Shown: one piece after another, positions 1 to 64,000 of the stretch
How positions within the stretch are numbered: position 1 is the stretch's first letter
Layout: the number at the start of each line of letters is the position of its first letter
Origin: Microgenomates group bacterium
GTDB taxonomy: Bacteria > Patescibacteriota > Microgenomatia > UBA1406 > GWC2-37-13
Assembly (NCBI GenBank): GCA_029906985.1
Contig: JARYMT010000002.1
Coordinates: 62,001-126,000 of the forward strand
Direction: 5' to 3'
DNA: 64,000 bases
Notes under the pieces: generated by a model
Databases searched by the model: none
What the model was told of the DNA's origin: nothing
What the model saw: the letters and a program-made list of their open reading frames with translations, nothing else
Made by a program: the position numbers and the translations under genes

Positions 1-1
1 G

Positions 2-733
2 GACATTCCTCAAGGATCGCGAACTGCCAAAGGCAAAGCGATTGTCAATCTTTTGTCGTTGCGGCCGGAAGAAAAAGTCACTTCGATTTTGACTTACGGC
101 AATCATTTGGAGGAAGAATTAGCCAAATCTTTTGTTATTATGTTTACCAAAAAAGGGACAGTGAAAAAGACACCTTTTTCCGACTACGCCAATATCCGAA
201 GCAACGGCATCATTGCTATTAGATTAGAAAAAGATGATGAATTACTTTGGGTAAAAATGACCGACGGCCAAAAAAACGCCATCATCGCCACCAAACAAGG
301 AAAAGCGATTGTTTTTAAAGAAAAAGAAATTAGGCCAACCGGCCGTTCTTCAAAAGGGGTCAAAGGGATCGAATTAGCGGCCGGCGATCAGGTGGTGGCC
401 GCCGATGTCTTTTCCGATAAAGAATTCAAAAAGAATATTCTGGTTATCGGCGAGCGGGGGATCGGCAAAAAGACCATTCTATCTCTTTTCCGGGGTCAGC
501 ATCGAGGCGGCAAAGGCGTTAAAGTCGCCACCATTGATAAAAAATTTGGCCAAATTGCTTTTGCTCAGCTAATCAACGAAGGCGATACCACTGCCATTAT
601 CACCAGCGCCCACGGTCAGATTGTCAAAATTCCTCTGGCGGCAATTCCCTCCCGTTCAAGATCGGCCAAAGGCGTCATTCTTATGCGTTTTTCCGACCCG
701 GCCGATAAAGTTGTCAGCGCCACATTCATTTAA
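2..733 (+). CDS. gyrA: DNA gyrase subunit A, C-terminal part (5' end outside window)
   Basis: The frame is open from base 2 and ends in TAA, so only the C-terminal DNA-wrapping beta-propeller of GyrA is here. The first visible residues (IPQGSRTAKGKAIVNLL) match the conserved stretch at the end of the first propeller blade. Later blades are seen as repeated R-S/T-x-x-KGV turns: PTGRSSKGVKGI, QHRGGKGVKV and SRSAKGVILMRF. QHRGGKG resembles the GyrA box (QRRGGKG), but it sits in a later blade than the canonical box, which should lie upstream of the window. The protein wraps the DNA segment during negative supercoiling together with GyrB. ParC is the alternative; GyrA is favoured because of the well-kept blade turns. 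Confidence 0.93.
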   Translation, partial: DIPQGSRTAKGKAIVNLLSLRPEEKVTSILTYGNHLEEELAKSFVIMFTKKGTVKKTPFSDYANIRSNGIIAIRLEKDDELLWVKMTDGQKNAIIATKQGKAIVFKEKEIRPTGRSSKGVKGIELAAGDQVVAADVFSDKEFKKNILVIGERGIGKKTILSLFRGQHRGGKGVKVATIDKKFGQIAFAQLINEGDTTAIITSAHGQIVKIPLAAIPSRSRSAKGVILMRFSDPADKVVSATFI

Positions 734-751
734 ATTTTCTCTTTTTTCTGG

Positions 752-757
752 TATAAT
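752..757 (+). promoter_or_regulatory. -10 hexamer of folD
   Basis: TATAAT lies 13 nt before the folD ATG at 771, so the predicted transcript has a leader of only about 7 nt. No Shine-Dalgarno sequence is present between them. This supports the ATG at 771 over the longer upstream frame that overlaps gyrA. Confidence 0.6.
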
Positions 758-770
758 ATCGTATTCATTT

Positions 771-1643
771 ATGAAAATTCCTGGTCAACAAATTGCCAGG
801 TTTCTGGAAAGAATCGAAAAAAAAGAGATCCGGAAACTTAACAAAGAAAAGAGAAAAAAATTGACCTTAGCGGTTGTCTTGGTCGGCAATTCTCCCGAGC
901 AGCTTTCATTTGTCAAAATTAAAAAAAAATTGGCCAAAAAATTGGCAATCAAATTCGACTTAATCCACCTCAAAAGAACTCCTTCTTTTGAAAAATTTAT
1001 GCATCTTGTCAAAGAAAAGGCGGTCGATGCCAAAACCGGCGGGATAATCATCCAACAACCGCTGCCAAGCCAGTTGCAAACCGATTGTCTTTACGATTTT
1101 TTGCCCCTCGATAAAGAAATCGAGGGCCATCACCGAAAAACTAGTTTTTTACCGCCGATTGGCCTTGCCACAATCACTTTATTAAAATATGTTTTCGCCA
1201 ATGGAAAAATCGACAGCCATTTGTTAGTTGATCCTAAAGCCGATCGGACCCTGATGAAAAGAGCTTTAAGAAACAAAAAAGTTGTCCTTTTGGGCCGGGG
1301 CTTTACCGGCGGCCGACCGGTTGGCAAAACCCTTTCATATTTTGGCATTAATTTTATCAATGTCAATTCGGCTACCCCCAATCCCACCGAATATCTCAAA
1401 CAAGCCGATATTATCATTTCCGCTGTAGGTAAGAAAGTAATTTCGCCGGAGATGCTAAAACCAGGAGTGGTTTTAATTAATGTCGGCTTAAGAAGAGAAG
1501 GCAACCAGTTAAAAGGCGATTATGAAGAAAAAGAAATTCAAAAAATCGCCAGTTATTATACGCCGACTCCCGGCGGCATCGGCCCTTTAGATAGCTTATA
1601 TCTTTACCACAACCTAATCCAGGCAGTAAAACTGCAAAAATAA
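771..1643 (+). CDS. folD: Divergent methylenetetrahydrofolate dehydrogenase/cyclohydrolase
   Basis: FolD interconverts 5,10-methylene-, methenyl- and 10-formyl-tetrahydrofolate in the cytoplasm. The protein has about 290 residues, the normal size. Recognisable motifs are QQPLPSQL, DKEIEGHH (family DKDVDG), the NADP loop GRGFTGGRPVGKTL and PTPGGIGPL. It is divergent at conserved places: the usual catalytic-region tyrosine two residues before the Lys box is Phe (SFVKIKKK), the PcTPxG loop is reduced to LPPIG, and the Thr of PGGVGPMT is replaced by Asp. The lysine itself is kept. Start at 771 is chosen because a TATAAT lies just upstream and similarity begins there. It follows gyrA with a 37-nt gap. 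Activity may be altered. Confidence 0.85.
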   Translation: MKIPGQQIARFLERIEKKEIRKLNKEKRKKLTLAVVLVGNSPEQLSFVKIKKKLAKKLAIKFDLIHLKRTPSFEKFMHLVKEKAVDAKTGGIIIQQPLPSQLQTDCLYDFLPLDKEIEGHHRKTSFLPPIGLATITLLKYVFANGKIDSHLLVDPKADRTLMKRALRNKKVVLLGRGFTGGRPVGKTLSYFGINFINVNSATPNPTEYLKQADIIISAVGKKVISPEMLKPGVVLINVGLRREGNQLKGDYEEKEIQKIASYYTPTPGGIGPLDSLYLYHNLIQAVKLQK

Positions 1644-1660
1644 ATTCATTGGCCATCAAC

Positions 1661-1679
1661 TTCGACCCCCGCGGTCAAA
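1661..1679. repeat. Dispersed GACCCCCGCGGTC repeat, copy 1
   Basis: TTCGACCCCCGCGGTCAAA between folD and miaA, followed by a GC-rich tail containing CCCGACAATC. It is one of seven intergenic copies in the window (also at 2832, 5964, 8976, 39619, 40805, 42225). The core has GACC/GGTC arms around a CCGCGG palindrome and stands out in AT-rich spacers. Confidence 0.75.
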
Positions 1680-1836
1680 CCTGGCCCGGCCCGACAATCC
1701 ACCCATAATTTAACCGATTCTTAATGACTTTAACTAATTTGAATAATTTTATGGACTAATTTAATTGATTTTAGTTTAAACTTTAAAAAGGGTGAAAATT
1801 TTTTATAATAATAAATTACCTAATTTATAAAAATTG

Positions 1837-2817
1837 ATGAAAATTTTTGTTGTTACCGGCCAGACGGCGACTGGCAAAACCAAGTTAGCTTTTAATATCG
1901 CCAAAAAAAATAAAGGAGATCTGATCAACTGCGATTCAAGGCAAATTTATAAATATCTAGATGTGGTCACCGGAAAAGATATCGATAAAGATTGGCGATT
2001 TATCAGCATTAAAAAAAGTGGCCATTTTGACATCGGCTATTATCAAAAGATGACCAAAACAGTCGCCCAAAAAAGTATCAACGATTTTAAAAATCAATTA
2101 CCCGACTATCCAAAAATTTGGCTCTACGATATAATCACACCCAATCAGTCTTTCTCCTCCTATGATTATGTCCAATGCGCCAATTATGTCATCGATTATC
2201 TTCTTAACCAAAAAAAGACTCCGGTTATTGTCGGCGGCAGTTATTTTTATTTAAAACACCTCCTTTACGGAATCGAAACGGAAAAAATTCCTCCCGATTG
2301 GAATTTAAGAAAAAATTTAGCTCGAAAAAAAGTAAAAGAACTGCAGAAAATTCTTTTAACTATCGATCCGGCTACTTATCAAAAATTAAATCATAGCGAT
2401 TTAAATAATCCCCACCGCCTAATTCGCAAAATCGAAATTGCCTCTGCCAAAAATCAACTGCCTCTTAAGCCTTCCTCCCGGCCTCAAGGTCTAATTTTTC
2501 AAAAGGGTTATTCAATAAAAATCTATGGCTTACGCTTCAAAAAAAAGGCTGATTTAGTTTCGGCGATCAAAAAAAGGATTGAGCAAAGATTGGCTAAAGG
2601 CGCTCTAAACGAAGCAAAAAAGATATTAAACATGGGTTTTCAGACATCTGATTCTGGATTAAAAACTATCGGCTATCAGCCGCTTTTTGCTTATTTAAAT
2701 CACCAAATTTCTTTAAAAGAGGCGATCAATCGATGGCAAACCGCCGAAGTTCAATATGCTAAAAGGCAGGAAACTTTTATGAAAAAGGATAAAAATATTA
2801 TCTGGCGTCAACTATAA
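1837..2817 (+). CDS. miaA: tRNA dimethylallyltransferase
   Basis: MiaA transfers a dimethylallyl group to A37 of tRNAs that read UNN codons. The N terminus has the P-loop GQTATGKT (usually GPTASGKS), then CDSRQIYKYLDVVTGK, the family's DSxQvYrgmdigTaK motif, then IVGGSYFYLKHLL (family GGTglYl). The protein is about 326 residues. A stretch of roughly 40 residues between the TGK motif and the LYDIITPNQSFSSYDY segment is longer than in typical MiaA. The frame could begin at a TTG at 1834, but the ATG at 1837 lies 5 nt after a TATAAA, so it is preferred. It stands alone, with repeat elements on both sides. Confidence 0.88.
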   Translation: MKIFVVTGQTATGKTKLAFNIAKKNKGDLINCDSRQIYKYLDVVTGKDIDKDWRFISIKKSGHFDIGYYQKMTKTVAQKSINDFKNQLPDYPKIWLYDIITPNQSFSSYDYVQCANYVIDYLLNQKKTPVIVGGSYFYLKHLLYGIETEKIPPDWNLRKNLARKKVKELQKILLTIDPATYQKLNHSDLNNPHRLIRKIEIASAKNQLPLKPSSRPQGLIFQKGYSIKIYGLRFKKKADLVSAIKKRIEQRLAKGALNEAKKILNMGFQTSDSGLKTIGYQPLFAYLNHQISLKEAINRWQTAEVQYAKRQETFMKKDKNIIWRQL

Positions 2818-2831
2818 TCCCCGCCATCAAG

Positions 2832-2851
2832 GTTGACCCCCGCGGTCGAAC
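2832..2851. repeat. Dispersed GACCCCCGCGGTC repeat, copy 2
   Basis: GTTGACCCCCGCGGTCGAAC just after miaA, preceded by GCCATCAAG and followed by GGTTGGCCCGATAAA. The flanks resemble those of copies 1 and 5, so the element is longer than the 20-bp core, perhaps 40-45 bp. It lies between convergent miaA and lepA. Confidence 0.8.
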
Positions 2852-2959
2852 AAAGGTTGGCCCGATAAATTTAATTTATTGTTATAATAGTCTATTTAAA
2901 CGATTCTGCCGACTTTGGCTAATTTAAAGATCGCTTTAGACGATTACGAAGAGGCTAAT

Positions 2960-4705
2960 TTAACCATTCTTTTTAAACAGCTTTAAAAATGCCTCCTTGG
3001 GAATTTCCACCCGGCCGATCATTTTCATTTTTTTCTTTCCCTCTTTTTGTTTTTCCAAAAGTTTGTCTTTGCGGGTTCTATCACCGCCGTATAATTTTTT
3101 TGTCACATCTTTTCGGAAAGGAGCAATTCTTTCCGAAGCAATAATTTTTCCTTTAAATTTTGCCTGTACCCTGACTTCAAACTGCTGCCGGGGAATGACT
3201 TCCCTTAATCTTCGGGTTAAAAAAACCGCCCTTGACTGGGCTCTTTCTTTAACAACAATTTCAGAAAACTCGGCTACCGGGTCATTATTAAGCAAAATTG
3301 TCAACCGGTCGGCCTCGACCTTTTCATAACGCAAAAATTCCCAATCCAAAGAAGCAAAGCCCGAACTGACACTTTTCAGATTATCAAAAAAATCATTGAT
3401 CAACTCTGACATTGGCATTTCGTAAAAAAGAGAGATTTGGTTTTTATTATCCATCGTTAAAAATTTAGCCCGGTAATCCTCGCAAAGTTTCATCACCGCC
3501 CCCAAATATTGATTGGGCGTCAAAATCATCACTTTGACATAAGGTTCGGCAAATTGACCACCGACAATTTTATATTCCACTTGAGGAGGCGTTAAAACTA
3601 AATTTAAATTAAATTCCCGCTCCAGTCTTTCCCGGACAACATCGGCATGCAAAAGACCAAGAAAACCGACCCGAAATCCGGCTCCCAAAGCCTGGCTATA
3701 AATTGGGGAAAAAGTCAAAGAAGAATCATTAAGATAAAGTTTTTCTAAAGCCTTTTTTAAATTAGGATATTCGGCCGTATCCAAAGGAAAAATTGAAGCA
3801 AACACCATTGGTTTGACTTTTTTATAACCGGGCAGGGGAGTAGCCAAATCATTTTTCGCCACCATCGTGTCGCCGACCTTGACTTGATGAATATCTTTAA
3901 GATTGGTGACAACATAGCCGATATCGCCGGCAAAAATTCCCTCGTTACTTTTTAGTTCTGGGCTAAAATAACCGGTTTCCATCACCTCAAAATCATAACC
4001 ACTGTTACAAAGCTTTATCTGGTCTTTTTTTTTGATCTTCCCGGAAAAAACCCGGATAAAAGCGATCACCCCCCGGTGAGAATCATAATAAGAATCAAAA
4101 ATAAGCGCCCGAATTCTTTCTTCATCTTTGACCATCATTCGATCGCTAATTTCTTTTTTTATGCTGTCCTCTCCGCCGGGAATTTTTTCAATCACCGCCT
4201 CAAGCAGTTTCCTCACTCCGTATCCTGTTTTTGCCGACACTTCAAAGATTTCCTCTGGCTTTATTCCTAAAAAATCAGCAATTTCTTTTTTTGTTCCTTC
4301 AATATTGGCGCTCGGCAAATCGATTTTATTTATCGCCGGAATGATGACTAAATTTTTTTCCAAAGCCTTATAGGCATTAGCTATCGTCTGTGCCTGAATT
4401 CCTGAAGTGGCATCAACCAAAAGAATTACTCCCTCAACACAAGCCAAAGTCCGGTCAACCTCATAAGAAAAATCAACATGACCAGGAGTATCGATTAAGT
4501 TAAGGATATAGGAATTATAAACCATTTTTACCGGCGCCAACTTTATCGTGATCCCCCGTTCCCGGGAAATCGGATTCCGGTCCAAAAACTGCTCCTCATG
4601 AGCGCCTATCCTGACGACACCGGTTATCTCCAGAAACCGATCGGCCAAAGTACTTTTCCCATGGTCCACATGAGCAATAATGGCAAAATTTCGGATATTT
4701 TTCAT
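2960..4705 (-). CDS. lepA: Elongation factor 4 (LepA), ribosome back-translocating GTPase
   Basis: The protein has about 581 residues, near the family's usual 600. The N-terminal G domain carries AHVDHGKSTLADR (G1), a switch region with ERGITIK, DTPGHVDF (G3) and NKIDLPSA (G4). Domain II and the EF-G-like domains follow, and the C-terminal LepA-specific region includes YGGDRTRKDKLLEKQKEGKK. The true start is the ATG at 4705 (MKNIRNFAIIAHVDHGK), 8 nt after a TATAAT on the minus strand, so the mRNA is predicted to be leaderless or nearly so. A TTG one codon upstream is in frame but less likely. LepA acts in the cytoplasm on translating ribosomes. It is divergent from the gene at 4797. Confidence 0.97.
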   Translation of the reverse strand: MKNIRNFAIIAHVDHGKSTLADRFLEITGVVRIGAHEEQFLDRNPISRERGITIKLAPVKMVYNSYILNLIDTPGHVDFSYEVDRTLACVEGVILLVDATSGIQAQTIANAYKALEKNLVIIPAINKIDLPSANIEGTKKEIADFLGIKPEEIFEVSAKTGYGVRKLLEAVIEKIPGGEDSIKKEISDRMMVKDEERIRALIFDSYYDSHRGVIAFIRVFSGKIKKKDQIKLCNSGYDFEVMETGYFSPELKSNEGIFAGDIGYVVTNLKDIHQVKVGDTMVAKNDLATPLPGYKKVKPMVFASIFPLDTAEYPNLKKALEKLYLNDSSLTFSPIYSQALGAGFRVGFLGLLHADVVRERLEREFNLNLVLTPPQVEYKIVGGQFAEPYVKVMILTPNQYLGAVMKLCEDYRAKFLTMDNKNQISLFYEMPMSELINDFFDNLKSVSSGFASLDWEFLRYEKVEADRLTILLNNDPVAEFSEIVVKERAQSRAVFLTRRLREVIPRQQFEVRVQAKFKGKIIASERIAPFRKDVTKKLYGGDRTRKDKLLEKQKEGKKKMKMIGRVEIPKEAFLKLFKKNG

Positions 4706-4718
4706 CAAAACTTATTAT

Positions 4719-4739
4719 AACACACCTACGAGGTGTGTT
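4719..4739. promoter_or_regulatory. Perfect inverted repeat between divergent lepA and glycosidase promoters
   Basis: AACACACCT-acg-AGGTGTGTT is a 9-bp perfect stem with a 3-base loop. It abuts the lepA -10 (TATAAT, minus strand, 4714-4719) and lies about 45 bp upstream of the other gene's -10 (TATACT, 4785-4790). On the plus strand six T follow it, so it could act as a terminator, but no plus-strand gene ends here. An operator is the alternative. Confidence 0.5.
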
Positions 4740-4796
4740 TTTTGGCTTAAAAACAATCTTTTTATTCACTTCTCTTATTTGTGTTATACTCAAAAA

Positions 4797-5943
4797 ATGA
4801 GGAAAAAGATCTTGTTTCTTTTGATTTTATTTTGTTTTTTTTGTTTTTTTTAGTAATTATCCTCAAATTAATTTACCAGATTAATTCATTAAAAAAATCA
4901 AACTTAACCCATGCTGATGAGCTGCAAAAAATCAAAAAAGATCTTCAGGTTATGAAATCACGCGACGAATACAAAATTAATCAAAATCTTACACAAGAAC
5001 TTAAAAATATCGAAACTACCTATGACCAGGCAGTAAAAACCTATGAGTCTCTTCTCGATTTAAAAACCTTGACCAAAAAAACTGAAAAATTAGATATTCA
5101 GTTTGCCCAAATTTTGACTTGGCTGTCCCAACGCAATTTTTCTTCTGCTGAAGCCGGTTTAAAATTATTATCTGATCAAATTCGCCAAGACAGGCAAAAA
5201 ATCGTCTCCTCTTTTCAGCTCCCCAAAAATGCTGTGGAAAGCAATAATCCGCCCGGGGCGGGTTTTAGCCAACAAATCGTTAAAACCGAAATTGGCAATT
5301 TTTTAGTTGATATCGTCGCCGCCGACCTTAATTCAACCAGAGTAATCGTCGACACCGCTTCTGATTCCGACTGCCACAACGATTGTCCGGTCCTTCCCTT
5401 AGCCGAATATATCAATCGTTCCGGCGCTTTTGCCGGCATAAACGGCTCTTATTTTTGTCCGGCCGAATATCCCTCTTGCAGCGACAAAAAAAATCTTTTG
5501 ATACTCTTTTGATGAATAAAAATAAAATTTATATCAATTCTGATAACAATGTTTATAGTACTGTCCCGGCGGTAATTTTCTCAGGCAATTCTGCCCGCTT
5601 TGTCAGCCGGTCGCTAGAGTGGGGAAGAGATACTGCTGTTGACGCCGTTTTGGCGATGCAACCGCTTCTGGTTTTTCAAGGAAATATTGTCTTTGGCGGC
5701 GATAATGAAATAAAACACGGTGCTAAAGGCAATCGAAGTTTTGTCGCCAATAAAGGTTCATTTGTTTATATCGGCGTTGTTTTTAATGCCAATGTTGCCG
5801 AATCCGCCAGAGTTTTGGCAGCTTTGGGAATGGAAAATGCTTTAAATCTCGACGATGGCGGCTCAACCGCCCTTTGGTATAATGGTTATAAAGTTGGTCC
5901 TGGCCGAAATCTACCAAACGCCCTTCTTTTTGTCAGAAAATAA
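4797..5943 (+). pseudogene. Phosphodiester glycosidase (NAGPA/DUF2233)-like protein, two frameshifts
   Basis: Three reading frames join into one protein. It starts at ATG 4797 (MRKKILFLLILF, a basic then hydrophobic anchor), which is 6 nt after TATACT. That frame hits a TAG at 4851 in a T8-G-T8 tract. The frame that continues encodes a predicted coiled coil (about residues 25-135) and the first half of the NAGPA domain (IVDTASDS, AGINGSYFCP). It breaks at an A8 tract near 5486. The last frame completes the domain with NLDDGGSTALWYNG. Each shift is explained by one missing base in a homopolymer. This is either a decayed gene, sequencing undercalls, or slippage on T8 and A8. A GTG start at 4781 is possible but lacks the signal-like N terminus. 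Known family members act on extracytoplasmic glycan phosphodiesters. Confidence 0.7.
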
Positions 5944-5963
5944 TAAATATTTTTTGCCATAAA

Positions 5964-5984
5964 GTTTGACCGCGGGGGTCGAAC
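5964..5984. repeat. Dispersed GACCCCCGCGGTC repeat, copy 3 (inverted)
   Basis: GTTTGACCGCGGGGGTCGAA, in reverse orientation to copies 1 and 2. It follows the glycosidase-like stop codon by about 20 bp. Confidence 0.78.
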
Positions 5985-6143
5985 TAGTATTAAGAAACTG
6001 CCTCCCACGAACTCACGTTCGGGGTTTCAAGTCAAGTATTATGAATTTAAAAATTAGCCCCTAATTAGCCCCTAATATATTTTAAAAATATAAATCCAAT
6101 TCAATATCACACCCGATTTGCCTATAGGCTTAACATCCCCACT

Positions 6144-6171
6144 CACTACAATTAATTAATTAATTGTAGTG
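6144..6171. repeat. Perfect 28-bp palindrome
   Basis: CACTACAATTAATT is followed immediately by its exact reverse complement, giving a 14-bp arm with no spacer. No T-run follows it, so it is not a typical terminator. It could be a protein-binding site or a bidirectional RNA hairpin between two converging genes. Confidence 0.7.
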
Positions 6172-6450
6172 AAGCTAGATCAAAAAATTTTGAAAAATAG
6201 CAGGGGGTTAATTTTGTTGATTTCAATATTTTGAAACATTGTAATTAACTTTTGTCGTTTTCGCTTGCCGAAAATTTATTTGGCTACTTGACTCCACTTG
6301 AAGAATAAAGGTTTTTATATTTAACATTTAATTTTGGTTGTTGAACCTTTAACTATTGCTGTTTGACAAGCGCAAACGATATTTGTTTAAAGTTCGGCGT
6401 TGAAGGTTGGCTGAAAGTTAAAGCTTTGATTATCTAAAGCCCTTAAAACT

Positions 6451-7266
6451 TTAATGATTATAAATCGAATACGCCGCTTCTTCGTCGCCGTGGGTAAGAG
6501 AGATTTTTTTGGTTTCAGTCATGGAACCATAGCCATACATGGTATTATTGGCATATAAATTATCATATTCGTCACCCAAGCCAATCCAATGCCCTAACTC
6601 ATGAGTCAAAATATCTTCGGCGTCATAATAATTTTCATAAGCGCAATTTGTCGAGCCGCCGCTCCAGTTCCAGGGAAATTTCCTGTTCATAATAGTATCA
6701 ATATCAATCACCAAACCGTTTTCCGGGTAATAACGAATATAGGTGACCGCCAAAGCCGAACTCGAAGTCCGGCCCCAGGCAATTAAATTTATCCCGTCCA
6801 AACTTTGGCGCGATACATTAGTATCCTTATCTCTGGTAAAGATGATTTTATTGCCGGTCGCTTTGGACCAGCTCTCAAAATCATTTGCGGCCATAATGGC
6901 CAAGTTTTCCGAACCAACCGAAGAAGGAACAGAACTTGGATTAAGATTATATTTCCACTGAACAGGCAAAATCCAAGGACCGGTTGAAACTACTGCGCTA
7001 GATTGAGGATCATCTAAACCACAAGTTAATTTAGGAGTCGGGGTAGGCAATCGGCCGGGTTTTTCCGGCTTTGTCCGATGGACAAAAACTCTGACTTTGA
7101 CCCCCGGATGCTCCGGATCGTCATAAACTCCGTCTTTTTCAGGTACTTCTTTTGCGGAAGAATTGGAAAAATTTTTTTGGTCGGCTTTAACCGGCCAATT
7201 TAAAATAAAAATTAAGACAAAAGTTAAAAAAATTGCCAGTTTTAAAAAATCCCTTATAGTTTTCAT
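6451..7266 (-). CDS. Secreted matrixin-like zinc metalloprotease
   Basis: The 271-residue protein starts with a basic N terminus and a hydrophobic stretch (KLAIFLTFVLIFILNW, then VKA), consistent with a signal peptide or anchor. The C-terminal half carries ILTHELGHWIGLGDEYD, the HExxHxxGxxD zinc-binding motif of metzincins, followed by a methionine-containing stretch (NNTMYGYGSM) that may be the Met-turn. The middle (residues about 85-200) fits the catalytic domain of M10-type proteases, with IRYYPENGLVIDIDTIMN preceding it. It probably acts outside the membrane. No partner gene is evident; the Wzm/Wzt exporter lies upstream on the same strand after a gap of about 120 bp. Confidence 0.8.
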   Translation of the reverse strand: MKTIRDFLKLAIFLTFVLIFILNWPVKADQKNFSNSSAKEVPEKDGVYDDPEHPGVKVRVFVHRTKPEKPGRLPTPTPKLTCGLDDPQSSAVVSTGPWILPVQWKYNLNPSSVPSSVGSENLAIMAANDFESWSKATGNKIIFTRDKDTNVSRQSLDGINLIAWGRTSSSALAVTYIRYYPENGLVIDIDTIMNRKFPWNWSGGSTNCAYENYYDAEDILTHELGHWIGLGDEYDNLYANNTMYGYGSMTETKKISLTHGDEEAAYSIYNH

Positions 7267-7388
7267 AAAAATTTCATAAAAAAAATTATCCGAAAGTCAA
7301 TTTTTTTCTTAAAATAACTTTAAAATATTAATTGGCTTTTGTCAACTTGGCTAAATTAAACACCTAATCAAAGCGTGTCAAACCGCCG

Positions 7389-8150
7389 CTAAACTATATC
7401 GGCGAACAATCGCTCCAGTTTCTTGAAAATCCGGTGGCAAAAAATAAAAATCAGAATCGACACCAAAGCGGCAATGGCCAAGCTCTGCCAGTTTGGCCAG
7501 TTGCCGCCAAGCAGAACCTGCCGGTAGGCATTGATCAACACCGACATCGGATTGAGCTGAAAAATTATCCGATATCTGGCCGGAAAAAATTCGACCGCGT
7601 AGACAACCGGCGTTAAATAAAACCATAAAGTTATGATCAAATTTACCAGATATTGAATATCCCGGTAAAAAAGATTAAGGGCTGACAAAAGCAGCGACAA
7701 TCCATAAGTAAATATAAACTGGATTAGAAAAATCAAAAAAAAGATGATCATAAAACCGGTAAACGGCACCTGATAAAAAATCATCAACAGAAGAAATATA
7801 ATTGAAGCTAAGAAAAAATCAAATGTCTTGGCCAAAAGGGTGGCGATCACCAAAACTTCCCGAGGAAAATAGATTTTTTTTATCAGGGAGGCGTCGCTGA
7901 CAAAAACTCCCATCGATGACTGAAGCGAAGCTACCATAAATGTCCAGGGCAAAAGGCCGGCGTAAATAAAAAGCGGGTAGGGGACGCCGAAATTTCCAAA
8001 GCGGAGGATTTTAGAAAAAACAAAACTCATGATAATCATTTGAAAAAATGGATTTAAGATTATCCAAAAAAATCCTAAAAACGACTGTTTATATCGGGCT
8101 TTTATTTCCCTAAGGGTAAGTTTTTTTATCAATGGCCAGTAATTTAACAT
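7389..8150 (-). CDS. ABC-2 type polysaccharide export permease (Wzm/TagG-like)
   Basis: 253 residues with about six predicted membrane segments. The N terminus KKLTLREIKARYKQSFLGFF and the following WIILNPFFQM stretch are typical of ABC-2 permeases that export O-antigen, teichoic acid or capsule chains. LNLFYRDIQYLVNLI and NPMSVLINAYRQVLLGG are also family hallmarks. The ATPase partner lies immediately upstream (34-bp gap, same strand), so the pair is an operon. Together they would move a lipid-linked polysaccharide across the inner membrane, fitting the many glycosyltransferases in the window. The precise substrate cannot be told. Confidence 0.9.
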   Translation of the reverse strand: MLNYWPLIKKLTLREIKARYKQSFLGFFWIILNPFFQMIIMSFVFSKILRFGNFGVPYPLFIYAGLLPWTFMVASLQSSMGVFVSDASLIKKIYFPREVLVIATLLAKTFDFFLASIIFLLLMIFYQVPFTGFMIIFFLIFLIQFIFTYGLSLLLSALNLFYRDIQYLVNLIITLWFYLTPVVYAVEFFPARYRIIFQLNPMSVLINAYRQVLLGGNWPNWQSLAIAALVSILIFIFCHRIFKKLERLFADIV

Positions 8151-8184
8151 AAAAAAATTTTTTTAACCCGTTGCGGAAAAATTT

Positions 8185-8934
8185 TTAACTTAAGGTTATT
8201 CTCAAATTTTGTAAATACCTTCCGATTGCCTCCTCAGCCTTGCCGTCGTATTCTACTCTTCCTCCTTGAAGATAGATAACCCGCTGGCAAAATTTTTTCA
8301 CCAGTTCCAGGCTGTGGGAGACAAAAATTATTGTCACTTTTTTTTTCTTGAATTCCTCCATTTTGGCAAGGCATTTTTTTTGAAATCCGATATCGCCGAC
8401 CGCCAAAATTTCATCAACCAAAAGGATCTCCGGCCGGGAAAAAATTGCCACTGAAAAAGCCAGTCTCATAAACATCCCCGATGAATAATATTTCACCGGC
8501 GTATAAATAAAGTCCATTGGTATCTCGGAAAAGGCGACAATTTCCGAAAATTTTTCCACCAGATATTTCTCCTTCATTCCCAAAATCACCCCGTTTAAAA
8601 AAATGTTTTCTTTGCCCGAAAGTTCCGGATGAAAACCGGCCCCCAACTCAATCAGTGGTGAAATTCTTCCTTTGACTCTGACTTTGCCCGCAGTTGGCGA
8701 AGAAACCTGGGCAATCAATTTTAAAAGAGTTGATTTTCCGGCGCCGTTTTTACCGATCACCCCGACGGTTTCGCCTTTTTTTATCTTTAGATTGATATCT
8801 TTCAGGGCATCGATTCTTTCAATAGTTTTTTTTCGGGTAAAAAGCGCCTGAAAAAATTCTTTTAATGTTTTTTGGTGAAAAAGGGGATAATTTTTATAGA
8901 CATGATTAAAACTAATCGCCCAATCTTCTTCCAT
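8185..8934 (-). CDS. ABC transporter ATPase for polysaccharide export (Wzt/TagH-like)
   Basis: The 249-residue ATPase carries Walker A GKNGAGKST, the signature YYSSGMFMRL (the YSSGM form typical of polysaccharide exporters), Walker B EILLVDE with the following ILAVGD, and a late switch His in VSHSLE. It lacks the C-terminal carbohydrate-binding domain found in some Wzt proteins, so it resembles the KpsT/TagH type. The ATG at 8934 is chosen over a TTG at 8940, because TAAAAT sits exactly 6 nt upstream of it on the minus strand, indicating a leaderless start. It pairs with the permease at 7389-8150. Confidence 0.92.
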   Translation of the reverse strand: MEEDWAISFNHVYKNYPLFHQKTLKEFFQALFTRKKTIERIDALKDINLKIKKGETVGVIGKNGAGKSTLLKLIAQVSSPTAGKVRVKGRISPLIELGAGFHPELSGKENIFLNGVILGMKEKYLVEKFSEIVAFSEIPMDFIYTPVKYYSSGMFMRLAFSVAIFSRPEILLVDEILAVGDIGFQKKCLAKMEEFKKKKVTIIFVSHSLELVKKFCQRVIYLQGGRVEYDGKAEEAIGRYLQNLRITLS

Positions 8935-8975
8935 AATCAAATTTTATCAAATTGCCTTTAAAAAAAATCAACAAA

Positions 8976-8995
8976 GTTTGACCCCACGCGGTCTA
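8976..8995. repeat. Dispersed GACCCCCGCGGTC repeat, copy 4 (degenerate)
   Basis: GTTTGACCCCACGCGGTCTA in the divergent spacer between the Wzt-like gene and the GT-C gene at 9053. It has one inserted base in the core. It is the last copy before the 10.5-37.5 kb block, which contains none that I could find. Confidence 0.65.
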
Positions 8996-9052
8996 ATCGA
9001 TCAAACACCTTAGCCGGATTAATAGATTGTTCTTTTTGTTAAAATATTTCTT

Positions 9053-10483
9053 ATGTCTTTTAAAAAATTTCTCCCCATTGCCTTTTTTTTTATCAGTTTT
9101 TTTCTTTTATCTTTTAAACTTTCCCAATCGGTCTTTTTTGAAGGTGATTTGGCCCGTGACCTTTATGAGATTGAAAAAATCAGCTTTGGCGATATTACTT
9201 TGCTTGGACCTAAAGGTAGTTTTGGAGGAATTTACACAGCTCCTTATTACTATTACTTATTTTTACCAGCATTTTTACTAACTGGTAGAAGTATTAAAGG
9301 CGTAATATTTTTTAACGCGCTTTTGTTTTCTTTTATTATTGCTTTTTTGTCTTATTTTTTTATCTTAAAATTCAAAAAACCATCTTCTCTTCTCGCTCCT
9401 TTATCACTTATGCTTTTTCCTTTTTTTATTTTTTCCGGCCGCAACCCCGGCAATGGTTTTTCTCATATTCCTTTTTTTATTTTATTTTTATCTCTGGTTT
9501 ATTTTTTTGATATTAATAAATTTAATTTTCTAAAAATCTTAAGTTTGGGTCTTTTGTTTGGGTTTATAATCTCAATGCAGTTTTCTTATTTTCCGCTGGT
9601 TATACCAATCTTGCTATTTCTGTTTTTTATTTTTAAAGATAAGAGAAGTTTTTTTGTCTTCTTATGCGGGGTTGGTCTAGCTTTTTCTCCGCTTTTTCTT
9701 TTTGAAATTAAAAACCATTTTATAATGCTTAAAAATACTTTTGTTGACCGCTCATATCTTTCATTTGTCGAAAATAAAAATCTCCCTCACGGAGTCAAAC
9801 TTAGTAAAAATCCTTTTAGTAATTTAGGTTTTTTATTTAATCAATTATCTTTTTATTTAAACTTTAATTCAATTTTAATTATCCTTTTTATTTTCTTCTC
9901 AATATTTTTTACAAAAAAAACAAGGTTGAAACTTTTAAATTTTTTTGTTATTTTCTCCTTTTTTATTTTAGTTTTTTTGCTTCGTTTTCAATATTCCTTT
10001 CATTATCTTTTGCCTTTTTTAACATTTTTAAGCTTTTCTTTTTTAATCACTCTTATTGAATTAAAAATAGAAAAATTTATCTTGCCGGTTGTTTTAATTT
10101 TTTTGATTTTTAATTTTTCAAAAAGCTATTATCAAAAAGCGTCAAGATCCTATGATAAAGTTGGGAAGAGGGTAGAAAAAATTTTGGCCAAAAATTGGTT
10201 TAAAAAAGATGATAAGTTAAATGTTTTGTTTTTGCGCTCTGATGACGCCCCCACTCCCGCCGGTTTTGAATACCGGTTTTTCCTTTTGAAAAACGGGTAT
10301 AAAACTTTAGACCAGTTTAGTTACAGTATTTCAGACAAACTTCTTCTTATTTCAGAAAAACCAGATATTAATCTAAACAAAATCAAAAACTGGGAGCTTT
10401 CCGAGTTCAATCCATCAAAAGCCAGATCAATAAAAACTTATAAAATAGATGGTGGTGTAATTATTTATTTTCTAGAAAAATAG
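9053..10483 (+). CDS. GT-C fold membrane glycosyltransferase-like protein
   Basis: 476 residues, extremely rich in Phe, Leu and Ile, with about ten or more predicted membrane segments. An N-terminal extracytoplasmic loop carries FFEGDLARDLYEIEKI, followed by GGIYTAPYYYYLFLP. That is the arrangement of PMT/ArnT-type (GT39/GT83) enzymes, where an acidic residue in the first loop takes part in catalysis with a polyprenyl-phosphate sugar donor. The C-terminal 100 residues form a soluble domain. TAAAAT sits 7 nt before the ATG, so the start is probably leaderless. The substrate is unknown. It is the last gene before the TA/glycan island. Confidence 0.75.
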   Translation: MSFKKFLPIAFFFISFFLLSFKLSQSVFFEGDLARDLYEIEKISFGDITLLGPKGSFGGIYTAPYYYYLFLPAFLLTGRSIKGVIFFNALLFSFIIAFLSYFFILKFKKPSSLLAPLSLMLFPFFIFSGRNPGNGFSHIPFFILFLSLVYFFDINKFNFLKILSLGLLFGFIISMQFSYFPLVIPILLFLFFIFKDKRSFFVFLCGVGLAFSPLFLFEIKNHFIMLKNTFVDRSYLSFVENKNLPHGVKLSKNPFSNLGFLFNQLSFYLNFNSILIILFIFFSIFFTKKTRLKLLNFFVIFSFFILVFLLRFQYSFHYLLPFLTFLSFSFLITLIELKIEKFILPVVLIFLIFNFSKSYYQKASRSYDKVGKRVEKILAKNWFKKDDKLNVLFLRSDDAPTPAGFEYRFFLLKNGYKTLDQFSYSISDKLLLISEKPDINLNKIKNWELSEFNPSKARSIKTYKIDGGVIIYFLEK

Positions 10484-10503
10484 TTGAGATTTTGCATTTT
10501 GAT

Positions 10504-10557
10504 TTTCCATTCGCATATTCGCCTCATTCGCATTCATTCGCAGATTCGTATCATTTT
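10504..10557 (+). repeat. ATTCGCA-rich direct repeat, left copy
   Basis: About 53 bp made of degenerate ATTCGCA units. A copy with about 4 mismatches lies in the same orientation at 37224-37278. The two sit at the outer ends of the block that holds both TA clusters and the AT-rich glycan cluster. It is followed by a CCAATAACCAATAACG tract seen in many spacers of that block. Confidence 0.7.
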
Positions 10558-10690
10558 AACCAAATAACTAATAACCAATAACCAATAACGTATTCTCTCT
10601 ACTTTCTGACTTATTCACTCTTGACATTTTTGAAAAAACTGTTATTCTTAAACTATAAGTAGAAAAAATTACCACCATCAGTCTATATTT

Positions 10691-11269
10691 ATGAAAAACA
10701 TTGTCTTAGAATTATATAAAAAAAAACAAACTGTCTTTACTTTTAAAGAACTGTATTTAATGTTTCCAGATTTAAAAAAACAGTCGCTAAAAGATAAATT
10801 AAGATATGCAGTAAAGACAAAAAAATTGCTTCGACTCCGTAAGGGGGCATATGCTAAAACTAATTTTAATTATTTTGAACTTGCCAATAAAATATATACT
10901 CCATCATATATTAGTCTTGAAACCGTTTTAAAAAAAGAGGGAATTATTTTTCAAGAAATCTCCCAAATAACTCTTGTATCCTATATCACTAGAAAAATTA
11001 AAATTAATGACGTTATTTTAAACTATCGAAAGATAAAAGATCAAGTATTAACTAATAAACAAGGAATAATTGAAATTGACAATTACTTCATTGCCAGCAA
11101 GGAAAGAGCCTTTTTAGACGCTTTATTTTTATTTAAAGACTATCATTTTGATAATTTAATGCCCCTTGATTTTAAAAAAATTTTCCAAATGGTAAAAATT
11201 TATAAAAATAAGGCTTTAGAAAGTAGAGTAAAAAAATATTACAAAATTTATCAAAAAGATTATGCTTGA
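10691..11269 (+). CDS. AbiEi-type antitoxin of a type IV TA pair, module 1
   Basis: 192 residues. The N-terminal 60 residues read as a winged helix (FTFKELYLMFP, then LRYAVKTKKLLRLRKGAYAK). A domain with YTPSYISLETVLKKEGII and FIASKERAFLDALFL follows. The PSYISLE and KERA-LD motifs recur in all four first genes of these pairs in the window and are typical of AbiEi-like proteins. Known AbiEi proteins bind the operon promoter and counter the toxin. The toxin gene overlaps its end by 8 nt. Assigned from motifs and gene order; similarity cannot be scored here. Confidence 0.8.
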   Translation: MKNIVLELYKKKQTVFTFKELYLMFPDLKKQSLKDKLRYAVKTKKLLRLRKGAYAKTNFNYFELANKIYTPSYISLETVLKKEGIIFQEISQITLVSYITRKIKINDVILNYRKIKDQVLTNKQGIIEIDNYFIASKERAFLDALFLFKDYHFDNLMPLDFKKIFQMVKIYKNKALESRVKKYYKIYQKDYA

Positions 11270-11954
11270 AAAACAAAAACATCAAACAATTTTAATCAAA
11301 ATTATTAAAGAAATTTATTCTGATACTGATTTGGCTAAAAACTTAGGTTTTAAAGGAGGAACCGCCCTTTTTTTATTTTACAATCTACCCAGACTTTCTT
11401 TAGATTTGGATTTTAATCTAATCAATCCAGAAAAAAAAGATTTTGTTTTTCAAAAATTAAAAACAATCCTTGAAAAATTTGGACAACTTGAAGAAGCAAC
11501 TGAAAAACGATTTAGTTTATTTTTTTTAATAAATTATGAAAAATATCAAAGAAAAATAAAAATCGAGGTTTCAAAAAGAGCTATTCATCCTAATTATGAA
11601 GTAAAAAATTACCTTGGCATACCTGTTCTTGTGGCTGATAAAAAAGGACTGGCCACAGAAAAATTAGCTGCTTTTTTAACAAGAAAAACTTTTGCTAGTC
11701 GTGATCTTTTTGATTTGTGGTTTATTTTAAAAAATGACTTTCCTTTTGATAAAGAATATCTAAAAAAACAAACTAATTTTGATCTAAAAACCGCCTTAAA
11801 AAAAACCAAAGAAAAACTTAAAAAAATAAAATCAATCCAGCTTCTTCAGGGAATAGGGGAGTTGATTGAAGTAAAACAAAAAGATTGGATAAAAAACAAA
11901 CTAAAATCAGAAGTTGAATTTTATCTTAACCTCTATCTTCAAAATTTAAAATAA
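11262..11954 (+). CDS. AbiEii/AbiGii-type nucleotidyltransferase toxin, module 1
   Basis: 230 residues. FKGGTALFLFYNLPRLSLDLDF holds the nucleotidyltransferase GG(T/S) motif and the metal-binding DxD. Further on, EKLAAFLTRKTFASRDLFDLWFIL matches the conserved Lys/RD-x-(F/Y)-D-L-W motif of this family. Known AbiEii proteins are NTP-dependent toxins; related MenT enzymes add nucleotides to tRNA. It overlaps the antitoxin gene by 8 nt, so the two are co-translated. Spacers on both sides carry the recurring TAACCAAATAACTAATAAC and GATTTTAAC tracts. Confidence 0.87.
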   Translation: MLEKQKHQTILIKIIKEIYSDTDLAKNLGFKGGTALFLFYNLPRLSLDLDFNLINPEKKDFVFQKLKTILEKFGQLEEATEKRFSLFFLINYEKYQRKIKIEVSKRAIHPNYEVKNYLGIPVLVADKKGLATEKLAAFLTRKTFASRDLFDLWFILKNDFPFDKEYLKKQTNFDLKTALKKTKEKLKKIKSIQLLQGIGELIEVKQKDWIKNKLKSEVEFYLNLYLQNLK

Positions 11955-11998
11955 ACCTAAATTAGATCAATTTATTTTTCACTCGTTACACGCCTGCC

Positions 11999-12060
11999 CT
12001 AAAGTGATCTTCGATCTACTTCAGGGTTCCACGTTATACGTTCTAAGTTATACATTTCTG
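11999..12060. repeat. Element shared between the two TA clusters
   Basis: The stretch around GTGATCTTCGATCTACTTC through TTATACATTTCTG is repeated with a few changes at about 35312-35367. The left copy is in the first TA cluster and the right copy in the second. It includes GATC-nnn-GATC half-palindromes and ACGTTATACG units. Confidence 0.6.
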
Positions 12061-12147
12061 CTGATTCCAACCGATTTTAACTAATTTCAACCGATTTCAA
12101 CCTATTTTAACCAAATAACTAATAACGTTTTTTTTGAATTTTACACA

Positions 12148-12909
12148 TTAATATTTATTTATAAAATCAATAAGATAATCAAAGAAGTTGTTTAATTTTT
12201 CTCTTTCAGAAAATGTCACAAAAGGCTTTAAATCTTTTACAAAATCATTCTTATTAAGTTTTTTTAGTTTTTGTTTAATCATATCAAAGTTAAATTTTTC
12301 AATATCATAGTATCTTAATTTTTCCAAAACCAATTTTTCATCAATTTCAATATTTTGATTTAAAAGAAACCAAAGATCATATAGATCTCGACCAACAGTT
12401 CTTGTTAGAAAAGCTCTAATTTTTTCGGCCAATAACTCTTTTTTTTCCGGATGATAAACATATGATCGAAAAATCACTGGAAAATCGGTTTTTATAATCG
12501 ATTTAGTTTTATAAAAGATTTTTTCTCTAAATGAAAAGTCTAAATTAATAAAAACCGGAAAAGATGCCACTTTTAAATTTTCATATGTAAGTAAATATTT
12601 TTTGCCAACGATAGTTTTTCTTTCTTTAAAAGATACAAACTCTTCTTTTTCTAATAATTTAAAGAAACTATTAATAAATTTGTCAAAATTACCCTCATTC
12701 ATTTCAATTGTAAAATCCAAGTCTTCAGAAAATCTAGGTGAATTAAAAAGAAAATGAATGGCAGTGCCTCCTTTAAAAAATATTTTTTGGCTTTTTTCAA
12801 AATCATAAAACCGGCTTAAAAAATATAACTGAATATATTCTCGCAAAATTGCTGTTTCATTAATTTTATGTTTTTTAACCAATGAAAAAATTTGATCTTT
12901 ATTAATCAT
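12148..12909 (-). CDS. AbiEii/AbiGii-type nucleotidyltransferase toxin, module 2
   Basis: 253 residues with FFKGGTAIHFLFNSPRFSEDLDF and, further on, LLAEKIRAFLTRTVGRDLYDLWFLL, the same two blocks as module 1 but otherwise clearly different. The antitoxin gene precedes it on the minus strand with a 4-nt overlap (12906-12909). The module is oriented opposite to module 1 and separated from it by about 190 bp of repeat-filled spacer. Expected to be a cytoplasmic toxin held in check by the neighbouring AbiEi-like protein. Confidence 0.87.
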   Translation of the reverse strand: MINKDQIFSLVKKHKINETAILREYIQLYFLSRFYDFEKSQKIFFKGGTAIHFLFNSPRFSEDLDFTIEMNEGNFDKFINSFFKLLEKEEFVSFKERKTIVGKKYLLTYENLKVASFPVFINLDFSFREKIFYKTKSIIKTDFPVIFRSYVYHPEKKELLAEKIRAFLTRTVGRDLYDLWFLLNQNIEIDEKLVLEKLRYYDIEKFNFDMIKQKLKKLNKNDFVKDLKPFVTFSEREKLNNFFDYLIDFINKY

Positions 12910-13514
12910 ATTATTTTTGTTTTTTTAGATAGTTCTTTGATAATTTTTAAAAATTGTCTTGTCTTTGGATAATTTTCTAAATATTCCTTAAAAATTGTTT
13001 TTTTTAATTTTGATAGATCTAATTCCTCAAAATTTATTTTTTTTATTCCTTTTGAAACAAAATACAATTGATCAAGTAAAGCTTTTTCTAAATTAGCAAT
13101 TAAATAATTATTTATTAGCTCATATCCGAAAAAAAGATTTTTTGATAGTCGAGAATAAGAAAAAATTTTTTCACCATATTTTTTGATTCGGGTTTTTTTT
13201 ATTGTTGCTGATGTTATCTCATATGGAAATTGTGAAATTACTCCCCAAAAGTTTAATGCTGTTTCAAATGAAATATATGAAGGAACCAATAAAAAATTTG
13301 CCAATTCAAAATCAGAAATATTAGCTTTAGCTAAAATATATTTATCTCTTTCTATTTTAATTAATATTTTTTCTTTTATTAATCGACTTAAATATTTAAA
13401 ATATGTGCTTTCCTTTTTTGATTCAATAATATCTTTTAAAGTTTTATTATTAAAAAGATATAGACCGCTTTCATAGATTTTTTTTACAACTAAAGCATAA
13501 TTTAAAGTTTCCAT
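12906..13514 (-). CDS. AbiEi-type antitoxin, module 2
   Basis: 202 residues. An N-terminal winged helix (YFKYLSRLIKEKILIKIERDKYIL) is followed by FELANFLLVPSYISFETALNFWGVI and YLIANLEKALLDQLYF, the family's PSYIS-E and EKA-LD motifs. It is followed by its toxin gene with a 4-nt ATGA-type overlap. Regulation is probably autogenous, as in studied AbiE operons, but no clear operator is evident in the upstream TTTACACTATATATAG region. Confidence 0.8.
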   Translation of the reverse strand: METLNYALVVKKIYESGLYLFNNKTLKDIIESKKESTYFKYLSRLIKEKILIKIERDKYILAKANISDFELANFLLVPSYISFETALNFWGVISQFPYEITSATIKKTRIKKYGEKIFSYSRLSKNLFFGYELINNYLIANLEKALLDQLYFVSKGIKKINFEELDLSKLKKTIFKEYLENYPKTRQFLKIIKELSKKTKII

Positions 13515-13552
13515 ATACTTTACACTATATATAGTTTAAAGAACTTTGTCAA

Positions 13553-13749
13553 GAAGATTTCAACTAATTTCAACCGATTTCAACTGATTTCAACTAATTT
13601 CAACACTCTCAACCCTCCCAACTCTCTAAACTTTCTAAACTCTTACAACTCTTACAACTCTCTCAACTCTCTAACACTCTCAACCCTCTCAACCCTCTCA
13701 ACACTCTAAACGCTCTAAACGCTCTCAACTCTCTCAACCCTCTCAACGT
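13553..13749. repeat. Tandem 9-10 bp arrays ATTTCAACYG and CTCTCAACC
   Basis: About 200 bp made almost wholly of degenerate short units: first ATTTCAACTA / ATTTCAACCG decamers, then CTCTCAACC / CTCTAAACG nonamers. Shorter arrays of the same units occur at 12060-12120, 14520-14580, 29900-29985, 33825-33870, 35220-35250 and 35367-35410. It ends about 10 bp before the nuclease promoter. Confidence 0.75.
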
Positions 13750-13759
13750 TTAATTAATA

Positions 13760-13765
13760 TATAAT
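13760..13765 (+). promoter_or_regulatory. -10 hexamer 6 nt before the nuclease ATG
   Basis: TATAAT followed by TAATTA and then the ATG at 13772, a leaderless arrangement seen at many other genes here. Confidence 0.6.
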
Positions 13766-13771
13766 TAATTA

Positions 13772-14407
13772 ATGCAAAAACTCTTTAACTTTATTCTAAT
13801 CTTAATCACTTTTATATCCTTATCCTTAAACTTTTATTTTTATAAAACTTTAACCGAGCAAAATCGAGTGGTTGATGTGGTTGATGGCGACACTTTTCAA
13901 TTAAAATCCGGAAAAAGAGTTAGGCTTTTGGGAGTTGATGCGCCTGAATATAATCGTTGCGGTGGAGCCGAGGCAAAAAAATTCCTTGAATCAAAAGTTA
14001 TGGGAAAAATCGTTACAATAAAGGAAGAGCAACAGGAAACTTTTGGCCGAAGTTTAGCTCTGGTTTATTTAAATAAAAATCTTATTAATGAAATGGTTTT
14101 AAAATCAGGCTGGGGTAGACCCGATTACCGAAAAAACTCTCAAAGAGATAAATTAACTTCAGCCTATCATTATGCCAAAAACAATCAATTAGGAATCTTT
14201 AGTTCTCTCTGCCGCGACGATAACCCGTTAACTAATTGTATTATCAAAGGCAACATTGACAAAAACACTTATCAAAAATTTTATCATCTTCCCAATTGTA
14301 AACATTACAATGAAATCGTCATTGAAAAAGATATTGGTGAGCGATATTTTTGCTCAGAGGAAGAAGCCCAAAAAGCCGGCTTCAAAAAAGCCTCAGGATG
14401 TCCATGA
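13772..14407 (+). CDS. Secreted thermonuclease-like (SNc) nuclease with C-terminal Cys domain
   Basis: 211 residues. The N terminus is a signal peptide or anchor (KLFNFILILITFISLSLNFYF). The SNase domain (residues about 27-150) shows VVDVVDGDTFQLKSGKRVRL, LGVDAPEYNRC and EQQETFGRSLALVY, keeping the catalytic Asp, Arg and Glu positions of staphylococcal nuclease. The C-terminal 50 residues (CIIKGNI, YHLPNCKHYNEIVI, FCSEEEAQKAGFKKASGC) match the small Cys/His domain often found after such nucleases, related to the Ada metal-binding fold. It would degrade nucleic acids outside the cell, perhaps for nucleotide scavenging. Start chosen from TATAAT 6 nt upstream. Confidence 0.88.
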   Translation: MQKLFNFILILITFISLSLNFYFYKTLTEQNRVVDVVDGDTFQLKSGKRVRLLGVDAPEYNRCGGAEAKKFLESKVMGKIVTIKEEQQETFGRSLALVYLNKNLINEMVLKSGWGRPDYRKNSQRDKLTSAYHYAKNNQLGIFSSLCRDDNPLTNCIIKGNIDKNTYQKFYHLPNCKHYNEIVIEKDIGERYFCSEEEAQKAGFKKASGCP

Positions 14408-14657
14408 TAATGATTTGAATAATTATACTTAAATTTGTTTTAACTTTATAAACTTTATGAACTCTTTGTTCTTCTCCTCCTATTACTTTTATTACTCCTA
14501 TTAGTCTTATTCGACTTATTTAACCTATTTCAACTGGTTTCAACTGATTTCAACTGATTTTAACCAATATCTAATCTCAAACATCGTCGACGTTATTTGT
14601 TTTCATTTATTCGTCCTTAATTTTATTTTTATGTTTTTTTTATGCTAAAATATCCTC

Positions 14658-15743
14658 ATGAATTCAAAAAAAATTTTTGTCACCAAAACCTTCCTTCCGC
14701 CTTTAAAAAAATACCAAAGATATTTAGAAAAAATCTGGAAAACTAACAAACTCACTAACCAAGGCCCAATACTTAAAAAATTTGAGGAAAAATTAAGAAA
14801 TTATCTTAAGGTGAAATATCTTCATTTTTTAACCAATGGCACCCTTGCTTTGCAAATTGCCTTGCGAGCACTTAATATAAACGAAGGAGAAATTATAACC
14901 ACTCCTTTCACTTATGTTGCCACTGTCTCTTCTATTTTATGGGAAAGATGTACTCCTGTATTTGTTGACATTAATCCAGAAACTCTTTGCATAGACGCGG
15001 ATAAAATTGAAAAAGCGATCACAAAAAAAACCAAAGCCATTTTACCGGTTCATGTTTTTGGTATTCCTTGCGATGTGAAAAAAATTGCCGAAATTGCCAA
15101 AAATTACCATTTAAAAATTATTTATGATGCCGCCCATGCTTTTGGAGTAGAGTATAAAGAAAAAAACATTTTTAATTTCGGCGATATTTCAATGGGCAGT
15201 TTTCATGCCACAAAAATATTTCATACCATTGAAGGCGGTTGTCTTACCACAAATAACAAAGAAATTAGTGATAAAATTGAATTAATAAAAAGATTTGGGC
15301 ACAATCAAAATAATCATTATATGTTAGGAATAAACGCCAAGGCTTCGGAATTTCAAGCGGCTATGGGTCTTTGCAATCTTGAATACATCGAAAAACTTAT
15401 TGAAAAAAGAAAAAAATTATATGAAATGTACAATCAACTTTTAGGTGACAGTTTTCAAAAGCCAAAAATCCCTAAAAGTACAAAATATAATTTTAGTTAT
15501 TACCCGATAATCTTTAAAAACGAAAATCAGCTTTTAAAAGCGGTAAAAATTCTAAACAAAAACAATATTTACCCAAGACGTTATTTTTACCCGTCATTAA
15601 ATACCTTGCCTTATTTAAAAAATTCTCAAAAATGCTCGGTTTCCGAAGATATTTCAAAAAGAATTCTATGCTTACCTTTTTATGAGGGAATTTGGAAAAA
15701 AGATTTAATAAAAATTGTTAAGGTATTAATGAAACAAATATGA
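14658..15743 (+). CDS. DegT/DnrJ/EryC1/StrS-family sugar aminotransferase
   Basis: 361 residues, a PLP enzyme that makes amino sugars from nucleotide-linked keto sugars. Visible features are LTNGTLALQIALRAL (cofactor phosphate loop), TTPFTYVATVSSILW, ILPVHVFGIPCD, IYDAAHAFGVEY (PLP Asp) and GSFHATKIFHTIEGG, where the Lys before IFH is the Schiff-base residue. TAAAAT sits 6 nt before the ATG. It is the first gene of an about 10-kb plus-strand glycan operon; its stop overlaps the next start by 4 nt. The keto-sugar substrate cannot be told, and the dehydratase that would supply it is not adjacent. Confidence 0.92.
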   Translation: MNSKKIFVTKTFLPPLKKYQRYLEKIWKTNKLTNQGPILKKFEEKLRNYLKVKYLHFLTNGTLALQIALRALNINEGEIITTPFTYVATVSSILWERCTPVFVDINPETLCIDADKIEKAITKKTKAILPVHVFGIPCDVKKIAEIAKNYHLKIIYDAAHAFGVEYKEKNIFNFGDISMGSFHATKIFHTIEGGCLTTNNKEISDKIELIKRFGHNQNNHYMLGINAKASEFQAAMGLCNLEYIEKLIEKRKKLYEMYNQLLGDSFQKPKIPKSTKYNFSYYPIIFKNENQLLKAVKILNKNNIYPRRYFYPSLNTLPYLKNSQKCSVSEDISKRILCLPFYEGIWKKDLIKIVKVLMKQI

Positions 15744-16843
15744 TTTTATTTAAAGAAAAATTAATAGAGGAAATATCTAAAAGTTATTGTAATTACTATA
15801 CGAATAATTATGACGAGTTAAGATTTGGACCTAATCCGGAAACGGTAAATTATATTACAAAAATATTTAACTTTTTTAAAAAAATATTTTATACTCTATT
15901 TGTTTCATCAAACAAAAAGAAAAAATACGCTCTAAATGTTTTAACTAATATATCTGCTTATCTAAATAAATTAGAACAATTATATTTATCATTAGATGAT
16001 GTCTGGTCAAAGGAATTATTGATACAAATAATCACTTTTCGCTTATTAGGTCATAAAAAATATAAATTGCCTCTAAATAATAGTTCTTTCTGGAAGACAA
16101 GAAAATTTTGTAGAACATTGATTGTAAAAAAATCTAAACCTAAAAAATGTCAAGGTTGGTTATTAAATCTGTTTAATTTAAAAAGCATCGGATTGAATAT
16201 AAGACTTTATTGTATTGATATTCAAAGTATTTTCTTTACAAAACAATATGAATATATTATTTCTGAAAATAAAAAAATTGCTGCTAAAAAAAATGATGTT
16301 GTTCTTGATGCTGGAGGCTGTTTTGGTGATACTACCTTATATTTCGCTAATTTAGTCGGCAAAGGCAAGATCTATACTTTTGAACCAATATCTAATAATT
16401 TAAAAATATTAAAATTTAATATGAAATTAAATCCTTTATTAGCAAAAAAAATTAAAATAGTTAAAAAACCACTTTGGAGCATTTCTGACAAAAAACTTAC
16501 TTTAATAGACAGAGGTCCAGGAAGTAAAAGTCTCGTAAAAACTCAAAATTCCAATTATTCAAAATTATCAATATCCATTGATGATTTTGTTAAAAATAAT
16601 AGAATTTCTAAAGTTGATTTTATTAAAATGGATATAGAAGGCGCAGAATTACCGGCACTTAAAGGTGGGAAAAATACTATTAAAAAATTTCGACCGAAAT
16701 TAGCCATCTCAATCTATCATTCACTTGATGACTTTGTCGATATTCCCTTATATATTAAAAAAAATTTTCCTTTTTATAAGCTTTATTTAAAACATAATTC
16801 TATCCATAACGAAGAAACAATTTTATTTGCACAACCAATCTAG
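15740..16843 (+). CDS. FkbM-family methyltransferase
   Basis: 367 residues. The first 175 residues are Lys/Tyr-rich and not recognised. The C-terminal half is a class I SAM methyltransferase: DVVLDAGGCFGDTTLYFA (SAM loop), GKIYTFEPISNNLKIL, and KVDFIKMDIEGAELPALKGG, the hallmark DxEGxE of FkbM enzymes. These usually O-methylate sugars in surface glycans. It is coupled to the aminotransferase gene by a 4-nt overlap, so methylation of the same sugar or chain is likely. The AT-rich codon use matches the rest of this cluster. Confidence 0.9.
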   Translation: MILFKEKLIEEISKSYCNYYTNNYDELRFGPNPETVNYITKIFNFFKKIFYTLFVSSNKKKKYALNVLTNISAYLNKLEQLYLSLDDVWSKELLIQIITFRLLGHKKYKLPLNNSSFWKTRKFCRTLIVKKSKPKKCQGWLLNLFNLKSIGLNIRLYCIDIQSIFFTKQYEYIISENKKIAAKKNDVVLDAGGCFGDTTLYFANLVGKGKIYTFEPISNNLKILKFNMKLNPLLAKKIKIVKKPLWSISDKKLTLIDRGPGSKSLVKTQNSNYSKLSISIDDFVKNNRISKVDFIKMDIEGAELPALKGGKNTIKKFRPKLAISIYHSLDDFVDIPLYIKKNFPFYKLYLKHNSIHNEETILFAQPI

Positions 16844-16921
16844 CACCATCTATAATTAATTATTTATAATTAAAAGAAAAAAAATGAGTTTAGTTTAATT
16901 ATAGAAGTTAAAAAATAAAAT

Positions 16922-18133
16922 ATGAAAAAATTAAAGAAAAAAGTATTAATGTTAGGCGGTTCGCATTTTCAAACACCATCAATTATAACCGCAGTAAAAT
17001 TAGGTTACTATACAATATCGTGTGATTATTTACCAAATAATCCGGGTCATAAATTTGCTCATGAATATCATAATGTTAGCACTACAGATAAAGAGGGAGT
17101 TCTAAAACTAGCTAAAAAACTTAAAATTGATGGAATTGTTTGTTATGCTTCTGATCCCGCAGCAGAAACCGCAGCTTACGTTGCAGAAAAAATGGGTTTA
17201 CCGGGAAATCCTTATTCATCAGTTAAAATATTAACAAATAAAGATAAATTTAGAGAATTTTTAGTTAAACACAACTTTAATGTCCCAAAAGCTCAGGGAT
17301 TCTCTTCTTATGAGAAAGCAATTGTTAAATTTAATAAATTTAAAATGCCTGTTATGGTTAAACCAACTGATTCATCAGGTAGTAAAGGAGTGTCAAGAAT
17401 TTTTAAAAAAGGCGAACTTAAAAAAGCTGTAGAATATGCTTTAAGTTATTCAAGATGTAAAAGATTTATAATCGAAGAATTTGTTGAAAAATTTGGCTAT
17501 CAAATTGCCGGTGATGGATTTTCCGTAAATGGAGAACTTGTTTTTCGTTGTTTTGCTAATGAACATTTTGATGACAAATCATCAAATCCCTTTGTTCCAA
17601 TAGGTGAAAGTTGGCCTTATAATATGCCTAAAGATATTCATAACAAAGTTCATAATGAGATTCAGCGACTTATTACTTTGTTAAAAATGAAAACTAGCGC
17701 TTATAACTTTGATATCCGGATTGATAAAAATAAAAATGTTTATTTAATGGAAGTTGGTCCAAGAAATGGTGGCAATCTTATTCCTCAAGTAATTAAATAT
17801 TTAACCGGTATCGATTTGGTTGAACATACAATAAAAGCTGCCGTAGGGGAAGATTGTAGTGATTTAAAAATGGTTGAGCCGAAGGGTTTTTGGTCCTGTT
17901 TTATGGTGCATAGTGAAAAAGAGGGAATATTAAAACAAGTCTATATTGATAAAAACTTTAAAGCAAGAAATATTGTTGAATTTGAGATGTTTTATAAGGT
18001 TGGTGAAAAAATTCCATCGTTTAAAGGTTCTAACGGCACTTTAGGAACAATGATTTTAAAATTTGATTCTGAAAAAGAAATGCATGAAAAAATGAATAAT
18101 ATGCAAAGATGGGTAAAAATAATTCTTAAATAA
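16922..18133 (+). CDS. ATP-grasp enzyme, CarB/PurK-like
   Basis: 403 residues. An N-terminal Rossmann-like pre-ATP-grasp domain (KVLMLGGSHFQTPSIITAVK) is followed by an ATP-grasp fold: MPVMVKPTDSSGSKGVSRIF (nucleotide loop), FIIEEFVEKFGYQIAGDGF and VYLMEVGPRNGGNLIPQVI (Mg-binding E-x-x-x-R-N-G-G). Such enzymes join a carboxylate to an amine or thiol through an acyl-phosphate. In a glycan cluster with an aminotransferase and a GNAT protein it may attach an amino acid or other acyl group to an amino sugar, which is an inference. The next gene starts 2 nt after its stop. Confidence 0.85.
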   Translation: MKKLKKKVLMLGGSHFQTPSIITAVKLGYYTISCDYLPNNPGHKFAHEYHNVSTTDKEGVLKLAKKLKIDGIVCYASDPAAETAAYVAEKMGLPGNPYSSVKILTNKDKFREFLVKHNFNVPKAQGFSSYEKAIVKFNKFKMPVMVKPTDSSGSKGVSRIFKKGELKKAVEYALSYSRCKRFIIEEFVEKFGYQIAGDGFSVNGELVFRCFANEHFDDKSSNPFVPIGESWPYNMPKDIHNKVHNEIQRLITLLKMKTSAYNFDIRIDKNKNVYLMEVGPRNGGNLIPQVIKYLTGIDLVEHTIKAAVGEDCSDLKMVEPKGFWSCFMVHSEKEGILKQVYIDKNFKARNIVEFEMFYKVGEKIPSFKGSNGTLGTMILKFDSEKEMHEKMNNMQRWVKIILK

Positions 18134-18135
18134 AT

Positions 18136-18570
18136 ATGATTAAATATAAACAAAACAAAGCTTCTTTAACTGCCATTAAAAAACACCTCAAAATTTGTCA
18201 ATTTGTACCACCTTTGGATACGTATACCAATTTAGATAATTATTCCAAAAAAATTATAACGTTTGCTGAGAGATTTGAGGCTTGGGATAAAAATAAATTT
18301 ATTGGTTTAGTAGCTGTATATTATAATGATTTTTCGTCAAAAAAAGGTTTCATAACTGTAGTTGGAATAAATCCCAACTATGTTAAACAAAGAATTGCTA
18401 CAAAACTTTTAAAGAAAGTAATAGAATACGGAAAAAGAAAAAAATTTAAAAAAATTGATTTAGAAGTAAAAACCAATAATATAATAGCCTTAAAACTGTA
18501 TAAAAAATTAGGATTTAAAATGATTAAAAAGGGATCGCCTAAATCATATATGTCTTTAAAATTATCATAA
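18136..18570 (+). CDS. GNAT-family N-acetyltransferase
   Basis: 144 residues. The acetyl-CoA site motif appears as VGINPNYVKQRIATKLLKK (family V-P-x-x-R-x-x-G-I-G/A), and the C terminus LEVKTNNIIALKLYKKLGF matches GNAT motif B. The position between ATP-grasp and glycosyltransferase genes (2- and 5-nt gaps) and after a sugar aminotransferase suggests N-acylation of an amino sugar, but a protein or free amino acid substrate is possible. Confidence 0.85.
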   Translation: MIKYKQNKASLTAIKKHLKICQFVPPLDTYTNLDNYSKKIITFAERFEAWDKNKFIGLVAVYYNDFSSKKGFITVVGINPNYVKQRIATKLLKKVIEYGKRKKFKKIDLEVKTNNIIALKLYKKLGFKMIKKGSPKSYMSLKLS

Positions 18571-18575
18571 TTAAT

Positions 18576-21008
18576 ATGATTAAAGTCTCAATTCTTTGTT
18601 TAACTTATAATCATGAAAAATACATAAAACAGGCGCTTGATTCTTTTCTTATGCAAAAAACTAACTTTGATTTTGAAGTTCTGATTCATGATGACGCCTC
18701 AACCGATAAAACACCCCAAATCATAAAACAATACCAAAAAAAATACCCCAATATCATAAAACCGATTTTTAGCAAATATAATAAATATTCAAAAGGAATA
18801 AGAGATTTGGCAATAAAATATTTATTACCTAAAGCTAAAGGAAAGTATATTGCCGTCTGCGATGGTGATGATTATTGGATAGATAAAAATAAACTTCAAC
18901 TACAAGTAAACTATCTTGATAAAAATAAAAATTGCTCAATAGTTTTTCATGCAGTTAAATGGGTTTTTGAGAATAAAGAAGAACCAGATAGGATTTTTCC
19001 TAAATGCTTAAACTTAAAAGAATATAATTTCCAAAATTTACTAAAAGGAAATTATATTCAACCATGTTCTGTGATGTACCGAAAGGAAAATTTTATTAAT
19101 ATTCCTAGAATAGATTTTGCTTTAGTTGATTGGTTCGTAAATCTTTATCATGCTAGTAAAGGAAAAATAGGATATATAGATAAAATAATGAGTGTTTATC
19201 GAAAACATAAAAACGGACAATGGTGGAATGCCTATAAAAACCTCAGAATGCATATTAAAAAATATGGCTTAGAAATGATAAAGATGTTTTACAATCTTTA
19301 TAAACTATATGGTCAAGATAAAAATAATAAAAACATAATTTTTTCTCATATAAACTATGTAGTAAATAATTTTATAGAAATTGATGAAAAGCAAAAAACA
19401 AATTTTTTCGAAAGATTTGTAATAAAATACCCAAAAATAGCAATAGAGCTAAGCAAAACTAATCAAAAGATTTTGATTAAATTATTAGAAATTAATAAAT
19501 ATAATAATATTTCAAAACTTCTCATCTTCTCCCACTCATCCCAATTCGGGGGTTCAGAAAGGTCACTTTTGGAGTTGATTGATGAGCTTTTGGAAATGGG
19601 TGTTTTAATAATGGTTATTTTGCCATCTGATGGTCCGTTAAAAAAATTGTTGGATGAAAGACCGGTTGTTACAGAAATTATTAATTATTGCTGGTGGGCT
19701 AGAGTAAAAAATACTCCTGATGAAATAAAAATTAACGAAAATAGTAATTCTTTTTCTTCGCTTTTAGATGCTTTACCTAAAATTAAACTATTTAATCCTG
19801 ATATTGTTTATACAAACACTGTTAGTATTCCCTGGGGAGCACTTACATCAATCTTAATTAATAAACCTCATATTTGGCATATTCGTGAATTTGGTAAAAG
19901 TGACCATAATCTTTATTTTGATTTAGAAGAAAAAGAAACAAAAAAATTTATTAACGCTGCTTCAAATTATGTCATTACCAACTCAAAAGCAGTCGCTGAC
20001 TTTTATAGTGATTTTATTAATAAAAACAAGATTATCACCGCTTACAACTATATTTCCATTCCTCAAAGTTTATTAAAAGAAAAACCAACAATTGAGGTTT
20101 ATAAGAATAAAAAAAACATCAAACTTTTAATTTTAGGAACAATTATGCCATCAAAAGGCCAACTAGATGCGGTTGTAGCTACTAATTTGCTTTTGAAGAA
20201 AAAATATAATATTGAATTAGCTATTGTTGGCGCAATTGCTGATAAAAATTATTATCAAAAAATAAGTGAATTTATTGAAAAAAATAAACTAAAAGAAAAA
20301 ATCCACATATCTGAATTTGTTAATAATCCTTATCCAATAATCAATCTAGCTGATATTGTCCTAAACTGTTCTGTAAATGAAGCTTTTGGTCGAACAACAG
20401 TGGAGGCAATGCTTTTAAAAAAAGCTGTTATTGCAACTAAAAGCGGTGGAACTACTGAATTAATCAAAAATAACCAAAACGGTCTTTTATATAAATCAGG
20501 AAATTTTAAGGAGTTAGCTGAAAAAATCGAGTATTTAATTAATAATAAACACAAAATTAGAGAACTCGGAAAAAATGCTTATAAATTTGTTAAAATATAT
20601 ATCACTAAAAAAAATTATGGAGGTAAAATTTATAAAATTTTAAAAATGGCAAAAAAACAAAGACCAATTTTTGAAAAATTTAATCTTTTAACTAAAGCTT
20701 TTAATAAATCTTTTGAAAATAAAATACAAAAACTCCAATTCCAACTCAACTCTCTCAACTCTCAAAACCTCCAACTCACCCAACAACTTCAACAACAACA
20801 AGCTTACATACAAAATCTTGAAGCTCAACTTAAAACTATAAACTCTCTAATAGCTCAAAATATTCAACTAAAAACCCAAATTCAAGAAACAAAAATTAAA
20901 ATTAACAATCTTGAATCACAATTAAACATCATAAAATCCGCAAAGTTCTTTAAACTTTGGCAAGGGTATTGTAATGTAATAAAATTATTAAAATTAAAAA
21001 AAGAATAA
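18576..21008 (+). CDS. Bifunctional GT2-GT4 glycosyltransferase with C-terminal coiled coil
   Basis: 810 residues in three parts. Residues 1-250 are a GT2 domain: VSILCLTYNHEKYIKQALDS, then IHDDASTDKT and AVCDGDDYW. Residues about 320-690 are a GT4 domain (FSHSSQFGGSERSLLELIDE, LILGTIMPSKGQLDAV, VNEAFGRTTVEAMLLKKAVI). Residues about 700-800 are a Gln/Asn/Leu-rich coiled coil. At DNA level, 20735-20800 is made of CTCAACTCT units like those in the non-coding spacers. The tail ends with AKFFKLWQGYC, a motif repeated near the N terminus of the next protein. It probably adds successive sugars to a growing chain. Confidence 0.88.
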   Translation: MIKVSILCLTYNHEKYIKQALDSFLMQKTNFDFEVLIHDDASTDKTPQIIKQYQKKYPNIIKPIFSKYNKYSKGIRDLAIKYLLPKAKGKYIAVCDGDDYWIDKNKLQLQVNYLDKNKNCSIVFHAVKWVFENKEEPDRIFPKCLNLKEYNFQNLLKGNYIQPCSVMYRKENFINIPRIDFALVDWFVNLYHASKGKIGYIDKIMSVYRKHKNGQWWNAYKNLRMHIKKYGLEMIKMFYNLYKLYGQDKNNKNIIFSHINYVVNNFIEIDEKQKTNFFERFVIKYPKIAIELSKTNQKILIKLLEINKYNNISKLLIFSHSSQFGGSERSLLELIDELLEMGVLIMVILPSDGPLKKLLDERPVVTEIINYCWWARVKNTPDEIKINENSNSFSSLLDALPKIKLFNPDIVYTNTVSIPWGALTSILINKPHIWHIREFGKSDHNLYFDLEEKETKKFINAASNYVITNSKAVADFYSDFINKNKIITAYNYISIPQSLLKEKPTIEVYKNKKNIKLLILGTIMPSKGQLDAVVATNLLLKKKYNIELAIVGAIADKNYYQKISEFIEKNKLKEKIHISEFVNNPYPIINLADIVLNCSVNEAFGRTTVEAMLLKKAVIATKSGGTTELIKNNQNGLLYKSGNFKELAEKIEYLINNKHKIRELGKNAYKFVKIYITKKNYGGKIYKILKMAKKQRPIFEKFNLLTKAFNKSFENKIQKLQFQLNSLNSQNLQLTQQLQQQQAYIQNLEAQLKTINSLIAQNIQLKTQIQETKIKINNLESQLNIIKSAKFFKLWQGYCNVIKLLKLKKE

Positions 21009-21015
21009 AAAAATT

Positions 21016-22527
21016 ATGGAAATTAAAATAATTAAAAAACAAAATCAAGAACTTAAAAATGAACTTCAAAATCTTCAACAACATGCTAGAAATTTAGAAG
21101 AAATTCTAAATAAAATTACTTCATCAAAGGCATTTAAATTATGGCAAAAATTTTGCGATCTTAGAAAAAAAAATAAAAATGTTTTTATTTATATTTTTAT
21201 TTTTTTGAAAAATTTAATACCAATAGATTTTAGATATAAAATAAAAAATCTTATTTTACTTATTTTAGGTATAGAAGATGATTTTAAAAAATATAAAAAA
21301 ACTCTTGAATCAATCAAAAATAAAGAAATAATTCAATCAAAAAAAAAAGAATCAGTTTCTGTGATAATACCAGTTAAAAATGGAGGAAGTTTATTTAGAA
21401 TGTGCTTAGAAAAAATAAGATCACAAAAAAATGTCAAAATAAATGAAATAATTGTTATCGATTCAGAATCTAATGATAATACAGTAAAAATCGCCAAAGA
21501 GTATAAATGTAAAGTAATTTCTATACCACAAAAATCATTTTCTCATTCTAAGTCAAGAAATCTAGGTGCTAAATATGCTTCTGGAAAATATTTAATGTTT
21601 ACAGTTCGAGATGCAACTTTAGTAAACGATTTTACAATTTCAGATTTAATAAACCAAATAAAAATAAACGACGCCGCTGCTGGTTCTGTCAAACAAATAC
21701 CGCGAATAGATGCAGATATTTTTTCTTCTTGGCAAATTTCTCTTTACAATAAAATTCTTTCTCCAACAGGAAATAATTTAATAATAAACATACCAAAAGA
21801 AAAATTTAAAAAATTATCGCCGATGGAAAAAAGACAATTTTGTGTTATCGATGATGTTTATTCTATTTTTAATCAAAAAAAGTTTAAAAGTTTAGGCGGC
21901 TTTAATGAAAAAATTACATATGCTGAAGATTTAGAAATTGCTAAACGTTTAATAGAGGCAGGTGAAAAACTTGTTTTTTTAACTGAAAATGGGGTAATTC
22001 ATAGCCACAACCGCAACGCTGATTATTTTTTAAAAAGATATATTATGGATACGTTTTTAATTAAGATTTTTGATGAAAAAAAAATAACAAAAAAAATTAA
22101 AAATAATAAAAATGATTTAATAGATCCGGAAGTTTTTTTAATTTCATTGTTTTTTGCTGTGAAAAAATATGAAAAATATATTATTAACTATCTAAATAAT
22201 AAAGAAAATAAAGTAAATTTTTATTCTAAATTAGCTTTAGAAGAAATAATTAAAAATCTTAAAATGACGCATTTTTTAAAACCAAACCAAGTAAAAAATT
22301 CAGTTAAGAGCTGGACTGATATTTTTTATAAAGAAATCTTTGATTTTGTCGATTTTCATTTAAATTCCATAAAAAAAATCTTTAAAAATATTTCTAAAGA
22401 TGATTATTTTATTTTAATTGATAAAATAACATCAATAATATTAGGAAATAAAATAGGTGATTTTTTATTAAAAAATAAAAATGATTTTATTATTAAAAAA
22501 ATTTATAAATACGCTAATAATTTATAA
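21016..22527 (+). CDS. GT2 glycosyltransferase with N-terminal coiled coil
   Basis: 503 residues. Residues 1-35 are a coiled coil (KNELQNLQQHARNLEEILNK) followed by SSKAFKLWQKFC, matching the end of the preceding protein. The GT2 domain runs from about residue 115: SVSVIIPVKNGGSLFRMCLE, IIVIDSESNDNT, then FMFTVRDATL at the usual D-x-D place, and FNEKITYAEDLEIAKRLIEAG (acceptor Glu-Asp). The C-terminal 170 residues are Lys/Asn-rich and not recognised. It is strongly A-rich at codon level. The next gene starts 8 nt after its stop. It probably extends the same glycan as its neighbours. Confidence 0.85.
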   Translation: MEIKIIKKQNQELKNELQNLQQHARNLEEILNKITSSKAFKLWQKFCDLRKKNKNVFIYIFIFLKNLIPIDFRYKIKNLILLILGIEDDFKKYKKTLESIKNKEIIQSKKKESVSVIIPVKNGGSLFRMCLEKIRSQKNVKINEIIVIDSESNDNTVKIAKEYKCKVISIPQKSFSHSKSRNLGAKYASGKYLMFTVRDATLVNDFTISDLINQIKINDAAAGSVKQIPRIDADIFSSWQISLYNKILSPTGNNLIINIPKEKFKKLSPMEKRQFCVIDDVYSIFNQKKFKSLGGFNEKITYAEDLEIAKRLIEAGEKLVFLTENGVIHSHNRNADYFLKRYIMDTFLIKIFDEKKITKKIKNNKNDLIDPEVFLISLFFAVKKYEKYIINYLNNKENKVNFYSKLALEEIIKNLKMTHFLKPNQVKNSVKSWTDIFYKEIFDFVDFHLNSIKKIFKNISKDDYFILIDKITSIILGNKIGDFLLKNKNDFIIKKIYKYANNL

Positions 22528-22535
22528 AAATAAAA

Positions 22536-23762
22536 ATGAAGATATATTACGCTATTCATCAATATTTTCCTGATTATTATACAGGAACTGAGCAGTATCT
22601 TTTAAATATTGCCACTATGATGCAAAAGTTTGGTCATGAAATTAAAATTTTTACTTATTTGCCAAATTTTGATAAAGAAATGGAAAAAATTGGCGCTGGA
22701 TTATATTTTAAAAAATATACCTACAAAAATCATGAAGTAGTAGCAATTCACTTTATTAAGGATAAAAATAATTTTTTATCTTTCAATTTTAAAAACGATT
22801 TTCTTATTAATTTTTTTAAATCTGAATTGAAAAAAAATCCTCCAAATATTTTACATGTTGTACATCCAATGAGGATCGGCTCTATTTTTTTAGCCGCTAA
22901 ACTACTAAAAATTAAAACCGTATTAACATTAACTGACTATTGGCTTTTGTGTCCTAGAGGTATACTTAAACGCTCAGATAATAGTCTATGTTTATTTCCT
23001 AAAAAGGGAATAAATTGTAAAAAATTTTGTTATCAATTTCTTCCAAAAAATCAATTAATAGAAAGATTTAATGATTCAAAATTTATGTATGAAAATAGTG
23101 ATTTTATTATTTTTTCAAATGAATTCACGAAGAAAATTTTCTTAACAAATAATTTTTTTAATAAAAACATTGCTATTATTCCTCATGGTATTAATGTTTT
23201 AGGAAACACAAAAACAAATAAAAATAAAAAAAAACACTTTAATTTTGCATCCTTAGGAACAATTTTGCCCCATAAAGGAGTCGATTTATTAATCCAAGCT
23301 TTTAAAAAAATCCCAATAGACAAAATAAAATTAAAAATATATGGCAACCCAAGAATTGATGAAAATTATTTTAATTACTTAAAAAAACTTATTGGTAAAG
23401 ATAAAAGAATAATCTTTGAAGGAGAATACAGAAGTAATGATCTTCAAAATTTGCTTAGTGAAATAGATCTTGTTGTTCAACCTTCAACCTGGTTTGAGAC
23501 ATATCCTCTTGTATGTGTTAATTCCTTAAATTATGGCGTTCCAATAATAGTACCTAAACCAAGCGGCGCTGCTATATTAGTAAAAGAAAAAATTAATGGG
23601 TTTACATATGAAATAAATAATGTTAACTCTTTAAAAGAAACTTTATTGAAGGCTTATAAAAAAAATTTAAAGTATAATAGCAATATTAAATACGACCATA
23701 GCATAGAAGAAGAAGCTTTTGAAACAGAAAAAATTTATTTAAAAGTTCTTAACAATTCATAA
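22536..23762 (+). CDS. GT4-family glycosyltransferase
   Basis: 408 residues with the GT-B layout. The N-terminal domain has IHQYFPDYYTGTEQYLLNIA. The C-terminal nucleotide-sugar domain has FASLGTILPHKGVDLLIQAF and VVQPSTWFETYPLVCVNSLNYGVPIIVPKPSGA, which holds the E-x7-E motif of GT4 in the form ETYPLVCVNS. A Cys-containing segment in the first domain (LCPRGILKRSDNSLCLFPKKG, INCKKFC) is typical of a subset of these enzymes. It lies in the same operon, 8 nt after the GT2 gene and 10 nt before the epimerase gene. Confidence 0.87.
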   Translation: MKIYYAIHQYFPDYYTGTEQYLLNIATMMQKFGHEIKIFTYLPNFDKEMEKIGAGLYFKKYTYKNHEVVAIHFIKDKNNFLSFNFKNDFLINFFKSELKKNPPNILHVVHPMRIGSIFLAAKLLKIKTVLTLTDYWLLCPRGILKRSDNSLCLFPKKGINCKKFCYQFLPKNQLIERFNDSKFMYENSDFIIFSNEFTKKIFLTNNFFNKNIAIIPHGINVLGNTKTNKNKKKHFNFASLGTILPHKGVDLLIQAFKKIPIDKIKLKIYGNPRIDENYFNYLKKLIGKDKRIIFEGEYRSNDLQNLLSEIDLVVQPSTWFETYPLVCVNSLNYGVPIIVPKPSGAAILVKEKINGFTYEINNVNSLKETLLKAYKKNLKYNSNIKYDHSIEEEAFETEKIYLKVLNNS

Positions 23763-23772
23763 ATTAAATAAA

Positions 23773-24702
23773 ATGAGGGTTATAATTTTAGGAGGAACTG
23801 GCTTCATTGGTTCTTATTTAGCAAAAAGTTTATTGTCGCTTAATTATGAAGTTGTAGTAACAGGAACAAATTCATCTAGTTTTTATAATAATCTTATTTT
23901 AAAAAATCATATTAAATCAATTAAATTTGAAATTATTAATTTATATGAAAAATATACTTTAAAAAAAATTGTTAAAGAAAATGATATTGTATTCAATCTA
24001 ATTTCCCCATCAACTCCGCAGAAATCTTCTTGTTTTCCTATTGATGAAATTAAAAATCATTTTTTACCTCAAATTCAACTTATAGAATTTTTATTTAAAT
24101 TAAATATTAAAAAAATGATTTTTTTTTCTTCCGGAGGAGGCATATACTATGATAATCAAGAAACCCCATATAAAGAAAATTCTCTTCTTTTACCTCACTC
24201 ACCTCATGCCATTATTAAATTATCTATTGAACACTATTTAAATTTCTTTAGTAAATACTATCTTATACCAATTTTGATTTATCGAATTAGCAATCCCTAT
24301 GGACCAAATCAAAATATAAAAGAAGGCTTTGGTTTAATTCCACACCTTATTAAATCCGTAAAAGAAAATAAATCACCTGTTTTATATAACCATGGTAAAA
24401 TAATTAGAGATTTTATATATATTGAAGATCTAATTGAGGCAATAACTATTTCATTCAATAAAAAAAATAATCATGCAATATATAATTTAGGAAGCGGAAA
24501 GGGAACCTCTATAAAAACTGTCTGGAAAATAATCAAAAAAATTTCAAAATCAAAACTTGAACCAATTTATAAAGAAAAAAGGATTATAGATCCGCCAAAA
24601 GTAATATTAGATATAACAAGATTTTCACAAGAATATAATTGGAAGCCAAAAACACCTATAGAAAAAGGTCTCAGGATTACTTATGAAAGTAGCCTTACCT
24701 GA
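23773..24702 (+). CDS. NAD-dependent epimerase/dehydratase (extended SDR) with altered catalytic Tyr
   Basis: 309 residues. VIILGGTGFIGSYLAKSL is the NAD-binding glycine motif, and FFSSGGGIYYDNQETP carries the Ser. Where the family has S-P-Y-x-x-x-K, this protein has HSPHAIIKLSIEHYL, so the catalytic Tyr is His while the Lys stays. RISNPYGPNQ and IIRDFIYIEDLIEAI are the other usual blocks. It may be a GalE-like epimerase with changed chemistry, or inactive. It ends the plus-strand glycan run and converges on the S8 protease gene (its last base is 2 nt from the end of that gene's read-through frame). Confidence 0.82.
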   Translation: MRVIILGGTGFIGSYLAKSLLSLNYEVVVTGTNSSSFYNNLILKNHIKSIKFEIINLYEKYTLKKIVKENDIVFNLISPSTPQKSSCFPIDEIKNHFLPQIQLIEFLFKLNIKKMIFFSSGGGIYYDNQETPYKENSLLLPHSPHAIIKLSIEHYLNFFSKYYLIPILIYRISNPYGPNQNIKEGFGLIPHLIKSVKENKSPVLYNHGKIIRDFIYIEDLIEAITISFNKKNNHAIYNLGSGKGTSIKTVWKIIKKISKSKLEPIYKEKRIIDPPKVILDITRFSQEYNWKPKTPIEKGLRITYESSLT

Positions 24703-24703
24703 T

Positions 24704-26680
24704 TTAAGGAACCCTCCAAGCAATTCCCTCTAAAATCCAAGTAGTATTATTTGGGTTGTTAACTATACTATTTTTTTCATCCTCATTAGCAGTATAAAAA
24801 TGAACCTTAACATCTGTCCGCCAAAAACGATAAACATTTTTTGACCCTAATGATGGGTTAATTGGATATACATAGTAGGCAATTCCTTCATAATTCCAAA
24901 TACCTTGAGAGTTAGGATTATTTATTATTGAATTTTTCTCATCTTCATTAGCAGTGTAAAAATGAACTCCAACATCAGTTCTATAAAAACGATATAAAGG
25001 TATTGAATTTGTTACTTGAGAATTAAAAGCAACATAAGCCGGACCTTCAAAAATCCAATAATCGTAATAATCATTTTGGAGAATATTATCAATCTCATTT
25101 TTTGAGATTGAATAAAAATGAATTAATTTATCATTGCGCCATATTCTATAAACATAAGGAGTATTCTGATTTTGGTCAATAAATATTTTTGCCCTAATTT
25201 TTAAAAGATTTAGTTTATTAATGTTAAGATTTGGTAAATTTTTATTACTATAAACAGTTATTAGATTATAAATTTAATTAGGAGATGTACTTGATAATAA
25301 AGTCATAGAAAATCCAATCGCCCCACTCACCATAGGTGCTGAAAATGATGTTCCATTAACAAGACTATAAGGATAAACAGGAATATTCTCTCCGGGAGCA
25401 GCAATTGTAATAACAGCATTGGATCCATCATAAACTGAAGATGAAGATCTTTGGTTTGATGAATTTATTGAAGCCACATTTATTTTATTTGGAACACTTT
25501 TTCCGTCAACATAATAATACGCCTGATTTCTTGCTGAAGAATAACAATAGGGATTAGATGAACCACATAAAGAAATACATTGACTCTGCGTCATACTACC
25601 GTTATTTCCTGCTGCCTGAACCAGCATTATGCCATAAGTATTAATAAGAGTGTTAATATCGGCCGCATAAATATCTTCTGATGCGTCAAATGGGCATCTT
25701 GATCCATAACTTAAATTAAGTATCTTAAAATTTTTATTAATCGCATAAGTAAATACATAAGGAAAAAGGTCAAAATAACCGTCTCCAAAATCATCAGTAA
25801 TTTTTAATACTGATACTTTGCAAGAAGAACAAACTCCTGCAATTCCTAAAGAATTATTTGTTACACCAGCAGAAACTTGAGCTACATAACTACCATGTTT
25901 GGAATCTAAGGTTAAATCTTCTTTTATGTAACTTTTTTGACATGGAATATAAGTATAACCTTCAATTATTCTTAAATAAAAATTGCACCCATATCTATCA
26001 TCAATATAACCATTTCCATCATTATCTGTCAAATCACCATATGAATCACCTGCATTTTGCCAAATATTTGAAGATAAATCAGAATCATCAACATCCACTC
26101 CATTATCAATTATCCCAATTGTTACTGGATTTGACCCTGTTCCCAAATCCATTGCCTCAGACCATCTAATATTAGTTAAATTCCATTGAGAAGAATAATA
26201 AGAATCATTGGGGGTATATTGTTTAACTAATTTTCTATTAGAAGAAAGTTTAATACTTCTCGAAACTATTTCTTTTCTTAACTCTTGATACTTTTCTTCA
26301 CTTCCATAAAGATAAATATAAATACCCACTAATTTATCATTAGTATAATAATCCACCTTTTTACCCTGATTTCTAAGATCTTCTAGTTTTTTAATTAATT
26401 TATCAATTTCTTGACTATTTGTGTTCTTAGAATCAATACTAATTATTACATCAGGAATAATTTTTTCTCTTTTTAATTCATCAAAACTTTGTTTAGTTGA
26501 CTGCCTATTTTTTAATTCTAATTTTTCTTGATTTACATTAAGATTTCTTTCTATTTTATGTTGATTAATATTTTTGTCTTTAAGTTTATTTTCAATATCT
26601 TTTTTGGAGAAAGAAAAAACAGGAGAGGAAAAAATAAAAAAGAGAAAAAAATAAAAAAAGAAGGAAAAATTTTTTTTCAT
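24704..26680 (-). pseudogene. Secreted S8 (subtilisin-like) protease with three DUF5648-like repeats behind an in-frame TAA
   Basis: The intact part runs from ATG 26680 to TAA at 25274-25276 (about 468 residues): a signal peptide (FFLFFIFSSPVFSFS), a Lys/Asn-rich propeptide region, then the triad blocks IGIIDNGVDVDDSDL (Asp), KHGSYVAQVSAG (His) and NGTSFSAPMVSGA (Ser). The same frame then stays open for another 189 codons to a TAA at 24704. It encodes three repeats of the type VYRFWRTDVKVHFYTANEDE...EGIAW, which match the DUF5648 repeat. That tail has no Met or usual start, so it cannot be a separate gene. A nonsense mutation has cut off a C-terminal domain that probably bound the cell surface. 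A TTG start at 26701 is less likely. Confidence 0.85.
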
Positions 26681-26764
26681 AATTAAAATTTTTAGTTTCA
26701 ACTTCTTAAGCTACTAAAAATTTTTTTACTTATCAATGTAATTTTAAAAAAACATTTTTCAAGT

Positions 26765-27817
26765 TTAAAACACCCTCTTTACCTTCTTTTGCAACTCAAC
26801 TACTTCACTCAATAATTTCATCCATTCTATATTGTAATACTTTGGGTTCATAAAGTCGGTGTATTTATATTCTTCGATTTTTTTTATCATTCCTTTCAAT
26901 GATTCTTCAACTGATATTTTTGGCTCCCAGTTTAAAACTTTTTTAATTTTCTCACCTGATATTCGATAACTTCTATCTCTTCGAGGTGAATAATCAACTT
27001 CAATTTCTGGATTTAATCCTTTAATTTCTCTTAACGCCTTTCTTACCCAATGAGCCAACTCTAACACCCGATAATTTTTGTAAACTAAATTAAAGATTTG
27101 ACCGCAAACCTTTTCTTTTGGTGCTTCCAAAGCCACAATATGCGCCTGAGCCACATCTCTGACATCTATTAAAGGTCGCCATTGTTCCCCTCCGCAAAAA
27201 ACTAAAAGCTTATTTGTCATCAAAGCGGTTTTCAACATCGTATTAACCACTAAATCATATCTCATTCTTGGAGAAAATCCGTATACTGTCCCTTGACGAA
27301 AAATCACCGGACAAAAATCTTTATCTGCCAATTTTAAAAGTTCTTGTTCTGCTTTATATTTAGATAAAGAATAAGCTGCTTTTGGCTCAACTTTTGAATT
27401 TTCGTCTTGAAGAACATCCTCTGCTAAAAGTCCCTTATCATAAATTGAGGCTGATGAAGCAAAAGTAAATTTTTGAATTCCGTTTTCTTTACAAAGTTTG
27501 GCAAATCTTTTTGTTGCTTCAGTGTTTATCTCGAAATTGGCTTTTGGATTAAATTCCGCCATTGGATCATTGGATAACCCGGCATGATGAATTACCGCCC
27601 AAACATCTTTTACAATAGATGGATCAACGTCTCTTATATCTGCCTGAATTATCTCGATCCGATCTTTAAGGTGTTTTAATGGTTCTTCTCCCCAATACAA
27701 AGTATCCAAAACTTTCACCGCATATCCCTTCTCCAAAAGCTCCTCAATTTGAACTACACCAATATAACCAGCACCACCTGTAACTAATACTTTTTTGTCA
27801 TGGTTGTGATTTTTCAT
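26765..27817 (-). CDS. NAD-dependent sugar epimerase/dehydratase (extended SDR)
   Basis: 350 residues. VLVTGGAGYIGVVQIEELLEK gives the NAD site, FTFASSASIYDKG the Ser, and AAYSLSKYKAEQELL the intact Tyr-x-x-x-Lys pair. RQGTVYGFSPRMRYDLVVN and WRPLIDVRDVAQAHIVAL follow, as in UDP-glucose/GDP-sugar epimerases and dTDP-6-deoxy-sugar enzymes. The next gene (rfbC) is divergent, 60 bp away. The exact nucleotide sugar cannot be told; a role in making a deoxy- or epimerised sugar for the surface chain fits the context. Confidence 0.88.
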   Translation of the reverse strand: MKNHNHDKKVLVTGGAGYIGVVQIEELLEKGYAVKVLDTLYWGEEPLKHLKDRIEIIQADIRDVDPSIVKDVWAVIHHAGLSNDPMAEFNPKANFEINTEATKRFAKLCKENGIQKFTFASSASIYDKGLLAEDVLQDENSKVEPKAAYSLSKYKAEQELLKLADKDFCPVIFRQGTVYGFSPRMRYDLVVNTMLKTALMTNKLLVFCGGEQWRPLIDVRDVAQAHIVALEAPKEKVCGQIFNLVYKNYRVLELAHWVRKALREIKGLNPEIEVDYSPRRDRSYRISGEKIKKVLNWEPKISVEESLKGMIKKIEEYKYTDFMNPKYYNIEWMKLLSEVVELQKKVKRVF

Positions 27818-27877
27818 AAATACTTTGTTAAAATTTATAGATATTAAATATTATAATTAAAAACAATATAAAATTCT

Positions 27878-28504
27878 ATGAAAATAATCCAAATAAAAAA
27901 TTTAGAACCTAAGGAGATAAAAGTTTTAAGATTTGCTCGTTTTGCCGATAATCGTGGTTATTTTACCGAACCATTTCGTTTTTCTCAATTTATACAAGAA
28001 TTTATACCTGATTTTAAAATTGTCCAGATAAATGAAAGTTTTTCCAAAAAAGGAGTTATTCGCGGTCTTCATTTTCAATGGAATCCTTATATGGGAAAAT
28101 TGGTAAGGACAATTAAAGGTTATATGATTGATTTGTTTTTGGACATCAGAAAAAAATCGCCAACTTATGGAAAAATCAGCGCCTATGAAATGCCCTCTGA
28201 TTTTGATAAGGACTATTCTGAATGGATATGGGTTCCGCCAGGTTTTGCTCATGGTAATATTTTCTTAGAGGATACTGTTATTGAATATCTTTGCACTGGT
28301 GAATATAGTCCCGGATGCGAAGCCGGAATTAATCCTTTGGATAAAGATTTAGATTGGTCTTTTTGTCCAAATCAAACAAAAGAAAAAATTAAAAAAATGA
28401 TTAAAAGGGGCTTAATTATTTCTGAAAAAGATAAAAAAGGATTAAGTTTAAAACAGTGGGGGAGTGATGAAAAATCAAACAATTTTATCTACGGAAGAGT
28501 TTAA
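27878..28504 (+). CDS. rfbC: dTDP-4-dehydrorhamnose 3,5-epimerase-like protein
   Basis: 208 residues, slightly longer than typical RmlC (about 180). FADNRGYFTEPFR, IRGLHFQWNPYMGKLVR (catalytic His after GL) and WVPPGFAHGNIFLEDTVIEY match the cupin family. It would epimerise C3 and C5 of dTDP-4-keto-6-deoxyglucose. The reductase gene rfbD is convergent, 3 nt beyond its stop, an unusual arrangement because rml genes are usually co-oriented. rfbA and rfbB are absent from the window, so the pathway is completed elsewhere or the substrate differs. Confidence 0.87.
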   Translation: MKIIQIKNLEPKEIKVLRFARFADNRGYFTEPFRFSQFIQEFIPDFKIVQINESFSKKGVIRGLHFQWNPYMGKLVRTIKGYMIDLFLDIRKKSPTYGKISAYEMPSDFDKDYSEWIWVPPGFAHGNIFLEDTVIEYLCTGEYSPGCEAGINPLDKDLDWSFCPNQTKEKIKKMIKRGLIISEKDKKGLSLKQWGSDEKSNNFIYGRV

Positions 28505-28506
28505 TT

Positions 28507-29382
28507 TTACTTTAAATAACATTTTTCTATTAAATAAAGTCTAAGATTTTCTTTCCAATCTCTCATCAAATTTAAATTTATTTTATTAAGATGATATTTC
28601 TCCAAAACTGAAAATTTTGGTCTTTTAGCTCTGGTTTTAAAAAATTTAGAATCAACTGGATTATTTTTTACTTTTAGCTTTAATAGTTTAAATATTTCAT
28701 TAGCAAACTCCCACCAGGAACACTGACCCTCTGATGTCAGATGATATAAACCATAATAATCAGTTTTTAAAAGCTCTTGTAAATTTTCAGCAATATTCTT
28801 GGTATAGGTTGGTGTTAGTATTTGGTCATCGACAACGCTCACTTCGCCTTTTTCTTTACCCAATCTTACCATTAATTCTACAAAATTTCCCCCTTTTCCC
28901 GATGAGCCGGCCACTCCAAAAAGACCGCAAACTCTAACAATAAAATATTTTGAGCAAATGTATTGAGTAAATTTTTCGCCAGCCAATTTGGAAACCCCAT
29001 AAACATTTATAGGTCCAGTATTATCAGTTTCTTTGTATGGTTTTTTTCTTTTTTCATCTTGACCAAAAACATAGTCGGTCGAAATATAAACCAAAGTCCA
29101 GTTATTTTTTTCGCAAACTTCAGCTAAGTTTTTTTGAGCGGTTGAATTAACTAAAAATGCTTTTTCCGGATTGTCTTCAACCTCATCAACCTTATGATAT
29201 GCTGCTGTATTAATCACTATATCAGGATTAATCTCCTCTAAAACTTTTCTTGTATTATTGACGTCTGTAATTTCTACATCCTTATGGGTGAGAGGAGTAA
29301 TTTGAAAATAATCTTTATTAAAAACCTTAATTATATCAGTAGCCAACTGACCATTTGCTCCAATTAAGGCAATTCGATTCAT
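28507..29382 (-). CDS. rfbD: dTDP-4-dehydrorhamnose reductase
   Basis: 291 residues, the usual RmlD size. ALIGANGQLATDIIKVF is the NADPH site, DIVINTAAYHKVDEVEDNPEKAF is a strong RmlD hallmark, and VYISTDYVFGQDE and VYGVSKLAGEKF give the Thr/Ser and Tyr-Lys. It makes dTDP-L-rhamnose from the RfbC product. Read on the minus strand, converging on rfbC. It marks the right end of the glycan cluster; beyond its start the repeat-rich TA region begins. Confidence 0.93.
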   Translation of the reverse strand: MNRIALIGANGQLATDIIKVFNKDYFQITPLTHKDVEITDVNNTRKVLEEINPDIVINTAAYHKVDEVEDNPEKAFLVNSTAQKNLAEVCEKNNWTLVYISTDYVFGQDEKRKKPYKETDNTGPINVYGVSKLAGEKFTQYICSKYFIVRVCGLFGVAGSSGKGGNFVELMVRLGKEKGEVSVVDDQILTPTYTKNIAENLQELLKTDYYGLYHLTSEGQCSWWEFANEIFKLLKLKVKNNPVDSKFFKTRAKRPKFSVLEKYHLNKINLNLMRDWKENLRLYLIEKCYLK

Positions 29383-29570
29383 AAGATATTAAATTTTACT
29401 ATATATTAGAACTTTTATGTTTGGCAAAAATCCTCACTCCTCACCTCGGAGATGCAATATGCCTGACAAAACTTAAAAAATACGCTTTCGCTAGATTCTT
29501 CGCTCCTTCGCCTTTCGGCTCAGTCGCTCAGAATGACAAAGGGAATGTATCATCCTGATACCTCTTCTTG

Positions 29571-29791
29571 TCATCCTGAACGTTATTTTCTATCATCATG
29601 AACATTATTTTTTCTCATCCTGAACAATCCCTTCCTGTCATCCTTAACATTCTTTTCTGCCATCATAAACATTCTTTTCTACCATCACGAACATTCCTTT
29701 CTCTCATCCTGAACATTTCTTTCTGTCACCACGAACATTCCTTTCTCTCATCCTGAACATTCCTTTCTGTCATCCTGAACATTCCTTTCTG
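29571..29791 (+). repeat. Degenerate tandem array of a 22-bp unit, about 10 copies
   Basis: The unit is about TCATCCTGAACATTCCTTTC plus two bases, repeated about ten times with decreasing divergence toward the right, where the last two units are identical. The array runs straight into the hairpin element, whose first bases (TCATCCTGAACGAAG) resemble the unit, so the array looks expanded from the end of that element. A 2-3 unit version lies at 33663-33705. Confidence 0.8.
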
Positions 29792-29895
29792 TCATCCTGA
29801 ACGAAGTGAAGGATCTAGCGACCGAAGGAAGCGTAAATTATTAACGCTTATGTATACGCTTCGCTAGATTCTTCGCTAACGCTCAGAATGACAAA
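29790..29895. repeat. Long hairpin element TGTCATCCTGAACGAAG...AGAATGACA, copy A
   Basis: The left half (TGTCATCCTGAAC, GGATCTAGCG) is roughly the reverse complement of the right half (CGCTAGATTCTTCGCT, CTCAGAATGACA), so the about 105-bp element folds into a long imperfect hairpin. Similar repeats are widespread in bacterial genomes. Other full copies are at 31856-31980, 33526-33633 and 33706-33813; right-half copies are at 29491-29540, 32831-32869 and 35172-35213. Confidence 0.8.
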
Positions 29896-29991
29896 AAACC
29901 GGTTTTAGCTGATTTTAACTAATTTCAACTGATTTCAACTAATTTCAATTCTCTCAACGCTTTAAACACTCTAAACATTTTAAACTTATAT

Positions 29992-30046
29992 TTTTTTTAC
30001 ACTCGCCGCCACGGCTCGCTCGATGATAGGGGAGGCGGCATTAAAA
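29992..30046 (+). repeat. 54-bp direct repeat flanking AbiE module 3, left copy
   Basis: Contains TTTTTTACACTCGCCGCC and ACGGCTCGCTCGATGATAGG, then ends in ATTAAAA. The right copy, in the same orientation, is at 31762-31816. The two bracket exactly one AbiEi/AbiEii pair. Confidence 0.75.
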
Positions 30047-30060
30047 GTTAAATTTTAATT

Positions 30061-31155
30061 TTATATCAAGTGATTGATTTCGCCTTTTTCTAAATTCTTC
30101 CTTAATCTTGTATCTATAACTTTTGTTTCATAATTCTTAATCGGATTAAGGCAGTAAAATTCTTTTATTTTTTTAATATAAAAATTAAGATTATCCTGGT
30201 TTTTTTCAAAAGACTTTTTAAAGCCAGCTAGCGCCGACTCGGCTATTTTTATACTAAAGATTATTTCCCTTTGTTTATTTAATTTAAAAAAAAATCTATA
30301 AACAATAATATCCTCTCCACTAGGATTAACAATTTTATCGTATCTTACATATTCCAAGTTTATCATTTTTGGAAAATAAATCTCTAAAAAATCAAGCTTA
30401 TTAACATTTTCAGGATCAAGTAAAAAACTCTCCAATCGTCGTTTATAAAGATTTAGTTTGTTTTTTTCCACATAAAATTTATCTTTTACTCTTTTTGTTA
30501 AATCAGTAATATTATTATCCTCAATAAACTGCCAATCAAAAACTGCATTGTTAGACAAAAGCCAGACAATATCGTATAAGTCTCTTGCCATTGTCTGCTT
30601 CCTATCAATATAAGCCAATAACTTTTGTATTAAAAGTTGATTAAGGCTTACAGTAACAATATTGGATAAAAAACCATATCTATCAAAACTAATTATTTCT
30701 CGACTTAAACCTTTCCAATTAGATTCAAAATCAAGCTTTATAACCAATTTTTTCTCTTGATCTGAATCAAGTTTTAATTCATAAAGGATTTTAGAAAATC
30801 TAAATTCAAAATAAACTCTTTTTAAAGTCTTGTTTGTATAAAGAGACACCGATATATTTTCTTTTTGTAAATAAAATTCTATCTCTTTTAAAAGATCATT
30901 AATTTTTGAGTAATTTAAAGGAGAAACAAATTCAAAGTCTAAATCTTCAGAAAATCTATCCAAACCTCTTAAAAGTCTAAGTGATGTCCCGCCTATAAAA
31001 AATAAATTTGCCGATTGTTTTTTTTGATAAATTCTATTCAAGATCAAAGACTGTAAATACTCGCGCAAAATATTTTCCTTTCTGTTAAGAGGAATACCAT
31101 ATTTTCTGGCAAATTCTAAAACCTGATTGAACCGATCAACTAAACTGCTTCGCAT
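30061..31155 (-). CDS. AbiEii/AbiGii-type nucleotidyltransferase toxin, module 3 (long form)
   Basis: 364 residues from ATG 31155; the frame is open a few codons further to 31173. FIGGTSLRLLRGLDRFSEDLDF holds the GGT and D-x-D motifs (the Lys before GG is Ile here), and RKQTMARDLYDIVWLLSNN is the second block. About 110 extra C-terminal residues, containing EIYFPKMINLEYVRYD and a strand-rich domain, distinguish it from modules 1, 2 and 4. It overlaps the antitoxin gene slightly. The pair is bracketed by 54-bp direct repeats, suggesting the cassette moved as a unit. Confidence 0.84.
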   Translation of the reverse strand: MRSSLVDRFNQVLEFARKYGIPLNRKENILREYLQSLILNRIYQKKQSANLFFIGGTSLRLLRGLDRFSEDLDFEFVSPLNYSKINDLLKEIEFYLQKENISVSLYTNKTLKRVYFEFRFSKILYELKLDSDQEKKLVIKLDFESNWKGLSREIISFDRYGFLSNIVTVSLNQLLIQKLLAYIDRKQTMARDLYDIVWLLSNNAVFDWQFIEDNNITDLTKRVKDKFYVEKNKLNLYKRRLESFLLDPENVNKLDFLEIYFPKMINLEYVRYDKIVNPSGEDIIVYRFFFKLNKQREIIFSIKIAESALAGFKKSFEKNQDNLNFYIKKIKEFYCLNPIKNYETKVIDTRLRKNLEKGEINHLI

Positions 31156-31712
31156 ACTAATTTTTGCACCCATACCGGGTAATTTTTAGAAAACTCATTT
31201 AGTTTTGATTTATCAAATTTTTGCCAGTCAATTCTTAAATCATCTATTCTTTTAAACTTATAAATATATAAATAATCCAATATTGCTTTTTCTTTATAAG
31301 CCATTTGAACAAATTCATCACCAATTTTTATCTTTTCAAAACCAAAATAAAGATTAACTGATATTTTTCGATAAATAAATCTACCAACAATTGTCTTTAT
31401 TTCTTTTTTAGTAATGGTGGTTATAGAGGTGGTAACAAAAGGAATATCTGGAATTATGCCATAATAAAAAAGAGCTGATTCAAGACTAATATAAGAAGGT
31501 TGATAAAGAATGTTAGCAACAAAATAAAGGTTTAAACCTTCTTTTTTAATAAGATAAAAACCTCTTTTTAAGCGAAAAATTTTTCCTTTTTTAATCCAAC
31601 GATAAATCTGTGTTTTTAATGTGTTTATTTTTTCATCAGGATAAAACTTTAATAAATCTTCAAAAGAAAAAAACGAATTTTGAATTTTATATCTAAAATC
31701 TTCAAGTTTCAT
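31140..31712 (-). CDS. AbiEi-type antitoxin, module 3
   Basis: 190 residues. The winged-helix part reads TQIYRWIKKGKIFRLKRGFYL, then ANILYQPSYISLESALFYYGIIP and FVQMAYKEKAILDYLYIYKF, with the PSYISLE and KEKA-LD motifs seen in the other three modules. The toxin gene follows with a short overlap. Upstream (minus strand) is a short AT-rich region, then the right copy of the flanking direct repeat. Confidence 0.8.
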   Translation of the reverse strand: MKLEDFRYKIQNSFFSFEDLLKFYPDEKINTLKTQIYRWIKKGKIFRLKRGFYLIKKEGLNLYFVANILYQPSYISLESALFYYGIIPDIPFVTTSITTITKKEIKTIVGRFIYRKISVNLYFGFEKIKIGDEFVQMAYKEKAILDYLYIYKFKRIDDLRIDWQKFDKSKLNEFSKNYPVWVQKLVCEAV

Positions 31713-31761
31713 TTACAAAAAGTATACAAATTTGTCTATTATTTGTCAACTATAATTAAAT

Positions 31762-31816
31762 CTTTTTTACACTCGCCGCCACGGCTCGCTCAATGATAGG
31801 CGAGGTAGTATTAAAA
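31762..31816 (+). repeat. 54-bp direct repeat flanking AbiE module 3, right copy
   Basis: Same orientation as the left copy at 29992-30046 with a handful of mismatches (CTCAATGATAGG against CTCGATGATAGG; GTAGTATTAAAA against GCGGCATTAAAA). Confidence 0.75.
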
Positions 31817-31855
31817 TGCGCATTTCCACCTCAAAGGTGCAATATGCCTCTTCTC

Positions 31856-31980
31856 TGTCATCCTGAACGAAGTGAAGGATCTAGCGACCAAAGGAAGCGT
31901 AAATCATCATAGCGTAAAAATACGTTAACACTAGATTCTTCGCTCCTTCGCCTTTCGGCTCAGTCGCTCAGAATGACAAA
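31856..31980. repeat. Long hairpin element, copy B
   Basis: Starts TGTCATCCTGAACGAAG and ends CGCTCAGAATGACA. It differs from the other full copies by the inserted CCTTCGCCTTTCGGCTCAG in the right half, which the half copy at 29491-29540 shares. Confidence 0.78.
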
Positions 31981-32003
31981 AATACTATGTATAACGTGGA
32001 GCC

Positions 32004-32082
32004 CCGCGGGTAAAACCCGCGGTACCACTTGATACAGGGTTTCGCGGGGCGAAACCCTGAACCGTCCCGACATAACGTCGGG
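32004..32082. repeat. Three adjacent perfect GC-rich stem-loops
   Basis: Stem 1 CCGCGGGT/ACCCGCGG (32004-32022, loop AAA). Stem 2 CAGGGTTTCGC/GCGAAACCCTG (32035-32059, loop GGG, 11 bp). Stem 3 CCCGAC/GTCGGG (32066-32082), itself inside an outer GAACC/GGTTC pair (32059-32090). No T-run follows. The GC content contrasts sharply with the surroundings. Confidence 0.75.
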
Positions 32083-32187
32083 TCTGGTTCATGGGTAAAA
32101 CGTGTAACGTATAACATGTATAGGATTTTAAATTATGAAGTTTTTTATACGTTACACGTTATAAGTTACACGTTACACTTTTTGACA

Positions 32188-32427
32188 TTAAATGCTAGAT
32201 TTTTTTCTAAGTAATTCTTCAAATTCAATAAATGTAAGTTCTGCCTGTTTTAAAATACTTAAGAATGTTCCTTTGGCTAACTCTTTATGATTAGGGACAA
32301 TTACTGTTAAAATTTTGCCGTGTCTTATGCCTTTTAATTTTATGTGACTTCCTTTTTGAGATACGATTGAAAAATTTATTTTATTTAATATTTTTAAAAT
32401 AACTTTTGCGCTATAAGCCTTAGGCAT
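32188..32427 (-). CDS. hicA: HicA-family mRNA interferase toxin, HicBA 1
   Basis: 79 residues. IVSQKGSHIKLKG holds the catalytic His in the usual G-S-H context, and VPNHKELAKGTFLSILKQAEL is the family's C-terminal helix block. HicA is a small dsRBD-fold RNase that cuts mRNA. The HicB gene precedes it on the minus strand with an 8-nt overlap, so this is the HicB-first order. The length is typical. Confidence 0.88.
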   Translation of the reverse strand: MPKAYSAKVILKILNKINFSIVSQKGSHIKLKGIRHGKILTVIVPNHKELAKGTFLSILKQAELTFIEFEELLRKKSSI

Positions 32428-32665
32428 AAGAAGTTTGGTTGTTAATAGAAATTTTTTCTAAAGATATATTGGAGTAAGATGATTTTATTGGAGATGAAAA
32501 ATCTTCAAAATAAAGCTCTAAAGCTTCCTTTAAGTTTTTTAAAGCTTCTTTTTTAGTTTTTCCTTGACTTGCAACCTCAACTTCAAGACATTTAGCCACA
32601 AAAAATTTATCCTCTTTCCATACTAAAGCTGATAGTTGGTTATAAACATTTTTTATCTTTTTCAT
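32420..32665 (-). CDS. hicB: HicB-family antitoxin, HicBA 1
   Basis: 81 residues. The partial RNase-H-like fold shows SALVWKEDKFFVAKCLEVEVASQGKTKKEALKNLKEALELYFED, the classic HicB pattern. No DNA-binding tail domain is present, so it is the short form. It lies just upstream of hicA with an overlapping start. It would neutralise the toxin by direct binding. Confidence 0.85.
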   Translation of the reverse strand: MKKIKNVYNQLSALVWKEDKFFVAKCLEVEVASQGKTKKEALKNLKEALELYFEDFSSPIKSSYSNISLEKISINNQTSYA

Positions 32666-32745
32666 ATGATTTTATTATATCATAACAAAATTTTAAAAAA
32701 CCACAAAATAAAATATCTCCACCTCTATTCCCACCTCTACCTCAA

Positions 32746-32776
32746 CCCCACCTCAAAGGCGCAATATCCTTGACAC
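32746..32776 (+). repeat. GCAATATGC element, copy 3
   Basis: CCACCTCAAAGGCGCAATAT followed by CCTTGACACC. One of seven copies (29438, 31824, 32746, 33494, 34470, 36944, 37512), each lying between two TA modules or at a cluster edge. The variable part before GCAATAT forms a small stem, for example CACCT-CGA-AGGTG at 34477-34489. Confidence 0.75.
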
Positions 32777-32923
32777 CTTGGTAAATAAAAAAAATTTATT
32801 TCTTTAATTTCATCAAAAAATTTTAAAAACACGCTATTGCTAGATTCTTCGCTAACGCTCAGAATGACAGCTAGATAAATTAGATCGATTAGAAATTTTA
32901 AATTTTAGATATTTTTATAATCA

Positions 32924-33154
32924 TTAAACTTTCTTTAACAACTCAAAATATTCTTCGTTAGAAATTTTTGCGGTTCGAAGATTGTTTTTGATAATAAAGG
33001 TAGGAATAGATTTATATTTTGGAATAACAATTGGCCTAATAAAACCATCCTTCATAAAAATCATATGATCACCTTTAGTTCTAATATGCTTCCAACCAAC
33101 TTTTTCAAAAATTTTAACCAATTTTTTATAATCAATTGGTTTTATCGAAGGCAT
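32924..33154 (-). CDS. hicA: HicA-family toxin, HicBA 2
   Basis: 76 residues. VGWKHIRTKGDHMIFMKDG carries the catalytic His in G-D-H, and the end reads NNLRTAKISNEEYFELLKKV. It is the YcfA/HicA subtype and differs from HicBA 1. A copy of its last 27-28 codons, almost unchanged, survives at 37302-37389. The HicB gene lies 5 nt upstream on the minus strand. Confidence 0.85.
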   Translation of the reverse strand: MPSIKPIDYKKLVKIFEKVGWKHIRTKGDHMIFMKDGFIRPIVIPKYKSIPTFIIKNNLRTAKISNEEYFELLKKV

Positions 33155-33159
33155 TTATT

Positions 33160-33438
33160 TTAAGAAAAATTAAAAATAAATGGTTCAATAATTATTTTTG
33201 GATAAGAAGAGTTCTTTTTTATATCAAATCCAAACTCTTTTAAATATTCATCTAATTTATTTTTCTTTTTTAACTCCTCAAACACTAATTCTAAAGCTTG
33301 TTTAACATTTTTTCTTGCTTCATCTTCAGTTTTTCCACAGGAAGAAATATCGAATTCTGGAATATAAGCAACAAAAGGAGCATCTTTAGACGTTTTTTCG
33401 TAAATAATTTTTATGGTAATTGGAAATTGAATTGACAT
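33160..33438 (-). CDS. hicB: HicB-family antitoxin, HicBA 2
   Basis: 92 residues from ATG 33438 (MSIQFPITIKI); the frame is open to 33465, but the extra 9 residues lack family similarity. APFVAYIPEFDISSCGKTEDEARKNVKQALELVFEELKK is the HicB fold pattern, with an acidic C-terminal extension ending in a proline-rich FIFNFS tail. It should antagonise the HicA encoded directly downstream. Confidence 0.85.
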   Translation of the reverse strand: MSIQFPITIKIIYEKTSKDAPFVAYIPEFDISSCGKTEDEARKNVKQALELVFEELKKKNKLDEYLKEFGFDIKKNSSYPKIIIEPFIFNFS

Positions 33439-33525
33439 ATATAAAATTATAACATTAAAATTCAAAAAAGATAAATTTAAACAAGAGCAATATCAACTCC
33501 TCGGCGGTGCAATATGCCTCTTCTC

Positions 33526-33633
33526 TGTCATCCTGAACGAAGTGAAGGATCTAGCGACCGAAGGGAGCGTAAATTATTGAATTATATGATATACGCTAAC
33601 GCTAGATTCTTCGCTAACGCTCAGAATGACAAA
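33526..33633. repeat. Long hairpin element, copy C
   Basis: 108 bp, identical as far as I can read to copy D at 33706-33813, 180 bp away. The central part contains TTGAATTATATGATATACGC. Confidence 0.85.
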
Positions 33634-33705
33634 GGGAATGCATCATCCTGACGCCTCTTCTTGTCATCTTAAACATTCCTTTCTGTCATCCTGAACATTC
33701 CTTTC

Positions 33706-33813
33706 TGTCATCCTGAACGAAGTGAAGGATCTAGCGACCGAAGGGAGCGTAAATTATTGAATTATATGATATACGCTAACGCTAGATTCTTCGCTAACGC
33801 TCAGAATGACAAA
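33706..33813. repeat. Long hairpin element, copy D
   Basis: Identical to copy C. The unit CATTCCTTTCTGTCATCCTG precedes it, so copies C and D may be one tandem duplication with the 22-bp units in between. Confidence 0.85.
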
Positions 33814-33962
33814 AAACCGGTTTTAACGGTTTTAACTAATTTTAACTGATTTTAACCGATTTTAACCAAATAACTAATAACTAATAACAAATAACGTATT
33901 TTTTAACTTTATGATACCTTATTATTATTGCTAAAAATTCAACTAATGTTTATAATTTAAAT

Positions 33963-34199
33963 ATGTCAAATACTATAACATTATCACAATCAGCTTACAA
34001 ACAACTTTTAGAACGCTTAATTAATGTTGAAAAAAAATTGTCTGATCTTTTGGAAAAAATTGAGCGCGAACCTGTTTATGGTACTGATGAGTGGTGGGAT
34101 TGGTCAGATAAAAAAGCAGTTGCTGATATTAAAAAAGGCAACTATTTGGTTTTTGATTCTCCTAAAAAATTAAAAAAACATCTTGATTCTTTAAAATGA
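33963..34199 (+). CDS. Antitoxin of a RelE-type pair
   Basis: 78 residues: MSNTITLSQSAYKQLLERL, then a short coiled coil (VEKKLSDLLEKIE) and a Trp-rich toxin-binding tail (YGTDEWWDWSDKKA) ending FDSPKKLKKHLDSLK. The layout (DNA-binding-like start, extended tail) suits a RelB/Phd-like antitoxin. TATAAT sits exactly 6 nt before the ATG. The toxin gene starts 1 nt after its stop. I do not recognise a named antitoxin family with certainty. Confidence 0.75.
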   Translation: MSNTITLSQSAYKQLLERLINVEKKLSDLLEKIEREPVYGTDEWWDWSDKKAVADIKKGNYLVFDSPKKLKKHLDSLK

Positions 34200-34200
34200 T

Positions 34201-34458
34201 ATGAAAATAATCTTAACTGCAAGAGCAGAGAAGACTTATAAAAAGCTTCCTTTAAATATAAAATTAAAAACTGATAAAAAACTACAACTTTTATTAACTA
34301 ATATCAAACATCCGTCACTTCGGGTTAAAAAAATGACTGGCATTAATCGTTTTGAAGCAAGAATAGACTATCATTACCGTTTAACTTTTATTATGAAAAA
34401 CAATAATATCTATATTCTTACAATTGGTCCTCATGATGAAGGCTTAGGAAAATTATAA
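34201..34458 (+). CDS. RelE/ParE-superfamily toxin
   Basis: 85 residues. LTARAEKTYKKLPLNIKLKTDKKL, then PSLRVKKMTGINRFEARIDYHYRLTFIM and ILTIGPHDEGL are the family blocks, including the Arg-rich strand and the final H-D-E. Proteins of this kind cut mRNA on the ribosome or poison gyrase. It directly follows its antitoxin gene. A GCAATATGC element begins about 10 bp after its stop. Confidence 0.87.
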   Translation: MKIILTARAEKTYKKLPLNIKLKTDKKLQLLLTNIKHPSLRVKKMTGINRFEARIDYHYRLTFIMKNNNIYILTIGPHDEGLGKL

Positions 34459-34560
34459 ATTTTTTTCTCCACTCCTCACCTCGAAGGTGCAATATGCTTG
34501 ACCAAACTCTAAAGTTTAAAAAATTACTGCGAAGCCGGCTTGAAATATTTGACTTATTCT

Positions 34561-34595
34561 AAAAAACCTCAGGGGGCTATTAGCACAGCCTGAGG
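34561..34595 (-). terminator. Rho-independent terminator after the DUF2283 gene
   Basis: On the minus strand CCTCAGG and CCTGAGG form a 7-bp stem (34567-34573 with 34589-34595), followed by TTTTTTAG. It lies 31 bp beyond the DUF2283 stop codon. Confidence 0.75.
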
Positions 34596-34625
34596 CGAAT
34601 ATAAATAAATTATAGCAAAAAAAAC

Positions 34626-34871
34626 TTAATGAAGAACTTTTGAAGCATTTAAAACCGTTATACCAATTACGTCGTTATTTTTTTTCCGAACAATTATATT
34701 ATCAGAATAAACTTCAGAATTATCAGCTTTTTTAATTTCACCAAATGAAATATACAAAACATCAGCTTCCTTATCATAATTTAACACTAAATTACTTTTG
34801 TTTTGCTTTTTCATTAAAAAGAAAATTTTAGGAATACTATTTTGGAGATTATTAATCAAGATTTTTTCCAT
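34626..34871 (-). CDS. DUF2283 protein, probable antitoxin partner
   Basis: 81 residues from 34871, or 62 from an internal ATG at 34814. VLNYDKEADVLYISFGEIKKADNSEVYSDNIIVRKKNNDVIGITVLNASK is the DUF2283 pattern. Such genes commonly sit beside small toxin-like genes. Here the gene upstream (34856-35137) is toxin-like but broken by a stop, and its end overlaps this gene's start. It may therefore be an orphan antitoxin. A terminator follows. Confidence 0.78.
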   Translation of the reverse strand: MEKILINNLQNSIPKIFFLMKKQNKSNLVLNYDKEADVLYISFGEIKKADNSEVYSDNIIVRKKNNDVIGITVLNASKVLH

Positions 34872-35137
34872 AATATTTTCTTTTTTAAATAATAATTAAT
34901 ATTTTTTGTTTTAAAAACAGTGATTATAAATCCATCAAGAAAATACTTATTTCTACTTTTAACGGCAATTAACTCTTCTTTTTATCCTTGAAATATATAT
35001 TCTGGATCTTCTACAACTTTTTCAACAAAAAAGATGTCTTCAACTATTTCGGGATGATTTGTCAAAATATGATTTAATCTTTCTGAAGTAAGTCTAATGT
35101 TAATATTATTTTTACTTTTAAAAACCTTAATCGTCAT
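34856..35137 (-). pseudogene. Small toxin-like gene interrupted by in-frame TAA
   Basis: ATG 35137 opens a frame reading RLTSERLNHILTNHPEIVED and EKVVEDPEYIFQG, then TAA at 34982-34984. The same frame continues with KEELIAVKSR, FLDGFIITVFKTK and KKKILWKK to a TGA at 34856, inside the start of the DUF2283 gene. The His-Pro-Glu segment, the DPEYI block, the FIIT strand and the final ILWK are typical of small toxin-like proteins encoded next to DUF2283 genes (DUF4258/PBECR-like; the exact family is uncertain). One nonsense change appears to have inactivated it. Confidence 0.65.
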
Positions 35138-35415
35138 ACGTCATAATAATTTTATCAAAAAACCTCAAAAAACACGCTATCGCTAGATTCTTCGCTAACG
35201 CTCAGAATGACAAAAAACCGGTTTTAGCTGATTTTAACTGATTTTAACCAAATAACTAATAACCAAATGTTTTTTTTACACGTTTCACGTTATACGTTCC
35301 ACGTTACACATTAATGTGATCTTTGATCTACTTTAGGGTTCTACGTTCCCGTTATACATTTCTGATAATTTCAACTAATTTTAACTGATTTTAACTGGTT
35401 TTAACTATTTTGGTT
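35138..35415. other. Repeat spacer before AbiE module 4
   Basis: 278 bp. It holds a right-half hairpin element (35172-35213), GATTTTAAC units, an ACGTTATACG tract and the element shared with the first TA cluster (35312-35367). No gene is visible. Confidence 0.7.
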
Positions 35416-36243
35416 TTAAAGATACTTTTCGATCAATTGAAGATAATTTTTAGAAAAAGTTTTCACATATTCTTGATTCTCTATAAAATTATTTAAATCA
35501 TAAGCTAATTTTTTAGGGGTGTTAACTTTTTTTATTCTTTCTTTTAAAACTTTCTTTAACTCCTCTTCATTTTTTATTCCTGTTCTTTTTTTTAACATTT
35601 TATAATTTGGTTTTGTCCCTTTTTGTAAAAACCAAAACAAATCAAAAAAATCCCTTCCTTTTATATCAATTTCATTTTCTTTACCCTTAAACCATATTCT
35701 ATATAAAACTGCGTTTATTTTTCCCGCCATCAAAGTTGGAAGATCATAAGTTTTGACAATAAAATTAAACCCATATTTTGAGATTGGAATTAAATCAAAA
35801 TTAGAATAAGGCTCTAAACCCAAAGTTGACTCAATTTTTACATAAAGCTTATCTGATTCATTTTTATCAGCTATCCCTAAATTTTTTAAAATAGGAAATT
35901 TAAGATAAAGACGTATATTTGATTGAATTTTGGTTTCCAATTTAGAAAAATATTTTGTTTCAATCTCTTTTTTTAGAAAGCTTTCTAAATCTATAAGTAA
36001 ATTTTTTCCATATATTTTTTCTTCATAATCAAAATCTAAATCTTCAGATAACCTTGGCAATCCATAACAAACTCTAAGACAAGAACCTCCTTTAAAGACT
36101 AACTCCTTATATTTTTTATCGTTGTATAAAATATTCAAAACTAAATACTGAATATATTCTTTTAGATAATTTCTCAACAGCGCTTGATTTCTAATTTCTT
36201 GTTTTTTTTGATAAATAAACTCTTTTAAAATTTTTTCAAGCAT
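35416..36243 (-). CDS. AbiEii/AbiGii-type nucleotidyltransferase toxin, module 4
   Basis: 275 residues. LVFKGGSCLRVCYGLPRLSEDLDFDYEEK holds the GGS and D-x-D motifs, and IDIKGRDFFDLFWFLQKGTKPN is the second block. It starts 8 nt inside the end of the antitoxin gene. It is the longest in the GGS subgroup here, with additional residues between the two motifs. Expected to be a cytoplasmic nucleotidyltransferase toxin. Confidence 0.86.
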   Translation of the reverse strand: MLEKILKEFIYQKKQEIRNQALLRNYLKEYIQYLVLNILYNDKKYKELVFKGGSCLRVCYGLPRLSEDLDFDYEEKIYGKNLLIDLESFLKKEIETKYFSKLETKIQSNIRLYLKFPILKNLGIADKNESDKLYVKIESTLGLEPYSNFDLIPISKYGFNFIVKTYDLPTLMAGKINAVLYRIWFKGKENEIDIKGRDFFDLFWFLQKGTKPNYKMLKKRTGIKNEEELKKVLKERIKKVNTPKKLAYDLNNFIENQEYVKTFSKNYLQLIEKYL

Positions 36244-36871
36244 AGTAAATTTTTTTAATTAAATTTATAACTTCAATAATTTTTTTGTTTTTTGAAATTT
36301 TTCCGTATCTTTTCAATTTATTAAACTCTTTTTTCGATAAATTTTCCCAGTTAATTCTTAGCTCTTCAATAATTTTTTCATTAATTAATTTTTCTCTAAA
36401 AAATCGTAAATACAAAAAATCAAAAACCGCTTTTTCTTTTTTGGCAATTAAGATATCAGCATCCTTAAATTTTTTAGTTTCATAATCTAAAAAAAGACTA
36501 GGGGAGATAGAATAATAAGTAAAAGTGCCAAAATTATTTTTAAAAGTTTTTGTTTTTTTAGTTGTCACACTCGTTATTCCAAAAACTGCTTCAGTTAAAA
36601 GATTATATTTACTTAAGACATATTCGCAAGAAAGATAAGACGGTTGATAGATCTTGTTAGCTAAATATTCTAAATATGCTTCCTTATTATCCTGTCTATC
36701 AAAAGTCGATCTTAAAATATATCGGCCTTTTTTTATCCGTATTAAATCACCTTTTTTAATCCAATATTTGATATTAGCGTTTAAAGTATTATCATTTTTT
36801 TCCAGCTGAGATAATGACTCCTTAGTGATTATTAAAAAATTATTTAATTTGTTTAATTCTAATTTTTTCAT
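36236..36871 (-). CDS. AbiEi-type antitoxin, module 4
   Basis: 211 residues from ATG 36871 (MKKLELNKLNNFLI); the open frame extends upstream to 36979, but that part overlaps a GCAATATGC element and is not family-like. ANIKYWIKKGDLIRIKKGRYIL is the winged helix, ANKIYQPSYLSCEYVLSKYNLL and ILIAKKEKAVFDFLYLRFF are the family blocks. An 8-nt overlap with the toxin gene follows. Confidence 0.8.
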   Translation of the reverse strand: MKKLELNKLNNFLIITKESLSQLEKNDNTLNANIKYWIKKGDLIRIKKGRYILRSTFDRQDNKEAYLEYLANKIYQPSYLSCEYVLSKYNLLTEAVFGITSVTTKKTKTFKNNFGTFTYYSISPSLFLDYETKKFKDADILIAKKEKAVFDFLYLRFFREKLINEKIIEELRINWENLSKKEFNKLKRYGKISKNKKIIEVINLIKKIYYA

Positions 36872-37223
36872 ATGTTTCTGATTTTGTATAAAAATTATAC
36901 CAAATAAGAAACAAAAGTCAATAGCAAAAATTTTGCTTAAAAGCGCATCCTCGCCTCGGCGGTGCAATATGCTTGACACCTCGGGAGATAAAAAAATTTA
37001 TTTCTTTAATTTCATCAAAAAACTTAAAAAAACACGTTGACGCTTCAAATATAACGTAAAACGTGTAATATATAACTTGTTAAAAAATTTCCTTTTTAAT
37101 TTCAACAGATTTTAACCGGTTTTTAATAATTTATACGGACAGGGTATTGCCTTGTCCCTACTTATCTTATTTCCAAATAACTAATAACTAATAACCAATA
37201 ACGTATTTTTTTTATTTTTGAAT

Positions 37224-37278
37224 TTTTCATTCGCATATTCGCCTCATTCGCATTTATTCGTAGATTTGTATCATTTTT
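37224..37278 (+). repeat. ATTCGCA-rich direct repeat, right copy
   Basis: Same orientation as 10504-10557 with about 4 differences in 53 bases. It lies near the right edge of the TA/glycan block. Confidence 0.7.
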
Positions 37279-37301
37279 AATGATAGATGTTTTTATAGTC
37301 A

Positions 37302-37389
37302 TTAAACTTTCTTTAACAACTCAAAATATTCTTCGTTAGAAATTTTTGCTGTCCGAAGATTGTTTTTAATAATAAAAGCGGGGACTTGA
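37302..37389 (-). pseudogene. Truncated HicA remnant
   Basis: On the minus strand this encodes PAFIIKNNLRTAKISNEEYF, then ELLKKV and TAA, almost the same as the last 28 residues of the HicA at 32924-33154. The first two thirds of the gene are missing; the copy breaks off shortly before a GTCATCCTGCG-type hairpin element. The flanks on the left also match the flanks of the intact copy. Confidence 0.85.
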
Positions 37390-37417
37390 CATATTTTATA
37401 AGTTAACATTTAAATTG

Positions 37418-37488
37418 TCATCCTGCGTAAGCAGGGATACACTTTTAAAGGTGATTGTTCTGGATTCCCGCCTTCGCGGGAGTGACAA
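37418..37488. repeat. Hairpin element with TTGTCAT...GTGACAA ends
   Basis: Starts TTGTCATCCTGCGTAAGCAG and ends CCCGCCTTCGCGGGAGTGAC. The right half contains a tight CCCGC-cttc-GCGGG hairpin. It resembles the common GTCATTCCCGCG-type bacterial repeat and lies where the HicA remnant is broken. Confidence 0.65.
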
Positions 37489-37585
37489 AAAAAGAGGGGA
37501 ACAATGAGCAAACCCACCCCACTCGGCGGTGCAATATGCCTAGCCCTTTGGGAGATTTTAAGCTAATTTTGGAAATTTTTCGATC

Positions 37586-38389
37586 TTATGATTTAAAAAT
37601 TCCGGAAAAATTTCTTAGTCTTTCCAAAAAAAGGTGGGGAAAATATTTTAAAATCATTTTAAGTGAATAATTTTTTTTGATAATTCTAAGCCAATTTAAA
37701 AAATCATGTTTTGCTTTATATAATCCCATTTTTGATGATGTTGCCTGATGAAGGTGGGTCGCTTTGGCAGAAAAAGTTGGCCAGAGGTGAAGATTTTTTT
37801 TTGCACTTCTTATCGATAAATCAACATCTTCAAGATATGAATGAAAGCTTTCATCAAAAAAACCGACCGACTCAAAAAGTTCTTTTTTGGCTAAAAGACA
37901 GGTGGCTGATAATCCCAAAAGATATCGGTTATTATCCCATTTTTGATACCAAAGCTTTTTGTCTTTGATCGGAAAAGCTCTGGCAATCTGCAAATCAACA
38001 GAAAAACCAATATTCTCTACTTGTTTGTCCGGTTTAAAAATTACCGGCTGGGTGGCAAAAATTTTTTTGTTTTTTTCAAGAAAAAGATACATTTTTTCCA
38101 CGGTTTCTTTCTCCAGAAAACAATCGTCATTTAAAATAAGATAATAACGCGAAAGAATTTTTTTGATCCCCTGGTTGACGGCGGCGGCAAAACCAAGATT
38201 TTTTTGGTTTTTGATAACGACAATTTCTTTGGAATAAAAGCGGTCATCAATTTTGCCCCCATTATCAATCACCACCACTGCTTTTTGTTTTTTTCCAAAA
38301 AATTTGAGACTTTCAAAAAGCAAATCAAGACATTTTTTAAGGTTTTCAGAAGCAAATAAGGTAGGAATGACGACAACAATTTCTTTCAT
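37586..38389 (-). CDS. GT2-family glycosyltransferase (rhamnosyltransferase-like)
   Basis: 267 residues. VVVIPTLFASENLKKCLDLL, AVVVIDNGGKID, NLGFAAAVNQGI and YLILNDDCFLEKETVEKMY are the GT2 blocks with the metal-binding Asp pair. GFFDESFHSYLEDVDLSIRS is the acceptor Glu-Asp motif of the dTDP-rhamnosyltransferase-like subgroup (WbbL type). TAAAAT sits 6 nt before the ATG on the minus strand. It is the first gene right of the TA block; with rfbC/rfbD nearby, a rhamnose donor is possible but unproven. Confidence 0.88.
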   Translation of the reverse strand: MKEIVVVIPTLFASENLKKCLDLLFESLKFFGKKQKAVVVIDNGGKIDDRFYSKEIVVIKNQKNLGFAAAVNQGIKKILSRYYLILNDDCFLEKETVEKMYLFLEKNKKIFATQPVIFKPDKQVENIGFSVDLQIARAFPIKDKKLWYQKWDNNRYLLGLSATCLLAKKELFESVGFFDESFHSYLEDVDLSIRSAKKNLHLWPTFSAKATHLHQATSSKMGLYKAKHDFLNWLRIIKKNYSLKMILKYFPHLFLERLRNFSGIFKS

Positions 38390-38465
38390 GAATATATTTT
38401 ATCACTTCCGGCCCGGCTGCCGGTCGACGGCAAAAATTAAACAAAAACCAGTCCGACAATCTAAC

Positions 38466-39095
38466 TTATTCAACAATATCTTCTCCTTCAAAAACAATAT
38501 CTTCTCCGGAGGAAGAAGAAGCGGGAGCGCTGCCGGCCGCTTCTGGTTCGACAAAGGCAAAGCTTTTAGCAATTACTTTATTGGCTTCCGACCAGTATTT
38601 GGCCTGATCGGCCAAATCGGCCTCAATTAAATACAAAGTATCGTAATCATCCAAAGCCGCGGTAATAATTTTTTTTCCTTGCTTAACCTCTTTGGCAGCC
38701 AAATCAGCCAAAGCAAGATTGCCGATGATACTATTTGAAGAATCATAACCCTGTTCTTTGAGCCAATCATCAAGCGAGCTGTTTTTTTTAGTTAAAATTT
38801 TTACCGTGATTCCGCCAGAGGCAATATTGGAAGTGAAACTAATATCGGCGTAAACCTCGGCCGGCAAAGTTTCTTTGACGGCAATTTTTAAATCTTCAGG
38901 ATAACTAAACTTAAATCCGGTCGGATCCTGATACTCTTTGGTTTTTTGACTGATTGCCGGCGCTGTGGGAGAGATAATCGTCTCGCTTAAAGGAGAAACT
39001 GTTTTTTTATTGCGACTTTGGTACAAACTAATCGAAAGAAAAAGTCCGGCCAAAATCAAGCCTAAAATAAAACCTTTGACAATGTTTTTTGCCAT
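38466..39095 (-). CDS. Membrane-anchored hypothetical protein with PsbP-like domain
   Basis: 209 residues. An N-terminal membrane segment (VKGFILGLILAGLFLSISLY) is followed by a Ser/Thr/Pro linker and a domain starting YQDPTGFKFSYPEDLKI. That opening is typical of small extracytoplasmic PsbP-like domains widespread in CPR bacteria. The C-terminal tail is low in complexity (PEAAGSAPASSSSGEDIV) and acidic. Function unknown. It is followed at a 50-bp distance upstream by another small anchored protein gene. Confidence 0.7.
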   Translation of the reverse strand: MAKNIVKGFILGLILAGLFLSISLYQSRNKKTVSPLSETIISPTAPAISQKTKEYQDPTGFKFSYPEDLKIAVKETLPAEVYADISFTSNIASGGITVKILTKKNSSLDDWLKEQGYDSSNSIIGNLALADLAAKEVKQGKKIITAALDDYDTLYLIEADLADQAKYWSEANKVIAKSFAFVEPEAAGSAPASSSSGEDIVFEGEDIVE

Positions 39096-39145
39096 ATTTT
39101 ATTTGCTTTTTTTATATTTTTTCGTCACACCCGAACCTTGTTTTT

Positions 39146-39583
39146 TTAAATTTTAATCCGGTATTTTTTTAGAGTTTTAACTCCCGATAACAAAGTGGTC
39201 GTAATTTCTAATCTGGCATTGGTGATATTGGTATGATAGCGGCAAACTCCGGCAGAACAAGTGCCAAATAAAAGCTCCCGACTGGTGGAATTTTCGCCGG
39301 CAGGACTGATTGTCCCCAGCGCTCCCTCGTCTTTGCCATTGGTCTGATAACTTAAAGAATAGCTTACCAAAGAAGCCCGGCTAAGATTGTTAAAAGAAAG
39401 AATAATTCCGTTTCTGGCCGAATTAAATTTGACGGAAACACTAATGCCGGCCACCGCCCGGCGATTGGTTGTTGTTCGGCTTCGGCTAAAGCGGGGAAGC
39501 AGCCGGCCCGCCCAAGTTTTATTAAGAAAAATTAAACCGCCGGCTAATAAAATAATCACCAGGAAAAAAATCTTTTTGGCCAT
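39146..39583 (-). CDS. Small membrane-anchored hypothetical protein
   Basis: 145 residues. One N-terminal membrane segment (IFFLVIILLAGGLIFL), a basic stretch (RLLPRFSRSRTTTNRR), then a beta-rich domain (VSVKFNSARNGIILSFNNLS, LVSYSLSYQTNGKDEGALG) with a Cys pair (FGTCSAGVCRYH). It resembles short immunoglobulin- or fibronectin-like domain proteins, but I do not recognise a family. TAAAAT sits 6 nt before the ATG, supporting this start. Confidence 0.65.
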   Translation of the reverse strand: MAKKIFFLVIILLAGGLIFLNKTWAGRLLPRFSRSRTTTNRRAVAGISVSVKFNSARNGIILSFNNLSRASLVSYSLSYQTNGKDEGALGTISPAGENSTSRELLFGTCSAGVCRYHTNITNARLEITTTLLSGVKTLKKYRIKI

Positions 39584-39618
39584 AATTAAATTTTATCAGA
39601 TTTTTTTATTAAAAACCC

Positions 39619-39639
39619 GTTCGACCGCGGGGGTCAACC
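39619..39639. repeat. Dispersed GACCCCCGCGGTC repeat, copy 5 (inverted)
   Basis: GTTCGACCGCGGGGGTCAAC, followed by CTAAGGCCGACCCGACGATC, which resembles the tail of copy 1. First copy right of the TA/glycan block. Confidence 0.8.
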
Positions 39640-39687
39640 TAAGGCCGACCCGACGATCTAATGACAACTTAATTCCACTTATATAAT

Positions 39688-40677
39688 TTATTTTTGTAAA
39701 TCTAATTGTTGTTTATATCTTTTTAAATCCGCCTCAACCATCATTTTTACCAACTCTTCAAATTTGACTTTCGGCTGCCAGCCTAAAACTTTTTTTGCCT
39801 TATCCCATTTGGCTCTTAGAGCGTGGACTTCGGCTGGTCTTTTAAAACGGGGATCAATGACGACATATTTTTTCCAGTTGGGAATTCCGGCATATTTGAA
39901 AGCCAGTTCAACAAATTCTCTCACCGAATGATTTTCACCGGTGCCGACGACATAATCATCGGCTTTGTCCTGCTGAAGCATTAAATACATCGCCTCAACA
40001 TAATCTCCGGCAAAACCCCAGTCGCGCTTGGCGTCAAGATTCCCCAAAGCCAATTTGTTAGCCAATCCATATTTTATTTTTGCCACTCCGTCGGTGATTT
40101 TTCGCGTCACAAACTGCAATCCTCTGATAGGTGATTCGTGGTTGAATAAAATTCCATTGCAGGCAAAAATTCCAAAAGATTCGCGGAAGTTGACCGTCAT
40201 CCAATAAGCGTATACTTTGGAAATGGCGTAAGGGCTCCTTGGATGAAAAGGAGTGGTTTCATCCTGACTGCCATTGTGATTGCTTAAACCAAACATTTCT
40301 GAAGTTGAAGCCTGATAAAATTTCGTCATCGGCGAAAAAAATTTAATGGCATTTAAAAGATATAGGACGCCCAAAGAGTTAACTTCGGTAGTCAGCTTGG
40401 CCATCTCCCACGATGAACCGACAAAAGATTGGGCCGCCAAATTATAAACTTCATCGGGACGAAGATTTTTTATTAAATTTATTAAAGAAGAATCATCATT
40501 CATATCGCCATCGACATATTCGATTTTATCGGTAATTTTAAGATAATCTAAATTCTCAAAATTAGGATTGGAATAACGCCTGATCATCCCGTAAACTTTA
40601 TAATTTTTTTCCAGAAGAAATTTAGCTAAATAAGGGCCGTCCTGCCCAAGAATCCCCGTGATCAAAGCTGTTTTCAT
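39688..40677 (-). CDS. gmd: GDP-mannose 4,6-dehydratase
   Basis: 329 residues. ALITGILGQDGPYLAKFLLEK (NADP site, family TGITGQDG), NLAAQSFVGSSWEMA, YQASTSEMFGLS, HPRSPYAISKVYAYWMTVNF (Tyr-Lys) and FNHESPIRGLQFVTRKIT are diagnostic of Gmd. It makes GDP-4-keto-6-deoxymannose, the precursor of GDP-fucose, -rhamnose or -perosamine. The aminotransferase at 14658 could use such a keto sugar. It stands alone between two dispersed repeats. Confidence 0.95.
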   Translation of the reverse strand: MKTALITGILGQDGPYLAKFLLEKNYKVYGMIRRYSNPNFENLDYLKITDKIEYVDGDMNDDSSLINLIKNLRPDEVYNLAAQSFVGSSWEMAKLTTEVNSLGVLYLLNAIKFFSPMTKFYQASTSEMFGLSNHNGSQDETTPFHPRSPYAISKVYAYWMTVNFRESFGIFACNGILFNHESPIRGLQFVTRKITDGVAKIKYGLANKLALGNLDAKRDWGFAGDYVEAMYLMLQQDKADDYVVGTGENHSVREFVELAFKYAGIPNWKKYVVIDPRFKRPAEVHALRAKWDKAKKVLGWQPKVKFEELVKMMVEADLKRYKQQLDLQK

Positions 40678-40804
40678 AAATTTTTTTTAAAAAAATTAAT
40701 AATGTTTAAAATTCATCAAAAAATAATTTAATCTAAAAATTTCTATTATTATAACAGAAACCTGCTTTTAAAAAAAACCACCTTAATCCCCTTAAGGCGA
40801 TAAA

Positions 40805-40825
40805 GGTTGACCCCCGCGGTCGAAC
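40805..40825. repeat. Dispersed GACCCCCGCGGTC repeat, copy 6
   Basis: GGTTGACCCCCGCGGTCGAA preceded by GCGATAAA, in the divergent spacer between gmd and the flippase gene. Confidence 0.8.
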
Positions 40826-40928
40826 TTGAACCAGCTTGACGCTCCAAATAATCTAATTTTTGATTATTTTTTCAATCGTTTGAATTTATTTTTTTTGTCT
40901 TTATTTTTTTCTGCTACAATATTCTTTT

Positions 40929-42203
40929 ATGATCAAACGGGCGATCGATTTTATCAAAAGACCAACGAGCCTTCATATAATTATCAATACTTTTGGCAAT
41001 TATCTCAATGTTTTTTTTACTGCTTTTTTTGCCCTGATTCTTGTCAGAATTCTTAATCCTGATCAATATGGCGTTTTAAGTGTCCTTTTGGGGATTGCCT
41101 ATGTCTTGGCCAATATCCTTGATTTTGGGACGACGGCGACAATTTATTCTTATCTTCCACCGCTTATCGAAAAAAAAGCGGCTAATTTATACCGGTTTAT
41201 CAAAAGCACTTTTTTTTATCAGACGGTTTTTTCCGCTTTGATAATCTTTCTCCTTTTTGTATTTTTTCCTTCTTTGGATAAAATTTTTTTTAAAACCGGC
41301 GCTCCGTCTTGGGAACTTTATCTAACTACTTTTTCCGTCCTTTTTTTAATTTGGCAAAATTTTGTTTTGAATATTTTATATGCGGCTAAAAAATATATTA
41401 AAGCCAATCTTTATCTTAATTTGGCCAATATTATAAAAACATTAGTGGTTTTTTTTCTAATCGCCACTAAAAATGTCACCATCGGCTCAATCATATTTAC
41501 TTTTGGAATTTTGGGCCCAATAATTTTTTTCCTTCTTCTTTTTGTCGAAAAAAAAGATTTGGTTTTTGTTTTGGTAAAAAGCGGTGTTGCCCGTGAGGAA
41601 TTCCGGATGAGTTTCACTTTAACCTATTTTATCTCTTCCCAGTTTTTTAATTTAGGCACCCGGATGGATTTGTTTCTTCTGTCTTACTTCCGTTCAAAAG
41701 CTGAAGTCGGCTATTACGGACTGGCCCAAAAAATTATTTTGACCATCATGACAACGGTGATAAGCATAACCCAGGTTCTTTCTCCTCATTTTTCCAAAAT
41801 TAAAACAAAAAAAGAAGTTATCCACCAATTCAAATCGGGTTTTTTTTATATGCTTATTCCCACCAGCTTATTTTTTATTTTATTTATTTTGCCCGATCAG
41901 ATTTTTTACCTTTTTTTTACCAGTAAATTTGCCGAAACGGCGACGATCACTCATTGGTTGGCGTTGGCCTATTTAATTTTACCGATGAGTAATTTAATCA
42001 ATCTTTTTCTTTTATATACCAGAAAAAAACCTGTCTATTCTCTTTATGCCAATATCGGATTCTTCTTAACCTTGGTTGGGCTTTGCTTGATACTAATCCC
42101 TCAAAAAGGAGCCTTTGGAGCAATTTATGCTGTCGCCGCCGGTTTCTTCATTAATTTTATTATCTACCTTTTTTCGCTAAAAAAAGAGTTACAGCAGATT
42201 TAA
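40929..42203 (+). CDS. Oligosaccharide flippase-like membrane protein (Wzx/MOP superfamily)
   Basis: 424 residues with about 12 predicted membrane segments. NTFGNYLNVFFTAFFALILVRILNPDQYGVLSVLLGIAYVLANILDFG is the typical first two segments of polysaccharide flippases, with the R-x-L-x-P-x-x-Y-G motif. It would flip undecaprenyl-linked sugar units to the outer face of the membrane, parallel to the Wzm/Wzt route at 7.4-8.9 kb. TACAAT sits 8 nt before the ATG. Confidence 0.88.
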   Translation: MIKRAIDFIKRPTSLHIIINTFGNYLNVFFTAFFALILVRILNPDQYGVLSVLLGIAYVLANILDFGTTATIYSYLPPLIEKKAANLYRFIKSTFFYQTVFSALIIFLLFVFFPSLDKIFFKTGAPSWELYLTTFSVLFLIWQNFVLNILYAAKKYIKANLYLNLANIIKTLVVFFLIATKNVTIGSIIFTFGILGPIIFFLLLFVEKKDLVFVLVKSGVAREEFRMSFTLTYFISSQFFNLGTRMDLFLLSYFRSKAEVGYYGLAQKIILTIMTTVISITQVLSPHFSKIKTKKEVIHQFKSGFFYMLIPTSLFFILFILPDQIFYLFFTSKFAETATITHWLALAYLILPMSNLINLFLLYTRKKPVYSLYANIGFFLTLVGLCLILIPQKGAFGAIYAVAAGFFINFIIYLFSLKKELQQI

Positions 42204-42224
42204 TTAAAATTGGCTGGCCACCAT

Positions 42225-42244
42225 GGTTGACCGCAAGGATCAAA
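42225..42244. repeat. Dispersed repeat, copy 7 (degenerate)
   Basis: GGTTGACCGCAAGGATCAAA keeps the GGTTGACC start but the core has changed. It lies between the convergent flippase and GT39 genes, preceded by GGCCACCAT. Confidence 0.55.
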
Positions 42245-42245
42245 C

Positions 42246-43610
42246 TTATGGCGTTGTCTTAGCCCAAATTTCATAAAAAACTCCGCGAAAAATTTTTTTT
42301 GTTTTTAAAAAATATTTTTTTTCCAGCAAAATTTTTTGATAATCGAACCCATATATTTCAGCCGTATAGGGAATAACAATAATTTCCTTATCGTGAAGGT
42401 TTTTTATTTCCCTCAAATCAATGATTTTTAAGTCTTTTTTATAATATCTTAAAGCATCGGCCGAAGGATAAATCATATAAATATTTTTTTCTTCTGAAAG
42501 CTGGCCTGCCAGACTTTTCCAGTCTTCCCGGTGAAATCTGGGAAAAATTAGATAGACCAAAGAAAAGATTATCATTCCGGTCAAAACAAAATTTCGCCAT
42601 ATTTTAATATCAATCGCCAAAGATAAAATGAGCGCCAAAATCGGGGCAAGATAAAGAAAACGAAAATACTGAAGAAGGGGAGTAAAAAAAGAAACAATCG
42701 TCCCTAACCCGAGGGGAAAAAATAAAAGATAAATCAGAGTTTTTTCATCATGTCTTTTTTGAGTTAAAGCCGAAAGAAAAACAAAAAACCAGATATAACT
42801 TGTCCAAAGGCCGGCTACCAGATAATAAAACCACTTGGGATAAAAATCAAGCCGACCGACAGCAAACTTGACTGGTATTAATAATAAATTTTTTATATTT
42901 GCCCTACCTAAGACATTTTTCCAATTTAAAACCACCGCCAAAGACTGCTGGCTGTTTAATCTTTGTTGCCAAAATAAAGAAAAAACCATTAAAAAAGCAG
43001 TCAGTAAAATAAAGCTGGAAATAAAAAAATTTTTAGTCTGTTTTTTATAGAAAAAAAATAGAATCATTGACACGATTAAAAAAATCGAACCATAAAAAGT
43101 AAAAAAACTTAACAATATAAAAAAATTGAAAAGCAAAATTTCCTTGTTCAAAAAAGATTTTTTTCCATAATTTTTTACCAATTTAAAAAAGTAAAATAAA
43201 GCAGCGGTAAGGAAAAAAACCACCATCGAATACATCCTTGCTTCTTGTGAATAATAAATTATCAAAGGATTAAAAAGAAAAAATCCCGCCGCCCATAAAC
43301 CGGTGCGGTAATCTTTCAGCCTCCGGCCGATTTGAAAAATTAAATATCCGGTCAGCAAAGAAAATATCACCGAAGGCATTCTTAAGCTGATTTCCGAATA
43401 ACCAAAAAAGTTTGTCCAAAGTTTTAAAAAAAGATAGTATAAAGGCGGGTGAAAATCTTTAGGTGAAAATTGGCTGATTATCTTGTCAAATGAATATTCG
43501 GTCACCACCCGACTAGTAATTCCCTCATCAAGCCAAAGCGATTGGTTAAGATTTATCAATCGAAGAAAAAAAGCTACTAAAAAAAATGTTAGCCAGGTCG
43601 CTTTTTCCAT
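42246..43610 (-). CDS. GT39-type (PMT_2) membrane glycosyltransferase
   Basis: 454 residues, about 10-12 membrane segments. NQSLWLDEGITSRVV holds the catalytic Asp-Glu of the first outer loop, and FSPKDFHPPLYYLFLKLW with FFGYSEISLRMPSVIFSLL is the standard continuation. The C terminus is a short soluble domain (DALRYYKKDLKIIDLREIKN). Such enzymes move a sugar from a polyprenyl phosphate carrier to an extracytoplasmic acceptor. The donor is likely made by the GT2 proteins at 50.3 or 53.8 kb, an inference. Confidence 0.87.
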   Translation of the reverse strand: MEKATWLTFFLVAFFLRLINLNQSLWLDEGITSRVVTEYSFDKIISQFSPKDFHPPLYYLFLKLWTNFFGYSEISLRMPSVIFSLLTGYLIFQIGRRLKDYRTGLWAAGFFLFNPLIIYYSQEARMYSMVVFFLTAALFYFFKLVKNYGKKSFLNKEILLFNFFILLSFFTFYGSIFLIVSMILFFFYKKQTKNFFISSFILLTAFLMVFSLFWQQRLNSQQSLAVVLNWKNVLGRANIKNLLLIPVKFAVGRLDFYPKWFYYLVAGLWTSYIWFFVFLSALTQKRHDEKTLIYLLFFPLGLGTIVSFFTPLLQYFRFLYLAPILALILSLAIDIKIWRNFVLTGMIIFSLVYLIFPRFHREDWKSLAGQLSEEKNIYMIYPSADALRYYKKDLKIIDLREIKNLHDKEIIVIPYTAEIYGFDYQKILLEKKYFLKTKKIFRGVFYEIWAKTTP

Positions 43611-43680
43611 TTTTAAAACAATAAATTAAATTAAAACCGGCGTGACAAACCAAAAAAATAAATCCGATTTAAAAAATCTT

Positions 43681-44526
43681 TTATAAATTTTTTTTGTACC
43701 AGTTAATTGTCCTTGTCAGACCTTCCCTAAGATTAACCCTGATTTTAAAACCTAAATTTTTTAATATTTTGTTTTTTGCCTTTAATTTCGTCCCCGGGTC
43801 TTCGCCTATTCTCATCGGCAGATAAATAATTTTGGACCGGCTTTTGGTCAATTCGATAATTTTTTTTGCCAAATCATTTACCGTGATTTCGATACCGCTA
43901 CCCACTTCAATTGTTTTTCCATTTAGGGTGTTTTTTTCAGAAATCAAAACTGCCGCCCGGACAGCGTCGGTGACATAGATTAAATCCATCGTTTGATTGC
44001 CGTCTCCCCAAATTTTAATCGGTTGGTTTTTCAAAGCCCAAAGGATAAAGAAGGGGACGGCTTTTTGACAATGAAAAGATTGTCCCGGTCCATAAACATT
44101 GAACCATTTAATTATCACCGAAGGCAACCCAAAATATTTAGAATACATTTTGACAAATTTTTCTCCCGCCTGTTTAGTAATTGTATACGTGTTCAACCAA
44201 ACATTGGGCTTGGTCACATAAACTACTTTGGTAAAATTTTTTTTTGCTCCGTCTAAAATATTGATCGTCCCCAATATATTAATTTTGGAAGCCTCATAGG
44301 CTTTGTTTATTAATTCGCTTGTTCCTAATACCGCTCCCAAATGAAAAACCATTTTAAAATTGGGGACGATTTTTAAAATTAATTCTCGATTAGTGATATC
44401 GCCTAAAATTATGTTTTTCCCGCTGGTTGGCCTTGAAGATAAAATACTTACTTCATGTTTTTTAGCTAAAATTTTGACTAAATGCTTTCCGATAAAGCCT
44501 TGACCGCCTGTCACCAATATTTTCAT
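43681..44526 (-). CDS. NAD-dependent epimerase/dehydratase
   Basis: 281 residues. ILVTGGQGFIGKHLVKILAK is the NAD site. The active-site region reads VYVTKPNVWLNTYTITKQAGEKFVKMY, keeping Tyr-x-x-x-Lys, and IIKWFNVYGPGQSF and MDLIYVTDAVRAAVLI follow. It is shorter than GalE (about 330), so the C-terminal substrate domain is reduced. It overlaps the Nudix gene upstream by 4 nt, so the two form an operon. Confidence 0.85.
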   Translation of the reverse strand: MKILVTGGQGFIGKHLVKILAKKHEVSILSSRPTSGKNIILGDITNRELILKIVPNFKMVFHLGAVLGTSELINKAYEASKINILGTINILDGAKKNFTKVVYVTKPNVWLNTYTITKQAGEKFVKMYSKYFGLPSVIIKWFNVYGPGQSFHCQKAVPFFILWALKNQPIKIWGDGNQTMDLIYVTDAVRAAVLISEKNTLNGKTIEVGSGIEITVNDLAKKIIELTKSRSKIIYLPMRIGEDPGTKLKAKNKILKNLGFKIRVNLREGLTRTINWYKKNL

Positions 44527-45065
44527 AATTTATTTAAATAATTAATAATAATTTTTTTATGACCGAAGGCAATTTTTTTTGGCAAATTTTTAATTGAAAA
44601 AAAATCAATTTTACTCACTTCTTTTTGATTAAATTTGTTTAAATAAATTTTTTTTGCTCCAACTTCAAAAACTATATCAACCGAGGCATAAGATTGTCGG
44701 CCGGTTTGATAATGTTTTATCAAATATCCGTTAATTATTTTTCCGGCCCTGACAGCGATCCCTGTTTCCTCGGCAAACTCTCTTTCCAGTCCCTTTTTGG
44801 GCTCTTCATCGATTTCCAAAATACCACCGGGCAAAGACCAGTAGCCGTAAAATGAAGCTTTTTTATCATTCCTTTTGATCAATAATACTTCCTTATTTTT
44901 TATCAAAAGACCAGAAACAACTGGTTTTGGATTATTGTAAAAAATAAAATCGCATCGCTGACAATGGAGCCTTTTTTTTCCGTCGATCAACTTAAACTTT
45001 AGTTCATTTTTGCATCTTGGGCAGTAATAATAGTCAACTTCAAAAAATTGTCTTTTTGTGGTCAT
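44523..45065 (-). CDS. Nudix hydrolase with N-terminal zinc ribbon
   Basis: 180 residues. YYCPRCKNELKF and LHCQRCDFIFYNNPKPVV form a zinc ribbon as in NudC-like NADH pyrophosphatases. The Nudix box GGILEIDEEPKKGLEREF continues with AEETGI and fits G-x5-E-x7-R-E-U-x-E-E-x-G-U fully. It is shorter than E. coli NudC (257), so substrate choice is open. Coupled to the epimerase gene by a 4-nt overlap. Confidence 0.88.
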   Translation of the reverse strand: MTTKRQFFEVDYYYCPRCKNELKFKLIDGKKRLHCQRCDFIFYNNPKPVVSGLLIKNKEVLLIKRNDKKASFYGYWSLPGGILEIDEEPKKGLEREFAEETGIAVRAGKIINGYLIKHYQTGRQSYASVDIVFEVGAKKIYLNKFNQKEVSKIDFFSIKNLPKKIAFGHKKIIINYLNKL

Positions 45066-45099
45066 TTTAAGAAAATTTAAAAAGTGAATTTTTTTGGAA

Positions 45100-46542
45100 T
45101 TAATAATGGTTTTTTAAAAAATTACCAATTGATAATACCAACCCAAGGTGACCAATCAAAAAGAAATAAAAAAAATAACTAAAGCCATAATGAATCGCTT
45201 CCAATTGATAACCAATTAAGTTAAATCGGTAATACCCGGGAAGAAGAACAAAAAACAAAACAAAATAATAATGAAGAATTGAAAAAATAATTGCTATCCA
45301 TCTGGCAAGTTTATTTTTTTTAAAAATTGTTAGCAAACCAAAAAAAACAAAGATTGCCAAAGGAAAAAAACCGGCTAAAAAATATCTACCTTGAATGTCC
45401 CAGGAAAGGCCGGATCTTTTAAAATAAAAACTTAAAACAAATAAAAAAACCATTAAGGAAAAAAAATACTCAACAATAATTTTTTGCTTTTGCCAAACTT
45501 TTACCAATCCGATCATTGTTAAAATTGAAATTATTATCGTATAGCCGATAAAAAAAATTTTTGGGGGATTTAAGTCGTTGGTTGGGCCCAAAAAACCAGC
45601 GTAATGCATGATTGTATGGCGAAATTCAAAAACCGCCTGCCATAAGGCGGGAAAAAAAGCAAGCGGCCGAAGTGGCCGGGTTTCCGCAATAAAAAAAGCT
45701 TCGGTCGACATCCGGCCATAACGTTTTAAATTCAGATATATCCAGGGAGAAAAAATCAGAGAAAAAACTATTAAATAAAATAATGAATAGATTAAATAAT
45801 TTTGTTTGGTCTTGCTTTTAAAAAATAAGAAAATTTCGGCAAATAGTATCGAAAAGATTCCGGAAAACTTGGCTAAAGCGGCTGCCGCCGAAACAATCGA
45901 AAGATATAATATCTCTTGCCGCTTTATAAAATTTTTCTGATTAAGTTTAATTATAAGAAATAATAAAACCGTGGCAAAAAATGCCATTCCCTGATCGGGA
46001 TTTAGGCCAACAAATGTCTTTACCACCATCGGATTGAGGGCAAAAAAAATTAAAATTGTCTTTATCACCAAATCGTTTTTAAAAATTAATTTTAGAATCT
46101 GATAGGAAAAATAAATCATCCCAAAATAAAATAACGACGAAAAAAGCCGAACCAGATAATACCTAGAAATTAAATCAACCTTCAAAAAATCAGCCAGCCA
46201 CATCGAGGGGGAAAGAATTATATAATACAGAGGCGGATGATAAGATTGAAAAGTGATCCGGCTAAACTGCGACTTTTCCTTTTTGTCATATTGGATTTTT
46301 TGATGAAGAAAGGAGTTTTTGATTTCGAAAAAATTAAGCTTTTTTTTGAGAAAAATTTTTAATAAATCGTCAATAAAATATTTTGGTTTTTGTCCTTTTT
46401 GATAATTGTAAGGATAAATTCCTTGGGCGACCCAATAAATATTTTCGTAATGCTCTGGTTCATCGGGACCATTAAGGGGAGGAATAAGGATAAAAAAAAT
46501 CAGATAAGAAAAAATAAAAAGGAGAATAATTTTTTTGTTCAT
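45100..46542 (-). CDS. DUF2142/GT-C-like membrane protein
   Basis: 480 residues, about 11 membrane segments. The first loop reads LIPPLNGPDEPEHYENIYWV, with the P-D-E-P-x-H motif typical of DUF2142 and related GT-C proteins. YHPPLYYIILSPSMWLADFL and VGLNPDQGMAFFATVLLFL follow. Probable lipid-linked sugar transferase in the membrane. tRNA-Gly lies just upstream on the same strand. Confidence 0.75.
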   Translation of the reverse strand: MNKKIILLFIFSYLIFFILIPPLNGPDEPEHYENIYWVAQGIYPYNYQKGQKPKYFIDDLLKIFLKKKLNFFEIKNSFLHQKIQYDKKEKSQFSRITFQSYHPPLYYIILSPSMWLADFLKVDLISRYYLVRLFSSLFYFGMIYFSYQILKLIFKNDLVIKTILIFFALNPMVVKTFVGLNPDQGMAFFATVLLFLIIKLNQKNFIKRQEILYLSIVSAAAALAKFSGIFSILFAEIFLFFKSKTKQNYLIYSLFYLIVFSLIFSPWIYLNLKRYGRMSTEAFFIAETRPLRPLAFFPALWQAVFEFRHTIMHYAGFLGPTNDLNPPKIFFIGYTIIISILTMIGLVKVWQKQKIIVEYFFSLMVFLFVLSFYFKRSGLSWDIQGRYFLAGFFPLAIFVFFGLLTIFKKNKLARWIAIIFSILHYYFVLFFVLLPGYYRFNLIGYQLEAIHYGFSYFFYFFLIGHLGLVLSIGNFLKNHY

Positions 46543-46562
46543 TAAATTAAGTAAAATTAGGG

Positions 46563-46634
46563 AGCGGTGGACCGGATTCGAACCGGCGACCTTCTCCTTG
46601 GAAGGGAGACATTCTACCGCTGAACTACCACCGC
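46563..46634 (-). tRNA. tRNA-Gly (anticodon TCC)
   Basis: On the minus strand GCGGTGG pairs with CCACCGC as the acceptor stem. The anticodon arm reads TCTCC-CTTCCAA-GGAGA, giving anticodon TCC, and the T arm is CCGG-TTCGAAT-CCGG. The 3' CCA is not encoded. Confidence 0.95.
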
Positions 46635-46645
46635 TTGAATTTTAA

Positions 46646-48817
46646 TTATAATAAAAATTTTCTATTTTTTAAACTTTCTTGAAAATAAAGAAGCGGCGAA
46701 AAAAATATCTTTAGTTCGCCCGCTTTATCTAAATCTACCTCAAGCTCAAAATCTCTTTTAATTAATTTTACTGGCCGGCTGTTAAGACGACCGGCAAATC
46801 CATCGGGGTTAATATTTATAAGGATTTTTTTTCCTACTTCTTCTTTTTTGATTTCAAAAACTATTTCATTTGGAGTTTCTTTGATTATCGTCAAAGGGGT
46901 TTTCCCATCGGTTTTCCGAAAGATCGGCAATGCCTCTGGATTTTCATATATATAATTTTCATTTTTTTCAATTAATTGGTAGTAGTTCAGCTCTCGGTCG
47001 CTTAAAAAATATTTCACTGCCAAAATTTGCCAGCGCCGATCTTGAGGAGTAATTTTTGAGGTATTAATCGCATTAATATGGGAGATTGTTTGTTGAGTAA
47101 ATGTCGGGTTTCTTTTAATAATGTTTTGATAAACCGTTTGATAATCCGCCGATGGTCGGCTAAAAAAATTAGCGATTTTTTGGGGGACAAAAGTGGCGTA
47201 TCCCTGGACGCTTTTAGTCCCACTGACCATCGCCCAGGAAGAAGGATTAAGAGCCAGAATGCTTTTTAAATAACTAAAATCGGTTTTTTCTTTTTTATCA
47301 AAAAAAGTTTTTTCTTTGGAAAAAGGTGGTCGAAAATTAACACTGTCTATATAAATATTAAAACCAAAGTAGGGAATCATATCGGCTGTTGACTGAAGAC
47401 GATAATTTTTAAGATCGGCGTTTTTCCCCAGATCAATTTTTTTATTAATTGATTCTTTGATAACCGTTGCCGGAATAAAATAATTAAAATAAAAATTAAT
47501 CACGCCGGCTTCAAAAAACAAAAAAGAAAATAAGCCAAGCCAAATAAATTTTTTAAAACGACTGATAAAAAACCCGATCAGAAAAAATAAAAATAATAAA
47601 AAAAAACTTTTTCCGGCAAGAAGGCCAATGGCGACGATGGTCGGCCGGTCGAAAAAAAGACCCGGCGGTCTTTTTTTTATAAGATAAAACAAAGTCGTAA
47701 AGAATTTTTCAAAATAAGAACTAAAAGAAAAAAAAGCAAAAATCAGGCAAACTGCTAAAAACCATCCGGCTGGTTTTTTGATTGGCAGAAGAAATTTTTC
47801 GTTTTGGGCAATCAAAGTCAGACCATAAATATGGATAACGACAAAAATCTGACTGGCAATCCGGAAAAAAGGTAAAGTGATAAACCCGAAAGCCAAAAAA
47901 AATAAAAAAACCATAATGATAATTCGCTGCCGGTTCACTCTTTTTTTTAAAAATAATAGAATTAAAAAATAACTGAAGTAAAGAGAGATATTGACTACTG
48001 GGCTATAACCAACATTCCATTTGGCTCCGGAATATTTTTCTCCCAATATAAAAGGCAAAACCAATTGAAACAATTGGAAAAAATGGAGCCGGCCGACCGC
48101 CGAAACTTCCTTAGCTACTCTGGTTGATTGAAGTAATAACGGCAGGGAAAAAAAGTAATACCAGCTAGTTAAAATAAAAAGAACAAGAAAAAAAATTAAC
48201 AGTTTTTTGATTTTGATTTTATAAATAAACTTGCCAATGATTGCCGCCAACAGATATCCATAAAAAACAAATTGGCTGTGACCGGACAAAGTTAAAAAAA
48301 CTCCCAAAACAAGCGGCCAAAGATAGCCGGTAAATTTTTCCTTGATCAAATCTTTCAAAAAATAAAGAAAAAGTCCGTAGTGACAAATGACCGCTAAAAT
48401 CAGCGGGTTATTCATCCGCAAAAAAATGCCGCTACCGGAAAAAAACAAAACCAGCGTCAGCAAGAAAGCGAATTTTTTGGTTTTGGTAAATTGGGAAAAG
48501 AATAAGAAAAAACCAAAAATAAACAAAAAAGCATTAGCGGCTGTCCACAAACTGATTGACCAGGGATAAGAAAAAATAAAAAACAAATTAAAGGGGTGAA
48601 AATTACCCAGTCCCAAATCAAAAGCAAAAGGAACACCGGCAAAAATATGGGGATTAAAAAGAGGGAAAATTCCCTTGGCCAGCCACCGGCCAAGAAAAAT
48701 TTTCGCCGTCAAAAAAAGCAAAATTGTATCGGATGATAAATTAATGAAGCTTAAATAAAAAACTAAAATAAAAAAACTGATAAAAAAACTGAAAAAAAGG
48801 ATTCCTTTTTTATTCAT
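46646..48817 (-). CDS. YfhO-like large membrane protein
   Basis: 723 residues. About 11-12 membrane segments over the first 430 residues, then a soluble outer domain with SSWAMVSGTKSVQGYATFVP and DGKTPLTIIKETPNEIVFEI. YPWSISLWTAANAFLFIFGF and LSGHSQFVFYGYLLAAIIG match YfhO-type proteins, which glycosylate wall polymers in other bacteria. The start overlaps the next upstream gene by 4 nt (48814-48817), so it is co-translated with a GT39 gene. Confidence 0.75.
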   Translation of the reverse strand: MNKKGILFFSFFISFFILVFYLSFINLSSDTILLFLTAKIFLGRWLAKGIFPLFNPHIFAGVPFAFDLGLGNFHPFNLFFIFSYPWSISLWTAANAFLFIFGFFLFFSQFTKTKKFAFLLTLVLFFSGSGIFLRMNNPLILAVICHYGLFLYFLKDLIKEKFTGYLWPLVLGVFLTLSGHSQFVFYGYLLAAIIGKFIYKIKIKKLLIFFLVLFILTSWYYFFSLPLLLQSTRVAKEVSAVGRLHFFQLFQLVLPFILGEKYSGAKWNVGYSPVVNISLYFSYFLILLFLKKRVNRQRIIIMVFLFFLAFGFITLPFFRIASQIFVVIHIYGLTLIAQNEKFLLPIKKPAGWFLAVCLIFAFFSFSSYFEKFFTTLFYLIKKRPPGLFFDRPTIVAIGLLAGKSFFLLFLFFLIGFFISRFKKFIWLGLFSFLFFEAGVINFYFNYFIPATVIKESINKKIDLGKNADLKNYRLQSTADMIPYFGFNIYIDSVNFRPPFSKEKTFFDKKEKTDFSYLKSILALNPSSWAMVSGTKSVQGYATFVPQKIANFFSRPSADYQTVYQNIIKRNPTFTQQTISHINAINTSKITPQDRRWQILAVKYFLSDRELNYYQLIEKNENYIYENPEALPIFRKTDGKTPLTIIKETPNEIVFEIKKEEVGKKILININPDGFAGRLNSRPVKLIKRDFELEVDLDKAGELKIFFSPLLYFQESLKNRKFLL

Positions 48818-50310
48818 TGTTTTTGGGAAAAAATATAAACTAGGGGAACACCATCTTTTTTTATGATCTTTAAGATTTTTCCTTTAAATTTTTTATGGTC
48901 ATTATTTCTTGTCCAGCAGACAATATAAGAAGCTTTATCAGCGTCTCTTATCTCTTCAAAACCCAAATCCCTAAGATAATAGCCAATCGCAAAAGCATTG
49001 CCGCAGGCAAAAAAGGGCTTTGGTTTGTTATCACCGGCCGGCAGCTCTTTTCTTAACCAGTTGGCGGCTTCTTTATTGGCTTCTCCCCAATAATCGGTCT
49101 CAAATTGGCCGTAGGCTCCCTTTAATCCGCCAATTAACTCATTAAAATAAAGATACGGGTAAGGGTAAAGACTGAAGTAATCTTTAACAATCAGAATCAT
49201 ATTCAACGTAATTAAAACCAGAGCTATTTTTTTGAAAAAAGGATTTTTTACTAACTCATAAAGACCGGCGATGCTTAAAACAATTATCTGAGGCAATAAA
49301 TAATCCATATGTCTTAAACCGTCATAGACAACCGGCCGGCAGATAAAAAATACCGTCAGGTTGATTGCCAGCGAAATCAAAAAAAGACACAACAATTGAT
49401 TTTTCTTCGTTAAATAAAAAAAAGAAAGACAAAATAAAAACAGGATAAAAACCGGCGTCGTAATTAAAAACCAAACCGGTAAATAGGTCCATGGCAATGA
49501 TGTGCTGGAAATAAATTTCCCTAAAAAAAGGACTTCTCCCGGCCAGGGATATTTTAAAGCAATATTTGCCAGATGAAAAAAATGGTTAAAAGGATCAGCC
49601 CCAAGATAGGGCAGGGAAATTATATGGATTAAATAGCCGATTAAAAAAATTAATATCAATTCCAAAAGAAAATCTTTGATTTTTTTTTCTTTTTTTTGAT
49701 GGCAAAGAAGGTAGTAAAAAAAATAAATTGGATAAATCAGATAACCAGCCATTCTCATCGATTGAGTTGCTCCAAAACTTAATCCCAAAAGAAGAATTCT
49801 TAATTTTTGCTCCCATTTTCTTGATAAGTAAATTAGGCTTAAAGAGAGAAAATAATAAATAGCAAAAGGAATATCAGTCGGGTTGACAGGAAGATCGCCA
49901 AAAAATCTTGGGGTAAAAACCAAAAAAATCGGCCCCAAAAGGGCAAAAAAACCATTTTTAAATTCTTCAAAAAGGACTTCATAAATAGCAATAAAAATCA
50001 AGACGGCAAAAATTAAATTCAAAAGATGATATTTTTCCATACTTTCCTGACCATTAAAGATATAAAGGATGGCGTGGTGAAGATGGTTATGATCCAAAAG
50101 ATCGCCGCTGTCCGGGCCTTTGACTACAAAATCTTTCTGAAGGATTTGATCGTTACCTCTGATTTTGATATAAAGGAGCTTCCCTCGATAATAGGTGGGT
50201 CTTTCGTCAATTGAAATTCCATAATCTTTATAAGTCAACAAGGAAAAAATTAAATAGATTATCAAAAAAATTATTAGCCAGTATCTTGTTTTGACAAATC
50301 TTCCTAGCAT
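48814..50310 (-). CDS. GT39-type (PMT_2) membrane glycosyltransferase
   Basis: 498 residues, about 11 membrane segments. LLTYKDYGISIDERPTYYRGKLL carries the Asp-Glu of the first outer loop, and FTPRFFGDLPVNPTDIPFAIYYFLSL is the typical second loop of this group. The C-terminal 90 residues form a soluble domain with CGNAFAIGYYLRDLGF. It overlaps the YfhO-like gene by 4 nt and follows the GT2 gene by 3 nt, forming an operon. Confidence 0.83.
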   Translation of the reverse strand: MLGRFVKTRYWLIIFLIIYLIFSLLTYKDYGISIDERPTYYRGKLLYIKIRGNDQILQKDFVVKGPDSGDLLDHNHLHHAILYIFNGQESMEKYHLLNLIFAVLIFIAIYEVLFEEFKNGFFALLGPIFLVFTPRFFGDLPVNPTDIPFAIYYFLSLSLIYLSRKWEQKLRILLLGLSFGATQSMRMAGYLIYPIYFFYYLLCHQKKEKKIKDFLLELILIFLIGYLIHIISLPYLGADPFNHFFHLANIALKYPWPGEVLFLGKFISSTSLPWTYLPVWFLITTPVFILFLFCLSFFYLTKKNQLLCLFLISLAINLTVFFICRPVVYDGLRHMDYLLPQIIVLSIAGLYELVKNPFFKKIALVLITLNMILIVKDYFSLYPYPYLYFNELIGGLKGAYGQFETDYWGEANKEAANWLRKELPAGDNKPKPFFACGNAFAIGYYLRDLGFEEIRDADKASYIVCWTRNNDHKKFKGKILKIIKKDGVPLVYIFSQKQ

Positions 50311-50313
50311 AGA

Positions 50314-51048
50314 TTAGTTAAAAAGATTGTATCTTATGATTTCATAAATAGCTCTGATGCCGTCTTTCCAGCCGATTTTTTTTCCTTCCTCGTAAGTGCG
50401 GCCGCGATAAGATATCCCGACTTCATAAATTTTCAAATTTTTTATTTTGGCAATTCTGGCGGTAATTTCCGGCTCAAAGCCGAAACGTTTGCTGGTCAAT
50501 TTTCTGGCAATTTTTCTGATTAAATCACCACGGAAAACTTTAAAACCGGTTTCCATATCGGTTAAATTAATATTGGTAAACATGTTGGATAAAAAAGTTA
50601 AAAAAATATTGGCCACCGAGTGCCAGAAATATAATACGCGGTGGGGGCGATTGGAAATAAATCTTGATCCGTAGACGACATCGGCGCCATTTTTAAAAGG
50701 TTCAAGCAAGATAGGGTAATCATCAGGATTATATTCCAGGTCAGCGTCCTGAATCAGGACAACATCGCCAGTCGATTTTAAAAAACCTGTCTTAAGCGCC
50801 GCTCCTTTTCCTTCATTTTTTTTCTTGATGATAAAAATTATTTTTGGCTGGTTTTTTCTGAAAAATTTTTTTGATTTTATCAGCTGATTGATTTTTAACC
50901 GGGTTCTATCAGTTGAGCCATCGTCAATGATGATGATTTCTTTTTTATAATCCAGACAATTGGCGTTTAGAACGCGCTCTATTGTTTGACCAATAAATTT
51001 TTCCTCATTATAAACAGGGATGATGATGGAAAGGGTTTTAGTGGCCAT
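50314..51048 (-). CDS. GT2 polyprenyl-phosphate glycosyltransferase (DPM1-like)
   Basis: 244 residues from ATG 51048 (MATKTLSIIIPVYNEEKFIG); the frame is open to 51072. IIIIDDGSTDRT, KKNEGKGAALKTGFLKSTGDVVLIQDADLEYNP and GSRFI are the DPM1-like blocks with D-x-D. DMETGFKVFRGDLI is typical of the subgroup that makes polyprenyl-phosphate mannose or glucose, the donor for GT39-type enzymes such as the neighbour. The start overlaps the nucleotidyltransferase gene's end by 11 nt. Confidence 0.9.
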   Translation of the reverse strand: MATKTLSIIIPVYNEEKFIGQTIERVLNANCLDYKKEIIIIDDGSTDRTRLKINQLIKSKKFFRKNQPKIIFIIKKKNEGKGAALKTGFLKSTGDVVLIQDADLEYNPDDYPILLEPFKNGADVVYGSRFISNRPHRVLYFWHSVANIFLTFLSNMFTNINLTDMETGFKVFRGDLIRKIARKLTSKRFGFEPEITARIAKIKNLKIYEVGISYRGRTYEEGKKIGWKDGIRAIYEIIRYNLFN

Positions 51049-51799
51049 TTTTTTTAATATAAATTTTTTCACTTTCTTTTAACTCTTCAAAAGTATTAAT
51101 GCCGAGGCCTGCTTTTTCGAAAGGTATTTTTAAACCAATAGTTTTAAAATTATGGGCCGCGGCAATTTCAACCAAATCGGTTAAATAATATTCTCCGACA
51201 GCTGATTTACGAATCTGATTAAGATATTTTTTTAAAAAAAGGTAATCAAAACAATAAAATCCCGGATTAACTTCCTTAATCAGTTTTTGTTTTGGACTGG
51301 CGTTTTTCTGCTCAACAATGCCGGTGATAAATCCATTTTTATCTCTGATAATTCTTCCGTATTTCAATAAATTAGGGCGGTCATACTCAAAGGTGATTAA
51401 AGATATCGCCGGTTGTTTTTTTTGGTGTAAATCAAGTAGTTTTTTTATCACTTCTTGATCATAAAACATCATGTGATCGCCATAGCCGACGAGAATTAAT
51501 TCCGGAACCGTTTTTAATTTGGCAATCGCCGAAAGACCGACCTTGACCGCGTGGCCGGTCCCCAGCCTTTTTTTCTGAAAAGCATAAACCACCGGATATT
51601 TTTTTAAAACTTGCCGGACACTTTCCTTAAAAGCGCCAGCCACGACGACGACCGGTGAAGCAATATTAATCATCAGTTCAACAGCGTAGACAATGAGTGG
51701 TTTGTTTAAAAAGGGAATCGTCACTTTATTTCTCTCTTTGCATTTCATCCTTGTCCCTTTGCCGGCCGCCAAAATAATCGCCGCGATGTTTTTGTTCAT
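51038..51799 (-). CDS. GlmU-like sugar-1-phosphate nucleotidyltransferase, single domain
   Basis: 253 residues. AAIILAAGKGTRMKCKERNK is the NTP-binding motif, QKKRLGTGHAVKVGL and VGYGDHMMFY fit the GlmU uridyltransferase domain, and EVNPGFYCF and SAVGEYYLTDLVEIA follow. The acetyltransferase left-handed helix of full GlmU (about 450 residues) is missing, so it makes an activated sugar (probably UDP-HexNAc) only. It overlaps the GT2 gene downstream. A TATAAT lies 10 nt before the ATG. Confidence 0.87.
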   Translation of the reverse strand: MNKNIAAIILAAGKGTRMKCKERNKVTIPFLNKPLIVYAVELMINIASPVVVVAGAFKESVRQVLKKYPVVYAFQKKRLGTGHAVKVGLSAIAKLKTVPELILVGYGDHMMFYDQEVIKKLLDLHQKKQPAISLITFEYDRPNLLKYGRIIRDKNGFITGIVEQKNASPKQKLIKEVNPGFYCFDYLFLKKYLNQIRKSAVGEYYLTDLVEIAAAHNFKTIGLKIPFEKAGLGINTFEELKESEKIYIKKNGH

Positions 51800-51823
51800 A
51801 TAAAAGCAGATTATAGCAAAAAC

Positions 51824-52834
51824 TTATTTTTGCCAACCATTGGGATTTTTTTTATACCATTTAATCAAAGATTTAACACTGTCTCCAATTGTTCGCTTTG
51901 GTGCCCAGTTAAGTATTTTTTTGGCTTTATCAATTTTAGCAATCGTTTTGGCATATTCACCCAAACGGGGAGTGGTTTTTTTGACGGTAAATTTTACGCC
52001 GGTTGTATTTTGAACCTGTTTCACCACTTCCAAAACTGAATTACCAGTGCCGGTGCCCAGATTGATAATTTCACTTTTTCCCCCATTGGCAAGATAAATT
52101 AAAGCTTTTAAATGGGCTTCATTTAAATCCAAAACATTGATATAATCCCGAATCGGCGTTCCATCGGGGGTATCGACTTTGGGGCAGGTTAAAAAAAACG
52201 GCTCAATTCCTAAAGCTCCCCGCACCGCGTTTTGGACCAATAAAGTCGAGGGCTTTTTGGAATCGCCGATTAATCCATCTTCCGAAGCGCCGCAAACATT
52301 AAAATATCTTAAGATGACATATTCTAAATTTTTAAGTTTTCCGTACCACTCAATCATTTTTTCGACCATCCGCTTTGATTCGCCATAAGGATTGGTTGGA
52401 TTGGTGGGGTGTTTCTCATCGATAGGGACATAAGCTGCTTCTCCATATACAGCGCAGGTTGAGGAAAAAATAATCTTGTTGATTTTAAAATTCATTAACG
52501 TGATTAATAAATTATGAGAGCCGCAAACATTATTGTCAAAATACTTTTCTGGTTTCTTTACCGATTCATCAACCAGACAGGAGGCAGCGTAATGAACGGC
52601 GGCAAAAATTCCCGGTTCTTTTTTCAAAATATTCGATAAATCGTTTTTGATGTCGGCTTGGTAAAAGCGGAGTTTTTTTTGACCAAATTTTTTTTGTAAA
52701 AGCTCAAGCGGCTGTCGGTAGCCGGTCGAAAAATTATCCAAAGCCACCACTTCATAATCATTTTGTAAAAATAAATAAGTCGCCACCGAACCAATATATC
52801 CGCCGGCACCGGTAATCAAAATTTTTTTTGTCAT
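51824..52834 (-). CDS. galE: UDP-glucose 4-epimerase-like protein
   Basis: 336 residues, the GalE size. ILITGAGGYIGSVATYLFLQ, VALDNFSTGYRQPL, FSSTCAVYGEAAYVP, NPYGESKRMVEKMIEW (Tyr-Lys) and RYFNVCGASEDGLIGD with GTPIRDYINVLDLNEAHLKAL are all typical of GalE. It interconverts UDP-Glc/GlcNAc and UDP-Gal/GalNAc for glycan building. A TAAAAT lies 15 nt before the ATG. Confidence 0.92.
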   Translation of the reverse strand: MTKKILITGAGGYIGSVATYLFLQNDYEVVALDNFSTGYRQPLELLQKKFGQKKLRFYQADIKNDLSNILKKEPGIFAAVHYAASCLVDESVKKPEKYFDNNVCGSHNLLITLMNFKINKIIFSSTCAVYGEAAYVPIDEKHPTNPTNPYGESKRMVEKMIEWYGKLKNLEYVILRYFNVCGASEDGLIGDSKKPSTLLVQNAVRGALGIEPFFLTCPKVDTPDGTPIRDYINVLDLNEAHLKALIYLANGGKSEIINLGTGTGNSVLEVVKQVQNTTGVKFTVKKTTPRLGEYAKTIAKIDKAKKILNWAPKRTIGDSVKSLIKWYKKNPNGWQK

Positions 52835-52899
52835 AAAGATAATAGATATATTTTAACAAAAAGCTCTCCGACTCTTAGGGCGACTAAGATGGTTAACCT

Positions 52900-53796
52900 T
52901 CAGCTAATTTTATCAAAAGGATGCCAATGAATCCTTTTTTCCGCCAAATATATCCCCAAAAAAACCAAAAAAGCGCCAATAAAATAATAAAAATTTGGGT
53001 ACTCCTTAAGAAGGGGAGCGGCAATAATTACCGCTACCACCGGATCGATATAAGTAAATAAACCCACTTCTTGAGCTTTAATTTTGGTCAAACCGTAATT
53101 TAATAAGTAATAAGCCAAAGCCGAAGAAAAAAATGCCCCGAAGATAATCCCCAAATAACCCTGATAGTTAAGATCAGAAAACGACCAATTTTTTAATTCA
53201 GGGATCATAAAAGGCACAAAAGTCAAAGCGCCAAAAATAAAGGCGATCAAAGTCACCATAAAAGGATTATTTTTTTTTAATACTTCTTTATTAATAAGGG
53301 TGTTTAAAACCGACCCTAAAGTCGCCAGCACAAAAAATAAGTTTCCCTCAACTTCATTGATGATCAGTCTTCTTTGATCAAGTAAAATCGGGGACAAGAT
53401 GATAATTAAAACCCCAAGTAGAGAAATCAACAGTCCAAAAAAAACCTTTATCTTTGGTTTTTCTTTTAAAAAAACAATTGATAGGAAATATAAAAAAACC
53501 GGTCCGGCCGAAGCGATTACCGGCGCGTTGATACTCGTCGTTTTTTTTAACCCCAAAAAGAAAAAGGCAATATTTACCGTAATGCCAAAAAAAGCCGCCA
53601 GACAAATTTTAAAAAAATCCTTGCTATTTATCGCCTGCCAATTTTTCCCCATAAAAGGCAAGATAATAAAAGAGGCAAGGCTAAAGCGTAAAAAAGCCAG
53701 CGTAAATGGCGGAATGTTTATCAGGGCATATTTGAAAATTGGCGAAGCCGCTCCCCAAATTGTATTGGCAATAATCAAAGCTAAAAAAGGGCTCAT
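52900..53796 (-). CDS. DMT-superfamily (EamA) transporter
   Basis: 298 residues with ten membrane segments in two EamA halves. The first shows ANTIWGAASPIFKYALINIPPFTLAFLRF and the second LFFVLATLGSVLNTLINKEVL. AYYLLNYGLTKIKAQEVGLFTYIDPVVAVI is typical of the second half. It probably moves a small metabolite; the substrate is unknown. It overlaps the GT2 gene upstream by 4 nt, so it may serve the same pathway. Confidence 0.88.
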   Translation of the reverse strand: MSPFLALIIANTIWGAASPIFKYALINIPPFTLAFLRFSLASFIILPFMGKNWQAINSKDFFKICLAAFFGITVNIAFFFLGLKKTTSINAPVIASAGPVFLYFLSIVFLKEKPKIKVFFGLLISLLGVLIIILSPILLDQRRLIINEVEGNLFFVLATLGSVLNTLINKEVLKKNNPFMVTLIAFIFGALTFVPFMIPELKNWSFSDLNYQGYLGIIFGAFFSSALAYYLLNYGLTKIKAQEVGLFTYIDPVVAVIIAAPLLKEYPNFYYFIGAFLVFLGIYLAEKRIHWHPFDKIS

Positions 53797-54677
53797 TTTT
53801 TCTTGTTCAAAAAGACTATTAATTCGCCGATTATGCCGGTCATGATGATTTGAATGCCGACAATTATTAAAAGCACCCCCAGCCAGAGAAGAGGCCGGCG
53901 GTAAAGCAAGACATTAAAAAAAATCCTTTCATAAGCCAAATATAAATCAATAAGCAAACCGGTAATAAATAAAATAAAACCAATCGTCCCGAAAAAATGA
54001 AGCGGCTTTTCGGAAAAACGATAAAGAAAATAGGCGGTCAAAGTATCTAAAAATCCGGTAAAAAATTTTTTTTTGCCGAATTTAGACTGACCATAAATTC
54101 TTGGCCGGTTATTGACTGGTATTTCTGTCACTTTATATCCATTATAATACGCCCAAAGCGGCAAAAAGCGAAAATTGTTGCCATAAAAAATAAAGTCCTT
54201 TAAAACTTCTTTCCGGAAGGCTTTAAAACCGCAATTTATATCCTGATAGGGCGAATTGACAAATATCTTCAAAAAATATCTCGCCATCCAAGAATAAATT
54301 TTTACCAAACGGCTGTCTTTTCGCTGGCTTCTTATCCCATTGACAAAATCATAACCCTGGTCGATCTTTTCTAAAAATTTTGGCAGATCAGCCGGATCAT
54401 CTTGCAAATCGGCATCGATAAAAATAATTATTTCTCCTTCTGCTTGATTAACTCCGTCAGATAGGGCCCGACCTTTGCCCTCTTTTTTTTTATGGGTTAG
54501 TAATTTTATTTTGAAGACGGTCGACTTCAAAAGCAGTTTTGGTTTATCTTTTGATCCGTCATCGACAAAAATAGCCTCACAAGGCTCTTTAATTTTAGCT
54601 ACCGCTTTTTCAAGTTCTTTTAATAAAATTGGTAAATTCTCCCTTTCGTTATAAAAGGGGATAATTATGGAAATCAT
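53793..54677 (-). CDS. GT2 polyprenyl-phosphate glycosyltransferase with two C-terminal TM helices (GtrB-like)
   Basis: 294 residues. ISIIIPFYNERENLPILLKE, AIFVDDGSKDKP, KKKEGKGRALSDGVNQAEGEIIIFIDADLQDDP (D-x-D) and DINCGFKAFRKEVL are GT2 blocks. Two membrane segments follow (FFGTIGFILFITGLLIDLYL and LWLGVLLIIVGIQIIMTGII), as in GtrB/ArnC-type enzymes that load a sugar on undecaprenyl phosphate. It is coupled on both sides by 4-nt overlaps to the DUF2079 and EamA genes. Confidence 0.9.
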   Translation of the reverse strand: MISIIIPFYNERENLPILLKELEKAVAKIKEPCEAIFVDDGSKDKPKLLLKSTVFKIKLLTHKKKEGKGRALSDGVNQAEGEIIIFIDADLQDDPADLPKFLEKIDQGYDFVNGIRSQRKDSRLVKIYSWMARYFLKIFVNSPYQDINCGFKAFRKEVLKDFIFYGNNFRFLPLWAYYNGYKVTEIPVNNRPRIYGQSKFGKKKFFTGFLDTLTAYFLYRFSEKPLHFFGTIGFILFITGLLIDLYLAYERIFFNVLLYRRPLLWLGVLLIIVGIQIIMTGIIGELIVFLNKKK

Positions 54678-56158
54678 ATTTTTTTATAAACTTCGATTGA
54701 TTTATTATCAAAAAAAATCATCGAAAAATTGGCATCTGTTTTGAAATTATTATAAAATTTTAGCGGCAGGCTATCAGATGCTTTATTAATTTCATCTTTA
54801 TTTATAATAACAAAATCAGCCGTTTGATAATCATTAAGTTTTTTTTCCAAAATTTCTTTTTCATTAAAACCCATCGAGTAAAAAGCCGGGTCATAAAGAA
54901 AATTAATATAAGTTTTTCTTTCGGTAAAAAATGGCGCCAGTTTCGGAGTCGTCGCCACTTTGATGTTTTCGTCACTAAGTTTTTTTTGCCATAATCTAAT
55001 GGTGGCAAGTTTTTGATTATCGATTCTATATGGCCCGCCTGGATTTTTTACCCAGTCTGTCGGCCAAGGATTATACCGATAAATTGACTGAAAATTAAAA
55101 TAAAGAAAAAGGAGAAAAATCATTCCCTGAAGCCAACTGTTTTTTACTAAGCGATGAAAATTTTTATAGCCTAAAATCAAACTATAAAAAAGAAAGGGGA
55201 TAATCAAAGAATGGTAATGAAAATATATCGCCCGCATATTGCTGTTGGAACTTAAAATATTAATCAACCATTCAGGCAGACTAATCAATAAAGTCAAGGG
55301 TGAAAACAGGCTGTAAAAATTAGGCTTGATCAATTGTGTAATATAAATAAAAGTTTCCTGACGAAAAAAATATTTAGATATTATCGAAGGGCTCAAGAAG
55401 TTTTTAATCATCGGGTTTGAACTGTCGCCAAAATCTCCAAAATATCTTAAGGCAAAATGGCTTTCCTGCCGAAAATAGGGGATAATCAAAAAGACTGTGC
55501 TGACAAAAAAAATTATCCCTAAAAAAGACAGCCAAAAACCATATCGTTTATCTTTTTTGATAAAAATTAAATAAAAACCATAAAAAGCGACGATCAGGCC
55601 AACCTGCTCTTTTGTCAGAAGCGAAAGAAAGATAAACAAAAAACTCCAGCGGTTTTTTTTAATTAAATTAAAATAAATCGCCCATAAAAGAAAAGTGGTC
55701 GCCAAAACTACCGGATGGAAATCAAAAAGATTAGCTCTTTGGACGGGGAAAAATAATAAATAAAGACTGGCAAAAATTAAACCAAGAAGTTTTTTATTGA
55801 TTGTCTTTTGACTGATTAAAAATATCGGCCAGGCTCCCAAAGCCAAAATAATTGTTTGTCCAATTAAAAGGACTTCAGGCCCGGAATAAATTTTGTAAAA
55901 CGGGGTAAAAAAAATTAAAATCGGATCGAAATGGATCGCCAGCCGACTGACATTTTTTTTCAACTGTTGGTTGGTCATCTCCAGAATCCTTCCCCGGGAA
56001 GTATTATAGACCACCTGATCCATGATTCCCAAATCATAATAATGAGAATTTAAGCTTAAATATCGCCTTATACTTAGCAAAGAAAAAATAATGATGTATG
56101 AAATAATTAAAATCGCCAAAATTATTTCTAGTAAGTTTTTTTTAAAAAATTTTTTCAT
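54674..56158 (-). CDS. DUF2079 membrane protein
   Basis: 494 residues, about ten membrane segments. LNSHYYDLGIMDQVVYNTSRG and AIHFDPILIFFTPFYKI with PEVLLIGQTIILALGAWPIF match DUF2079, a GT-C-like group abundant in CPR bacteria and actinobacteria. The C-terminal 110 residues form a soluble domain (VATTPKLAPFFTERKTYINF). It heads the three-gene overlapping run 54674-52900. Likely a lipid-carrier-dependent glycosyltransferase; not proven for the family. Confidence 0.83.
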   Translation of the reverse strand: MKKFFKKNLLEIILAILIISYIIIFSLLSIRRYLSLNSHYYDLGIMDQVVYNTSRGRILEMTNQQLKKNVSRLAIHFDPILIFFTPFYKIYSGPEVLLIGQTIILALGAWPIFLISQKTINKKLLGLIFASLYLLFFPVQRANLFDFHPVVLATTFLLWAIYFNLIKKNRWSFLFIFLSLLTKEQVGLIVAFYGFYLIFIKKDKRYGFWLSFLGIIFFVSTVFLIIPYFRQESHFALRYFGDFGDSSNPMIKNFLSPSIISKYFFRQETFIYITQLIKPNFYSLFSPLTLLISLPEWLINILSSNSNMRAIYFHYHSLIIPFLFYSLILGYKNFHRLVKNSWLQGMIFLLFLYFNFQSIYRYNPWPTDWVKNPGGPYRIDNQKLATIRLWQKKLSDENIKVATTPKLAPFFTERKTYINFLYDPAFYSMGFNEKEILEKKLNDYQTADFVIINKDEINKASDSLPLKFYNNFKTDANFSMIFFDNKSIEVYKKI

Positions 56159-56195
56159 ACAGCCTTGTTTTTCTAAAAAAAGTTTTTCTAATTTT

Positions 56196-57131
56196 TTAGC
56201 GGTTACCGGAATGAAATTTTTTATGGACCTCTTTTAATCTGGCATCGGTAATGTGGGTATAAATCTGGGTAGTGGCAACATTCTTATGCCCCAATAATTC
56301 TTGAACCGATCTTAGATCAGCTCCTCCTGACAATAAGTCAGTCGCAAAAGAATGCCGAAGAGCATGGGGGCCGATCCTTTTGGCAATGCCGGCTTTTTTC
56401 CGGTATTTGTCGATCATTCTTTCGACCGAGCGGGCAGTCAGCCGGAATTTTTCTTCCGTTAATTCTTTTGATTCTTTCGGTCCGGAGTATCTGATAAAAA
56501 GAGGCTGAAAGGCATCATTTCTTTGATCAAGATATTTTTTTAAATATTTTTTTGCCCGTTCTGACAAAAAAACTACCCGGGTTTTTCCTCCTTTTCCCTT
56601 GACACTAAATTCATCGGCGTTGCTGTAAAATTGTTCCCGGTTGAGAGCGACCAGTTCAGATACGCGCAGACCGGTGGAAAAAAGCAATTCAAGAATCGCC
56701 CTATCCCTGATGCCGATGATGTTTTTTTCTTCGACCGCCTCAAAAAGCCGCTGTAATTCTTCCGAAGTCAAAAATTTGATCACCCTTTCTTCGGTTTTAC
56801 CAAGCTCAATTAACTCCGGCGCCAGCACTTTCAAATTTTGTTTTAGAAGGTAGCGGAAGAGCGATCTGATTGCTACCAAAAAGTAATTTTGGGTTTGGCG
56901 CTTTAGCTCGCCCTTAAATGGATTTTTATATCGGTGGGAGAGGAAAAGGCGAAAATTTCTGATCAAGTTTTCGTCAATTTTTTCAACGGGAAAATTATCG
57001 CCGTAATTGGCTTTAATCCAATCAGCAAAAAAATTCAGGTAATAGCCATACATTCTTACGGTCTTTAAAGAAAGATTGCGATCTAGCTCGCAGTATTCCA
57101 AAAAACGCAAAATCGCTTCTTTGACGCTCAT
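56196..57131 (-). CDS. Tyrosine recombinase XerC/XerD-like
   Basis: 311 residues, the size of XerC/D. The N-terminal SAM-like core-binding domain is residues 1-100. The catalytic domain shows all six residues: Arg in STGLRVSELVAL, Lys in VKGKGGKTRVV, His-x-x-Arg in GPHALRHSFATDLL, His in LLGHKNVATTQ and Tyr in IYTHITDARL. It resolves chromosome dimers at dif. CPR genomes often have just one such protein. tRNA-Leu lies 45 bp upstream on the same strand, but the sequence reads as a housekeeping Xer rather than an integrase. Confidence 0.9.
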   Translation of the reverse strand: MSVKEAILRFLEYCELDRNLSLKTVRMYGYYLNFFADWIKANYGDNFPVEKIDENLIRNFRLFLSHRYKNPFKGELKRQTQNYFLVAIRSLFRYLLKQNLKVLAPELIELGKTEERVIKFLTSEELQRLFEAVEEKNIIGIRDRAILELLFSTGLRVSELVALNREQFYSNADEFSVKGKGGKTRVVFLSERAKKYLKKYLDQRNDAFQPLFIRYSGPKESKELTEEKFRLTARSVERMIDKYRKKAGIAKRIGPHALRHSFATDLLSGGADLRSVQELLGHKNVATTQIYTHITDARLKEVHKKFHSGNR

Positions 57132-57175
57132 TAAACTATTATATTAAACGACGTCGTCAACTTCAATAAAACCAG

Positions 57176-57259
57176 TGCCCCGAGAGGGACTCGAACCCCC
57201 AAGCCCAAAAAGGCATACGGTTCTAAGCCGTACCTGTCTACCAATTCCAGCATCGGGGC
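57176..57259 (-). tRNA. tRNA-Leu (anticodon TAG)
   Basis: On the minus strand GCCCCGA pairs with TCGGGGC. The anticodon arm TACGG-CTTAGAA-CCGTA gives TAG. A long variable arm (TGCC..TTTTT..GGCT) is present as in class II tRNAs, and the T arm is GGGG-TTCGAGT-CCCT. No encoded CCA. Confidence 0.95.
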
Positions 57260-57493
57260 AAAATCTTTCTCTAATTATAGCAAAGTTAATTAGGCAATAT
57301 TAAAAAAAGAAAAGGAAAAATTTTTTCTATAAGATATATTTATTTCTAATTAAAAATTGTGGATAACTGAATAATTTTTTAATACTATAAGTTCATCTTG
57401 GTGGTGAAGTTAGCCCAAGCTCCACCGATATTAAAGATGCTCGTTGATTTAAAATAAATTGTTATAATTAATTAATAAAAAACTTATTAACTT

Positions 57494-57916
57494 ATGAATT
57501 GGTTTGTTGCCGCTTTTTTATCAGCTTTTTTTGCCGCTCTGACAGCTATTTTGGCAAAAATTGGTATTAAAAATATAAATTCCAATCTGGCGACGGCAGT
57601 AAGGACAATCGTCATACTTGTTTTTGCCTGGGGAATTGTTTTTTTCCAGGGAGGAATCAAAGAAATTAATTCTATCCCAAAAACTTCACTGCTTTTTTTG
57701 ATATTGTCAGGCATCGCCACTGGTTTGTCTTGGCTTTTTTATTTTTATGCCCTCTCGGTCGGTCAGGCGTCAAAAGTCGCTCCCATTGATAAATTAAGCT
57801 TGGTTTTGACTATTATTTTAGCCGGTCTTATCTTAAAAGAAAAAATCAGCCTGCCAATTATTCTCGGAGGGTTATTAATGAGTCTTGGAGCAATCCTTAT
57901 CGGCTTAGCTAAATAA
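57494..57916 (+). CDS. Single-domain EamA-family transporter
   Basis: 140 residues with five membrane segments, one EamA unit: FVAAFLSAFFAALTAILAKI, then ILSGIATGLSWLFYFYALSV and APIDKLSLVLTIILAGLILK. Half-size EamA proteins of this kind are complete genes that pair as dimers. A TATAAT lies about 29 nt before the ATG. It converges on the zinc-ribbon gene, with 7 bp between the stops. The 234 bp upstream of it hold nothing I can name. Confidence 0.85.
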   Translation: MNWFVAAFLSAFFAALTAILAKIGIKNINSNLATAVRTIVILVFAWGIVFFQGGIKEINSIPKTSLLFLILSGIATGLSWLFYFYALSVGQASKVAPIDKLSLVLTIILAGLILKEKISLPIILGGLLMSLGAILIGLAK

Positions 57917-57923
57917 ACATTTT

Positions 57924-59051
57924 CTAATTTTGATGTTTTCCACAAGTGAATGAATAGCCGCAATAAGGGCACCTAGCTTTCCATGTCGCTGGCGAATCTT
58001 TCTTTTCTCCCTGAATTTTTTGATGGCAGCTGGGGCATTCGTAATCTTCATAACGATCAGTTTCTTCCTTTTTTTGAAAAAATTTACCGGATAATAACCG
58101 GTAAAGACTTGAATCAGCCGTTATCACACTTCGCCAATGATTATAGAAAACTCCCAGACTTTCTTCTATCTCCTGCTGCGAAACTGTACCGCCGCCGCAT
58201 CCGGCGCTTAAATCAGTGATTTTTTGTCCGGTTGATAATTGATGGTAATAAACCAAACTTAAATAACCTCTCCTGACTGCTTCAGCAATCAAATTCTCTT
58301 CTAAAGCCAGCTGCCTTGCCAAATTTTCAATTGTTTTATCGTAAGATTCCAACCAAGTAGTTTGTCCTGTCTGAAGGGCATAATTGATTTCCCGCCATAA
58401 ATCCTGAAGATAAAAAACCCTTTCGCCGTTATCGTGAACCAGGATATTTGGCAGGCTGTCCAAATAATCTAGAAAATCTTCCATTGATAAATTGGTTAAT
58501 AGAGGAGAGGAGAGAAAATAATAAATTTTTTCTCTTTCATTTTTTATTTCTCGATAACCATTGCCAAAAATTAATTTTAAAAATTCTTCATTGGTAAAAG
58601 CAATTGGCAGGCCGACAACTTTTTTTCCTAAATTGACATAAATTATCAATTGATTGAAAGGGTAATCCACCTCGGTAAATTCATTTTCGTTTCCTCCTTC
58701 GAAAGCCCCTTTTCCTTTTGGTGAACACCATAAAACTACCCTTCCGGGATGATTAACTAAAAAGTTTTCAATTGCCAAAAAACTAGTTCGCGCCACTCCT
58801 TCCCGTTCGCGCTCATCAAATAAATCAACCGCCAGCTCTTCCTTTTCATCGCTGTCAACAAAAAGCCTCTGATTTTTAATTCGATAAAAATAAGGGGCGG
58901 AGATTACCCATTTGGAAAGCATTTCGCTGGCAAAACTTGAAAGCGACCGGCGGAATAATCTTTCTCTTTCCCCAATTGACAAACCAGCCAATTGAGCGGC
59001 TTCTTCAGCCGACCGAAATCCAAATTTTAAAAATTCCCGACAAACAGTCAT
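57924..59051 (-). CDS. Uncharacterised zinc-ribbon protein under a cobalamin riboswitch
   Basis: 375 residues from ATG 59051, which has a Shine-Dalgarno-like AGGGA 5 nt upstream, rare in this window. The frame is open to 59075, but that part is riboswitch expression platform. The first 120 residues are charged and helical (KFGFRSAEEAAQLAGLS, GERERLFRRS). A middle part has HPGRVVLWCSPKG and LIIYVNLGKKVVGLPIAF. A Gly-rich AGCGGGT segment lies near residue 305, and the C terminus is a zinc ribbon (YECPSCHQ and ARCPYCGYSFTC). No membrane segment or known catalytic motif is visible. I do not recognise the family. B12 control suggests a role in cobalamin uptake, salvage or a B12-dependent step. Confidence 0.8.
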   Translation of the reverse strand: MTVCREFLKFGFRSAEEAAQLAGLSIGERERLFRRSLSSFASEMLSKWVISAPYFYRIKNQRLFVDSDEKEELAVDLFDEREREGVARTSFLAIENFLVNHPGRVVLWCSPKGKGAFEGGNENEFTEVDYPFNQLIIYVNLGKKVVGLPIAFTNEEFLKLIFGNGYREIKNEREKIYYFLSSPLLTNLSMEDFLDYLDSLPNILVHDNGERVFYLQDLWREINYALQTGQTTWLESYDKTIENLARQLALEENLIAEAVRRGYLSLVYYHQLSTGQKITDLSAGCGGGTVSQQEIEESLGVFYNHWRSVITADSSLYRLLSGKFFQKKEETDRYEDYECPSCHQKIQGEKKDSPATWKARCPYCGYSFTCGKHQN

Positions 59052-59077
59052 ATTTTTCCCTGCGCGGGGAGCCATTT

Positions 59078-59235
59078 TCCCTGATCGGTCTTCGGGCTTA
59101 TTCCAAAAATCTTAATCAATTTGTTAAGATTTTTGGAAATTACCGCTGCGGCACAGCCCCGGATTTTCACCGGCGTTCCCAAAAATTAAAAAGCCTTCCC
59201 ATCGTCTAAAAAAAGACAGTGGCTTAATCAGGTTG
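59078..59235 (-). promoter_or_regulatory. Cobalamin riboswitch, compact form
   Basis: Read on the minus strand, the core is GGGAACGCCGGTGAAAATCC, then GGGGCTGTGCCGCAGCGGTAA, ending in the B12-box-like AAGCCCGAAGACCGATC. P1 is CCTGAT (59227-59232) with ATCAGG (59080-59085). The part that usually carries P7-P10 is one simple hairpin (CCAAAAATCTTAA...TTAAGATTTTTGG, about 59104-59137). The P2 region contains AAGCCACTG...TGGGAAGGC. A GGGA, UCCC, GGGA series follows (59078-59081, 59067-59070, 59057-59060), the last being the Shine-Dalgarno of the next gene. This fits translation control by alternative pairing. Confidence 0.87.
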
Positions 59236-59307
59236 TCAAAATTTTTAACTTTAAAATAATAATCAAAAAAAATTTTTTTTTCAATAAAAAATGTTAAAAT
59301 TAAAAAA

Positions 59308-59913
59308 ATGGATTATTATAAAAAAAAGCTTTTTATCCCCCAAATTAATAAAAATGATGGGCTTATCGGCAAAATAGAGAGATGGCAGGCCCATCGGCAA
59401 GCTATTCTTCATCGCGGTTTCACTACGATTATAAAATCAGGAGACAAAATTATCCTCCAAAAACGGAAACATCCGGTTTTTGACGGCGTATATGACCTTT
59501 CTTTTTCTTCTCACCCGGTATTTATACAAAATCAGCTCCAAACAATGGAAGAGGCGGTTTTAAAAACATTCCAAAGGGAGTGGTTAGTCGGAAGAAATGC
59601 CGAAATTAAAATAAAATTTTTAGATAAATATTATTACCGGGCGGCGGATAAAAAAAGCGGTTATTTTGAACACGAGATCAATTATTTATATTTAATTGAT
59701 TTTTCCGGAGAAATCAGCGACAATCCTCAATTTAGTTATCAAATGAAAATCATCACCATTAAAGATTTTTTTTCAAAGTTTAACAAGATCAATCTGGCCC
59801 CGTGGGTAAAAAAACATTATTTAAATTTTCTTGGCTATCCACCAGCCAAACAAAAACCCACCAATATGGGCAAACCAAGCCACTCCGCCCTGATTGATGT
59901 CAAAAGTCACTAA
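59308..59913 (+). CDS. Isopentenyl-diphosphate isomerase-like Nudix protein
   Basis: 201 residues. KIERWQAHRQAILHRGFTTI, IILQKRKHPVFDGVYDLSFSSHPVF and MEEAVLKTFQREWLVG line up with type 1 IPP isomerase (W-x-x-H, lQkR, SHP, then a modified Nudix helix). The usual Cys of N-T-C-C-S-H-P is Ser (SFSSHP), so the standard catalytic Cys is missing; another Nudix activity is possible. The last 31 codons run antisense over the end of the rhomboid gene. TAAAAT sits 7 nt before the ATG. It is divergent from the riboswitch gene. Confidence 0.75.
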   Translation: MDYYKKKLFIPQINKNDGLIGKIERWQAHRQAILHRGFTTIIKSGDKIILQKRKHPVFDGVYDLSFSSHPVFIQNQLQTMEEAVLKTFQREWLVGRNAEIKIKFLDKYYYRAADKKSGYFEHEINYLYLIDFSGEISDNPQFSYQMKIITIKDFFSKFNKINLAPWVKKHYLNFLGYPPAKQKPTNMGKPSHSALIDVKSH

Positions 59914-60462
59914 AGAGCCAAGGCCGGAAAACAACTGGATAAAAAACCAGTAGCCAAGAAAAAACCAGGCCGGTAATTCTACAAGATGCAAAAACCCAAA
60001 AAGGCCGGGAACCAAAGCTTCGATCGTTGAATTTTTGAAAAAAACAAAATAGGCGCCGGCAACACCGGAAATTGCCCCCGAGGCGCCGATCATCGGTAGT
60101 TGGCTGCCAAAATTAAAAATAAGTTGGGCAATCACCGCCACGCTACCAGCTAATAAATAAAAAATCAAATATTTAAAATGTCCCAGTCTGTCTTCGACAT
60201 TGTCGCCAAAAATATGTAAAAACCAAAGGTTAGAAACGATATGGAATATCCCTCCGTGAAGAAAAATAGAAAATAAAATATATTTATAAGAATGGATATC
60301 AAAAAAGTTAAAGCGGGAGGGAATAAAGCCATATTGGATTATAAAGTTTTCGAAATCCGGCGCTGACAATTGAATAAAAAAAACAATTATTGTTGTTATG
60401 ATAATTAAATAATTTACCAAGGGAAATTTTCTGGTTGGAGTAGAATCACGAATCGGAAACAT
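59821..60462 (-). CDS. Rhomboid-family intramembrane serine protease
   Basis: 213 residues with six membrane segments. FLHGGIFHIVSNLWFLHIFG is the conserved loop-1/His-Asn block, IGASGAISGVAGAYFV holds the catalytic Ser (G-A-S-G), and VAWFAHIGGFLFGWW has the catalytic His. It cleaves membrane proteins within the bilayer. TAAAAT sits 8 nt before the ATG. Its 3' end overlaps the IPP-isomerase-like gene by 93 nt on the other strand. Confidence 0.93.
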   Translation of the reverse strand: MFPIRDSTPTRKFPLVNYLIIITTIIVFFIQLSAPDFENFIIQYGFIPSRFNFFDIHSYKYILFSIFLHGGIFHIVSNLWFLHIFGDNVEDRLGHFKYLIFYLLAGSVAVIAQLIFNFGSQLPMIGASGAISGVAGAYFVFFKNSTIEALVPGLFGFLHLVELPAWFFLGYWFFIQLFSGLGSLVTFDINQGGVAWFAHIGGFLFGWWIAKKI

Positions 60463-60565
60463 AACTTTTAATTTTACTACATTGATATTTTTTAAAAAAA
60501 TAATATTTTTGATCGGCTTATTTTCTTAACCAAGTCGTGATATAATTTTTAAATATAAAAACGCT

Positions 60566-60652
60566 GGAGAAGTCGCATAGTGGACGAGTGCGTACGCCTG
60601 GAGAGCGTATAGGGCCGCAAGGCCCTCGCGGGTTCGAATCCCGCCTTCTCCG
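60566..60652 (+). tRNA. tRNA-Ser (anticodon GGA)
   Basis: GGAGAAG pairs with CTTCTCC. The anticodon arm TACGC-CTGGAGA-GCGTA gives GGA, a long variable arm GGGCC-GCAA-GGCCC follows, and the T arm is GCGGG-TTCGAAT-CCCGC. Discriminator G, CCA not encoded. Confidence 0.96.
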
Positions 60653-60969
60653 CATTAAGCAGAAAAGTTCCATAAGACCCATATACTTTCTCAGTTTGGT
60701 TTGTTATTATTTGCTGAAAAATCAGAAGAAAAGTCAATACGCCCAGAACAGTCCTGAAGAGTGTAAAATCGCCTAAAAACCCTTCAAGGTATTTGTCATT
60801 GGTTCTAAGCTTTTTGTATCGTTTAGGTTGTTGTTGTCTCTTTTGACGCTTATTAAGTTTTGTTCTAATCCTGTCATGTTTTAATATAATGACATAAATT
60901 TACGATTGCTTGAATCCTTAAGTATTTTGCCTAAGTTTCAAAACATATATTTTTTGCTACAATAAAAAA
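60653..60969. other. Spacer between tRNA-Ser and the mgtA leader
   Basis: 317 bp. A minus-strand frame is open across it but has no good start and runs over the tRNA, so I do not call it. No clear terminator for the tRNA is visible. The TACAAT promoter of the leader ORF is at its right end (60958-60963). Confidence 0.5.
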
Positions 60970-61047
60970 ATGGAATGTATTTGTTCGTCTTTTATTCTGA
61001 CGCAACAACTTATAAAGATCGTTACCGAAGAGACGGGCTATTATTAA
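60970..61047 (+). CDS. Leader ORF upstream of the Mg2+ ATPase gene
   Basis: 25 codons starting MECICSS and ending IVTEETGYY then TAA. TACAAT sits exactly 6 nt before the ATG, so it would be translated from a leaderless mRNA. The last eight codons, including the adjacent Glu-Glu pair, overlap the 5' arm of a terminator-like hairpin that ends in seven T. Known mgtA leaders use short peptides (MgtL, with E-P-D-P) whose translation senses Mg2+. The position and acidic pair suggest an analogous role here, which is an inference; no sequence similarity to MgtL is claimed. Confidence 0.55.
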   Translation: MECICSSFILTQQLIKIVTEETGYY

Positions 61048-61087
61048 ATTCATTAAATAATTTTATTAATAAGCGGTCTCTTTTTTT
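61028..61087 (+). terminator. Attenuator-like hairpin before the Mg2+ ATPase gene
   Basis: AAGAGAC (61028-61034) can pair with GTCTCTT (61076-61082), followed after an internal mismatch by TATTA/TAATA pairing. Seven T (61081-61087) follow. It lies about 36 bp before the ATPase ATG and overlaps the leader ORF's end. Confidence 0.55.
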
Positions 61088-61122
61088 GTTGGTATGATCA
61101 TTTAGTAAATTTATAAAAATGT

Positions 61123-63816
61123 ATGGGCATTATATACGGCTGGATGCTTGGTGGAAAAACCCTTGCCGATCGGGTCGAAGAATATGAAAAGCGAGTAGAA
61201 CTTCTTGGATATGAAACAAAAAATCCCAAAATAAGCCCAAAATCTAAAACTGAAATACTGGAGAGCTTAACTCAAACGGCAATAGATAATAAAGACAGTA
61301 TCTTTCTGAAATTAGAATCTTCGATTAACGGACTCTCATATAGAGAGGCTAAAAAACGTTTGTTTCAATATGGTCTAAATGAAATAGAACATGAAAAAAG
61401 ACCGCACTGGCTTATCCGACTATTTAAGATAATAGCTAATCCTTTAGTCTCGTTATTATTACTCATTATCGTCGTTTCTTTTTTTACGGGAGATTTGAGA
61501 ACCACCGTCGTTATCAGTGTGATGGTTTTAATAAGCGTCGCTCTCAGGTTTTTCCAGGAGAATCAGGCTTTTAACTCTGCCGAAAGTCTTAAATCAATGG
61601 TAAAAACAACCTGCACGGTTATTCGCAACTCAAATAAAAGAGAGGTTGACTTAAAACAAGTAGTGCCTGGGGACATTATTGAACTGTCCGCAGGAGATAT
61701 TATTCCTGCCGATCTTCGGGTAATCGAAAGCAACGAGCTTTTCGTCAATCAATCGTTATTGACAGGTGAGGCTTTACCTGTTGAAAAACATGCAGTCTAC
61801 CAACCGACTGACAAAAATATTAGCCCTCTTGAATTAAAAAATATTTGCTTTATGGGAACTAATGTTGAAAGCGGACACGCAATTGCTATTGTTTTACAAA
61901 CAGGCGCTAGTACTTATTTTGGGAGTTTAGCAAAAAGTATCACCGGCCAAAAAGTGCAGACAAGTTTTGATCGTGGTGTGGATAAATTTACTTGGTTAAT
62001 GATTGGGTTTATGGGAATAATGGTGCCAATGGTTTTCCTTATCAACGGATTAACCAAGGGAAACTGGTTTGAGGCCTTTTTATTCGGAATATCAATCGCT
62101 GTTGGTTTAACCCCGGAGATGTTACCGGCAATAATTACCGTTAATTTATCAAGAGGATCTGTAAATATGTCTAAGAAAAAGGTTATTGTCAAACAGTTAA
62201 GCTCCATACAAAATTTTGGGGCAATGAATATACTTTGTACTGATAAAACCGGAACACTGACTTTAAATAAAATTGTTTTGATTGAAAATATCAATATATT
62301 AGGAAAGGACGATCCGCAAGTATTACATTACGCCTACATTAACAGCTATTACCAAACAGGTTTTAAAAATCTTCTTGATACGGCAGTTCTTAAACATGCA
62401 AAAGACAATAAAGTTAATAATGTAGATATTGATTACAAAAAAATCGATGAGCTTCCGTTTGATTTTAAACGTAGACGCGTATCAATTATCGTTGAAGATA
62501 AAAAAGGGAAAAAAATCCTTATTTGTAAAGGAGCGGTTGAGGAAGTCTTAAGTATCTGCAGTTATTATGAGCTTGATAAGAAAGAACATCCACTTGACTC
62601 AAAAGCTCTGAGAGAAATCAAACAGATGAATGAAAGATACAGTAAAGAAGGCTATCGCGTGATTGCCGTTGCCCATCAGCATGTAAACGGTGAACTTGAT
62701 GGAGAAATCAACCAAAAAGAGAAAAATTTGGTATTTTCAGGTCTTATGACTTTTTTAGACCCTCCTAAAAAAAGTGCTATTGAAGCAATAAAAAAATTAA
62801 ATCAATATGGTATAGAAGTTAAGATCTTAACCGGTGACAACGAACTGGTAACCAATAAAATCGCCAAAGATGTTGGAATAGATATTAAAGGAACTCTTTT
62901 AGGAAAAGACGTTGAAAAAATGGATGATGCAACTCTACGAAAAAAGGCAGAAAACACCACTATTTTTGCCAAACTATCACCTGACGATAAAAGACGGGTA
63001 GTTGAAGCTTTAAAAAGTTCTGATCATGTGGTTGGATTTTTAGGCGATGGAATAAATGACGCTCCGGCTTTACGATCGGCCGATGTAGGAATTTCCGTTG
63101 ATGGCGGGGTTGATATTGCCAAAGAGTCGGCCGGTATCATTCTTCTTGAAACAAGCTTAAACATATTGGTTGATGGAGTCGTTGAAGGAAGAAAAGTATT
63201 CGGTAATATTACAAAGTATATAAAAATGGGGGCAAGTTCAAACTTTGGCAATATGTTTAGTGTCTTGGGTGCCAGTATATTTCTTCCGTTTTTACCGATG
63301 ACTGCAGCTCAAATTCTGGTTAATAATCTTCTTTATGATATCTCCCAGACTGCAATTCCACTTGACAACGTTGATCAAGAATATATTGAGAAACCAAGAA
63401 AATGGCAAATTAAAGACATAGGTCGCTTCATGTTATTCATCGGACCTATCAGTTCAATTTTCGATTATATGACTTACTTCATTATGCTCTTTGTTTTTCA
63501 TGCCTGGAATAATCCTTCACTATTTCAAACAGGCTGGTTTGTTGAATCGTTAGTCACCCAAACAATGATTGTTCATGTTATCCGAAGTCGAAAAATGCCT
63601 TTTTTTCAAACCTGGGCAAGTTTACCCCTAATAGCAACGACGTTTACAATAGTTGCAACAGGAATATTTATCACTTTCTCTCCTTTTGCCCATTTCTTTA
63701 GCTTTGTAAGATTGCCCGTATTCTACTGGCCGCTTCTTGGCTTAATGCTTTTAAGTTACATTATATTAACCCAATTAGTTAAAACGTGGTATATCAAAAA
63801 GTTTGGATATAATTAA
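61123..63816 (+). CDS. mgtA: Mg2+-importing P-type ATPase (MgtA/MgtB type, P3B)
   Basis: 897 residues, the family's length. LTGEALPVEKHAVYQP (actuator TGE), GISIAVGLTPEMLPAIITVNLSRG (membrane helix 4 with the MgtA-type T-P-E-M-L-P), ILCTDKTGTLTLNK (phosphorylated Asp), CKGAVEEVLSIC (nucleotide site), ILTGDNELVTNKIAKDVG and VGFLGDGINDAPALRSADVGISVD (hinge) are all intact. It takes up Mg2+ using ATP, usually when Mg2+ is scarce. A leader ORF and a terminator-like hairpin precede it. The ATG at 61123 is taken; MLGGKTLAD a few codons later is an alternative. Confidence 0.93.
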   Translation: MGIIYGWMLGGKTLADRVEEYEKRVELLGYETKNPKISPKSKTEILESLTQTAIDNKDSIFLKLESSINGLSYREAKKRLFQYGLNEIEHEKRPHWLIRLFKIIANPLVSLLLLIIVVSFFTGDLRTTVVISVMVLISVALRFFQENQAFNSAESLKSMVKTTCTVIRNSNKREVDLKQVVPGDIIELSAGDIIPADLRVIESNELFVNQSLLTGEALPVEKHAVYQPTDKNISPLELKNICFMGTNVESGHAIAIVLQTGASTYFGSLAKSITGQKVQTSFDRGVDKFTWLMIGFMGIMVPMVFLINGLTKGNWFEAFLFGISIAVGLTPEMLPAIITVNLSRGSVNMSKKKVIVKQLSSIQNFGAMNILCTDKTGTLTLNKIVLIENINILGKDDPQVLHYAYINSYYQTGFKNLLDTAVLKHAKDNKVNNVDIDYKKIDELPFDFKRRRVSIIVEDKKGKKILICKGAVEEVLSICSYYELDKKEHPLDSKALREIKQMNERYSKEGYRVIAVAHQHVNGELDGEINQKEKNLVFSGLMTFLDPPKKSAIEAIKKLNQYGIEVKILTGDNELVTNKIAKDVGIDIKGTLLGKDVEKMDDATLRKKAENTTIFAKLSPDDKRRVVEALKSSDHVVGFLGDGINDAPALRSADVGISVDGGVDIAKESAGIILLETSLNILVDGVVEGRKVFGNITKYIKMGASSNFGNMFSVLGASIFLPFLPMTAAQILVNNLLYDISQTAIPLDNVDQEYIEKPRKWQIKDIGRFMLFIGPISSIFDYMTYFIMLFVFHAWNNPSLFQTGWFVESLVTQTMIVHVIRSRKMPFFQTWASLPLIATTFTIVATGIFITFSPFAHFFSFVRLPVFYWPLLGLMLLSYIILTQLVKTWYIKKFGYN

Positions 63817-63833
63817 ATCAACGATTATGGATT

Positions 63834-63902
63834 ATGAAGAAAATAATTATTCCTGTAATTTTAAGGGTAGTTTTTGCTTATTTAATATTTAGATTACTAT
63901 GA
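63834..63902 (+). CDS. 22-residue putative membrane peptide after mgtA
   Basis: Starts MKKIIIPVIL and ends FRLL then TGA. It is a basic N terminus plus a single hydrophobic helix. It starts 17 bp after the mgtA stop and overlaps the next start by ATGA, so it is probably translated from the mgtA transcript. E. coli and Salmonella have single-helix peptides (MgtS, MgtR) acting on MgtA/MgtB; an analogy is conceivable. It could also be a chance frame. Confidence 0.35.
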   Translation: MKKIIIPVILRVVFAYLIFRLL

Positions 63903-64000
63903 TTTATATTTTTATATTTGTGGCGGTAATAATAATTTTGTTTTGTATCTACAAAGTAACAAGGAAAAATAATGATAAATTAATAGAAATTAAATCAATT
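63899..64000 (+). CDS. Start of a membrane protein gene (cut by window end)
   Basis: ATG 63899 opens a frame reading MIYIFIFVAVIIILFCIYKV and then a Lys/Asn-rich stretch (TRKNNDKLIEIKSI) up to the end of the window. One N-terminal membrane segment is clear. The start overlaps the preceding 22-codon frame by 4 nt. The family cannot be told from 34 residues. Confidence 0.5.
   Translation, partial: MIYIFIFVAVIIILFCIYKVTRKNNDKLIEIKSI

Follow-up and report, generated by a model that had tools for sequence, protein, structure and literature searches.

What gathers toxin-antitoxin (TA) modules into an island, and what is the short element (E) that recurs at their borders? The question is posed by a locus in a 953-kb patescibacterial genome (16 contigs, completeness 98%), of which 64,000 nucleotides (C9:62001-126000) were analysed and are referred to as the window. 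The TA island occupies 29.4-37.6 kb of the window in a polysaccharide biosynthesis region, flanked by rfbD and a glycosyltransferase gene, and of the toxins that AbiEii and HicA searches detected in the whole genome, 4 of 5 AbiE and both HicA lie in the window. An earlier note on this DNA had read E as a recombination signal that collects TA genes into a cassette array.

Element copies and order of the array

E is about 46 bp long with the core GGTGCAATATGC. Its seven array copies were confirmed where the earlier note had placed them, at module borders or island edges and all on the + strand, with GCAATATGC starting at 29454, 31839, 32761, 33509, 34489, 36964 and 37531 (all +) and one copy reading GCAATATCC. 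With filters off, they score 32-40 bits (E-values 4e-9 to 9e-12) by the sequence model R1, which was built from the same seven copies that it scores; in the rest of the window nothing exceeds 4.3 bits by this model.

E1 (29435..29480, +, 35.5 bits by R1) marks the left edge of the array upstream of rfbD, its right side being unlike the full element. It is followed on the - strand by an AbiE module (30061..31712), composed of an AbiEii toxin (30061-31173; PF08843, 5e-20) and an AbiEi-like antitoxin (31140-31712; AbiEi_4, 8e-5, just under the cut-off). E2 (31820..31865, +, 32.1 bits) separates this module from HicBA 1 (32188..32665, -), which comprises HicA 1 (32188-32427; PF07927, 9e-15) and a HicB-like protein (32420-32665; DUF7387, 1e-9). 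At the border to HicBA 2 lies E3 (32742..32787, +, 33.8 bits), with the right arm TTGACACCTTGG kept; HicBA 2 (32924..33465, -) consists of HicA 2 (32924-33154; PF07927, 2e-10) and a HicB-like protein (33160-33465; UPF0150, 1e-4, below the cut-off). E4 (33490..33535, +, 32.7 bits) stands between HicBA 2 and the RelB/ParE module (33963..34458, +), in which a putative antitoxin (33963-34199, no family match) precedes a ParE/RelE toxin (34201-34458; PF05016, 7e-5, above the cut-off), and E5 (34470..34515, +, 37.1 bits) is located 12 bp past the stop of this toxin. The next interval contains a DUF2283 protein (34626-34871; PF10049, 5e-12) with a 51-aa ORF (34982-35137; together 34626..35137, -) and a further AbiE module (35416..36871, -) of AbiEii (35416-36243; PF08843, 7e-23) and an AbiEi antitoxin that probably starts at an ATG near 36871 (NF047376, 9e-12, below the cut-off). 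E6 (36945..36990, +, 40.4 bits), with the right arm TTGACACCTCGGGAGAT kept, has this AbiE module on its left and a truncated HicA remnant (37273..37411, -) on its right, and E7 (37512..37557, +, 34.0 bits) forms the right edge, where its right arm CTAGCCCTTTGGGAGAT passes into chromosomal sequence ahead of the glycosyltransferase gene.

The description of E as lying between complete TA modules or at the edge therefore holds for borders and edges, but the last module is the truncated HicA, and the border between DUF2283 and AbiE within the array carries no E. By model search of the window, E is also absent from two further AbiE modules at 10.7-13.5 kb, where spacer repeats are present.

Copies outside the array

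Elsewhere in the genome, one close core copy was found at C8:8340 and three weaker variants (GCAATAAAT) at C8:15.8, 16.5 and 19.9 kb, all four within 12 kb on C8. Each adjoins non-TA genes, ordinary or of unknown kind, and all four sit 16-55 bp after a same-strand gene. A gene-plus-E pair that C8 seemed to have in common with contig C57 of a relative (G078) was set aside, the proteins matching over 23 residues only (E-value 3e-5).

For 7 of 11 genome copies to fall inside 8.1 kb, P is 1e-12; it becomes about 1e-8 to 1e-9 when the calculation is scaled to non-coding DNA, taken as 10-15%. Positions, model scores and this clustering led us to reject a chance origin; the even intergenic spread that the earlier note had named as speaking against its proposal is not seen, E being strongly clustered. 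E is nevertheless not a TA-specific signal: ordinary genes adjoin the four C8 copies and the majority of those in relatives, several of the latter 10-70 bp after a stop.

A known RNA element was rejected for lack of an Rfam match at E; in the window, Rfam reported three tRNAs and a cobalamin riboswitch and nothing else. A phage-borne element was likewise rejected, as an exact scan of viral contigs contained no E.

Spacers and possible reassortment at the element

The part common to the seven array copies and the eighth copy on C8 is CACCTCNNMGGTGCAATATGC, and the sequence to its right falls into a few classes. CTTGACACC, described earlier as often following E, occurs in full only after E3 and E6. 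To the right of E, the spacers follow a fixed order: the right arm of E is succeeded by AT-rich sequence, then by a MITE-like repeat (TCATCCTGAACG...), and finally by (AACTGATTTT)n and CCAAATAACTAATAAC. The MITE-like repeat (TGTCATCCTGAACG...CTCAGAATGACA) is present as two tandem copies that are 98% alike (33519..33813, +), with others at 29783-29897 and 31849-31980; the same MITE comes directly after E2 and E4. The tail of (AACTGATTTT)n and CCAAATAACTAATAAC at 33815..33915 (+) has copies at 10553, 12072, 14519, 29900, 35219 and 37173. In this genome, strong matches to the spacer repeats are restricted to C9:72.5-99.2 kb, where they lie at TA modules or next to them, and the MITE is confined to the TA array; across the window's family, 41 of 72 genomes have MITE-like matches. 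With several repeat families in fixed order, these composite spacers resemble mosaic intergenic repeats of the MITE/BIME type, but unlike those they stand, in this genome, almost exclusively at TA loci.

The right flanks of E2 and E4, and those of E3 and E6, align from the first base past the core (31829-31944 vs 33499-33615 for E2 and E4, 85% identical), whereas the left flanks of the same pairs gave no comparable match anchored at E. The AbiE paralogues left of E2 and E6 are old (about 60% DNA identity), and to the right of E6 the HicA 2 region recurs as a younger copy (84-92%), the HicA remnant duplicating 32895-33032 (92% over 104 nt, 84% over 141 nt). With the two spacer classes termed alpha and beta, the combinations seen are AbiE with alpha, AbiE with beta, HicB with alpha and HicB with beta. 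Since all four occur, reassortment of modules and spacers across E is suggested, on the strength of four borders. The cassette-like architecture proposed earlier thus stands in so far as E marks borders, homology starts at E and runs to the right, and modules and spacers occur in different combinations across it. In addition, the left side of E1 and the right side of E7 would together rebuild one nearly full element, if the right arm of E7 is taken as a diverged native one.

Relation of the element to RAYT transposases

Longer forms emerged when the family and class were searched with the model. Full-length elements of the window's family (G033, G078, G077, G021) read CACCTCGGAGGTG-N12-CACCTCGG, and a genus of another family in the same class (g57) has a longer symmetric form, CCCGAGGTG-N12-CACCTCGGAGGTG-N12-CACCTCGGGA. 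The intact form (G224, G096) folds as one long imperfect hairpin (-23 kcal/mol, z -7.7). On contig C22 of G224, a RAYT gene (5728-6399, a 223-aa Y1_Tnp protein) carries intact E on both sides, at 5554-5590 and 6445, and so constitutes a REPtron; in a sister genus of the window's (G033), roughly 50 bp separate one E from a Y1 gene. In the RAYT protein tree, the G033 gene groups with those of G018, G028 and G091, of which G018 and G091 carry related palindromes, and many RAYT genes of the window's family have palindromes of the same class both upstream and downstream. This also applies to the only RAYT detected in the window's own genome, which is flanked on both sides by a palindrome of the class (ACACACCTACGAGGTGTGT) that is not E itself; an E-type RAYT was not found in this genome. 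Two relatives (G078, G021) have E and no detected Y1 gene. Across 84,980 GTDB species, the full-length E pattern was matched only in SKW25 and SKW283, judged identical with the assemblies of G033 and G078.

Because the intact form and related palindromes flank RAYT genes, E is a RAYT-linked, REP/REPIN-like palindrome, and the copies in the window's genome are degraded halves of it. The closest known system is that of REP/REPIN elements with RAYT (TnpA_REP) transposases (PMC2817692, PMC3116915, PMC6006769), so that E, for which the earlier note knew of no described system, does not belong to an unknown class. E shares with REPs an intergenic, imperfectly palindromic structure, several copies per genome and an intact form that folds into a hairpin and stands to either side of a Y1 HUH gene; it differs in its few copies, in their concentration at TA borders here and in the half elements of the array. 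Reading of the E flanks gave no GT[AG]G tag at the 5' foot of the hairpin, and E was therefore filed as a REP-like variant and not as a canonical GTAG REP; the GCC stretch that precedes most local RAYT REPs is missing from E as well. The variable small stem noted earlier is mostly decayed in the array, where folding of the copies gave z from 0.15 to -3.2. With hairpins mostly decayed and a matching RAYT undetected in the genome, the array copies look like relics, namely half elements (degraded 3' halves) of the palindrome. Our literature search found no paper joining REP-associated tyrosine transposases with Patescibacteria.

TA modules near related palindromes in relatives

At least three other genera have complete TA modules that related palindromes bracket. 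A HicBA module of G091 lies between direct repeats of a related palindrome (L235:10034, 10925), as does an MNT-HepT module (L234:1774, 2625) that a second MNT-HepT module adjoins, and a RAYT gene, REPs and the REP-bounded HicBA share one contig. A Phd-RelE module, its RelE matching ParE_toxin weakly, lies between REPs in G028, an MNT-HepT module lies between copies of E in G096 (L265:2641, weak, and 4714), and a Phd/ParE module in G018 stops 3 bp short of a REP. Enrichment at TA borders in relatives, for which the earlier note had proposed a test, was obtained in part: over 61 sites, TA modules are 7-13x denser at <500 bp than at >2 kb from palindromes (5 modules in 52.9 kb vs 2-4 modules in 280 kb; P 0.002-0.007), but the result rests mostly on G091, without which it is not significant (P 0.12-0.18). 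Early exact core matches in G028 and G008 were set aside as chance.

Formation of the array and alternative explanations

We favour, with a probability of roughly two in three, the account in which palindromes spread by RAYT came to bound TA modules and repeats mediated the duplication and shuffling by which the array grew. A longer repeat-rich spacer composed of E, MITE and short tandem repeats has E as its left edge, and the array would have been built by duplicating and shuffling units of spacer, TA module and E. The likeliest agent would be homologous recombination between direct repeats, perhaps triggered by RAYT cleavage at the foot of the then-intact REPs; TnpA_REP reportedly cuts REP DNA and joins it again, and E. 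coli strains have been noted in which a REPtron locus is replaced by a TA operon (PMC6006769). The modules may then have been kept, since loss of an antitoxin or a module is harmful. The account is supported by intact E beside RAYT in relatives, the bracketing of TA modules, the anchoring of right flanks at E and the spacer repeats at TA loci. Against it, REPs normally disperse, yet 7 of the 11 copies are local, and local duplication is therefore needed. Also against it are the different REP of the only RAYT detected in this genome, the two relatives that have E and no detected Y1 gene, the missing GTAG tag and GCC stretch, the dependence of the TA enrichment on G091 and the small number of borders (four) that show reassortment. 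On this account, E is a historical cassette boundary and not a currently active dedicated recombination site.

A more direct part for the transposase appears unlikely, in which the Y1 enzyme itself, cutting immediately 3' of the hairpin, would move TA modules located between two REPs by excision and insertion of single-stranded circles. Such a part agrees with sequence similarity that stops a few nt beyond the 3' side of the hairpin, both in the array and among relatives, with the single G091 contig described above, with the reported cleavage and rejoining of REP DNA and with the uniform orientation of E, as expected of strand-specific Y1 activity; however, no excision or insertion event was observed, the hairpins of the array have mostly disappeared and a cognate RAYT was not detected in the genome. 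Its generalisation, that RAYT (HUH single-strand) transposases and REPs form in Patescibacteria a cassette system that gathers, stacks and reshuffles TA modules between REP sites, analogous to integrons and chemically unrelated to them, is equally doubtful.

We consider it rather improbable that a tyrosine recombinase acts at E, whether integron-like or as in Xer/pdif modules, with TA modules moving as circles and inserting there. The array does resemble chromosomal integrons and superintegrons, in which mostly single modules, TA genes commonly among them, are split by a short, one-oriented, imperfectly palindromic site, and it resembles the pdif (dif) modules of Acinetobacter, known carriers of TA genes between short repeated sites with inverted arms. 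The homology switch at E, the reassortment of left and right sides and the nearly full element that E1 and E7 would rebuild could be read in this sense, as could an Xer gene with intact catalytic motif 19 kb from the array and the inner repeat of E, whose inverted arms around 12 nt are readable as an 11-6-11 layout like that of two 11-bp Xer arms around 6 bp. Unlike integrons, however, the array has no IntI, no attI and no attC core (GTTRRRY / RYYYAAC) in E1-E7, its TA genes lie on either strand and its spacers are long and repeat-rich. The recombinase that the earlier note had suggested seeking near the array did not emerge as an integron integrase: the genome has just two tyrosine recombinases, both Xer-like and one an intact Xer, and the integron integrase model TIGR02249 gave 130.9 bits, far below its cut-off of 265. 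Unlike pdif sites, E has one orientation (7/7 +) and does not alternate C/D, D/C, its sequence is not Xer-like and it is tied to RAYT in relatives; evidence for Xer use at E was not found. E is absent from most relatives, though all should have Xer, and this absence from most genomes of the family also makes a chromosomal dif unlikely. Finally, the intact element flanks RAYT genes and not recombinase genes, and the degenerate state of the array copies argues against an active site.

That E acts downstream of genes as a terminator or in regulation, with no tie to mobility, is very improbable: its place after genes on C8 and after several stops in relatives would fit, but in the array it lies upstream of four antitoxin genes and of rfbD, an inconsistent position, no T-run follows the hairpin, which is itself not conserved there, and intact copies flank RAYT genes.

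Significance

The REP/RAYT class is known; new here are RAYT-linked, REP-like elements that bound TA modules. Hosts are believed to maintain RAYT transposases for reasons that are not understood. The recurrent link of RAYT-type REPs with TA modules in ultra-small genomes suggests a role for REPs in bounding small modules for duplication, loss and shuffling, and offers a testable route by which TA islands may form without integrons or plasmids.

The spacer-tail repeats of the TA array were also found at both AbiE modules of the region 10490-14627 of the window (10691-11954 on the plus strand and 12148-13514 on the minus strand); E was absent at these two modules. Within the array, the spacer of an AbiE module contains 22-bp tandem repeats (TTTCTGTCATCCTGAACATTCC, window 29542-29825), which apparently grew from the MITE end.

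On contig C8 of the same genome, each of four E copies (stretch L011, positions 8331, 15797 and 16473; stretch L092, position 1888) is located 16-55 bp past the stop codon of a gene on the same strand, with no Pfam match for three of the four preceding genes. A second Xer-like protein is also encoded on this contig (L017:1147-2016, at 153.6 kb of C8); it carries LRNTF instead of LRHTF and ERF at the expected tyrosine position, and seems to lack catalytic residues.

The palindrome ACACACCTACGAGGTGTGT at window 4716-4738 is identical to the pair flanking the genome's sole RAYT gene (L116:1250-1270 and 2041-2061). Just upstream of a 383-aa ORF (window 57924-59075, minus strand) lies a cobalamin riboswitch (window 59066-59224; Rfam RF00174, 50.8 bits).

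In the related genome G091, a near-identical REP unit of about 70 bp separates the first and second of three consecutive MNT/HEPN gene pairs (L234:1774-4384). In G033, an E copy was located within 1.7 kb of the end in three contigs (L082:1-1700, L083:1-1600 and L085:1-900), the ends falling in genes that resemble, by eye, type III restriction-modification and AAA-ATPase genes; strain variation at E may be the cause of these contig ends lying so close to the element.

Follow-up and report, generated by a model that had tools for sequence, protein, structure and literature searches.

An unrecognised zinc-ribbon protein family behind a cobalamin riboswitch in Patescibacteria, probably part of coping with B12 shortage

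Which function does a cobalamin (B12) riboswitch serve in a reduced genome when the gene behind it belongs to no named family? The question is raised by a locus in a 64,000-nucleotide stretch of DNA (here called the window) from a genome of 953 kb (98% complete) near Candidatus Roizmanbacteria (Patescibacteria). The gene, defined by its open reading frame (ORF) and its homologs, lies at 57924..59051 on the minus strand and encodes a protein of 375 residues. It stands alone, with both neighbours on the plus strand (ORFs for an EamA protein at 57494-57916 and for a 201-residue product without Pfam match at 59308-59913), and its codon usage matches that of nine neighbouring genes (r 0.90). A preliminary description had placed a cobalamin riboswitch directly before this gene, had named nothing in its product except a C-terminal zinc ribbon, and had proposed a new B12 salvage, binding or B12-dependent function.

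The riboswitch was corroborated by covariance search, in which cmscan reported an RF00174 aptamer at 59066..59224 on the minus strand (50.8 bits; gathering cut-off 31.5). The match is complete over model positions 1-189 (E 9.7e-10, search of the whole window) and contains the B12 box AGCCCGAAGACCGATCAG at 59098-59081 (minus strand); no other RF00174 match was found in the genome. Upstream of the riboswitch, a consensus scan proposed a weak sigma-70-like promoter (TTGAAA-17-TATTAT, 10/12 matches; 59256..59284, minus strand). The ATG at 59051 is the preferred start codon, because it follows a conserved CAGGGA by a few bases, whereas an alternative in-frame ATG at 59075, which would give 383 residues, falls inside the aptamer. 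The gene is the direct target of the riboswitch.

The 3' end of the leader reads CCC-CGCGCA-GGGA-AAAAT-ATG and holds the P13 hairpin (CCC-CGCGCA-GGG; 59058..59069, minus strand), the 3' arm of which is the Shine-Dalgarno sequence CAGGG(A). Most relatives share the hairpin, with an invariant CGNGCA loop shortly 5' of the start codon, and the stem occurs as CCC/GGG, TCC/GGA, TCT/AGA, TTT/AAA or CCT/AGG. Both sides of the stem were changed in 23 cells against 7.8 expected from shuffles, a count biased towards structure by the choice of hairpins that form several pairs, and slid versions scored worse. The window contains the 21-nt hairpin/Shine-Dalgarno/ATG motif a single time, and all 100 shuffles lack it. 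A proposed L5-side partner of the P13 loop, TGCCG (59149..59153, minus strand), is complementary to it with one base bulged, yet both elements hardly vary among relatives; the putative kissing pair is read from this complementarity. Since the covarying P13 stem has the ribosome-binding site as its 3' arm, the layout implies a translational OFF cobalamin riboswitch, with the response to ligand deduced from riboswitch class and hairpin, and the 375-residue protein would be made when adenosylcobalamin is scarce. The aptamer, the B12 box and a P13 hairpin containing the Shine-Dalgarno sequence are shared with RF00174 riboswitches under translational L5-L13 control. However, the target lies outside the known genes of B12 regulons, and this is the sole such riboswitch detected in the genome.

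Helices make up the N-terminal part of the protein; then come a small core of alpha/beta type with the conserved R and S-P-P, the cysteine of a G-x-C motif and, at the C-terminus, a ribbon with five Cys. Within the G-x-C-(G/P) motif, which is conserved, Cys285 (58197..58199, minus strand) forms an invariant column in alignments A2 and A3. The zinc ribbon named in the preliminary description (CPSC...CPYC...C) is real, with Cys339, 342, 361, 364 and 370 (57942..58037, minus strand) each invariant or at least 90% conserved and AlphaFold confidence moderate. No Pfam or NCBIfam model reached its cut-off, in agreement with the earlier failure to name a domain, and the sub-threshold matches were zinc ribbons only; curated families such as L37Ae and Zn_ribbon_4 gave at best 15.3 bits against a cut-off of 87, or 13.8 against 29. 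Among hits up to E 10, neither PF02310 (the B12-binding domain) nor another Pfam B12 family matched, and the reductase barrel PF02867 had no match in the protein, the genome's NrdJ being a separate gene. No match was obtained in a PDB sequence search, PHROGs and PADLOC searches returned nothing significant, and nothing was found in the phage records searched; a phage or defence gene was rejected for lack of any match. The protein appears soluble: hydropathy over 19 residues peaks at 1.39, and neither a signal peptide nor a membrane segment is evident. A part of an ECF transporter was rejected on this solubility and because EcfT, looked for in the window genome, was not found.

The window protein (pLDDT 82, pTM 0.69) and a 300-residue member from another taxonomic family (pLDDT 85, pTM 0.74) were modelled with AlphaFold and share a common order of helices, short strands, helix, three strands, helix, helical region, G-x-C and ribbon. 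Foldseek gave no significant match for the former against PDB and BFVD, or for the latter against PDB. The alpha/beta core of the 300-residue model leans weakly to PAS-like sensor domains such as DosP/EcDOS, PpsR and LOV (probability up to 0.89, E about 0.04, not significant). The family has no sequence similarity to these sensors and carries additional helical and ribbon parts.

Scanning the genome collection directly with the protein returned no relatives, because these share only about 23-30% identity. By whole-genome search, relatives at this level of identity over long matches were found in 20 further genomes belonging to the same family and order, and profile searches extended the set further. 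RF00174 or RF01689 lies directly upstream in 18 of the 19 protein-selected loci, the nineteenth starting near a contig end with its upstream region cut off and the hairpin retained, and the family gene stands behind the riboswitch in 27 of the 29 riboswitch-selected loci (L022-L050), the two sets having some genomes in common. The exceptions are L022 (metE) and L048 (a short ORF). L022, also read as L123 (G076 contig 12), lies on a contig of 4.2 kb that may be a contaminant, and its riboswitch before metE is very strong (98.7 bits); L048 (L124:8428-8634, minus strand) is a 49-bit riboswitch before a low-complexity ORF of about 68 residues, with no family member. Across the class, an RF00174 match is present in 112 of 233 genomes, nearly always exactly one each. 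Beyond the family and order of the window, 44 RF00174 loci were read. A usable gene was present in 42, and 29 of these genes joined the same protein family by single-linkage sequence comparison; the rest are mostly long proteins without significant relation, or DUF4430-DUF6580 directly. Shared ancestry beyond the zinc ribbon was indicated by profile-profile comparison of the order-level set with the class's other families after removal of the ribbon (E 2.9e-22, probability 99.5).

The recurrence of the pair bears on whether the leader could be a decayed riboswitch and the protein unconnected with B12. The riboswitches of several relatives score under the Rfam cut-off, which would fit decay. 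However, hairpin, loop and Shine-Dalgarno sequence are retained with compensatory changes, the pair persists across dozens of genera, and in two genomes, each at least 98% complete, which keep nrdR-nrdJ-pduO-c2-trx, the family gene and the riboswitch are missing together. Decay is accordingly judged very improbable. G008 carries a divergent family member without detectable riboswitch, and in another genome that had been scored as lacking the riboswitch, a weak AdoCbl-II match precedes the family member.

The family conserves the five C-terminal Cys, the G-x-C with its invariant Cys, a single R, and an S-P-P that follows a strand. Mean pairwise identity over 13 genomes is 20% for the family, against 70% for NrdJ, 65% for NrdR, 53% for thioredoxin and 48% for PduO. 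At least three unlike spacing types of the C-terminal zinc-ribbon module occur within the family (C-termini of alignment A1), as if the module had been swapped. Patescibacteria are commonly epibionts, and high divergence could reflect changing partners if the protein were a host- or neighbour-directed factor that obtains cobalamin from partner cells. The lack of an evident signal peptide or membrane segment speaks against export, zinc ribbons are typical of cytosolic proteins, and such a factor is considered unlikely.

The reliance of the organism on adenosylcobalamin gives the riboswitch its context. NrdJ, the adenosylcobalamin-dependent ribonucleotide reductase, is the sole reductase detected in the window genome; searches there for the class III reductase NrdD and for class I R2 found neither, and the making of DNA precursors is thus expected to require adenosylcobalamin. 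The organism is B12-dependent, a point absent from the preliminary description. Elsewhere among the loci read, an NrdD gene contains an intein (L119:10106-13222), and some nrdJ genes (G003, G030, L229, L231, L233) look broken by long in-frame insertions. The general logic of B12 riboswitches, which elsewhere govern metE and nrdAB, would favour a B12-independent substitute that supplies deoxynucleotides or bypasses NrdJ, and a riboswitch before metE surfaced in the same searches (L123). However, hits to the 375-residue protein, whatever their score, included no reductase, radical-enzyme, nucleoside-transferase or kinase family, the protein matches no fold, and we regard this reading as quite improbable; an alternative reductase in particular was rejected on size and lack of match.

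Gene order ties the family to NrdJ. Among 37 genomes that contain both, 20 have nrdJ in the same orientation as the riboswitch, its end lying 1.1-5.1 kb upstream, and the usual order is nrdR, nrdJ, pduO (for the adenosyltransferase PduO), riboswitch, family gene and c2, followed by trxA on the opposite strand. This order is also seen in named records of Roizmanbacteria; those of Levybacteria have nrdJ-pduO-family-c2. The comparison with homologs proposed in the preliminary description was thereby run, and they recur with a B12 riboswitch and beside nrdJ and pduO; the contrary pattern named there, homologs that lack riboswitches and fall into a well-known family unrelated to B12, was not seen. 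In the window genome, the island reads nrdR-nrdJ-pduO-DUF4430-DUF6580-c2 with trxA opposite; it lies on another contig and has no riboswitch, the family gene being elsewhere. The c2 product (125-176 residues, about 140; e.g., L088:2528-2938) has no Pfam match, lies near nrdJ with homologs in 17 of 20 loci, and combines a low-complexity N-terminus with a conserved C-terminal amphipathic segment ('SS.RWL...').

The same proximity to nrdR-nrdJ feeds the main rival explanation, in which starvation induces the protein as a partner or brake: bound to NrdJ (or to NrdR, or to the replication machinery), it would protect, inhibit or re-tune its target until the cofactor returns. NrdJ of these genomes carries a C-terminal Cys-rich tail (CPSCG..EGCKKCYGCGYSEC), and the family has a CxxC...CxxC...C ribbon at its own extreme C-terminus, the last Cys lying at most two residues from the end in half of the members. 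The family ribbon resembles the NrdJ tail (hhalign probability 86%) more than the NrdR ribbon (11%), a weak hint given that zinc ribbons look alike through common Cys spacing, and the family lacks the reductase barrel. Rapid divergence would suit an interaction protein; however, NrdJ is conserved at 70% and its supposed partner at 20%, and uptake candidates in the riboswitch slot of several families point to supply. On balance, a partner or brake is less probable than a role in supply.

These uptake candidates are a DUF4430 protein (transcobalamin C-terminal-like) and a DUF6580 membrane protein, which are paired in the nrdJ island (e.g., L088:2893-3875). The riboswitch directly drives DUF4430-DUF6580 in three loci (L168, L170, L200) and a long protein together with DUF4430 and DUF6580 in two others (L119, L194). 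B12-binding proteins of animals carry DUF4430 C-terminally (PMC4350170). We infer that DUF6580 is a transporter, because of its membrane character and because it adjoins nrdJ or the riboswitch in most relatives that have it, and DUF4430-DUF6580 is a candidate system for B12 capture and uptake. The window genome encodes PduO, DUF4430 and DUF6580 on a contig other than that of the riboswitch gene, and PF02310 had no match in this genome. In Gottesmanbacteria-like genomes the family gene is replaced by riboswitch-linked proteins of 560-760 residues (L102:8080-9774, L171, L178, L193, L200, L119, L187), two of which had no Pfam match when tested; in comparison with the family, hhalign probability was at most 19%.

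Taken together, the protein is probably part of how B12-dependent cells cope with B12 shortage, and its predicted role, to which we assign a probability of about 0.5, is to support the supply of adenosylcobalamin to NrdJ during starvation. This supply role is deduced from gene order, the status of NrdJ as sole reductase and the swapping of the riboswitch slot with uptake candidates, and it rests on DUF4430-DUF6580, with or without the long protein, taking that slot elsewhere. It is favoured by the single riboswitch per genome, nearly one-to-one with the family, by the P13 covariation and the closeness of nrdJ, and by the joint absence of family gene and riboswitch from two island-bearing genomes. 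It is weakened by the lack of a known cobalamin-binding fold or motif in the protein and by a divergence far faster than that of neighbouring genes, which is unusual for an enzyme. The riboswitch-free uptake candidates on another contig of the window genome and the G008 member also count against it, and B12 uptake by DUF4430/DUF6580 is itself putative. Of the functions first proposed, salvage stands as the best guess; the standard B12-binding domain is absent.

Mechanistically, bound adenosylcobalamin would dock L5 on the P13 loop and hide the Shine-Dalgarno sequence; when the cofactor is low, this sequence would be free and the protein made. The protein may then capture, de-ligate or reduce, or hand over scavenged cobalamin ahead of PduO, so that NrdJ would be kept supplied. 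In the least certain step, Cys285 and the ribbon thiols would plausibly be held reduced by the neighbouring thioredoxin. BtuM is a thiol-based cobalamin transporter, in which Cys may bind or de-ligate cobalamin; the idea of a working Cys is shared, but the family protein is not membrane-embedded and no homology was seen. In its most specific form, offered tentatively, the proposal is a soluble thiol/zinc-ribbon protein of new fold, made only in adenosylcobalamin starvation, which provides the adenosyltransferase and the class II reductase with scavenged cobalamin by capturing or activating it, and which replaces known processing and trafficking proteins in much of Patescibacteria.

B12 riboswitches control reductase genes in other bacteria, and here too the B12 level would be coupled to the ribonucleotide reductase system. 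Unlike in those cases, the switch does not act on the B12-dependent NrdJ, an alternative reductase was looked for and not found, and the controlled gene encodes a new protein. The literature searched held no link between a B12 riboswitch, this family and Patescibacteria, and no description of how B12-dependent Patescibacteria acquire or manage B12. Patescibacteria are numerous and poorly cultured, and one family, unrecognised by all libraries searched, appears to be the sole riboswitch-controlled B12 gene in an adenosylcobalamin-dependent cell. The finding names a single gene for testing and connects the sensing of a vitamin with DNA synthesis in organisms of reduced genome.
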